DNA from: Embleya scabrispora DSM 41855
GTDB taxonomy: Bacteria > Actinomycetota > Actinomycetes > Streptomycetales > Streptomycetaceae
Direction: 5' to 3'
Assembly (NCBI RefSeq): GCF_000372745.1
Contig: NZ_KB889726.1
Coordinates: forward strand, 1 to 33,619
Length of the DNA stretch: 33,619 nucleotides
Each line of letters opens with the position of its first letter. The first letter of the stretch is position 1. The position numbers and the translations under genes are program-made. This document shows, one piece after another, positions 1 to 33,619 of this stretch. The notes under the pieces are model-generated. The model ran no database searches. It saw nothing but the letters and a program-made list of their open reading frames with translations, and was not told the DNA's origin.

Positions 1-905
1 GGCTTGCCGTTGACCGTGATCAGGCCGTCGGCGAGTTCGACAGTGCGGAAGCCGATGCGCAGCGGCAGCCGCTCGCCTGGGGTGGCGAGGATGCCGTCGT
101 ACAGGTGCGGGGTCTCCGCGGTCCACGGCCGGACGGGGACCGTGACCGGAGCGCCGGTCGCGGTGTCGATGCCGAGCGCGGGCACGGTCACGCGGCCGGG
201 GACGTCGGAGTCGACGCGCAGGGTTCCCTCGCCGGTGGTGTGGTCGTAGGAGGCGTGCACGAAGAAGTCGCCGGCGCATCCGTCCGGCCGGTGCAGCAGG
301 ATGACGTCGCGGAAAATGCCCGGAAGCCACCATTGGTCCTGGTCTTCGAGGTACGAGCCCGCCGACCATTGGTGGACACGTACCGCGAGCCGGTTGTCCG
401 TGGCGTGGAGCAGGTGTCCCACCGCGAACTCGTGCGGGAGCCGGGAGCCCTTGAAGACGCCGAGTTCGGTGCCGTTGAGCCAGACGCGGGCGCAGGATTC
501 GACGCCGTCGAAGCGCAGGACGGCGTTCCCGTCCGCGGGCCAGTCCGCGGGCAGGTCGAACGCCTTCAGGTGGTCGCCGGTCGGGTTCTCGTACGGCACC
601 CGCGGCGGGTCGACCGGGAACGGGTAGAGGGAGTTGGTGTATATGGGCGAGCCGTGCCCCTGGAGCACCCAATGGCCCGGGACGGCGATCTCGTCCCAGG
701 TCCCCGCATCGTATCCGGGTGCGGCGAAGGCGTCGTCCTCGGCGTCTGCGGAGGGAGCCAGGCGGAAGCTCCAACTTCCGTTCAATGAAAGGGATTTCGC
801 GTCCGGCGACGGGTTCCAGGCGCGGGGTGCCAGGGCTCCTGCGCCGGGAGACACGTCCTCGACGTAGTCGACGGCCGTGGTGGTGCCGGTGGTGCGGTAG
901 GACAT
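1..905 (-). CDS. GH2 glycoside hydrolase (beta-galactosidase type), N-terminal part, cut by window edge
   Basis: The first 301 codons of a glycoside hydrolase family 2 enzyme are visible; the catalytic barrel lies beyond the left edge. The ATG at 905 follows an AGGAG six to seven bases upstream. The protein reads as the jelly-roll sugar-binding domain of LacZ-like enzymes (GSWSFRL; the P-x-Y-x-N-x-x-YPF then PP-x-VP-x-x-NPTG signature at about residues 80-110), followed by the immunoglobulin-like domain. It ends at the ITVNGKP motif that introduces the barrel in this family. No signal peptide is seen, so it probably acts in the cytosol on imported oligosaccharides, removing a terminal beta-galactosyl or related unit. 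GH2 also contains beta-mannosidases and beta-glucuronidases, and the catalytic glutamates are outside the window, so substrate is open. It is the last visible gene of the minus-strand sugar cluster. Confidence 0.85.
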   Translation of the reverse strand, partial: MSYRTTGTTTAVDYVEDVSPGAGALAPRAWNPSPDAKSLSLNGSWSFRLAPSADAEDDAFAAPGYDAGTWDEIAVPGHWVLQGHGSPIYTNSLYPFPVDPPRVPYENPTGDHLKAFDLPADWPADGNAVLRFDGVESCARVWLNGTELGVFKGSRLPHEFAVGHLLHATDNRLAVRVHQWSAGSYLEDQDQWWLPGIFRDVILLHRPDGCAGDFFVHASYDHTTGEGTLRVDSDVPGRVTVPALGIDTATGAPVTVPVRPWTAETPHLYDGILATPGERLPLRIGFRTVELADGLITVNGK

Positions 906-1021
906 GGTTCTCCTGGCCCAGCCTTTCGAGCGGATGGGGCGGTTTGTGGTCGGTGTCAGTCGAGCGCGGGTGCCGCAGTACCGAGGGTGCCGCGGCCGGC
1001 CCGGCGAAGTCCCGCTCCCGG

Positions 1022-1063
1022 TCACGAGTTCCTCGCGACGGGACCCGAAGGCAACACCTTCAT
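1022..1063 (-). CDS. possible 13-aa peptide with strong ribosome binding site
   Basis: In the 253-bp gap between the kinase and the GH2 gene, an ATG at 1063 is preceded by GGAAGGAG with eight bases spacing, among the best ribosome binding sites in the window. The frame closes after 13 residues (MKVLPSGPVARNS). It could be a short leader peptide, or the surviving 5' end of a gene deleted from this gap. No family is recognised. Confidence 0.3.
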   Translation of the reverse strand: MKVLPSGPVARNS

Positions 1064-1158
1064 GAGCGAATCTCCTTCCCTCTCGACCCTGTTCACGCAA
1101 CGGACGACATCTCGGGAACCGCCCCTCGGACACCGCACTCCACCGCACCCATGGCATT

Positions 1159-2148
1159 TCAGGGACTCGGCGCCAGCTGCGCTGCTCCGGAGGGGCGGGC
1201 ACGATCGGTGCTGGCGTTCCGGATGTTGTGCCGATGGCTCTCGACTTCCTGTGCGGTCGGCGGGTCGGCACCGGGGCGGGCGCACGTGAGTGCGGAGACC
1301 AGGGATGCCTCACCGAGCAGTTCGAAGAGGGTTCCCGGGCCGAGACGGCGCAGACGGGGTGCGTTGTCCACGCCGAGGAGGTCGAGTCGGCGCAGCGCGT
1401 CGAGCAGCCCTGCCGTGAAGGCGTCGCCCGCACCGACGGTGTCGGCGACCTCGACGGTGGGCGCCGGGCAGTGGACGTCTCCCGACCCGCAGACGCCGTA
1501 GGAGCCGGCGGCTCCTCGGGTCACCACGACCAGGGCCGGTCCGCGCTCGAGCCATTCCCGGGCGACGTCGGTGATGTCCCGTCCCGGGTAGAGCCAGCCG
1601 AGGTCGTCGTTGCTGACCTTCACCACGTCGGCAAGCGCGGCCCGATGCTCGATCAGGGTCCGTGCCCGGGTGGGCCCTCCCATCAGTGTCGGACGGCAAT
1701 TGGGGTCGTACGAGACGGTGCAGCGCCCGCGGGCTTGCTCCAGGAGCCGTCGTACGGTGGTCGCGCCCGGTTCCAGGGTGACGGCGATCGAGCCGGTGTG
1801 CAGGCACACCATCCCGGCCGGGAGTTCGTCCGGTATCGGGGCCGGGTCCCAGGAGAGGGCGAACTCGTACGTGGCGGCACCTGCGGTGTCCGTCCGCGCG
1901 ATCGCGGTGCTGGTGGGAAGGTCGCCCGCGGTGGCCTCCCCGACCACCGTGACCAAGCTGTCCGCGAAGTGGCCTGCGAGCATCTCCCCGTAGGGGTCGC
2001 GGCCGTACTGGGTGAGCAGGGAGACCGGGCTGCCCAGCCGGCCCAGGCCGACCGCCACGTTGGCAGGGCTGCCCCCCGGATGGGCGGCGGTGTCGCCGTG
2101 GCCGGACGTCACAAGGTCCACGACGGCTTCTCCGACGACAAAGATCAC
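1159..2148 (-). CDS. PfkB-family carbohydrate kinase, fructokinase-like
   Basis: This 329-aa protein is a ribokinase/PfkB-family sugar kinase. The N-terminus VIFVVGEAVVDL and the HPGGSPANVAVGLGRLG stretch (about residues 23-39) are the first family signature, where the sugar is bound. DTVGAGDAF (residues 237-245) is the second, with Asp242 as the expected catalytic base and the GAG as anion hole. The overall pattern resembles bacterial fructokinases. The GTG at 2148 is chosen because it places the conserved first strand at the N-terminus; the frame stays open far upstream but that part is arginine-rich and overlaps the neighbouring gene. The gene lies 106 bp downstream of the AGE isomerase on the same strand, so a ketose made there could be phosphorylated here to a glycolytic sugar phosphate. 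The exact sugar is inferred. Confidence 0.88.
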   Translation of the reverse strand: MIFVVGEAVVDLVTSGHGDTAAHPGGSPANVAVGLGRLGSPVSLLTQYGRDPYGEMLAGHFADSLVTVVGEATAGDLPTSTAIARTDTAGAATYEFALSWDPAPIPDELPAGMVCLHTGSIAVTLEPGATTVRRLLEQARGRCTVSYDPNCRPTLMGGPTRARTLIEHRAALADVVKVSNDDLGWLYPGRDITDVAREWLERGPALVVVTRGAAGSYGVCGSGDVHCPAPTVEVADTVGAGDAFTAGLLDALRRLDLLGVDNAPRLRRLGPGTLFELLGEASLVSALTCARPGADPPTAQEVESHRHNIRNASTDRARPSGAAQLAPSP

Positions 2149-2254
2149 GCCCTGCCCACTTCCGGTCCGTGCTGCTTGTGCTGTGCGGGTCGCGTCGGGG
2201 CTCGCCCCTTCTCGTCGGGCCCGGCGACCGCACGGGAGCGGGGCCTGTGTGTGT

Positions 2255-3517
2255 TCACGAATTCCTCCGACGCAGTGCCTCGGCGATCGCGGGCGCCGGC
2301 GGGAGTCGGGGGATGAGGGTGGCCTGGATCGCGTGGTAGACATCCGGCTTGCCGGACCACACGGTCGCCGCGGGGGTGTTGCGGGGCGTCAGTTCGTGGT
2401 GCCAGCTGCCGTGGGCGTGGTCGATGAAGACCTCGTCCGCGTATTTCCACCACGTGCGGTACCAGCGCTCGTACTCGCCATTGCCGGTGACACGGTGGAG
2501 GACGGCGGCCGCCGCGATCGCCTCGGCGAGGACCCAGTGCATGCGGGCTCTGACGACCGGCTCGCCGGCCCGGTCCACGGTGTAGACGAATCCGGGTTCG
2601 CCGTCGACGTTCCAGCCCTCGCGGACGCCTGCGGCGAAGAGCGCCTCGGCGTCGTGGAGGAGCCAGTCGGGTGCGGTCCGCAGGCTGGTGTGGAGGCCGA
2701 GCAGCAATCGTGCCCACTCGAACCAGTGTCCGACCGTGGATCCGAACGGTCGGAACGGGTCGTCGGGCCGGTTCTCGTTGTACCGGTGCTGTGGTGACCA
2801 GTGGGCATCGAAGTGTTCGACGAGGCGCCATCGGGCGGCTTTGGCGTGTTCGTGGACCACGTGACGGGAGATGCGCAGGGCTCGCGCATGCCAGATGGGC
2901 TCGCCGGTGACGTCTCCCGCCGCCAGGAACGCCTCGACGGCGTGCATGTTGGCGTTCGCGCCGCGGTAGTTCTCGCACAATTGCCAGGGCAGGTCCCAGC
3001 TCTCGACGAGCCGGCCCTCCTCCTCGCTCCAGAAACGCCGCTCGATCGTGTCGAGCGACCGGGCCAGCAGGTCTCGGGCCCCCGGTCGGCCGGCGGCCGT
3101 GGCACCGGCCGCCGCCAGGACCACGAACGCGTGTGTGTAGGCGGACTTCTCGGCGGAGAGCGGCCGACCGTCGCAGTCCACCCCGGTGTACCAGCCGCCG
3201 TGTTCGCGGTCGCGCAGCGGTCCCGACAAGGCGGCGAGCCCGTGGTCCACCAGGTTCGCCGCATCGGGGTCACCGCACAGGTGGGCGAGGGCGAAGACGT
3301 GGGTCATTCGGCAGGTGATCCACGTGTGGACGGACCCGTCGTCCCGTACGGCACCGCGGTCGTCGAGCCAGCCGAATCCGTTGGGCACGCGCGCGCCACG
3401 GGCGAAATCCAGCAGCCTGGCCTGCTCGGCGGCGAGCCATGCCGGGTCACCCACCACCAGACCTGGAAACCTCGATGCGGCCGTTTCCGAGGGCGGGCAA
3501 TTGGCGTCGTCTGTCAT
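2255..3517 (-). CDS. AGE-family aldose-ketose isomerase (mannose isomerase / YihS-like)
   Basis: This 420-aa protein belongs to the N-acylglucosamine 2-epimerase fold, an (alpha/alpha)6 barrel interconverting aldoses and ketoses or C2 epimers. It aligns by eye over its full length with the YihS-type branch: HTWITCRMTHVF (Arg70), YRGANANMHAVEAFL (His192), FGSTVGHWFEWARLL (His264) and KPDVYHAIQ (His395). The two late histidines match the catalytic pair of YihS and related mannose isomerases. YihS acts on sulfoquinovose and also on mannose; here a fructokinase-like gene follows and no sulfo-sugar gene is present, so mannose to fructose is the better guess. The ATG at 3517 has GAGGAA ten bases upstream; the longer open frame above it runs through a hairpin and is not coding. 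Cytosolic. Confidence 0.88.
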   Translation of the reverse strand: MTDDANCPPSETAASRFPGLVVGDPAWLAAEQARLLDFARGARVPNGFGWLDDRGAVRDDGSVHTWITCRMTHVFALAHLCGDPDAANLVDHGLAALSGPLRDREHGGWYTGVDCDGRPLSAEKSAYTHAFVVLAAAGATAAGRPGARDLLARSLDTIERRFWSEEEGRLVESWDLPWQLCENYRGANANMHAVEAFLAAGDVTGEPIWHARALRISRHVVHEHAKAARWRLVEHFDAHWSPQHRYNENRPDDPFRPFGSTVGHWFEWARLLLGLHTSLRTAPDWLLHDAEALFAAGVREGWNVDGEPGFVYTVDRAGEPVVRARMHWVLAEAIAAAAVLHRVTGNGEYERWYRTWWKYADEVFIDHAHGSWHHELTPRNTPAATVWSGKPDVYHAIQATLIPRLPPAPAIAEALRRRNS

Positions 3518-3797
3518 CGAGTTCCTCGAAGTTGATCCGGTGGAGTGGGACAACGATGTGTCCCGGTGTCGCGACTCGCGAGCGGGAACACGTGGTCTTG
3601 CGCGGACGGCGAGCGCTACACGGACGGAGGGCAGCGATGGACTCCCGCCCGGCCCGGATCGGCGAATGGGATCGCTTGGCGGTTCCACCGGCATGCCGGT
3701 ACGAGCAGCCGAGGCTGGTCCGTCCTGTGAGCGTCCGTGGGTTGTCGACCCCCAGGGTGCGTTCGAGGTGGGTGTCGCCGGACAGCCACGAGCGTGC

Positions 3798-3836
3798 GGG
3801 GGTGGTTCCGTACCGACTCGGTACGGAACCACCCCC
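3798..3836. terminator. perfect 18-bp stem hairpin, probable terminator
   Basis: Arms of 18 bp at 3798-3815 and 3819-3836 pair perfectly around a 3-base loop (ACT). It lies between the truncated Tat-signal gene and the AGE gene, so on the minus strand it would end or attenuate transcription from the operator-bearing upstream region before the AGE gene. There is no long U tract, as is common for actinomycete terminators. It could instead be a large operator or the scar of an element. Confidence 0.6.
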
Positions 3837-3839
3837 CGT

Positions 3840-4037
3840 CCGCCGGCTTTGCCTGAAGTTTCGACCAGCGCTGCTCTGCGGTCGGGGGCGCTGTCGTACC
3901 GCCGTTCCCATCGTCCGCCGGCCCGGACAGCGCCGCGGCGGGACCCCCGACAGCGCCGCGGTGCCGACTGCCGCGAGGGCGCCTCCGAGAACTGTTCTTC
4001 TGGCCGGAGGCAGTGAGCCTGCGATGTGGTGGGTCAT
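3840..4037 (-). pseudogene. 5' stub of a Tat-exported protein
   Basis: An ATG at 4037 with a near-perfect ribosome binding site (GAAGGAG, seven to eight bases away) starts a twin-arginine signal peptide: ARRTVLGGALAAVGTAALSG, residues 13-32. After the signal region the sequence turns into arginine/proline-rich nonsense and runs straight into the 18-bp hairpin. The open frame nominally continues to 3447, overlapping the AGE start, but that part looks non-coding. The most likely reading is a secreted enzyme whose body was deleted, leaving signal peptide and downstream hairpin. Its place in the sugar cluster suggests a lost secreted hydrolase, but nothing identifies it. The 459 bp upstream (4038-4496) hold no gene, only the operator at 4421. 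Confidence 0.5.
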
Positions 4038-4420
4038 CCGTCTCTCCTTCGATGGGTGAATCCGGGTGCGGATCATGGCAGTCGGGACGCCGCTGTCGAG
4101 GTCACTACCTCGCGCTCGGGCCGCGCCATCAGGCGAAGCGCGCCGTGCCTCGGCTGGGAATCAGGGGGAGGTGTTCGGACGGGATGGACGGAAGGGGCGA
4201 CTGCGCGCACCTGGACGTGTGGCTTCGTGCCTGCCGTAGGTCGCGGCACCGGAGCAGGAATCGGCCAGCGGGCATGTGTGAGGGACCCGTCGGCCGGGCC
4301 GTCAGCGCGGAGGTCGGGATGTCCCGGTGTGCGTCGGCGCACACCCGGGCGGTGACGACGCGGTCGGCGGCTCGAGAGCTGCCGGATGCCGACGTCCGAG
4401 AAGATCACGGCCGCATTGGA

Positions 4421-4435
4421 ATAACGTTATCGCGA
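4421..4435. promoter_or_regulatory. LacI-type operator upstream of the minus-strand genes
   Basis: The minus strand reads TCGCGATAACGTTAT here, containing the 10-bp palindrome ATAACGTTAT (4421-4430) with a central CG, the classic LacI-family operator layout. Exactly the same 15 bases recur at 5597-5611 over the transporter promoter. It lies between the lacI stop and the start of the truncated Tat gene, so it would control the minus-strand genes. Confidence 0.7.
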
Positions 4436-4496
4436 ACGATGGACCTGCCTCGGCCGTCTGTCAAGACGTCGCTACGGAATCCCGACCGGCCGAAGG

Positions 4497-5519
4497 TCAG
4501 GCCGGTACCTCGCCGGAGCCGCGGGTCTTCAGCGTGACCGGGACGATCACGGTCTGCGCCGGGCGGGCCGGATCGGCGATGCGCGCGCGCAGCAGTTCCA
4601 CGGCCGTCCGGCCGATGGTGGAGGTCTCCTGGGCGACCACGGTGAGCGCGGGCCGGATGAGGTCGGCGAGCGGCACCTCGTCGAAGGCGACGATGCCCAG
4701 CCGGGAGGCCGCCTGCGGGCCGAGGTGCCGCAGCACCGCAAGCGTGGTGTCCATGGTGCCGGTGACCAGCGCGGTCGCCGGCTCCGCGCCGTGCAGCACG
4801 GCCTCCAGTGCGGCGGCGACGCGTTCGGGGGTGATCTCGCCGGGGTGCACCAGACCCTCGGCAGGCCGGCCGTGGGCGCCCAGCGCGGCCCGGAAGGCCG
4901 CCGCGCGCTCCCGTCCGGAGTAGACACGCTCGCTGTCGCCGATGTAGGCGATCCGGCGGTGCCCGTGCCGGTACAGGTGGTGGAAGGCCATGCCGATGCC
5001 CGCGGCGTTGTCCGACATGACGCAGTCCGCCGAGATCCCGGCCATCGGCCGGTCCATGGAGACCAAGGGCATGCCCGCCTCGATCTCCGGCTCCAGGTAG
5101 GCGTGGTTCTCGCCGATCGGCTCGACGATGATGCCGTCGAGGCGCTGCCGGCACATGGAGACGAGAATCTCGCGTTCCCTGGCCTCGTCGAAGTCGGTGG
5201 AGGCCGCCAGGAGGGTCTGCCCCGACGCGCGGGCCGTGTGCTCGATGGCGGCCAGGGCCGGGTTGACCTCGGCGATTCGTCGAACGGCCGCGCCGATCGT
5301 GCCGGTGACGCCCGTGCGCAGCTGCCGGGCCCGCTCGTCCGGGCGGTAGTTGAGCGCCACGATCGCGGCCTCGACCCTGGCCGCGTACTCAGGACCCACC
5401 GTCGGGTCGTTGTTGACCACCCGGGAGACCGTGCGCAGAGCCACGCCGGCCTCGCGGGCGACGTCCACCATGGTCGGCCGCTTGGATCGGCCCCCGTTCC
5501 CACCCGCTGGTCGGCTCAT
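4497..5519 (-). CDS. LacI-family transcriptional repressor of the sugar locus
   Basis: This 340-aa regulator begins with a LacI helix-turn-helix (residues 16-60: MVDVAREAGVALRTVSRVVN), followed by a hinge and a periplasmic-binding-protein-like sugar sensor domain (IGAAVRRIAEVNPALAAIE; IGENHAYLEPEIEAGMPLVSMDRP; LGIVAFDEVPLADLIRPALT). The ATG at 5519 has GAGGAG about nine bases upstream. A longer in-frame start at 5573 would overlap the divergent promoter and is rejected. The gene sits between two copies of one operator and divergent from the ABC importer, so it most likely represses both the importer operon and the minus-strand metabolic genes until a sugar inducer binds. AACGTTATC at 5548-5556, half of the operator palindrome, lies just upstream of its own start and may give autoregulation. 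Confidence 0.93.
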   Translation of the reverse strand: MSRPAGGNGGRSKRPTMVDVAREAGVALRTVSRVVNNDPTVGPEYAARVEAAIVALNYRPDERARQLRTGVTGTIGAAVRRIAEVNPALAAIEHTARASGQTLLAASTDFDEAREREILVSMCRQRLDGIIVEPIGENHAYLEPEIEAGMPLVSMDRPMAGISADCVMSDNAAGIGMAFHHLYRHGHRRIAYIGDSERVYSGRERAAAFRAALGAHGRPAEGLVHPGEITPERVAAALEAVLHGAEPATALVTGTMDTTLAVLRHLGPQAASRLGIVAFDEVPLADLIRPALTVVAQETSTIGRTAVELLRARIADPARPAQTVIVPVTLKTRGSGEVPA

Positions 5520-5566
5520 CCGGTGTGACTCCTCGCTGTAGCGGTCGAACGTTATCCGATCGACTC

Positions 5567-5597
5567 TTGACACATTCCCGTAACGCAGGATTATCCT
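5567..5597 (+). promoter_or_regulatory. sigma-70-like promoter of the ABC transporter operon
   Basis: A consensus -35 box TTGACA (5567-5572) is followed after 18-19 bp by TTATCC/TATCCT (5591-5597) as a -10 box. The operator begins directly after it, a position from which a bound LacI protein would block RNA polymerase. Confidence 0.6.
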
Positions 5598-5612
5598 CGC
5601 GATAACGTTATC
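5597..5612. promoter_or_regulatory. LacI-type operator at the transporter promoter
   Basis: GATAACGTTATC (5601-5612) is a perfect 12-bp palindrome with central CG. With flanking bases it shares TCGCGATAACGTTAT with the site at 4421-4435 in opposite orientation. It immediately follows the predicted -10 box. The repeat of 15 identical bases at the two control points of the locus is strong evidence for one shared regulator. Confidence 0.8.
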
Positions 5613-5689
5613 TCGAAGATGTGCAGGCGTCGATCCCCTCCGATCCGCTCCACTCTCGCGGGTTACATCACCCCCACCAGGAGACTTCC

Positions 5690-6964
5690 ATGCGGCCCAC
5701 CCCTCTGATCGCGGCCTGCGTTGCCGCGGGCCTCACCCTGCTCACCGGATGTTCCGCCGCAACCAACGACGGCGGGAAGGGCGGCAGCGACCTGACCTAC
5801 CTGACGTTCGAGACCCCGAACCTGAACGCGCAGTTCTGGGACACCTCGATCACCGAGGCCCAGAAGCAGGCCCCCGGCGTGTCGGTGAAGAAGATCGTGA
5901 CCCCGGGCACGGACCGGGACGCGTACGCAAAGCAACTGCTGGCCTCCGGCCAGTTCCCGGACCTGCTGCAGTCGATCACCCCGTCGACGTTCGCGCAGAA
6001 CGGGCTGCTCAAGCCGTACGACAAGAACTGGGTGAACGCCAACTTCCTGATGCCGATGGGCAACGCCTACAAGGGCGAGGTCTACATCCCGCCGACGAAC
6101 TCCCAGGTCATCCCCGAGGTCTTCTACAACAAGAAGCTGTTCGCGCAGGCGGGCATCACCGCGCCGCCCAGGACGTGGTCGGAGTTCATGGCGGTGTGCG
6201 CCAAGCTCAAGGCGGCCGGCATCACCCCGATCGAGCTGGGCGGCGGCGACCCGTTCTCGGCGTCCATGCCGCTGGTCGGCATCCTGTCCGCGGACGTCCT
6301 GGGCAAGAACCCGAACTGGCTGCAGGACCGCTACGCGGGCAAGACCAGATTCACCGATGCCAACGTCGAGGCCGCTGCGACCAAGTACCGGACGATGGTC
6401 AAGGAAGGCTACTTCCAGGACGGCGCGCTGGGCGTGAAGTACGCGGACTCGATCACGAACTTCACCTCCGGCAAGACCGCGATGTACATGATGGGCAACT
6501 GGTTCCTCGGCTCGGTGCCCAAGGATCACGCCGACGACTTCGGCGCCTTCCTCACCCCGACCGACGACGGGTCCCTGGTCGTGCCGTTCGCGGTGGGTGG
6601 GTCCATGGCGATCAGCGCCAAGACAGCCGACCCGGCAAAGGCGACCGCGTTCGCCCAGGCCTGGTCGACGAACCCGGCGAACCTCAAGACCCTGATCGAG
6701 GGCGACGGCGCGTTCCCCATGCTCAAGAACAAGACCCTGGCCGACTACAACGTCAACGTCACCCAGGTCTACAAGGACTCCTACACCTACGTCACCGACC
6801 AGAACACGAAGGTCTCGGCCTTCGGCTGGGCGACCAACGACGACGCCATGCCCTCCGGACTGAACGACGCCTTCTACTCGGCCAGCCAGGCGCTGTTCAC
6901 CTCCGACGACGTCCACGGACAGCTCGCCAAGCTCGACGCCGCCTGGGACAAGGCCACCAAGTAG
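5690..6964 (+). CDS. sugar ABC transporter substrate-binding lipoprotein
   Basis: This 424-aa extracellular solute-binding protein of the family-1 (maltose/oligosaccharide) type starts at an ATG preceded by CAGGAG. Its signal peptide ends in a lipobox, LTGC, with the lipidated Cys at residue 21. The mature part has the usual two-lobe pattern: LKPYDKNWVNANFL; VIPEVFYNKKLFAQAGI near residues 140-160; TAMYMMGNWFLGSV near 265; a C-terminal helix rich in Ala and Lys. It is membrane-anchored outside the cell and hands its ligand to the two downstream permeases. It is first in the operon directly behind the LacI-controlled promoter. The ligand is probably an oligosaccharide; the sequence does not show which. 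Confidence 0.93.
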   Translation: MRPTPLIAACVAAGLTLLTGCSAATNDGGKGGSDLTYLTFETPNLNAQFWDTSITEAQKQAPGVSVKKIVTPGTDRDAYAKQLLASGQFPDLLQSITPSTFAQNGLLKPYDKNWVNANFLMPMGNAYKGEVYIPPTNSQVIPEVFYNKKLFAQAGITAPPRTWSEFMAVCAKLKAAGITPIELGGGDPFSASMPLVGILSADVLGKNPNWLQDRYAGKTRFTDANVEAAATKYRTMVKEGYFQDGALGVKYADSITNFTSGKTAMYMMGNWFLGSVPKDHADDFGAFLTPTDDGSLVVPFAVGGSMAISAKTADPAKATAFAQAWSTNPANLKTLIEGDGAFPMLKNKTLADYNVNVTQVYKDSYTYVTDQNTKVSAFGWATNDDAMPSGLNDAFYSASQALFTSDDVHGQLAKLDAAWDKATK

Positions 6965-6971
6965 CTCCTGA

Positions 6972-7004
6972 ACCGGCGCCGGGCCGTCCGCACCGGCGCC
7001 GGGC
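6972..7004 (+). repeat. two palindromic GC-rich direct repeats between binding protein and permease
   Basis: ACCGGCGCCGGGC occurs at 6972-6984 and again at 6992-7004, 20 bp apart; each copy contains the palindrome CCGGCGCCGG. The pair lies in the 74-bp gap between the binding-protein stop and the first permease. Hairpins in this position in other sugar ABC operons protect the upstream message and lower permease expression; the same role is inferred here. Confidence 0.55.
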
Positions 7005-7038
7005 GGGACGACCGTAGAACTTCTCCAAGGGACCCGCC

Positions 7039-7929
7039 ATGACCACCCGAGCCCACCCACGCCGCGGCGACCCGGCCCTCGGTGCGATCGCCGTTCTCAC
7101 GCTCGGCCTGTACGCCCTGTTCATCGTCGTTCCGGTGATCATGAGCGCCTGGAAGAGCCTGACGGACGAGAACCCGCTCAAGCCGCAGACCCACTTCGTG
7201 GGATTCGACAACTACACCGAGATGACGCACGACAGCGCACTGTCGGACAGTCTCACCTTCACCCTCCTGCTGACCGCAGCGGTGACGATCGCCGCCAACG
7301 CCGCAGGCATCGGGTTCGCGATCCTCCTCAACAAGACATCGCTGAGCTACCGGATGATGCGGACCGTCGCCTTCCTGCCGCAAGTGCTGTCCGGCGTCAT
7401 CGTCGCCTTCGTGTGGCGCTACATCCTGGCCCAGGACGGCATCCTCAACGACATCCTGACCACCACGGGGATCACCGACAAGCCGATCACCTGGCTCGGC
7501 ACGCCACACCTGGCGATGTTCTCGGTCGGCCTGGTCGCCGCCTGGGTCCTGACCGGCTTCACCACCGTCGTGCACCTGGCGGCGCTGCAGTCGATCCCGG
7601 TCGAGCTCTACCAGGCCGCGAAGGTGGACGGCGCCGGCCGCCGGCAACAGTTCCGGCACATCACCTTCCCGATGGTGGCCCCGGGCACGACCATCAGCGT
7701 CACGATCTCGATGATCACGATGCTGAAGCTGTACGACATCATCGCGGTCCTCACCTCGGGCGGCCCCGCGGACTCCACCCAGTCCACCGCCCTCTACATC
7801 ATCAAGTGCGCCTTCACCGACAATCGCTTCGGCTACGCCTCGGCGGTGGCCATGCTGCTCCTGGCCGTCTCCGCGGTCATCGCGCTGTCCGTGACCGGCC
7901 TGCTGCGCCGCCGGGAGGTGGACCTGTGA
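7039..7929 (+). CDS. ABC sugar transporter permease, MalF/UgpA type
   Basis: This 296-aa membrane protein has about six hydrophobic segments, beginning at residues 14-38 (GAIAVLTLGLYALFIVVPVI). The binding-protein-dependent permease signature (EAA loop) is at residues 191-211: YQAAKVDGAGRRQQFRHITF. This loop docks the ATPase. The ATG has AAGGGA upstream. The stop overlaps the next permease start by four bases (GTGA), implying translational coupling. It forms the inner-membrane channel with the next gene. No ATP-binding subunit is encoded nearby; in streptomycetes one ATPase, MsiK, commonly energises many such importers. Confidence 0.93.
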   Translation: MTTRAHPRRGDPALGAIAVLTLGLYALFIVVPVIMSAWKSLTDENPLKPQTHFVGFDNYTEMTHDSALSDSLTFTLLLTAAVTIAANAAGIGFAILLNKTSLSYRMMRTVAFLPQVLSGVIVAFVWRYILAQDGILNDILTTTGITDKPITWLGTPHLAMFSVGLVAAWVLTGFTTVVHLAALQSIPVELYQAAKVDGAGRRQQFRHITFPMVAPGTTISVTISMITMLKLYDIIAVLTSGGPADSTQSTALYIIKCAFTDNRFGYASAVAMLLLAVSAVIALSVTGLLRRREVDL

Positions 7930-8846
7930 CCGTCTCGACCTCGCACCGGCCGGCCGCATCGCGGAGCACCGCGCCGAGCCCATCCACCGGCCGGGCCGCC
8001 TCCATACCGAGAGCGAAGCGCCGCAAGTGGGCGACGAAGGGCCACCTCATCGCGGCCACACTGGTGACGCTGGCCTTCGTCAGCCCCGTCTACCTCACCG
8101 TCGTCAACGCCTTCAAACCGCAGGACCAGATCGTCTCGGACCCCGCCGCCCTGCCGGTACCGCCGACGACCCGGAACCTGACGGACGCGCTGTCCCGCCC
8201 CGACCGCATCATCCAGATCGGCCTCACCAACTCTCTGGTCACGGTCGTCGCGTCGGTGATCCTGATCATCCCGATCGGCGCGGCCTTCAGCTTCTGGCTG
8301 TCCCGCCGCTCGGCACCCCTCCAACGAATCGTCCTGGCCGTGTTCGGCGCCGGCCTGATGATCCCGCCCGCAGTCCTCCTCCTGCCCACCATCCGGATCC
8401 TGACCTTCCTGCACCTGGACCACACCTACACCGGGCTGGTCCTGTCCAACGTCGGCGGCGGATACCTGGCGTTCGCGGTCTTCGTCTACTCCGGATTCCT
8501 GCGGTCCGTCCCGGGCGAGATCATCGAGGCCGCGACCGTGGACGGCGCCGGAACGCTGCGGATCTGGTGGACGATCGTCATGCCGCTGCTGCGCCCGGCC
8601 ACCGCGACCGTCGCGATCTTCCTGTCGCTGTGGATCTGGAACGACTTCATGAATCCACAGTTCATCCTCGGCCCGCTGCACGGACAGACCATCACCACCG
8701 GTGTGTACCAGTCGCTCGGCCAGTTCTCCACCAACTACGCACAACTGTTCGGCGTGATGCTCCTGGCCGCGGTCATCCCCGTCGCCGGATACCTCTTCCT
8801 GCAGAAGCAGTTCATCGCCGGACTCACCTCGGGAGCCAGCAAGTGA
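7926..8846 (+). CDS. ABC sugar transporter permease, MalG/UgpE type
   Basis: The second permease (306 aa) starts at GTG 7926, inside the stop of the first permease, with GGGAGG seven to eight bases upstream. A roughly 40-residue Ser/Pro/Arg-rich cytosolic tail precedes the first membrane segment (HLIAATLVTLAFVSPVYLTV). The EAA loop is at about residues 199-220 (EAATVDGAGTLRIWWTIVMP). The C-terminus ends with the usual short LQKQFIAGLTSGASK tail. The frame is open far upstream within the first permease, but that is a shadow. It pairs with the 7039 gene and its stop again overlaps the next start by GTGA. Confidence 0.92.
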   Translation: MTVSTSHRPAASRSTAPSPSTGRAASIPRAKRRKWATKGHLIAATLVTLAFVSPVYLTVVNAFKPQDQIVSDPAALPVPPTTRNLTDALSRPDRIIQIGLTNSLVTVVASVILIIPIGAAFSFWLSRRSAPLQRIVLAVFGAGLMIPPAVLLLPTIRILTFLHLDHTYTGLVLSNVGGGYLAFAVFVYSGFLRSVPGEIIEAATVDGAGTLRIWWTIVMPLLRPATATVAIFLSLWIWNDFMNPQFILGPLHGQTITTGVYQSLGQFSTNYAQLFGVMLLAAVIPVAGYLFLQKQFIAGLTSGASK

Positions 8847-11500
8847 CCACCATCGCCGCCGCCGATCCCCAGCACGCCGTCTCCGGGGCCGGCGTCCCCG
8901 ACCTGGACCAGCTTGCCAGGCACTGGGTCGGCCTCGACGAGATCGCACACCTGCCGTCGCTGCGCAACCAGCAGGGCCAAGGCCACGTCGACTACGACCT
9001 GTCCTCCCTGTCCTGGCTGGTCGCCGCCCCCTTCACCTTCGGATATCACACGGGCGAACTCCGCGTGGACGGGCGGACCTTGGCTGCCCAGCGGTTCCTG
9101 TGGAAGCCCTGGGGCGTGACGCGCGAGCACCGGGGAGACGGCCTGCTGCTGAGCACCGACACTCGGATGGCGCTGTCGCGGGACCTGCTGCTGTGGCGCC
9201 TCACGGTCACCAACGAGAGTCCCGAGGCCAGGACCGTCGAGCTGTCCCAGGACCTGTTCGCGATGGTCGCGCATACCGAGGTCGGCTTCGGTTGGCTGTA
9301 CGACGTGCCGTGGAACGACGGCAACCACCACGACTTCATGGCGCTCGAGCGTATTCGCGCCACCACCGGCGGACGTGGCGAGTCCCACCTGCTCTCCCCG
9401 GCGTCGCGCCGGCTCCGGCTCGGTAGGCCCCGTGTCCCGGGGATCCAGCGCGACGAGGACCACGGCCCGATGCTTTTGGACGACGCGCTCCCGGCGCATG
9501 TCAGCCACGACAGGGAACCGGAACCGCGTGTCGGCGTGGCGGCGACGGTTCGCGCTCTGACGGTCGCAAGCGCCGACGGCATTGTGGCCGTGCGCGCCGA
9601 CGAGGCGATCCGGCTCACCCCGGACGACGAGGCGAACTTCGATGCCTTCGCCCTGACCCCCGGGATGACGATCGCCTTCGAGCTTCGCCTCGACACCGAG
9701 AGCCAGTCCGGAACCGTCCTGACCCACGGCAACCACCCGGACTCGCTGCGGATCGGCGTCGAGAACGGTTGTCCGTGGCTCGGCATCACCGGGGAACGCG
9801 TGTTCACGGACGTCACCGCCCCGGCCGGGGCGTGGCACCGCGTCAGCGCGCACATCGAAGCCGACCACGTCGTGCTCCGCCTCGACGACCAGGAGATCAC
9901 GCGGACCGGCCACTGGACCCAGTCGCGCCGCTGGACGTCCGCACCGCAAGACGGCATGGTCGCCATCGCGGACACCCGGTCGGCGGCACGCGCTGCCTAC
10001 GCCTTCACCAACATGCCGTCCGCCCTTCGGACCGAAGGCCCCGGCGGCCGCGCCACCTGGACCCGCCGGATCGAGCCCGGCCAGAGCGTGACCATCGGCA
10101 TCACCTGCGCGTACGGAACCGATGCGCACGACGTCGCCGCCGAGGCCCGGGCCGCGGCCGAATCCTTCGAAGCGACGATGCGCGCGGGCGAGGACGGCTG
10201 GCAGCGGCACTGGGCCAACATGTTCACCCCGGGAAACCCGGACTTCTCCGGGCACCTTCCGGTCCTCACCACCGACGACGCCGGGCTCGCGGACACGTAT
10301 TACCTCGGCGCGCTGCAGGTGCTGTACATGCGCAACATCCGGATCCGGCCCGGCGAACCTGTGTTCCTCACCGGCGGCCCCCGACTGGGGCCGACGACGA
10401 CGTACTTCTGGGACCACTGCGAGTGGAGCCGGATGTACGCCCTCCTGGAGCCCGCCGGACTGCGCTCATGGCTGCTGCGCGTCCTCTCCGGCCCCTATCG
10501 GGACTCCTTCGGGATCGAAGCCCGCAGCGGCGGTCCGCTGGGCAACGCATACAGCGCCAACGACTACGCCCTGTTCCGGCTCATCGAGCACTACGTCTGC
10601 ACCAGCGGTGACGCCGCCTTCCTCGACGAATCGACCGGTGGAGCAACGGTCTTCGAACACCTGGAGCGACTCGGCTTCGGCTGGCGCGACAAACGCAGGG
10701 CGGCCACCGGAGGCGTGCTCGCCGACTTCGGCGACGACGCGTGGAGCCTGCTGGAGTGCGTGCCCACGTACACCGCAGTCGTCGCGGGCTTCAACAGCGC
10801 CTACGTCGGGATGACCCGTTCGATGGCTGGCCTGTACCGACAGCGGGGCCGCCAGGAGGACGCGGCACGAGCCGACGCGGAAGCCGAGGTCTTGGCCGCG
10901 GCGGTGCTGGAACTGTACGCGGGCGCGGGCCGCTGGCAGATACGCCGCCCCGACGGGACGGACACGATCGGGCACTGCCTCGACTTCGGCCTGACCTCCG
11001 CAGCCCTGCACCGCGATCTGAACGACGAAATGCGGTGCGAAATGGCGGACTTCGTTACCGAACGCCTGCTGGTGGGCGGCTGGATGCGGGCCCTGAGCCC
11101 CGACGACCCGGCCGCCGCCGCCTCCGACCGTCCCGACCACGGCGCGGCCGGCGCGTTCTGCGCCTGGCCCGGCGTCACCGCGTACGGCTTGGCCCGCCTG
11201 GGCTACCGCGACCGGGCGATCGCGCTGCTGCGCGACCTGACGTCCGCCGCCTCGGGCGGGGTGTGGGGCCAGGCCATGGAAATCGTCACCGGACCTGATG
11301 GGCGGCCGCGCGCTCGGGTCGCCGAGCGCGGTGTCTCGAACCGCGACAGCATCGCGGGCGCATCCGGTGCGGAAGCCGTGCTGTCCGCAGTGTTCGGCGT
11401 CACGCCGTCGTTCGCTGCGGGCGGCCCGAACGAACTGCCGGACACGTTGACCGCCGACGGGGTCGGAACCCTCACCGGCCTCCGGAGCCCCGCTGTCTGA
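8843..11500 (+). CDS. large cytosolic (alpha/alpha)6-barrel glycosidase, family not recognised, with LamG-like insert
   Basis: This 885-aa protein is translationally coupled to the permease (GTG 8843 inside the previous stop) and has no signal peptide, so it should act on imported sugar. The N-terminal part (about 30-250) is beta-rich, like the N-domain of clan-GH-G/L enzymes. Residues about 270-355 look like a concanavalin/LamG sandwich (MTIAFELRLDT; WHRVSAHIEADHVVLRLDD). From about residue 440 to 860 there is a six-hairpin barrel, with the distinctive LTGGPRLGPTTTYFWDHCEW and LADFGDDAWSLLECVPTYTA, and a late WPGVTAYGLARLGYRDRAIA. The FWD motif followed by a helix-rich region recalls GH63, GH37 and GH95, but I cannot assign a family or the catalytic pair. 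Glycosidase or phosphorylase are both possible; the role in the operon is inferred from position. Confidence 0.75.
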   Translation: MTTIAAADPQHAVSGAGVPDLDQLARHWVGLDEIAHLPSLRNQQGQGHVDYDLSSLSWLVAAPFTFGYHTGELRVDGRTLAAQRFLWKPWGVTREHRGDGLLLSTDTRMALSRDLLLWRLTVTNESPEARTVELSQDLFAMVAHTEVGFGWLYDVPWNDGNHHDFMALERIRATTGGRGESHLLSPASRRLRLGRPRVPGIQRDEDHGPMLLDDALPAHVSHDREPEPRVGVAATVRALTVASADGIVAVRADEAIRLTPDDEANFDAFALTPGMTIAFELRLDTESQSGTVLTHGNHPDSLRIGVENGCPWLGITGERVFTDVTAPAGAWHRVSAHIEADHVVLRLDDQEITRTGHWTQSRRWTSAPQDGMVAIADTRSAARAAYAFTNMPSALRTEGPGGRATWTRRIEPGQSVTIGITCAYGTDAHDVAAEARAAAESFEATMRAGEDGWQRHWANMFTPGNPDFSGHLPVLTTDDAGLADTYYLGALQVLYMRNIRIRPGEPVFLTGGPRLGPTTTYFWDHCEWSRMYALLEPAGLRSWLLRVLSGPYRDSFGIEARSGGPLGNAYSANDYALFRLIEHYVCTSGDAAFLDESTGGATVFEHLERLGFGWRDKRRAATGGVLADFGDDAWSLLECVPTYTAVVAGFNSAYVGMTRSMAGLYRQRGRQEDAARADAEAEVLAAAVLELYAGAGRWQIRRPDGTDTIGHCLDFGLTSAALHRDLNDEMRCEMADFVTERLLVGGWMRALSPDDPAAAASDRPDHGAAGAFCAWPGVTAYGLARLGYRDRAIALLRDLTSAASGGVWGQAMEIVTGPDGRPRARVAERGVSNRDSIAGASGAEAVLSAVFGVTPSFAAGGPNELPDTLTADGVGTLTGLRSPAV

Positions 11501-11582
11501 CCACGAGATCGGACGCGGCAGGGCGGTCCGGCCGCGCGCCGCGCATTCCGATTGTTGGTACCTCTCAGAAAAGGGACTTGAG

Positions 11583-14468
11583 ATGATCAGCAGAAGAACT
11601 GCAATCTCGACCTTCGTCGCCGCGGTCGGAACCGCGCTCATGCCGCTGTCGGCAAGCGCGGCGGACGGGCAACCGTTCGCACCCGCCGAGGCGGGAGCGG
11701 CGAATCAAGCCACCGAGGCCGACTGGAACAAGGTCTCCCGGGTCTTGGACGGCTACAAGGGTGTCTACACCCGGGACACACGCATCGGGTCGCCCTGGAA
11801 CACGGCGTTCAACCCCGACGGTCCGATCATGGGCAACGGAACGACCTTCGCGTTCATGGCCGGCGATCACCGGACGCAGAACATCTACGTGTCGAGAAGT
11901 GACATGTGGCGTGACCGCTCCAGCAGGAACGGGCAGCAGTACACCGCCTTCGGCGGTCTCACCATCCGCGCCGACGACGGCATCGACCTGGCGCAGGGCA
12001 AGCCCGTGCAGGTCAGCGGTTTCACCAGCAGCAACGAGGACGGCCCCAAGCTCGTGGACGGCCGCGACGACACCAAGTGGTGCTCGACGGTTGCCACGAA
12101 CGGGGGATCTGCGGTCTATTGGGCCGTTGTCGACCTCGGCCAGGCGCAGAACATCTCGCGCTGGGTGGTCAAGCACGCCTCTGCGGGCGGAGAGACGGCG
12201 CAGGCCAACACCAAGGACTTCCGCCTGCAGTATTCGACCAAGTCGGACCCGAAGGGCGGGGTCGATGCGGACTGGACCGATGCCGATACCGTGACGGGAA
12301 ACAGTGCGGCCGTGACGGATCGCAACCTGGCGACCCCGATCACGACGCGCTACGTACGCCTGCAGGTGACGACGGCCGAACAGGGCGCGGGGAACACGCT
12401 GCGCATCTACGGTCTTGACCTCTATGCGCAGCCGAAACTGGCCGCCCAATCGGATTTCCGCTATGAGCAGGACATGAGGAACGCGGAGGTGCTCGCGCAG
12501 TCCGAGGGCGGATTCACGACCTTCACCTGGCTCTCCGCCAGGGAGAACCTCATTATCACCCTCATAAAGAACACCACGGCGGGCCGCCTTCCGCTGGAGG
12601 TCTCCAACTGGACTGTCAACAGCAATGCCGCGGCGGAGGTACGCGGCAACATGATGGTGGCGACCAAGTCCGGCACCAGCGCGTCCTCCAACAGGGCGAG
12701 CGGTGACGGCACCTGGCCGGGGTGGACGGTGAACGTGGCGATGGCCTCAAAGGTCATCGGCAATGTCAAGACCACGGTCACTGCCGGAGCCGGGAGCACG
12801 AACCGGACCAACTTCACGCTGGACGCGGGCCAATCCGTCACCGTTGTCTCGGCGATCGAGGGCGGCAAGCAGAGTGCGACGGCCAACAGCATGGGGCAAG
12901 CGATCGACACGGCCCTGGCGAAGGTGGCGTCACGATCCCACGCCCACGCCCTGGCATCGGCGCAAAAGGCCCACCGAGCCTACTGGAAGCAGTACTGGCT
13001 GAAGTCGTTCATCCACATCCACGACTCGAAGGTGGAGCGGATGTATTACGGCCTGCTCTACGAGCTGGGCTGCGCCACCTCGGCCTCCAGTGAGAACAAC
13101 GCCGGCCTTCCCCCGGGCCTGTTCCCCTGGACGGCGAACGACAACCCCGCTTGGCAGGGCGACTACACGACGAACACCGACATGCAGCGCCAAGTGGACT
13201 CGCTCATGACGGCGAACCGGCTCGACGGCGTCCAGAACTACGTGAACCTCCTTGAACAGTACTGGCCTGAGGCGCAGCGGCGCTCGGCGTCCGCGCAGAA
13301 CCTCAACTGGGTGATTCAGGGCACCGGGCGCCCGACATCCTTCACCGACGGGATCAACAGCGGAGCGTTGGTCCCCACCCATATCGGGCCGTGGGGTGCG
13401 TCCACCGAGCAGTACAACGACTCGAGGGAATACTGGAACTCCCCGGCGGATGCCAGCTCCGTGCTCATGCCGCTGGTCAAGATGTTCCAGTACAACCAGG
13501 ACGACGGCTTCCTCAAGGAGCACCTCTACCCGATGCTGCGTTCGGTCGCGGTGTTCTGGGAAAACTACGTAACCCTCGAAAACGGCAAGTACGTCGTCTA
13601 CGGTGCAACCCACGAGGGGGTCGCGGGGCGCAATCCGATCTTCGACGTCGACGCCGCCGGCTACATCCTGCGCAACGCCGTCGACGCGGCCAAGCAGCTC
13701 CGCGTGGACTCGGATCGGGTCTCCGCGTGGCAGCACATCGTCGACAACATGAGCGCGCAGCCGACGTTCCTGTACAACGGCAAGGTCACCATCTGCGACG
13801 TCGAGGGGCGCACCCAGGCCAACCCGGGGAGCACCTTCGACAGCAACCCGGTGACGATCCAGAGCGTGTACTACTACGACTCTGTCGGGATGAGTGCACC
13901 GCCAACGGTCAAGGAGAAGTACTTCAACTACCTTGCCGTCAAGAACGGGATGGGCACCGCGCGTCGCCTCACCAGCGCGACACGCCTCGGCTACGACATC
14001 CACGAGATCATGGACCACCTCAGGATCGGATCGATCGATCCGGCGCCAGGCGACTGGGCAGGTCTGCGCGGGAACAACACGGTCGGCGATCTCGGGGCGG
14101 TCAACCTGCTCGGGGTGGTACAGGAGTCGCTGCTGCAGAGCAACGAGGGATTCGTGAACGTCTTCGCCAACTGGTACAAGGATCAGGCGGCGAGCTTCAC
14201 CCGGCTCCGCGCGAACGGTGCGTTCCTCATCGACGCCTCCCAAGACGCGTCGGGCACCAAGACGTTCGTCGGGGTGAGGAGCGAGAAGGGTAAGGAGCTG
14301 TCGATCCTGAACCCCTGGCAGGGGCGGAGCGTCGGGATCTTCCGGAATGGCCATCGGATCGCCGCGAAGAGCACCCGGAACCCGCTTGGCGAGATTCTGA
14401 CCATACCGACGAAGGCGGGCTCGTACTACGAGCTTCGCGTCGTTCGACGGCAGCAGGCGGCGGGATGA
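11583..14468 (+). CDS. secreted GH95-like glycoside hydrolase with internal F5/8C (CBM32-like) domain
   Basis: This 961-aa protein starts with a twin-arginine-like signal (SRRTAISTFVAAVGTALM, cleavage near ASA-AD at residue 26). Residues 60-130 match the start of a GH95-type N-terminal sandwich (GPIMGNGTTFAF; VSRSDMWRDR). An F5/8 type C domain interrupts it at about 135-282 (LAQGKPVQVSG; LVDGRDDTKWCS; TRYVRLQV). The sandwich resumes at YEQDMRNAEVL. The catalytic (alpha/alpha)6 barrel runs from about 450 to 840 (GDYTTNTDMQRQVDSLM; YGATHEGVAGRNPIFDVDAA) and ends with a GH95-like C-terminal sheet domain. Glu678 in THEGVAG is the best candidate general acid by analogy. GH95 contains alpha-L-fucosidases and alpha-L-galactosidases; true substrate unknown. 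It lies 82 bp after the cytosolic glycosidase, with AAAGGGA before the ATG. Confidence 0.8.
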   Translation: MISRRTAISTFVAAVGTALMPLSASAADGQPFAPAEAGAANQATEADWNKVSRVLDGYKGVYTRDTRIGSPWNTAFNPDGPIMGNGTTFAFMAGDHRTQNIYVSRSDMWRDRSSRNGQQYTAFGGLTIRADDGIDLAQGKPVQVSGFTSSNEDGPKLVDGRDDTKWCSTVATNGGSAVYWAVVDLGQAQNISRWVVKHASAGGETAQANTKDFRLQYSTKSDPKGGVDADWTDADTVTGNSAAVTDRNLATPITTRYVRLQVTTAEQGAGNTLRIYGLDLYAQPKLAAQSDFRYEQDMRNAEVLAQSEGGFTTFTWLSARENLIITLIKNTTAGRLPLEVSNWTVNSNAAAEVRGNMMVATKSGTSASSNRASGDGTWPGWTVNVAMASKVIGNVKTTVTAGAGSTNRTNFTLDAGQSVTVVSAIEGGKQSATANSMGQAIDTALAKVASRSHAHALASAQKAHRAYWKQYWLKSFIHIHDSKVERMYYGLLYELGCATSASSENNAGLPPGLFPWTANDNPAWQGDYTTNTDMQRQVDSLMTANRLDGVQNYVNLLEQYWPEAQRRSASAQNLNWVIQGTGRPTSFTDGINSGALVPTHIGPWGASTEQYNDSREYWNSPADASSVLMPLVKMFQYNQDDGFLKEHLYPMLRSVAVFWENYVTLENGKYVVYGATHEGVAGRNPIFDVDAAGYILRNAVDAAKQLRVDSDRVSAWQHIVDNMSAQPTFLYNGKVTICDVEGRTQANPGSTFDSNPVTIQSVYYYDSVGMSAPPTVKEKYFNYLAVKNGMGTARRLTSATRLGYDIHEIMDHLRIGSIDPAPGDWAGLRGNNTVGDLGAVNLLGVVQESLLQSNEGFVNVFANWYKDQAASFTRLRANGAFLIDASQDASGTKTFVGVRSEKGKELSILNPWQGRSVGIFRNGHRIAAKSTRNPLGEILTIPTKAGSYYELRVVRRQQAAG

Positions 14469-14573
14469 AGCCGAGCGCCCACAGCTGACGCGGGCTCACC
14501 ATCAAGGCAGCCGATGACCTCTCCGGGCGGGGCTGATCGAGTTCTCGCTCGGCGGCACTGCACACCAGCTGCC

Positions 14574-14690
14574 GGCCGAGCGAACTGAACATCCCCCTCC
14601 ACCTTATGCCGCTGCCGCCGGTCGAGCAGGAGCCTGCGAGCGGCGCCGCCGGGACGCGGAACTGACCGGCCAGATCTGGCAGGTCCACTA
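14574..14690 (+). pseudogene. IS3-type orfB remnant, part left of the IS630 insertion
   Basis: In one frame this reads YAAAAGRAGACERRRRDAEL followed by TGQIWQVHY, the shape of the segment before the conserved YGSPR motif in IS3-family orfB. The reading frame is cut by the IS630 left end at 14691 and resumes, in phase once the inserted element and one TA copy are removed, at 15856. Too short for a family subgroup. Confidence 0.5.
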
Positions 14691-15853
14691 CTGAAGTTTT
14701 CGTCGTGATGTCGTGGACGGTTGAAGATCCCTGCGCTATGCCGTGGATATGCGGTATGCGCAGGGTGGTGGGTTGACTCCCAAGGAGCGTGCGGCGCGAG
14801 AGCGGTTGCGGTTGGACGCCGCCGAGCGGTTCGAGCGTGGGGAGTCGAACGCGGTGATCGCGTCGGAGTTACGGGTGGCGCGTCGGTCGGTGGAACGGTG
14901 GCGTCGTGCCTGGCGCGAGGCGGGTGTCGAGGGCCTGAGATCGAGCGGTCCCGCGTCTGTGCCCAGGTTGGATCCGTCGCAAATGGACGCATTGGAAGGG
15001 GAGTTGGACAGGGGCCCGAGAGCCCACGGTTGGCAGGATCAACGTTGGACCCTGATGCGGGTGAAGGCGGTGATCCGGCGTCGTTTCGGGGTGACCTACT
15101 CGATCCATGGGGTCTGGGGGTTGCTGCGTCGGGCCGGCTGGTCGTGTCAACAGCCGGCTCGGCGGGCGGTGGAGCGGGACGAGGACGCGGTGCGGGGTTG
15201 GGTGCGGGAGACGTGGCCGTCGGTGGAAGCACCGCGGCGGCGCTCGACGCCTGGATCGTCTTCGAGGACGAGGCCGGGATGTCGATGACGCCGCCGCGAG
15301 CGCGCACGTGGGGACGACGCGGGGTCACCCCGGTGGTGCGGGTGTGCGGAGGCTCCTGCGGCCGGGTCTCGATCGCCGCACTGACCTGCTACAAGCCGAG
15401 TGAACGCTCCCGTCTGATCTACCGACACCGCGTGCACACACGCCGCAAGGGGGAACGCAGGAGCTTCGCGTGGACCGACTACCGCGACCTCGCCGTGCGT
15501 GCGCACCTGCAACTCGGCGGCCCCATCGTCCTGGTCCGGGACAATCTCAACACCCACCGCGCGGCCGACCTGCGCAAGTACGCCGCCGAGCACGACTGGC
15601 TGACGATCAGACAGTTGCCGAGTTACGCGCCGGACCTGAACCCGGTCGAGGGCATCCGGTCGCTGGTCCGTCGCGGCTTCACCGGCAACGTCGGGTTCAC
15701 CGACGCCGACCACCTGGTCCGCACGATCAGACACGGCCTCCGCCACATCCAACGACGCCCCCGCCTCATCGACGCCTGCCTCGCCGAAACCGGCCTCACC
15801 ATCCGACCCAGGGAATGAAAACCAACCCACCGACATCACGACGAAAACCTCAG
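14691..15853 (+). mobile_element. IS630-family insertion sequence with TA target duplication
   Basis: The left end (TA then CTGAAGTTTTCGTCGTGATG, from 14689) and the right end at 15831-15855 are imperfect inverted repeats of about 25 bp with one mismatch, each bounded by TA, the known target of IS630/mariner-like elements. The interior is filled by one transposase in two frames. It is inserted into the IS3-type orfB remnant that flanks it on both sides. Confidence 0.88.
14743..15818 (+). CDS. IS630-family transposase in two overlapping frames
   Basis: The first frame (from 14743 to a stop at 15288) encodes a paired helix-turn-helix DNA-binding part: ERFERGESNAVIASELRV, RRSVERWRRAWREAG, then the winged segment GVTYSIHGVWGLLRRAGWS. 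The catalytic part is in the -1 frame ending at 15818, with the DDE residues in VFEDEAG, VLVRDNLNTH and YAPDLNPVEG. The crossover lies at about 15220-15250, around CACCGCGGCGG. It is either programmed -1 frameshifting, known in this family, or a disabling mutation; no strong slippery heptamer is obvious. The frame-0 line is open along most of the element but its upstream half is a shadow. Confidence 0.82.
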
Positions 15854-15855
15854 TA

Positions 15856-15975
15856 AGAGTCCGGCGGGATCTACGGCTCTCCGCGTGTCCATGCGGCCCT
15901 GCGGCGCGAGGGCGGAGCGCGCCGAGGGCTGCGACGACATCTCGAACCGGGCCGAGGGCGGCGAGAACGTCACGA
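15856..15975 (+). pseudogene. IS3-type orfB remnant, part right of the IS630 insertion
   Basis: The frame reads ESGGIYGSPRVHAALRREGG, the canonical YGSPR motif at the start of the IS3 orfB catalytic region, then loses coherence within about 15 codons. It is the continuation of the fragment at 14574-14690. Confidence 0.6.
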
Positions 15976-16053
15976 TCGGCCCGGACTGAGGTTTCCCCCG
16001 TGAGCATGGACACCTTGAAACTTGGATCGTGAGGTCCAGGAAGGGAAGTCCAA

Positions 16054-16590
16054 GTGGGACGCCCGTCGAAGTACACGGATGAGTTCAGGCGCGACGCGGT
16101 CGCGTTGTATCGCGCTTCGGTCGGGAGTCGCTCGATCGCGTCGGTGGCGTCCGAGCTCGGAGTCAACCACGAGACGCTGCGTGGTTGGGTGCGTCAGGCG
16201 GAAGCGGACGCCGGGAGCGCACCGACCGGTTGAGTACGGCCGAGCGGGAGGAACTCGTCCGACTCCGCAAGCAGGTCCGCGAGCTGGAGCTCGAGAAGGA
16301 GATCCTGCGCAAGGCGGCCCAGTATTTCGCGAAGGAGATGCCGCGGTGAGCCGCTTCCGTTTCATCTCCGAACACCGACGCTTCGGCGTCAAGCGGCTGT
16401 GTCGGGTTCTCGGCGTCGCTCGGGGGTCGTACTACGCCTGGTCGGCCGCCGATCCCGCCCGGCAGGCTCGCGCGGCGGCGGACGCGAGGCTGATCGAGCG
16501 GATCCGGGCGGTGCACACCGAGTCGAAGGAGGCCTACGGCGTTCCGCGGATCACCGCCGAGCTGCGGGCCGACGGACACTGCCGCGGCGC
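16054..16590 (+). pseudogene. truncated IS3-family element (orfA frameshifted, orfB N-terminus only)
   Basis: orfA begins at GTG 16054 behind AGGAAGGGAAG and shows the IS3 helix-turn-helix (SKYTDEFRRDAVALYRAS; SIASVASELGVNHETLRGWV). Near 16205-16225 a one-base shift moves the leucine-zipper part to another frame (ELVRLRKQVRELELEKEIL, RKAAQYFAKEM). orfB starts at GTG 16346 overlapping the orfA stop (RFRFISEHRRFGVKRLCRVL; GSYYAWSAADPARQ; TESKEAYGVPRITAELR) and breaks off after about 80 residues, before any DDE residue. The left end of the element may be near 15992 (GAGGTTTCCCCCGTGAGCAT); the right end is lost. Confidence 0.8.
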
Positions 16591-16599
16591 CGGGATCGT

Positions 16600-17165
16600 C
16601 GGCGGTGGCCAGCACCGCGCCCCGGTGTTCGGCGTTCTCTGCGGCCGGGTGTCGCCCGGGAGACGTCTCGGCTCGAACGTCGCGGGTGGTGAAGGCGCCG
16701 CCGGTCAGCGCGTACCAGGCGAAGAGGAACACTCCTTTGCAGTCGTCGAGGGCGATGCCGGCCGCTTCGGAGACCGGCTTCCCCAGCCCGGAGAAGTATT
16801 GGTCAACCTGCCGCGACGTGAGCCGCCAGGGCACCACGCCGTAGAACCAGCAGAGCTCCACCACTGGCTGGACCAGCGCGTCCAGGGTCTCGCCGACAGC
16901 CCCGCAACGTCCCTCGCCCAGCAGTACTCAGCCAACGTGCCCTGGTAGAGGGCCCGTTCGTCCCCTCCGTCGACGACCGGAACGCTGCGGACACCCACAC
17001 CGGAACGGGCCACCGGAAACTGTCCCTGAACTGCTCCCACCGGAGGAGGACAGCGTCCACGTCGTCGACCCGGCGATCGGCGCGGCCCAGAACGCGCTCT
17101 CCGCGCCACGCCTGCACTTCGACGAGCAGTGCCGGAGTTGGTCGGCCGCGAGACCGTGACGACAT
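16600..17165 (-). pseudogene. decayed gene, possibly a tyrosine recombinase/integrase N-terminus
   Basis: On the minus strand a protein can be followed from ATG 17165 through three frames: ALLVEVQAWRGERVLGRADR, then DGGDERALYQGTLAEYCWAR, then ELCWFYGVVPWRLTSRQVDQ followed by YFSGLGK and ALDDCKGVFLFAWYALTGG. At least two frameshifts are needed. The middle portion recalls the SAM-like N-terminal domain of phage-type integrases, but no catalytic Arg/His/Tyr box is left and the assignment is weak. It lies between the truncated IS3 copy and the next IS, so it may be the wreck of a recombinase that once mobilised the region. Confidence 0.4.
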
Positions 17166-17197
17166 TTCCGTGCTCGTGGCGAGGGCCCGTTCGTGAG

Positions 17198-18398
17198 CGT
17201 GTGGGGCTCGTAAAGTCATCGCTGCAGGTGGGAGCCTGCGCGCAAGGTTCCTCGGTGGTGGCTGGGATGCTGCGGGGGTGATCATCTCGATGCTGTACCG
17301 GGCCACCCGGGCGTTGCTGTCTGCGCGTGCGGTGCTGCTGCGCCGGGACACCGCCAAGGACGCCGAATTGCTGGTGCTGCGGCACGAGAACGCGGTGCTG
17401 CGACGGCAACTCAACGGTCCAATCCGCTACGAACCCCCGGACCGGTTCTGGCCGGCCGCGTTGTCGTCGCTGATACCGCGCCGCCGCTGGAGCCGTGTCT
17501 TCTCGGTCACCCCGGGGACGCTGCCGGCCTGGCACCGCAGACTGATCGCTGGCAAGTGGGACTACTCCGACCGACGCCGACGCACCGGGCGCCCTCCCAC
17601 GGCGGCCGTGCTCAAGAAGCCGGTTCTGCGTCCGGCGCAGGAGAACCCGCGGTGGGGGCACCGGCGGATCCAGTGAACCGGCCCGCCCGGGGCATCCGAT
17701 CGCGCCGTCCACGGTCTGGGAGATCCTGCACGCGGCCGGCATCGACTCGGCCCCGCGCCGCACCGGCCCGAGCCGGCGCGAATTCCTCACCACCCAGGCC
17801 GAGGGGATCATCGCGGCGGACTTCTTCCACATCGACACGACCGGCAGGCGGCTGTACGCCCTGGCGTTCCTCGAGAACGGCACCCGGAAGCTCCACATCA
17901 CCGGCATCACCGGCATCACCGCCCACCGCACCGCGCAGTGGGCGAACCAGCAGGCCCGCAACCTCGCCGACGACCTGGGCACCCGCGTCGAGTCGCTCCG
18001 CTTCGTGCTCCGCGACCGCGACAGTAAGTACACCGGCTCCTTCGACTCCGTCTTCGAAGCCGAGGAGATGCAGGTGCTGCTCAGCGCGCCCCGGGCGCCG
18101 CGCATGAATGCCCACTTCGAGCGCGTGATCGGCACGATCCGGCGCGAGGTCCTCGACCACATCCTGATGACGAACGAGGCTCACGCCCGGCAGGTCCTCG
18201 CCGAGTACCAGGAGCACTACAACTGCCACCGGCCACATCGATCACGAGACCAACGACCACTCGAGGTCCAGGAACAGCCAGCGGGCTTGCACGATCGCGT
18301 GCCGCACAAGCTCCTGCGCACCCGCGTCCTCGGCGGAGTCATCAACGAGTACCGATATGCGGCTTGAGCTGCAGCGATGAATTTTCGAGCCCCACACG
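17198..18398 (+). mobile_element. 1.2-kb insertion sequence with 30-bp inverted repeats
   Basis: The ends at 17198-17227 and 18369-18398 are inverted repeats of 30 bp with about three mismatches (left end CGTGTGGGGCTCG, inner part TCATCGCTGCAG). They enclose one transposase gene and almost nothing else, which defines the element completely. No convincing target duplication is seen in the flanking bases. Confidence 0.85.
17278..18367 (+). pseudogene. rve-type DDE transposase inactivated by one frameshift
   Basis: The N-terminal part (17278-17676) reads ELLVLRHENAVLRRQLNG, RRRWSRVFSVTPGTLPAWH and ENPRWGHRRIQ, then stops. The rest continues in the +2 phase: HPIAPSTVWEILHAAGID; the catalytic AADFFHIDTTG; VLRDRDSKYTGSFD; NAHFERVIGTIRRE; HYNCHRPHRS, to a stop at 18367. 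All three DDE residues are intact. Restoring one missing base at about 17675 (between RRIQ and EPARPGHP) would reopen the whole frame, so inactivation is recent. Related to the integrase-core transposases of IS3/IS481 type; I do not assign a subgroup. Confidence 0.85.
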
Positions 18399-18580
18399 AC
18401 GTGCGGTCGCCTGGCCGCCGCCCGCCTGAGTCCGAGACCGACCCAGCTCGCGGCTGCCGCCCGGGTCGGGTTCACCGTGCCCGAAGCGTTGCTGACGTCC
18501 GACCCGGACGCGGTCCGCGCGTTCCTCGCCGACCACCACGACCGGGTGGTGGTCAAGGCATTGACCCAGTGGCACACCAC
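18399..18580 (+). pseudogene. fragment resembling a peptide-maturing ATP-grasp enzyme
   Basis: Directly after the IS right end a frame reads RLSPRPTQLAAAARVGFTVP, EALLTSDPDAVRAFLADHHD and RVVVKALTQWHTT. The pattern (Asn/Lys-QL-x-A-x-x-GF-x-VP, then T-x-DP, then VVVKAL) is that of the central part of ATP-grasp ligases of the MvdD/TgmB type that crosslink graspetide precursors. It has neither a start nor the ATP-binding C-terminal half and runs into antisense of the AraC gene. No precursor peptide is seen nearby. The remaining bases to 18736 hold nothing recognisable. Confidence 0.5.
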
Positions 18581-18736
18581 CCTACGTAATCGCCGCGTGT
18601 ACCGACGTGCGCGGCGGTGGGGCGGCGTTGCGCACGCCGTTGACCACTCTCGATACGCGTGGCACGCCGACGCTGTCGCTGCTGTGCCCTGTCGGCCGTC
18701 GGCGGCGGTGTGTGACGTGTTGGACCGCTGGTTCAG

Positions 18737-19624
18737 CTATGCCTGTCCCTTGCGGCGGTATTCCTGGGGTGTGCAGCCGTCGGCCTGACGGAAGGCTCGG
18801 GCGAAGTGCTGGCCGGACCCGAATCCGATCTCGATGCCGATCGCGGTGATCGTCAAGTCGCTGGCAGCCAGCAACTGCCGGGCTCGTTCGATGCGGCGCT
18901 CGTTGAGGTATCGATGTGGCGACATGCCCGTCTCCCGAGCGAACAGTCCCGCGAGGTAGGTGGGTGCGAGGCCGACGCGTTCCGCGAGGTCTGCCAGGGG
19001 CCATCGGCGTGAGAACTCGCCGTCCAGAAGGGTGCGGATCCGGGCGACAGCGGGGTGGATCGACAGCTCGGATGTGCCCGGGACGGGCATGAGCAGCCGG
19101 CCGGCCTCCAGGATGAGCCTGTCGGCGGCCAGCGCGACCCCCTCGTCTTGGTGCGAGCGTTTCACTGTCAGCTCTCGAACCAACTGCGCGAAGGGTTCTG
19201 CGAGGGATTGCGCGCCCGGGCGGTGCACGACAGCCGGCAGGTTGCGCCACTGTTCGGTGAGGGCCGGGTGGCGTCCGAACACCGCGGCGGTGTCGATGGC
19301 GGCAAAGTAGAAGTGATGGTTGCCGGGGTGTTCCTCGGCCATGTGATGGACGGTCCCGGGCGCCACCATGAACATGTGCCCAGGGCCCAGGACGTAGCGG
19401 CGTCCCGCTGCGGTCCACCTGCTCAGGCCGTGGACTTGCAGGTAGACCTCCCATTCCGGATGGGTGTGCTCGTGGATCAGGAAACGGGCCGGCACCCACT
19501 GTTCTCCGGCGTGACGGACACCGCTGGCGGACTGGCTCAGCTGGGCGTGGAAGCCGGCGCGAAGGCCGGTCGGCCGAGATACGGACACCTGAAGATTGTC
19601 CACGCAATGCGATATACCAGGCAA
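18737..19624 (-). CDS. AraC-family transcriptional regulator
   Basis: This regulator of up to 295 aa has an N-terminal cupin-like sensor (FLIHEHTHPEWEVYLQVHG; YVLGPGHMFMVAPGTVHHMA) and a C-terminal pair of AraC helix-turn-helix motifs (WPLADLAERVGLAPTYLAGL; ITAIGIEIGFGSGQHFARAF; final FRQADGCTPQEYRRK). The cupin histidines suggest sensing of a small ligand such as a sugar. The start is uncertain: TTG at 19624 gives the full frame but its GGGAGG is too close; GTG at 19603 or 19588 are alternatives. It is divergent from the PhyH-like gene with only about 35-70 bp between starts, so it probably controls that gene and itself. Confidence 0.9.
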   Translation of the reverse strand: MPGISHCVDNLQVSVSRPTGLRAGFHAQLSQSASGVRHAGEQWVPARFLIHEHTHPEWEVYLQVHGLSRWTAAGRRYVLGPGHMFMVAPGTVHHMAEEHPGNHHFYFAAIDTAAVFGRHPALTEQWRNLPAVVHRPGAQSLAEPFAQLVRELTVKRSHQDEGVALAADRLILEAGRLLMPVPGTSELSIHPAVARIRTLLDGEFSRRWPLADLAERVGLAPTYLAGLFARETGMSPHRYLNERRIERARQLLAASDLTITAIGIEIGFGSGQHFARAFRQADGCTPQEYRRKGQA

Positions 19625-19658
19625 GCCTCCCGTAGTCGGCGCGGTCTAGCGTCTCGCC

Positions 19659-20534
19659 ATGAACGATTTCACGCTCAGCCCAGAACAACAGGCTCTGCTG
19701 CCCGGCTCCCAGGAGGTCGAGTTCTATCGGCGGCATGGGTACTGGATCTCTCCGCAGATCATTCCGGAGGAGGTGCTCGACGCCGCCGAGCGCGGCATGC
19801 GGCGTTTCTACGCCCGTGACTACGACGCCGAAGTTCCCGGGACGTTCGATTTCGGACCCGGGCAGGAAGAAGGCCTGCGTAAGCACGACTACACCTCGCA
19901 GCGCGTAGGCGAGCTGGCACAGCTGCTCGCCTATCCGCTGATCGGAGCCTCTGCGGCGGTTCTGGCCGGGGCTGCGGGCATCAGGCTGTGGCACGACCAG
20001 TTGTTGTACAAGCCGGTCGACGGCTCCGGCGTACCCGGCAACGTCGGCTGGCACACCGACCGCCAGTACTGGCAGTCGTGTTCGTCTGCGGAGATGCTGA
20101 CCGCATGGGTGGGCTTCCATGACGTGGACGAGACCGGCGGGTCGGTGTCATTCCTGGAGGCCAGCCACCGATGGGACGTCGAGGGGCTGGACTTCTTCAG
20201 TCAGGATCTGAGCGGGATGGAGGCGGCGCTGGTGGGCCAGGGCTATCCGTTCGACGTGCGGCCGACGCGGATGAAGCGAGGCCAGGTCAGTTTCCACCAC
20301 TGCAAGACGGTGCACGGCAGCGGTCCGAACCAGGGGGCCGCGCCGCGCCGTTCGCTGGCGATTCACCTACAGCCCCTGGACAACATGTGGCGCAGCCACG
20401 TCCTGCCCAACGGCGAGCAGGCCCGGCACGGGAACGACTTTCTCGTAGGGACGGTGGACGGGCACCCGGACTACGCAGACCCTCGGATGTGCCCGCTTCT
20501 GTGGTCCGCCGGTTCGAGCGGCTCGGACCGGTGA
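19659..20534 (+). CDS. phytanoyl-CoA dioxygenase (PhyH)-family Fe(II)/2-oxoglutarate oxygenase
   Basis: This 291-aa protein carries the complete facial triad of 2-oxoglutarate-dependent oxygenases: His132 and Asp134 in GWHTDRQYWQ, and the distal His219 in KTVHGSGPN, followed by Arg230/Arg231 in PRRSLAIHL to bind the 2-oxoglutarate carboxylate. SVSFLEASHRWD is typical for PhyH relatives. Such enzymes hydroxylate small molecules; in actinomycetes they occur in both catabolism and natural-product tailoring. Substrate unknown. Start ATG 19659 has no obvious ribosome binding site, and so may be leaderless. Its divergent partner is a cupin-type AraC regulator, which suggests that the inducer is its substrate or a related sugar. 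Confidence 0.9.
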   Translation: MNDFTLSPEQQALLPGSQEVEFYRRHGYWISPQIIPEEVLDAAERGMRRFYARDYDAEVPGTFDFGPGQEEGLRKHDYTSQRVGELAQLLAYPLIGASAAVLAGAAGIRLWHDQLLYKPVDGSGVPGNVGWHTDRQYWQSCSSAEMLTAWVGFHDVDETGGSVSFLEASHRWDVEGLDFFSQDLSGMEAALVGQGYPFDVRPTRMKRGQVSFHHCKTVHGSGPNQGAAPRRSLAIHLQPLDNMWRSHVLPNGEQARHGNDFLVGTVDGHPDYADPRMCPLLWSAGSSGSDR

Positions 20535-20591
20535 CCGGGGGAGCGCGGCCGCGCGAATACATGGGCTGAGCCTTGATCATCGTCGGAAATC

Positions 20592-20621
20592 GGTGGCACC
20601 ACCGTTCAGGGCGGTGCCACC
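20592..20621 (+). terminator. hairpin after the PhyH-like gene
   Basis: GGTGGCACCACC and GGCGGTGCCACC form a 12-bp stem with one mismatch and a 6-base loop, 58 bp after the stop at 20534. No U tract follows. Confidence 0.5.
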
Positions 20622-21469
20622 ACGGCGACGCAGGTCACGCGGCATTTGACCTCGCGTTGCTGCCAGGACAGTCGACCGTCATGGCAACAAGCAGGCTCCA
20701 GAAGGCGATGATCTCCCTTGGAGACAGCAGTAGTTGCCGCCCGTGATGCTCGGGAGGAACTCGCTTCGAGGGCGAGGATCTCGTGCCGCGTGGATCCACG
20801 GGAGGGATGTTCCGAATGGGCGACTCTGTGACTGTGTCTTCTCGATGGGTTGTAGAGCGACGGTGCGCTGACCTGTGGTGGCATTTTTTGAGAATGCCGG
20901 GATGTGTTCGAGTTTCGGTTCCGACCTGGGTGTTTCGGTTTCGTTCGTGGGGTTGTGTGCGGCTGGCCTGGGGTGTTGCACAGATTGAGAAGGCTGTGCA
21001 GCGTGACTGAGAATTCCTTCGGGCTGCGCCGTGTTTGCCATGGGCGCGGGGATGTACACCGCCGTTGGCGGGCGTCGGTGAGGGTGACGCCGTCGAGCCC
21101 GACCGCTGCTGCGGTTGGTTGTGTGCACGGTCGTCCGGCCTTCGGTCCGCTGAATCCGGTGGCGCGGCAACGGCTGGGCGTTGCACGAACCGGTTTTGTG
21201 TCGGGCCCGTGCCGGGATCGCAGGCGGCGCCTTCACGGGCAGAGCGATGGACGGGCTCGCGCTCGGTGTCCCCGCCGATCGATGATCGGGGACCGTTGTC
21301 ACGCCCGCGAGTTCCTGGTGGCACGGGGAGGATGTGCGCGGCCTTGTGGGAGACCACCGAATATGCCCGTGATCGCGAAGGCGCGTGGATAAGATCGCGC
21401 GGGTCGGTCGTCCGATACGTTCCGTGTTCGGTGGACGACGGACGGGCGGGCGGTTTCAAAAACTCGACC
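20622..21469. other. 848-bp stretch without a recognisable gene
   Basis: No frame on either strand has actinomycete-like coding bias with a plausible start. The longest open frames are arginine/proline/histidine-rich shadows. A small hairpin, GGCATT..AATGCC around an A/T-rich loop, lies at 20879-20898. Base composition is lower in GC than the neighbouring genes around 20880-21010. Decayed DNA is the best description. Confidence 0.4.
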
Positions 21470-22591
21470 TCAAGCTGGGCGGCATTTCGGTGTCTGACCG
21501 AATCCGTGATCGTCCAGCGGTACGAGCGGCGGCACCTCGCACCGACTCCGCACGTCGAGGGTCGTGCGCCTGTCCGCCGCGTCCAGCAGCGTGTATGAGC
21601 AGTCGAGAACATGGCGGGCGAGGTCCGCAGAGGCTCGATGGGGTCGGCTGTCACGGATCGCCTGGGCCATCTCCGCGAGACCGATTCCTCGGCGTGCCCC
21701 GACGTACCCGGCGGACGGCGGAAGCACATGCCAACCGACCTCGGCGGGGATCGACACCTCGCAGTCGCCGTCGAAACGGTTCGGATCCGGGACCATCAGT
21801 GACCCGGCGCTACCGTGGACCTCGATGTGGGACGCCCGAGAGGCCGCCACGTCGAAGCTCATGATCAAGCTCGTCAGCACGCCGTTCTCGTGCTCCAGGA
21901 TGCCGGTGACGTGCGTGTCGACGCTTGTCTGGAACGTCGTGCCTGCTCGCGGGCCGGTCGCGATCGTCCGAAGCGGGCGGGGCCGGCTGCCGATGCCGGT
22001 GACGGACTTCACCGGTCCGAGCAGGTGGACGAGGGCCGACAGATAGTACGGACCCATGTCCAACAGGGGACCACCACCGGGCAGGTAGTAGAACTCGGGG
22101 TCGGGGTGCCAGCGTTCATGGCCGAAGCCGACCATGGTCGCTGTCGCCGAGGTCGGCATGCCGATCAGACCGTCCTCGATGGTCCGGCGTGCGGTCTGGA
22201 CGCCGACACCGAGGACCGTGTCCGGTGCGCACCCGACGCGCAGCCCGGCCTTGTTCGCTGCCGCGACCACCGCGGCCGCGTCGGCCGGGTTCGCCGCGAG
22301 CGGCTTTTCGCCGTACACGTGCTTGCCCGCGGCCAGCGCCGCCAGTGCGACCTCCGCGTGGGCTCCCGGCGTCGTCAGGTTCAGGACGACGTCGATCTCC
22401 TCGTCGGCCAGCAGTTCGTCCAGCGCGACGGATCTCGATCCGGGCGTCGTCGCCGCCGCAGCGAGAGCGCGTCGCCTGTCGTGGTCGGTCACGGCGACGA
22501 CCCTCAGGTCGGGCAGTGCGGCGAGTGTGCTCAGATAGGCGCCGCTGATGTTGCCGGCGCCGACCACGCCCACCCTCAACGGCTCGCCCAC
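21470..22591 (-). CDS. Gfo/Idh/MocA-family NAD(P)-dependent oxidoreductase
   Basis: This 373-aa enzyme has the Rossmann start RVGVVGAGNISGAYLSTLAA, the VLNLTTPGAHAEVALAALAA strand-helix, and the family hallmark GKHVYGEKPLA, whose Lys is the usual catalytic residue. The C-terminal sheet domain follows (GPLLDMGPYYLSALVHLLGP). Relatives oxidise or reduce sugars, inositols and their derivatives. The GTG at 22591 has GAAAGGGG seven to eight bases upstream and overlaps the ThuA gene by 16 bp; a TTG at 22579 is the alternative. Overlap with thuA-like means one operon. Cytosolic; substrate not determined by the sequence, probably a keto- or carbasugar. Confidence 0.92.
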   Translation of the reverse strand: MGEPLRVGVVGAGNISGAYLSTLAALPDLRVVAVTDHDRRRALAAAATTPGSRSVALDELLADEEIDVVLNLTTPGAHAEVALAALAAGKHVYGEKPLAANPADAAAVVAAANKAGLRVGCAPDTVLGVGVQTARRTIEDGLIGMPTSATATMVGFGHERWHPDPEFYYLPGGGPLLDMGPYYLSALVHLLGPVKSVTGIGSRPRPLRTIATGPRAGTTFQTSVDTHVTGILEHENGVLTSLIMSFDVAASRASHIEVHGSAGSLMVPDPNRFDGDCEVSIPAEVGWHVLPPSAGYVGARRGIGLAEMAQAIRDSRPHRASADLARHVLDCSYTLLDAADRRTTLDVRSRCEVPPLVPLDDHGFGQTPKCRPA

Positions 22592-23244
22592 AGCAGGCCC
22601 CTTTCGATGATGGTGCGGATCTCGGGCACGTTGAGCGTCGGCGGGTGGTGGCCGGGAGCGCAGGCGAAGATCCGGCCCGCTCCCCAACACCTGGTCCAGA
22701 TGGCGGGGAAAGTGACCGGCGCGCCCCACGGGTCGCCGTTGCGGACCGGCACGGTGGTCGTGGCCAGCACCTCGCTGTGGGCGTCGGAGAGCACCCAGTA
22801 CTGCTCGTCTTCGACGGTGATCGACGCGGGTAGACCCCTGACAATGTCGTGATCGCTCCGGGTGGGCACGACCTCGACGGTGTGACGGCGGATGCCACCG
22901 GGATGAGCCGCGAACTGGGCGCCCGTGAGTTGGAGATAGTCGGTCGACGCCCGGAACGAGTCGATGATTCCGCCGTGCCATCCGGCGAGTCCGACACCGG
23001 ATTCGACCGCTTCGCGCAGTCCCCGCACCTGGTCCTCGTTGAGTGAACCCATGGTCCAGCACTGGAGAATCACGTCGGTCCGGGAAAGGAGCGCCGCGTC
23101 CGTGTAGCTGTCGAGGTCTTCGGAGACGACGACCTCGTAGCCGTGCTCCCTCAGGAAAGGGATGAAGCGCTCGGTGGTCTCGGTAGGGAAGTGCCCGTCC
23201 CAGCCACCGCGGACGACGAGCGCCCATCTCCTCGGTTCAGACAT
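22576..23244 (-). CDS. ThuA-like domain protein
   Basis: This 222-aa protein is a ThuA-like (trehalose-utilisation) member of the class-I glutamine-amidotransferase-like fold: WALVVRGGWDGHFPTETTER, FLREHGYEVVVSEDLDSYTD, GVGLAGWHGGIIDSFR, FACAPGHHPPTL. The ThuA/ThuB pair of rhizobia works with a Gfo/Idh oxidoreductase in 3-keto-sugar metabolism, the same pairing as here. The Cys nucleophile of true amidotransferases is absent at the GWHGG elbow, as usual in the family. Start ATG 23244 follows GGGAGG. First gene of the minus-strand operon, divergent from a LacI regulator. Confidence 0.9.
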   Translation of the reverse strand: MSEPRRWALVVRGGWDGHFPTETTERFIPFLREHGYEVVVSEDLDSYTDAALLSRTDVILQCWTMGSLNEDQVRGLREAVESGVGLAGWHGGIIDSFRASTDYLQLTGAQFAAHPGGIRRHTVEVVPTRSDHDIVRGLPASITVEDEQYWVLSDAHSEVLATTTVPVRNGDPWGAPVTFPAIWTRCWGAGRIFACAPGHHPPTLNVPEIRTIIERGLLWASR

Positions 23245-23373
23245 TGCGGTCCTCCCGGCTTGTCCTGTTCCGGTCGGCGCCCGCGCCGGACGCCGGCGGA
23301 TGCGCCCGTTCTGTGGATTCGCGGCCGCCACTGTGGATTCGGAGATTGTTCGGCATATGCCCTCTCGTCAAAT

Positions 23374-23381
23374 TTGCGCAA
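23374..23381. promoter_or_regulatory. TTGCGCAA palindrome, candidate LacI operator (site 1)
   Basis: The perfect palindrome TTGCGCAA with central CG lies in the 241-bp divergent gap, 130 bp upstream of the ThuA start. It shares TTGCGCAAC with the second site 76 bp away. Another palindrome, GGCATATGCC, lies next to it at 23352-23361. Confidence 0.6.
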
Positions 23382-23449
23382 CTTTGCCTCGATAGGTTGA
23401 CGCACTGGCACGCTAACTGATCTATCGCTCCGCCAGCCAGGAAGAATAG

Positions 23450-23457
23450 TTGCGCAA
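23450..23457. promoter_or_regulatory. TTGCGCAA palindrome, candidate LacI operator (site 2)
   Basis: Second copy of TTGCGCAA, 29 bp before the ATG of the LacI gene. Between the two sites a TTGACG (23397-23402) could be the -35 box for the regulator gene, which would place this site over the transcription start. Confidence 0.6.
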
Positions 23458-23485
23458 CATGATGAGGGCTGGGCATGCTTGGGGC

Positions 23486-24520
23486 ATGACACAGCGTGCT
23501 TGGCGCAGGCCGTCGGGATCGCCGACACTCACCCAGATCGCCCGAGCCGAGGGCGTTCCCGTCCCCGTCGTATCGAAGGTGCTGAACGGCCGGAGCGACG
23601 TCTCGCCCGCCGTCCGCCGGTCCGTCGCGGCCCGTCTTCGGGAGGCCGGGTACACGCTGTCCGCCCCGGCGGGCGCCTCGGCTCCGGACGGTCTGGTCGA
23701 CCTGGTCGTCTCCGGTGTCGAGGGAACTTGGGCGAATGCCATGCTCTCGGGGATCGAGCGCGTGCTGTCGAGGACGGGACACGACGTGGTTGTGGTGGTC
23801 GCCCGAGAAACGGAACCGGACACGCGCGACTGGGTACAGCGCCTGGTCGATCGGGGCAGTCGGGGGGCGGTGATCGCGCTCGTCACCCCCACCAGCGCGC
23901 AACTGCGCCGGTTGGCTGCGGCCGGAGTCCGAATGGTCGCGCTCGACCCGCACAGGCCGCTGTCTGCCGGGATCCCCACTGTGGGCGCAACCAACTGGAC
24001 CGGCGGACGGCAGGCCGCGGAGCATCTCATCACGCTGGGACACACGCGCATCGCCGCGATCGGGGGCGTTTCGCATCACCACTACAGTCAGGCACGCCTC
24101 GACGGATTCCGTTCGGCCCTCGTGGCTCATGGTCTCGACAAGAGTGCCGCCGAGCTGGTGCGCCACGGGAACTGGAGCCGTCGGGGTGCGGCCGAGGTGG
24201 CCAGAGAGCTACTCGAACTCCCGAACGCGCCGACGGCCGTCTTCGCGTGCTCCGACCGTATGGCGCTCGGGGTCTTCGACGTGGCGGCGGAACGAGGGCT
24301 GCGGGCTCCGCGCGACATCAGCGTCGTCGGGTTCGACGACCTTCCGGAGGCGTGCTGGCTCAGCCCGGCACTCACCACGGTTCGGCAACCGGTGCAGGAG
24401 ATGGCGGGGTTGGCTGCCGACACACTCCTGCGCCTGATGGCCGGCGAATCGGTTCGTGCTCCCCGCATCGAGCTGGAGACGCGGCTGATCGAGCGCGGGA
24501 GCACCTCACCACCTCGGTGA
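23486..24520 (+). CDS. LacI-family transcriptional regulator of the ThuA/Gfo operon
   Basis: This 344-aa regulator has its LacI helix-turn-helix at residues 13-60 (TLTQIARAEGVPVPVVSKVL, NGRSDVSPAVRRSVAARL) and a sugar-binding sensor domain (NAMLSGIERVLSRTGHDVVV; AAIGGVSHHHYSQARLDGFR; SVVGFDDLPEACWLSPALTT). The ATG at 23486 is chosen because it leaves a normal-length N-terminus; in-frame TTG/ATG codons at 23450-23464 overlap operator site 2. It is divergent from thuA-like/gfo-like and is probably their repressor and its own. Confidence 0.92.
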   Translation: MTQRAWRRPSGSPTLTQIARAEGVPVPVVSKVLNGRSDVSPAVRRSVAARLREAGYTLSAPAGASAPDGLVDLVVSGVEGTWANAMLSGIERVLSRTGHDVVVVVARETEPDTRDWVQRLVDRGSRGAVIALVTPTSAQLRRLAAAGVRMVALDPHRPLSAGIPTVGATNWTGGRQAAEHLITLGHTRIAAIGGVSHHHYSQARLDGFRSALVAHGLDKSAAELVRHGNWSRRGAAEVARELLELPNAPTAVFACSDRMALGVFDVAAERGLRAPRDISVVGFDDLPEACWLSPALTTVRQPVQEMAGLAADTLLRLMAGESVRAPRIELETRLIERGSTSPPR

Positions 24521-24681
24521 TCGCGTCGGTCGCGGAGCAGGGCTTGGCCGCGTGTGCGGTTGAGATGGAGTTCTCGCAGGTATCGCGCGTAGCGCCGCGC
24601 CGCAGTCTTGGCACCATCGCCGCGATCGTGATCACCGTCGCCGCGTCGTTCGTTCACGCCCGCCCCTCGTCACGTCTCGCC

Positions 24682-24703
24682 TTCGGTCCGAATACGGACC
24701 GAA
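24682..24703. terminator. perfect 9-bp stem hairpin
   Basis: TTCGGTCCG, a 4-base loop AATA, then CGGACCGAA. It lies 162 bp after the LacI stop and 157 bp before the next small gene, in a 339-bp gap (24521-24859) that otherwise shows no coding signal. It may terminate the lacI message or be an operator. Confidence 0.45.
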
Positions 24704-24859
24704 CCCCTCCCGAGGATCCACGAATCCTTGAGGCGACCGGCGTAGAGACCGTTCGGAGCGGCCACCTTGCGATCGCCGAACACCCTGCAACCCGGGCTCC
24801 ATGGACCCCTGACACCGGGCGCCGACACCGCAGGCGCTCGTCCGGACCCGGGAGACATC

Positions 24860-25024
24860 GTGACCGACACCACCCCCGCCAACCCCCACCCCGCCTGCGG
24901 GCGCGTTCACGCCCTGGCCATCCGCGCCGCCCGGATGACCGCGTCCCACGCAGTCCGCGGAATCGCCTCGGGAGCGGGAAGCACCGCCGGCGGATGGCTC
25001 ACGTGGTGGCTCGTCAACCGTTGA
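24860..25024 (+). CDS. 54-aa hypothetical protein with hydrophobic C-terminus
   Basis: GTG 24860 is preceded by GGGAGA six bases upstream. The protein has an arginine-containing amphipathic middle (RVHALAIRAARMTASHAVRG) and a small-residue/aromatic C-terminal stretch (ASGAGSTAGGWLTWWLVNR) that could insert in a membrane. No family is recognised. A GC-rich hairpin follows the stop. It lies between the LacI unit and an IS110 element. Confidence 0.45.
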   Translation: MTDTTPANPHPACGRVHALAIRAARMTASHAVRGIASGAGSTAGGWLTWWLVNR

Positions 25025-25028
25025 ACAG

Positions 25029-25046
25029 CCACCCCGTCGGGGCGGG
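25029..25046 (+). terminator. GC-rich hairpin after the 54-aa gene
   Basis: The sequence CCACCCCG-TC-GGGGCGGG folds into a short stem two to five bases after the stop at 25024, with one mismatch. Position right behind a stop favours a terminator. Confidence 0.35.
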
Positions 25047-25169
25047 AACCCTTCGACCCCACCCCGAACTTCACACCGAATCCCACTTCGCCGGACGATC
25101 CACCGGCCGACGTCGACCCGGTGTGGTGCAGGGTCCCGGGCTCGGGCAGCCAGCCGTCGTCACCGAACC

Positions 25170-25415
25170 TAATGGGACTCGTCGGGTCGTGAGAGAGACT
25201 GCGGCCCGTGGCCGCCGGCAGGTGAGCACTATCCGAACCGGAACCCTTGTGAGTTCTGGTGTGAGAGCGTGCCCCCGCTGGTCGGCCGGGAGGCCTGACT
25301 GCTGATGGGATGGCGTGCCCGCCCGTTGTCGGGCGTGAGCACTGGATCCATTAGGGCGCGAGCTGTGTCTTCCGCAGGCCGCACGCACGAGTTCGTCGAG
25401 AGGTTGGAGAAGCGG
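25170..25415 (+). ncRNA. IS110 5' non-coding region, expected bridge RNA locus
   Basis: IS110-group elements encode a structured bridge (seeker) RNA between the left end and the recombinase gene. Here about 250 non-coding bases precede the GTG at 25416. The 9-mer GATGGGATG occurs at 25304-25312 in this region and again at 26663-26671 just after the recombinase stop, where the right end should be. A match between the leader RNA and the element end is what a donor guide would give. The exact left end and fold were not computed. Confidence 0.4.
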
Positions 25416-26645
25416 GTGCTGTTCGTCGGCGACGACTGGGCCGAAGACCATCACGATGTCGAGGTCCAGGATGCGACGGGCCGCAGGCTCGCCACCGCCC
25501 GGCTGATGGAGGGTGTCGAGGGCGTCGCGAAGCTGCACGCCCTGCTCGCCCGGCACGGCGGGGAGGACCTGGAGCCGGAGGAGGTGGTGGTCGGGATCGA
25601 GACCGACCGGGGGCCGTGGGTGCAGTCCCTGCTCGCGGTCGGTTACCGGGTCTACGCGGTCAACCCGCGCCAGGCGGCGCGGTTCAAGGAGCGGTACGCG
25701 ACGTCCGGAGCGAAGAGTGACCGCGGTGACACCCACGCACTGGCCGACATGGTCCGCATCGACCGTGCCCAGCTGCGGCCGATCGCGGGCGACAGCGAGC
25801 AGGCCCAGGCCGTGAAAGTGGTCGCCCGCGCCCACCAGACGCTGATCTGGGAACGGACCCGCGCCTTCCAACGGCTGCGGACCACGCTGCGCGAGTACTT
25901 CCCCGGCGCCCTGGCCGCCTACGCGGGCCTGGAGCTGACCAGCACCGATGCTTTGGAACTCCTGGTCAAAGCGCCCACGCCCGAGACGGGGAGGAAGCTG
26001 ACGAAACAACAGACCACCGCAGTGCTGGCACGGCACCGCCGTCGCAACCGGGACCAGAAGACCGCCGCGATCCAGAAGGAGCTGCGCGAGCCCCAGCTCG
26101 ACGTCGCCGCCCCGGTGGCCGCCGCCTATGCCGCCGCGGCCACCGCACACGCCCGGCTGCTGCTCGCCCTGAACGAGCAGATAGACGCGCTGGAGATCGA
26201 GGTGAAGGCGCATTTTCTCGCGCACCCGGACGCTGAGATCTACCTGTCGATGCCCGGCATCGGCGAGATCGTCGGGGCCCGGGTGCTGGCCGAGTTCGGC
26301 GACGACCCCACACGCTACGCATCGGCGAAGGCTCGGAAGAACTACGCCGGCACCAGCCCGATCACCCGCGCCTCCGGCAAGGTCCACACCGTTCAGGCCC
26401 GCTACGTCCGCAACAACCGGCTCGCCGACGCGCTCCAACGTCAGGCGTTCTGCGCGCTGCAGAACTCGCCGGGTGCCCGCCGTTACTACGACAAGCAGCG
26501 AGCTCGCGATCTCGACTACAACCCAGCCCTGCGGCAGGTCGGCAACCGCCTCGTCGGCATCCTGCACGGCTGCCTCAAGACCCGCACCCACTACGACGAA
26601 GCCACCGCCTGGGCCCACCACGGCCAACTGCCAACAGCGGCCTGA
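25416..26645 (+). CDS. IS110-family transposase (DEDD recombinase)
   Basis: This 409-aa recombinase begins with a RuvC-like domain: VLFVGDDWAEDHHDVEV (Asp6), VVVGIETDRGPWV (Glu62), AKSDRGDTHALADMVR (Asp102, Asp105), giving the DEDD set. A coiled-coil-rich middle is followed by the Tnp_IS116/IS110/IS902 domain with LSMPGIGEIVGARVLAEFGD and KNYAGTSPITRASGK, where the catalytic serine of the family is expected. GTG 25416 has GGAGAAG upstream and gives the normal family length; the frame stays open to 25305 but that part belongs to the non-coding leader. No internal stop or frameshift, so the element may be active. It sits against the truncated helicase pseudogene. Confidence 0.88.
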   Translation: MLFVGDDWAEDHHDVEVQDATGRRLATARLMEGVEGVAKLHALLARHGGEDLEPEEVVVGIETDRGPWVQSLLAVGYRVYAVNPRQAARFKERYATSGAKSDRGDTHALADMVRIDRAQLRPIAGDSEQAQAVKVVARAHQTLIWERTRAFQRLRTTLREYFPGALAAYAGLELTSTDALELLVKAPTPETGRKLTKQQTTAVLARHRRRNRDQKTAAIQKELREPQLDVAAPVAAAYAAAATAHARLLLALNEQIDALEIEVKAHFLAHPDAEIYLSMPGIGEIVGARVLAEFGDDPTRYASAKARKNYAGTSPITRASGKVHTVQARYVRNNRLADALQRQAFCALQNSPGARRYYDKQRARDLDYNPALRQVGNRLVGILHGCLKTRTHYDEATAWAHHGQLPTAA

Positions 26646-26784
26646 ATTTGACACCCCAAAGCGATGGGATGTCTCACACCGTCCCCGCCCGGTTCGGGTT
26701 GTTCCACCGGGACCGGGGGTTCGTTAGCACGTGTGTCCGTCGGAACGGCGGGAACGGCGGGACGTCACTCGTTCGGGTGAACGG

Positions 26785-28419
26785 CCGGGCCGGATGTTCG
26801 CGGCCCCCGAGATCCGCGACGACGAACTCCGAGCCCTCCTCACCGGCCGCCGCCCCGCACCGAACCGCCCACGGCCGAGGGCATGCGCGTGGCCGCAGCC
26901 CAACTCGCCCTGATGCGCTGTCGCGAGATGCACGACATCACACGCGCACTGTCCTTCCACCGCTCGACCAACCACGCGGACACCTTCGCCGAGACCCTCG
27001 TCGACACCGCCCGTCGCATCCCCGGCGCCGATCACGCGCAGGGCCTGTGGGCCGCGAGCGTCCACCATCGCCAAACCCCCACCCAACGCAACGACACCCT
27101 CGACAGGTTCGCCCGCCACCCACTCGCCCCCACACCCCGCCGCACCGCACTCGCCGTCCTCGCCAACGTCCGCATCGCCGCCGAAGGCGTCGACATCCCC
27201 CTCGTCGACTCCGTACTCTTCGCCGACCCCAGGACCAGCACCATCGGAATCGTCCAGGCCGTCGGCCGCGCCCTACGCCTGCCCCCGGCCTCGACAAGTG
27301 CTCCACCCTTGTCGTCCCCGTCTTCTTCGGACCCGGAGAGCGCCCCGAGGACGCCACTCTCGGCACCCCCTACCACCTGCTGTGGCAGGTCATGATCGCC
27401 CTGCGCGCCTACGACGAACACCTCTTCCGGCGCGTCGACATCCGCCACGGCGCCATCCGACACCTACCCCCACACGCACCAGGGCCCCGAACACGTCGAC
27501 GAGATCGCCCGGGAATTGGACCTGCGCACCATGGACCCCCACCCCAACGTATGGCGTGGCGGCCTGAAGGCGGCCTGAAGGCGGCCGCACGCTACCGGCG
27601 TCGCCATGGCGACCTGGACGTCCCCGGCGACTACCGCGACCCCGAGGGCTTCGACCTCGGGCCGTGGATCGGCCACCAACGCTCCCTCGAGGCAGCCGGC
27701 AACCTCACCCCCGACCGCATCGCCGCCCTCATCCGGCACGGCATGCGCTGGACACACCCCACGACAGCACCGAGCACTTCCTCCATCTCGCCCGCGCCTA
27801 CGCCCGACAGCACGGCCACCTCGTACCTCCGACGACCGAAACCTTCCGCGGGCAAGCCCTCGGGTCCTGGCTGGCCGACCAACGCCGACTCGGCTGCGCC
27901 GGAGCACTGCCCGCGCCGCACCGACGGGCCCTCGCCGACATCGACCGCTACTGGAACCCGCCCTGGAACCACCAATGGCAACGCAGCTATGCCCACGCCC
28001 TCGCCGAATCCCGCCGTCGCGCCCTGACCGTCCCCCTGACCCGCGCCCAGGCGCGCGCCGATCCTCTGGCCCACTGGCTCGACCGGCAATTCGACGCCTT
28101 CCCCGGCCTCACCCGTGCACAACGCGACCTCCTGGGAGGACTTCCTCTCGACGGCCCCCTCGCGTTGGGCCTTCGCCGCCCTCGCAGCTCCCGGGAAGTG
28201 GCGTTCTGCCGCGGGCTGCGCGCCGCCCGCCAGTACCGCCGCCGACACCGGCACCTGCGCGTGCCCGACCACCATGTCGAGACGTTCCGGGGAGAGCGCG
28301 TCCACCTGGGGGCGTGGATCGCCGCACAACGCGACCGCCTGCCCGAACTGACCCCCGCCGAGATCGGAGCACTCGAAGCATTGGGCATGGAGCCGAGGCC
28401 CACCGCCACAGCCACTTGA
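26785..28419 (+). pseudogene. superfamily-2 helicase with helicase-associated (HA) repeats, multiply frameshifted, 5' truncated
   Basis: Joining frames gives the C-terminal half of a large helicase: FAAPEIRDDELRALLTGRR; GMRVAAAQLALMRCREM; ALSFHRSTNHADTF; then the motif V/VI region LANVRIAAEGVDIPLVDSVL and FADPRTSTIGIVQAVGRAL. Helicase-associated repeats follow (ARYRRRHGDLDVPGDY..LGPWIGHQRSL; ARAYARQHGHLVPP..LGSWLADQRRL; ARQYRRRHRHLRVPDHHV..LGAWIAAQRDRL), ending at 28419. Frame changes are needed near 26875, 27290, 27470, at the 11-bp tandem duplication 27561-27582, and near 27760. Walker A and B motifs would lie upstream and are missing; the fragment starts about 120 bp after the end of the IS110 gene. 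Helicases of this build are common in streptomycete accessory DNA. Confidence 0.85.
27561..27582 (+). repeat. 11-bp tandem duplication inside the helicase pseudogene
   Basis: GGCCTGAAGGC occurs twice without a gap. Removing one copy restores the frame across VWRGGLKAAARYRRRHGDLD, so the duplication is itself one of the inactivating mutations, probably replication slippage. Confidence 0.85.
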
Positions 28420-28599
28420 GCAGGGGTTGCTTGCCGACCGGCGATTCCGCGGGTCGACTGGTCGGCTCAGGGCTGGTGTCGTTCGGTCGATCCGTGCGCA
28501 GGGGCGGAAGTTCAGCCCATCGACGTCGGACTTCCTGGTCGAGGGGTTGGCCGCGCAGACTGTCGATTTTTGCGCGGCCTACCCGGTTCCGGGACGCAG

Positions 28600-28824
28600 A
28601 GACATGTCGCATACTTCTGCGATCCGCACTCACCCTGGCAGCGCGGATCCAACGAAAACACCAACGGCCTGCTACGGCAGTACTTCCCCAAGAGCACCGA
28701 CCTGTCCGTGCACAGCCCCGAAGACCTCGAACACGTCGCCCGGCAACTCAACGGCCGACCACGCAAAACGCTCGGCTGGAAAACCCCAGTCGAGCGCCTG
28801 CGTGATCTACTGACGACCACGTGA
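28600..28824 (+). pseudogene. IS30-family transposase, C-terminal fragment
   Basis: The frame [20 protein letters not shown] then [14 protein letters not shown] and [15 protein letters not shown] is the unmistakable C-terminus of IS30 transposases; it contains the last catalytic Glu (in SNENTNG) but not the first two Asp residues. It ends at a TGA at 28822. Upstream, 28420-28600 contains no IS30 sequence that I can follow. Confidence 0.85.
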
Positions 28825-28895
28825 GCCATCAGGTGTTGCGAGGACCCCGAGAATCCGCCACATGGTGTCCGGGGCTCCGGCGTTGATGGTCGGGT

Positions 28896-29207
28896 TCAGG
28901 CCGCGTTGGTCAGGACGGTGACCCTGCGTCCCGCCGGGACCGATGGAACCGCGCTTCCGTCGTTGTTGACGACGAGCGCGAAACCGTCGATGACGGCCCG
29001 GCGGGCGATTCCGTCGTCTACGGCGGCGACGCTGCCGCAGATCAGCACGGTGGTGTCGAGGTATTGGATCGGTCGAGCCATGCCGCGGATACCCCAGGGC
29101 TTGCCTGGGGTGCCGATCAAGTGGGCCCGGGTCGCCGAGGGAGTCCCCGTGGAGGTGACCCATTCATCGGCGTTGCGGGTCCGTCCCGTGACGTCATGGA
29201 CGCCCAC
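28896..29207 (-). CDS. unidentified open frame, perhaps the 3' end of a lost gene
   Basis: From GTG 29207 a 103-residue frame reads plausibly as protein (TRNADEWVTSTGTPSATRAH; LDTTVLICGSVAAVDDGIAR; VIDGFALVVNNDGSAVPSVP). It stays open further upstream into the 3' end of the exporter gene, with sensible residues to about 29290. There is no ribosome binding site at 29207. It may be the C-terminus of a secreted or repeat-containing protein. No family recognised. Confidence 0.3.
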   Translation of the reverse strand: MGVHDVTGRTRNADEWVTSTGTPSATRAHLIGTPGKPWGIRGMARPIQYLDTTVLICGSVAAVDDGIARRAVIDGFALVVNNDGSAVPSVPAGRRVTVLTNAA

Positions 29208-29233
29208 GGTGGTGTTGTTGTGGATGCCGGCAA

Positions 29234-30724
29234 CTACGTCGCCGTGCTTGTCGATTCGTCGTGCGGTTGTGATACGGGTGCCGACTGTGGGTTCGGTACC
29301 CGCTCTGGAGCGGGCCGGGGTGCGTGCTTGCGCACGACGGTGACCACGAGGATCAGCGCCACCACGAGGGCACCCGCTCCGAACTCGAAGGCGAGGTGGT
29401 AGCCGCCGACCAGTGAGGCGTCGACGCCGTGCCCGGCCCGGGACAGGCTTGCGGAATGGCCGGTGGCGATCGTCGCCAGCAGCGCCAGTCCGAGCGCGCC
29501 CGCGACCTGCTGGGAGACGTTGACGATGCCCGAGGCCAGACCCGCGTCCCGGGGTGGTACCTCGGCCATCGAGATCATCGTCAGCGGGGTGAAGGCGTTG
29601 CCGATGCCCAGGCCCATGCCGAGGAAGGCGAGGAACGGGAAGGGGAAGAACCCGGCGTGGGTACCTGCCAGTCGGAGCATGAGGATCCCGGCGGCGGCGA
29701 CGGCGAGGCCGACCGCCATGACCGGGACGGACCCGAAGCGGGCCACCAGCCGGCGGTTGACCCCCAGCGTCAGGATCGCCACGGTCACCGTGTAGGGCAG
29801 GAACGCCAGGCCGGTGTCCATGGCACCGTAGCCGAGGACCTTCTCCAGGTAGAGGGAGCCGAGGAAGAACATGCCGTACACGCCGGTGACCATCAGGACG
29901 CGGACCGCGCTGGAGAGAACCAGGCCGTGCAGCTTGAGGATGCGCAGCGGGAAGATCGGGTTGGGGTGGCGGTTCTCGACCGCCACGAAGGCGGTGAGCA
30001 GTACCAGCGCGAGGGCGAGGGGCGCGAGGGTGTGGAGCGAGCCCCAGCCGTGGGTCGAGGGTTCGACGAACCCGTACACCGCGGCGGCGAGCGCCACCGT
30101 GACGAGCAGGGAGCCGAGCCAGTCGATGCCCTCCGAGAAGCCGATGCCGCGGTCGTGGGGGATGAGCACCCGGCCGGCCATGCCGACGGCGAGGCCGATC
30201 GGGATGTTCACGAAGAAGATCCAGTGCCAGTTGAGCAGCTGGGTGAGCGCGCCGCCGAGCAGCAGGCCGAGCGAACCGCCGGCTACCGCGGCGAACACGT
30301 ACGCGCTCATCGCCCTGGCGCGCTCTTCGGGCTCGGGGAACTCGGTGACGATGATCGCCAGGATCACCGAGGCCTGCATCGCGGCGCCGACGCCCTGGAG
30401 GAAGCGGGCGCCGATCAGCAGGCCCGAGCCGTTTGCGATGCCGCAGAGCAGCGAGGCGACGGTGAACACGGTCAGCCCGGCGAGGAACACCCGCTTGCGC
30501 CCGGCGAGGTCGCCGAGGCGGCCGGCGAGCAGCAGGAAGCTGCCGAAGGCGACCAGGAAGGCGTTGACGACCCAGGTCAGGCTGCTCTGGCTGAAGTGCA
30601 GGTCGTGCTGGATCTGTGGGAGTGCGACATTGACGATGCTGGTGTCAACGGTGAGCATCAGCTGCGCGAAGCAGACCGTGATCAGCGCGAGCCATCGGCG
30701 CCGGTCGTCTGAAAGCTGTTGCAT
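29234..30724 (-). CDS. DHA2-type major facilitator drug exporter (14 TM)
   Basis: This 496-aa membrane protein is a drug:H+ antiporter of the EmrB/QacA type: LITVCFAQLMLTVDTSIVNV (motif D1 with the membrane Asp), the cytosolic loop GRLGDLAGRKRVF (motif A), and about 14 hydrophobic segments in total, ending with ALVVALILVVTVV and a hydrophilic tail. It exports toxic small molecules in exchange for protons. Start ATG 30724 is 120 bp inside the longest open frame; the additional N-terminus would cover the operator repeats and is rejected. It is divergent from a TetR regulator and shares its control region, the standard arrangement for a substrate-induced efflux pump. Confidence 0.93.
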   Translation of the reverse strand: MQQLSDDRRRWLALITVCFAQLMLTVDTSIVNVALPQIQHDLHFSQSSLTWVVNAFLVAFGSFLLLAGRLGDLAGRKRVFLAGLTVFTVASLLCGIANGSGLLIGARFLQGVGAAMQASVILAIIVTEFPEPEERARAMSAYVFAAVAGGSLGLLLGGALTQLLNWHWIFFVNIPIGLAVGMAGRVLIPHDRGIGFSEGIDWLGSLLVTVALAAAVYGFVEPSTHGWGSLHTLAPLALALVLLTAFVAVENRHPNPIFPLRILKLHGLVLSSAVRVLMVTGVYGMFFLGSLYLEKVLGYGAMDTGLAFLPYTVTVAILTLGVNRRLVARFGSVPVMAVGLAVAAAGILMLRLAGTHAGFFPFPFLAFLGMGLGIGNAFTPLTMISMAEVPPRDAGLASGIVNVSQQVAGALGLALLATIATGHSASLSRAGHGVDASLVGGYHLAFEFGAGALVVALILVVTVVRKHAPRPAPERVPNPQSAPVSQPHDESTSTAT

Positions 30725-30758
30725 TGATTTCCAAGGATTGAAGGACTGCGTGCTAGAT

Positions 30759-30817
30759 TGGAGGCGGCCTCCAGAACAAGTGGAGGGCTCCTCCGGAGCA
30801 TATGGAGGGGTCCTTCG
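30759..30817. promoter_or_regulatory. three operator-like repeats with 22-bp period
   Basis: TGGAGGCGGCCTCCA (30759-30773), TGGAGGGCTCCTCCG (30781-30795) and TGGAGGGGTCCTTCG (30803-30817) are three copies of a TGGAGG-n3-CCTCCA palindrome. The starts are exactly 22 bp apart, two helical turns, so bound dimers would line up on one face of the DNA. The first copy is a perfect palindrome; the others are progressively worse. They fill the gap between the exporter and tetR and are almost certainly TetR sites. Confidence 0.8.
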
Positions 30818-30846
30818 GATCGTCAAGTCGGAGTTGGATACCAACC

Positions 30847-31446
30847 ATGAGCAGCGAGATCACCGACCAGTTGGCCGTGGCGCGTCCTCGCCGCGCCGAC
30901 GCCCGCCGCAACTACCAGAAGCTCGTCGACGCAGCACGAGAGGCATTCGCGCAAGGCGGCGCCGACACGTCACTGGAAGAGATCGCACGCCGGGCCGGAG
31001 TTGGTATCGCAACCCTGTACCGCAACTTCCCCGAACGCGCTGCTCTGCTGGAAGCGGTCTACCTGGAAGAGGTAGAGATCCTCTGCGCCTCTTCCGCCGA
31101 TCTCTCTGAGCTCCCGGCCTGGGACGCGTTCGCCGAGTGGCTGCGGCGGCTGACCGCCTACCTGGTGAACAAGCAGGCATTGGCGCCTGAACTTTTGCGC
31201 ACGTTCGACCACGATGCACAGGTGTTCCAGCGCAGCCGCGTAGCGATCTTCGCTGTCGGCGAGCCTCTGCTCCATCGCGCACAAGAGGCGCAAGAGGTGC
31301 GCACCGATACTGATTTGGCGGAGGTAATGAAGTTCGCCGGCGGCATTGCAAAAATCCCGAATAGCGGAGCGGCCGAGATCGGTCACATCCTGGAGATGGC
31401 TCTCGACGGCCTGCGCTACAAGAAAGCCCGACCCTCGCCGCGATAG
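30847..31446 (+). CDS. TetR-family transcriptional repressor of the divergent exporter
   Basis: This 199-aa protein has the TetR DNA-binding domain at residues 15-60 (RNYQKLVDAAREAFAQGGAD; LEEIARRAGVGIATLYRNFP) and an all-helical ligand-binding C-terminal domain of the type found with drug exporters (LRRLTAYLVNKQALAPELLR). Start ATG 30847 is 30 bp after the last operator repeat. It probably represses the exporter and itself by binding the 22-bp-spaced repeats, and leaves the DNA when it binds an exported compound. Confidence 0.93.
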   Translation: MSSEITDQLAVARPRRADARRNYQKLVDAAREAFAQGGADTSLEEIARRAGVGIATLYRNFPERAALLEAVYLEEVEILCASSADLSELPAWDAFAEWLRRLTAYLVNKQALAPELLRTFDHDAQVFQRSRVAIFAVGEPLLHRAQEAQEVRTDTDLAEVMKFAGGIAKIPNSGAAEIGHILEMALDGLRYKKARPSPR

Positions 31447-31450
31447 GTGA

Positions 31451-31470
31451 CCGGCTCACCCGCGAGCCGG
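31451..31470 (+). terminator. short hairpin directly after tetR
   Basis: CCGGCTC, a 6-base loop, GAGCCGG, starting 5 bp after the tetR stop. Short stem without U tract; position supports a terminator. Confidence 0.4.
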
Positions 31471-32189
31471 CCGTCCTCGGCAACCCACCCTCGCCCGGGC
31501 CCCGCGCCGGCCTCACGCGTGCCGACCCGGCAACAGGTGCACCGCCCCGACGCGTCCCAAGTCCCCATCGTGCTGCGCCTGTTCCACCCCCTGTGGGACT
31601 CCACCTCGGACGCCGATCTGTTTCATGCGGACCACACATGCACGCGGGGGAACTTCCGTACCTGGGCGAAGATCACCTCCCACGCCTACACCGCCTGCTC
31701 CGTCCCGGCTGCTTTGAAAGATCTTGTCGGTTGATCTTGTGTTGGCCAGTGGATTTGCGGGATCTGGGATTTTGGATCTTGACTGCGTGGCCTGGGTTTT
31801 GCTGTCTTGTTCGGCTTTGTCTGGCCTGTGGCCTGTGGTTTTGCGGGATCCGGGACGGATGTTCGGTTCGGTTGGGAAAACCTGTGGGCGGAGGATGAGG
31901 TCACCTCGAGGGTGTTGATCTTGATGTGATGCGGTGATCACTGTGGTCGGTCCTTCTTGTGTCGGCTGGCGATTCGGTCGACCTCGGTCCAAGGGTCGTC
32001 GGGGCCGGTTCGGTCCATGGTGGATGGCTTGCCGTCGAGGGTGGTGATCTTCGGGCGGTACCCGGGCTTGTCGGGATTAGTGGTTGGGGGTTGCCGGCGT
32101 CGTGTGCTGCGTGGGCTCGGAGTTGCTTGTCGATGCCGGCTAACCTCACCAGGCCGGAGGTGCCGAGCCTGGACCGGCAGGGCACGGGC
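31471..32189. other. 719-bp non-coding stretch, partly low-GC, with a decayed minus-strand frame
   Basis: From 31690 to 31930 the plus strand is T/G-rich with repeated GGATCT, GGATCTTG and CCTGTGG words, unlike the flanking coding DNA. From about 32135 down to a stop at 31938 the minus strand reads LAGIDKQLRAHAAHDAGNPQ and, after a one-base shift, NPDKPGYRPKITTLDGKPST then MDRTGPDDPWTEVDRIASRH and KKDRPQ. This looks like the C-terminus of a lost protein, not identified. Nothing else is recognised. Confidence 0.4.
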
Positions 32190-33182
32190 ATGATGCGTAC
32201 TGTGTCGAACGAATCCTCAGGACCGCGCCGCCCGCCCATGCTGTGGGAACAACACTGCTGCCTGCCCTTGGAAAGGTGCGCGGATATCGGCGAACTGGCC
32301 CGCTACCGCAGGCCCGGGGGCAGCTTCGTTTCGGTGAACGTGGGCTATGTTCCCCACAGTGCCGATGACGTCGCCGGTCTTATCGCAAGCTGGCGGGAGC
32401 GGATCGCCACGGATGACCGTTTGCGGCCGGCCATGAGCGTCGACGACGTCGACGCAGCCGGGCGTGCCGGTGACGTGGCAGTGGCCTTCGACCTGGAGGA
32501 TTCCGGTCCGCTCGATGGACAGTTGGACCGAGTGGGCCACTTCTACGAACTCGGTGTCCGCACAATGCTTCCCAGCTACAACAATCGCAATATGGCCGGC
32601 GGCGGCTGCCTGGACGAAGTCGACGAGGGCCTCACCGCCTACGGCCGTGCGCTGATACGGGAGATGAACGCCGTCGGCATGGTGGCAGACGGCTCTCACT
32701 GCGGCGCCCGTACCGGGCTGGACATGTGCGAGGTCTCCGAGCAGCCGATGATCTACAGCCACTCCTGCATGCGCTCGGTGTGGGACCACCCCCGCAACAT
32801 CACCGACGAGCAGGCCAAGGAGTGCGCCGCCACGGGTGGGGTCGTCGGCATCACCGGTGTCGGGATCTTCCTCGGCCCCAACGACGCCACCATCGACGCG
32901 CTGGTACGGCACATCGACTACGCCGTCGACCTCGTCGGTCCGGAACACGTCGGCGTGTCGACCGACTACCCGTTCGACCACGAGGACTTCAACGCGATAC
33001 TCGAACGGAATCCGGAGCTGTTCCCCGACTGCTACACCCGCTGGGGGCCGATCAATTTCATGCCCCCGGAAGGCCTGCTGACCGTCGAAGACGCGCTTCT
33101 TGCCCGGGGATACCCCAACAGCGCCGTCGCCGCGATTCTGGGCGGCAACTTCCGCCGCGTCGCCGAGCTGGTGTGGCGGTAG
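32190..33182 (+). CDS. M19-family (membrane dipeptidase-like) metallohydrolase
   Basis: This 330-aa protein has the M19 renal-dipeptidase-type TIM barrel. Candidate metal ligands are His22 in EQHCCLPLE, Glu103 in AFDLEDSGPLDG, the histidines in VADGSHCGARTG and MIYSHSCMRSVWDHPRNI, and the Asp of VGVSTDYPFD. The C-terminus has the usual AILGGNFRRVAELVW. The first metal motif is normally His-x-Asp; here it is His-Cys-Cys, seen in a sub-branch with WDQHxCLPL. Family members hydrolyse dipeptides or related amides, with or without a zinc pair. ATG 32190 (or the adjacent 32193) is preferred; the frame is open upstream into decayed DNA. Neighbours give no pathway context. Confidence 0.85.
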   Translation: MMRTVSNESSGPRRPPMLWEQHCCLPLERCADIGELARYRRPGGSFVSVNVGYVPHSADDVAGLIASWRERIATDDRLRPAMSVDDVDAAGRAGDVAVAFDLEDSGPLDGQLDRVGHFYELGVRTMLPSYNNRNMAGGGCLDEVDEGLTAYGRALIREMNAVGMVADGSHCGARTGLDMCEVSEQPMIYSHSCMRSVWDHPRNITDEQAKECAATGGVVGITGVGIFLGPNDATIDALVRHIDYAVDLVGPEHVGVSTDYPFDHEDFNAILERNPELFPDCYTRWGPINFMPPEGLLTVEDALLARGYPNSAVAAILGGNFRRVAELVWR

Positions 33183-33301
33183 CTCGACCAGCAGCAGCCG
33201 GTGTCAGTTCTCATCGACATTTCCTGGCCCTGTGATCACCAAGTGCTGTCCAAACTCGGTGATAAGTGGTGTCGCCTGTCAGTTACGAAGCCAGTCGTCG
33301 T

Positions 33302-33331
33302 GGATCCGGATCCGGATGCGGATGCGGGTGC
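33302..33331 (+). repeat. short hexanucleotide repeat
   Basis: Five hexamers in tandem: GGATCC twice, GGATGC twice, GGGTGC once. It lies in the 283-bp gap before the GNAT gene, which otherwise shows only G-rich non-coding sequence. Confidence 0.6.
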
Positions 33332-33465
33332 GGGCTGCGGGCCGAGCGGGCGGCGGGCGGGTCGTTCCGGTGGTGGTCCGGGCGTGGTCGGGAAGCGGTT
33401 CGGCCCGGGCGTGTGTCCGCCGGAATCGGGGTGATGGGTGCGGTGTGGGTCGTTACGGTGGTGGG

Positions 33466-33619
33466 GTGAGCGCCGAGCAGTTGTCGAGTCCCGCCGTCCG
33501 ATCCCCTCGTTCGGTCCGGGTGTCGGGTCGTGGTGTGGTCCTGCGTGATCTCGTCCCCGGCGATGTCCGTGCGGTGGGGGAGGTGTTCGACGCGGAGGTG
33601 GTGCGGTTCCTGGGGTTCG
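33466..33619 (+). CDS. GNAT-family acetyltransferase, N-terminal part, cut by window edge
   Basis: GTG 33466, preceded by a G-rich GGTGG, begins a frame that reads to the window end: SPRSVRVSGRGVVLRDLVPG then DVRAVGEVFDAEVVRFLGF. The pattern GVVLRDLVPGDVRAVGEVF is the first strand and helix of RimJ-like GNAT acetyltransferases. Only 51 codons are visible, so acceptor and acetyl-CoA motif are unknown. Confidence 0.6.
   Translation, partial: MSAEQLSSPAVRSPRSVRVSGRGVVLRDLVPGDVRAVGEVFDAEVVRFLGF

Follow-up and report, generated by a model that had tools for sequence, protein, structure and literature searches.

The 885-aa protein encoded at 8843..11500 (+ strand) of the window, a stretch of 33,619 nucleotides from Embleya scabrispora DSM 41855, is fairly likely to be a cytosolic, exo-acting, inverting glycosidase of an undescribed family that has GH63 and GH94 as kin at clan level only. 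The open frame of 885 codons specifies a GH94-like N-domain, a laminin-G-like (LamG) insert and a six-hairpin barrel. More tentatively, the enzyme may be the founding member of a new glycoside hydrolase family, in whose actinobacterial branch an acquired laminin-G domain contributes to the active site or recognises the substrate intracellularly. The family is absent by name from the curated libraries searched, is spread over at least five phyla and has a predicted acid, base and anchor, which makes it directly testable. A laminin-G domain within a cytosolic glycosidase is unusual, and if, as it appears, the insert was gained once and kept its loop unchanged, this would clearly exemplify the recruitment of a binding fold by an enzyme. 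Among the papers listed on LamG or supersandwich glycoside hydrolases and on new GH families, no title or abstract opening was recognised as describing the enzyme, which leaves its absence from the literature unproven; a literature search for DUF5703 returned nothing.

Gene context and regulation

The enzyme gene is preceded by those of an ABC sugar-binding lipoprotein (SBP, 5690..6964, +) and of two ABC sugar permeases (7039..7929 and 7926..8846, both +). The SBP starts with an ATG at 5690 after GGAG and scored 94 bits against SBP_bac_1 (on 5621-6964), while the permeases scored 71.1 and 50.3 bits, respectively, against BPD_transp_1. Both permeases were present in 22/22 related insert-bearing loci, so the sugar importer that the original prediction had placed beside the enzyme is a conserved neighbour; an SBP homologue was found in 21 of the 22 and was missing from L030. 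The GTG start of the enzyme gene overlaps the permease stop within GTGA. A 4-base stop/start overlap with an in-frame start codon was conserved in 20 of the 22 loci, in agreement with the translational coupling to the permease that had been proposed; in the other two (L026 and L027) the enzyme starts 8 bases beyond the permease stop. Judged by hydropathy rather than by a signal-peptide program, the first 60 residues of the enzyme contained no signal-peptide-like stretch (best 15-residue window 0.57).

Downstream, 11583..14468 (+) encodes an F5/8-type-C domain joined to a GH95-like enzyme (PF00754 59.6 bits, PF22124 46.4 bits), which is probably secreted, as its start read by eye is Tat-like. 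A GH95-like gene was present in the examined flank of 20/22 insert-bearing loci. Divergently oriented is a LacI-family regulator (4497..5573, -; PF00356 and PF13377 over cut-off), whose true start probably lies inside this frame and which has a homologue in 18/22 insert-bearing loci. The palindrome CGCGATAACGTTATCTCG at 5598..5615, read from the sequence, is the likely LacI operator. Its 12-mer core had a single occurrence in the 11.39 Mb genome, against 0 for the reversed control, and a palindrome scan detected the exact core in 12 of 21 LacI-SBP gaps, four loci without LacI or SBP having been excluded beforehand. Second operator copies in the genomes of two relatives were considered as a regulon clue and discarded; they belong to a separate LacI-SBP-permease-GH3 operon, which gave no substrate hint. 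With its importer, secreted partner and one operator, the operon around the enzyme is a ready pointer to the substrate.

The laminin-G-like insert and its distribution

Defined against the relatives, the whole clade-specific insert covers 9320..9928 (+, residues about 160-362) and consists of a linker followed by the LamG-like domain, which as modelled alone spans 9524..9952 (+, residues 228-370). The window protein alone scored 15.3 bits against Pfam Laminin_G_2, below the cut-off of 22.9, and the core of the Laminin G match lies at about residues 266-357. A profile built from 23 insert sequences detected 31 PDB sequences at E<=1, including neurexin, agrin, laminin and SHBG. The single-LG chain of SHBG reached 2.8e-6; the value of 6.7e-10 for neurexin is summed over several LG repeats, with a best single stretch of only 0.12. 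Modelled alone, the insert had a pLDDT of 90.6, and Foldseek placed LG domains on top (prob 1.00, E 1.9e-3, about 90 of 143 residues), with no match below 0.001. Because profile and fold agree, a chance resemblance was rejected and the LamG-like insert suggested earlier can be regarded as real. Two motifs were invariant in 23/23 insert-bearing rows, the THGNHPDS loop of the LamG domain (9722..9745, +, residues 294-301) and RxPGIQRD in the linker.

The relatives analysed were the best 80 of 94, with heuristic gene calls in which over-long upstream starts were trimmed at several loci. Among these 80, 57 loci encode insert-less proteins of about 700 aa with the same barrel motifs, and columns 262-362 hold at most 8 residues in 57/57 of them. 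The insert-less relatives belong to Actinomycetota, Rhodothermota, Ignavibacteriota, Bacteroidota, Verrucomicrobiota and Planctomycetota; four of them (L037-L039 and L041) begin with what hydropathy suggests is a signal-peptide-like stretch. D-arabinan was considered for the insert-less branch by way of its DUF4185-like neighbours. A tree made with a quick method and a midpoint root, where long branches meet at the junction of the two main groups, suggests that an actinobacterial clade acquired the LamG insert in a single event.

Family relations and predicted catalytic residues

Searched against Pfam and NCBIfam, the enzyme matched no family at E<=1 except Laminin_G below threshold. The AlphaFold model (pLDDT 86.7) was compared by Foldseek, which ranked GH94 phosphorylases first and GH63 next at 8-12% identity; the best GH94 match had an E of 1.9e-18 and TM of 0.55/0.60. 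FWD is found at residues 522-524 in the helical C-terminal half, and together with the GH94/GH63-like fold this upholds the six-hairpin barrel with an FWD motif that had been read from the sequence. The barrel profile aligned with GH63-type hydrolases at prob 96 (E 4.3e-9), against at most 1.4 in column-shuffled controls (n=5), and with GH94 at prob 89. For GH65, GH15 and GH95 the barrel profile gave prob 2.6, 0.7 and 1.3, respectively, and the whole chain without insert 8.7, 0.6 and 2.8; these low probabilities ruled out all three as home of the barrel. The comparison sets were heuristic and comprised GH94 (n=8, partial matches omitted), GH95 (8/10, L154 and L158 omitted), GH65 and GH15 (n=10 each) and an MGH set (n=30). 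GH37 and GH78 were rejected on Pfam evidence alone, as the window protein had no match at E<=1 and each family was matched by 1/41 members (E 0.0044 and 0.011). By itself, the N-domain found no matching family in hhalign comparisons (GH94 ranked best, at prob 4.0), although a 41-sequence profile detected this domain in chitobiose phosphorylase (4e-5 for the best single stretch).

At the level of sequence profiles, the enzyme is closest to GH63-type hydrolases and to GH94. Of the families originally named for comparison, GH63 thus held up, while GH95, GH65 and GH15 did not. The original prediction had also found no named GH family for the enzyme and had held that a match at clan level only would support a new one; the barrel profile comparison gave exactly such a match and therefore supports a new family. 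This family is probably undescribed, set apart by Pfam, NCBIfam, fold and profile comparison rather than by CAZy's own models. In all, the observation first made on 8843-11500 was confirmed and its interpretation supported.

Three residues are predicted to be catalytic or substrate-holding: D524 of FWD (10412..10414, +) as -1 subsite anchor, E638 (10754..10756, +) as general acid and E813 (11279..11281, +) as general base. They pair with the Asp of WSWD, the Asp of ESGMD and the Glu of EYVDP, respectively, in GH63-type hydrolases; the pairing was obtained in 5/5 alignment settings for D524 and E638 and in 4/5 for E813, the strictest failing. The account of MhGgH names Asp43 (substrate), Asp182 (acid) and Glu419 (base), and an inverting mechanism was proposed there (PMC6608630). 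The E638 column holds Glu in all 80 rows counted (23/23 insert-bearing, 57/57 insert-less) and the D524 column Asp in 22/23 insert-bearing (Glu in L034) and 57/57 insert-less rows, whereas Glu in the E813 column is found in 23/23 insert-bearing but only 6/57 insert-less rows. Most insert-less rows have an acid two residues after this column. With a loose pattern, an acid after a QA/QS motif was detected in 79/81 rows, and by eye also in L041; L050 is without. Alignment to GH94 places the GH94 catalytic Asp near D631/D632, not E638, and D632 is present in 23/23 insert-bearing rows but in none of the 57 insert-less ones, so that in the insert-bearing clade the acid could instead be D632.

According to the explanation we favour, extracellular trimming of a polymer or glycan would be the task of the secreted GH95-like enzyme; the oligosaccharide would then enter through the lipoprotein and the two permeases and be cleaved inside the cell by the window enzyme. 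Catalysis would rely on E638 as proton donor, on E813 for the activation of water and on D524 to keep the -1 sugar in place. The LamG-like insert, whose linker is conserved and whose THGNHPDS loop is invariant, might serve as a lid over the active site or recognise the portion of the oligosaccharide past the cleaved bond, and LacI at the operator would switch the operon on.

Alternative readings and comparison with known systems

As GH94 outranks GH63 by fold, room is left for an inverting GH94-like phosphorylase, in which phosphate would attack the imported sugar and yield a sugar 1-phosphate. The 17 highest-ranked Foldseek matches are GH94 phosphorylases, the full-length profile alignment to GH94 reached prob 87.5, and D632 of the clade aligns close to the catalytic Asp of GH94. 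We nevertheless consider this reading quite improbable, because the GH94 catalytic motif (A/G)DWND was found in 0/81 family rows compared with 8/8 GH94 controls, E638 and E813 pair with the acid and base of hydrolases, and the profile is closer to hydrolases. A pattern for GH94 phosphate-binding residues had no match here, nor in 8/8 GH94 controls. The window protein had no match to the GH94 Pfam model PF17167 at E<=1; this model was matched by 11/41 members at E<=0.1 (best 1.1e-5), with the insert-less relative L066 at 24.7 bits, below the cut-off of 27. At least this relative exceeds the cut-off of MGH1-like_GH (PF22422; 40.0 bits vs 27), and 6/41 members matched that model at E<=0.1 (best E 1.1e-10), so that the family at large does have some link to a named one. 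The enzyme might then be a very divergent GH63 (MGH1-like) hydrolase rather than a new family, and the barrel profile with its aligned functional residues agrees with this. Yet the window protein itself had no MGH1-like_GH match at E<=1, most members had none at E<=0.1, and the full-chain layout is nearer to GH94. The [E/S]SGxD acid motif of MGH1-like hydrolases was also missing (0/81 family rows), a weak criterion because a like pattern occurred in only 10/30 MGH-set proteins. We regard this assignment as unlikely; it is a question of filing that overlaps with the main explanation.

A release of mannose from imported mannose-containing oligosaccharides would be compatible with the favoured glycosidase, but appears doubtful. 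A cluster of mannose-6-phosphate-isomerase-like genes (single linkage, few members scanned per cluster) is represented near the enzyme in 16/80 loci (the best 80 of 94 relatives), and the gene is immediately downstream in the three insert-bearing loci that have it; two members compared with PDB gave 1.4e-8 and 1.9e-8. Moreover, a ROK kinase adjoins the enzyme gene in L014, five insert-less loci carry a GH38 cluster, of which one member was scanned, and a mannotriose binder is among the SBP kin, although far from the best (3.8e-8). Heuristic gene calls did not, however, find the isomerase-like gene next to the window enzyme or in the examined flanks of the 64 remaining loci, and its Pfam support was below cut-off or nil, with none from NCBIfam. 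The best SBP kin in PDB bind chitin oligosaccharides (4.7e-21), and for the insert-less branch, neighbouring dehydratase and SDR genes suggest other sugars. Concerning the insert only, a role in folding or oligomer assembly without touching sugar is a serious possibility, if somewhat short of probable. Many LG domains bind proteins, and the LamG part is less conserved than the barrel (mean majority-residue share 0.57 vs 0.73), but the invariance of both THGNHPDS and RxPGIQRD goes beyond the needs of a mere scaffold.

The glycosidase proposed here resembles the GH63-type mannosylglycerate/glucosylglycerate hydrolases (MGH1-like) in its (alpha/alpha)6 barrel and in the aligned positions of WD anchor, acid and base; it differs from them in its Glu acid, the lack of [E/S]SGxD, an extra N-terminal domain and the LamG insert. 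With GH94 phosphorylases (cellobiose, chitobiose) it shares the order of N-domain, linker, barrel and C-terminal strands, but identity is as low as 8-12% and the GH94 acid motif is missing in 81/81 rows. Its insert-less relatives have the same barrel motifs and nothing inserted at the LamG position. Laminin G-like domains (SHBG, neurexin, laminin) match the insert in profile and fold over about 90 residues, whereas the insert covers the LG domain in part, has its own THGNHPDS loop and sits inside an enzyme without a signal-peptide-like start.

Family placement of the enzyme

The open frame at 8843-11500 encodes 885 residues. A single match was found within its own genome of 11.39 Mb, and matches were present in 6 of the 100 genomes searched, its own counted; in the plasmid collection, the closest kin of the window was a 5.7 Mb linear replicon of Embleya with 93.6% identity. 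Against Pfam the sole match at E ≤ 1 was Laminin_G_2, with 15.3 bits at a cut-off of 22.9. None was found in NCBIfam, and phmmer returned no PDB match below 0.08. The original prediction that the protein fits no named GH family is therefore borne out for Pfam and NCBIfam; the absence of a family match refers to the Pfam, NCBIfam and PDB libraries and says nothing of CAZy.

A structural model of the enzyme was built from 41 sequences (pLDDT 86.7, pTM 0.87). Foldseek ranked GH94 phosphorylases at the top (E 1.9e-18, TM 0.55/0.60) and the GH63 enzyme YgjK at rank 22. The 41-sequence profile also matched GH94 among PDB sequences, at 1.3e-7 for the whole chain, and the best stretch (4e-5) lay within the N-domain. 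Using hhalign, the barrel matched the GH63-type hydrolases, a set of mannosylglycerate and glucosylglycerate hydrolases (prob 96, 4.3e-9), and GH94 (prob 89, 2.1e-6); five shuffles reached a prob of 1.4 at most. The GH63-type set had given 97.6 in an earlier run with other settings. The N-domain alone matched none of five sets, the best being GH94 at 4.0. The proposed (alpha/alpha)6-type barrel is supported, and of the families suggested for comparison GH63 was retained, whereas GH65, GH15 and GH95 were rejected as kin (prob 2.6, 0.7 and 1.3, respectively). The enzyme likely represents a new glycosidase family at clan level.

The catalytic residues were predicted from the alignment with the GH63-type hydrolases. 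At all five alignment settings, W523-D524 fell opposite the WSWD of these enzymes and E638 opposite the Asp of ESGMD; for E813, the pairing with the Glu of EYVDP was recovered at four of the five. For MhGgH, a described enzyme, the roles given in PMC6608630 are substrate for Asp43, acid for Asp182 and base for Glu419; by our own reading these occupy the same motif positions in the GH63-type comparison protein L094. According to PMC7263609, GH63, GH78 and GH37 share the position of the base. In the GH94 alignment, the GH94 acid falls near D631/D632; D632 is shared by all 23 insert-bearing rows and by 0 of the 57 others. Among the 57 insert-less relatives, only 6 have Glu in the column of E813, and for most an acidic residue stands two positions later. 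Because of the GH94 acid and the variable E813 column, the acid and base proposed here are well-founded guesses rather than facts.

The LamG-like insert

Insert-less relatives are without about 200 residues of the enzyme (160-362). Within residues 155-230, modelled with low confidence in places, 24 of 76 residues are invariant, RxPGIQRD included; in the LamG part (231-362) only 14 of 132 are, eight of them forming THGNHPDS, and its mean conservation is 0.57 versus 0.73 for the barrel. A LamG profile of 23 sequences matched neurexin, agrin, laminin and SHBG. As the neurexin value (6.7e-10) is a sum over repeats, with a best single stretch of 0.12, the 2.8e-6 obtained for the single-LG chain of SHBG is the fairer figure. 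Modelled alone, the domain reached a pLDDT of 90.6, and LG domains were its best folds by Foldseek, with about 90 of 143 residues aligned and no match passing 0.001. Profile and fold agree on the LamG-like sandwich claimed from the sequence.

Relatives were collected in one scan of the genome collection, and the best 80 of 94 were used. Across the alignment columns that span residues 262-362 of the window protein, 22 loci (L014-L035) carry 101 to 104 residues and 57 (L037-L093) at most eight; L036 is truncated. When the tree was built with the insert columns removed, the 22 insert-bearing loci and L036 formed a single group with the window (SH-aLRT 100); the tree is of a quick kind with a midpoint root, and long branches are flagged as meeting at that root. 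Since the insert-bearing sequences form one group, a single gain of the insert would be the simplest reading. In a relative from Streptomyces atratus (L013:11887-14778; L040:9887-12775), a LamG domain lies at a different point of the chain, residues 665-820 (105.6 bits on L013). This is apparently a separate case, in which a domain of this type would have been gained again, and we are unsure of the tree position of this relative (L040).

The operon and its surroundings

A divergent LacI gene (frame 4497-5573, minus strand) is followed by the SBP (5690-6964), two permeases (7039-7929 and 7926-8846), the enzyme and a GH95-like enzyme with a Tat-like start (11583-14468). Neighbour genes were sought by tblastn in the 22 insert-bearing loci. 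Both permeases were present in all 22, the SBP in 21 (exception L030) and LacI in 18 (exceptions L024, L025, L030 and L034). A start codon for the enzyme overlaps the permease stop by 4 bases in 20 of 22, in line with the coupling to a sugar importer noted initially. The GH95-like gene lies within the examined flank of 20 loci (exceptions L023 and L031), on either side of the enzyme and at varying distance.

These GH95-like partners are only 24-31% alike between loci, versus 45-80% for the enzyme. In Embleya NBC_00888 the enzyme is 94% identical; the partner, upstream and on the other strand, is 29% identical. The partners seem to be exchanged. As a profile, the partner matches GH95 structures (BH0842, 4.5e-26). 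The window's partner carries NTD at residues 531-533; its relatives have NYN, with Y532 and N533 nearly invariant, and one of these is an expected catalytic Asn of GH95. At 3847-4037 (minus strand), two short pieces in different frames (33 residues at 82% and 39 residues at 67%) match the beginning of the NBC_00888 GH95-like gene, which there precedes the operon as an open frame; they are apparently a decayed remnant, the window having a different partner downstream.

A palindrome, CGCGATAACGTTATCTCG, lies at 5598-5615 between LacI and the SBP, and we infer that LacI binds it. A palindrome scan, which would overlook weaker sites, found its core in 12 of the 21 LacI-SBP gaps. The core is single-copy in this genome; among seven further genomes it occurs once in five and twice in two, where the second copy belongs to a different operon that includes GH3 and has a LacI of its own.

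Beyond the operon, the long frames listed for 14500-25300 have a third-position GC of only 0.58-0.77, except a 273-codon frame at 17546-18367 (0.88), and the region is perhaps decayed. An IS110-type transposase (25305-26645) follows, and 29234-33182 holds an MFS transporter adjoining a TetR regulator, with a gene for a membrane dipeptidase (M19) after them.

Substrate leads

The leads on the substrate disagree. A mannose-6-phosphate-isomerase-like gene occurs near the enzyme in 16 of the 80 loci (clustering of the best 80 of 94 relatives; two members compared with PDB), directly 3' of it in L014, L016 and L017. In L014 (12690-18535, Streptacidiphilus jiangxiensis) a ROK kinase and a CatAgl alpha-1,3-glucanase-like protein with CBM6, CBM35 and F5/8 domains also lie 3' of the enzyme. 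The best PDB relatives of the SBP bind chitin oligosaccharides. Neighbours in the insert-less branch include SDR and GntR genes and members of the enolase superfamily, as judged from one scanned member per cluster, and insert-bearing L024 has an enolase-superfamily gene nearby too. A DUF4185/DUF5005-like cluster (single linkage) was seen in 39 of the 57 insert-less loci; of three members compared with Pfam, L092 passes DUF4185, L068 DUF5005 and L090 neither. DUF4185 includes D-arabinan-degrading enzymes.

Overall, this is a sugar-utilisation operon of an ordinary kind, containing an enzyme without a name in the curated libraries compared and an unusual domain insertion.
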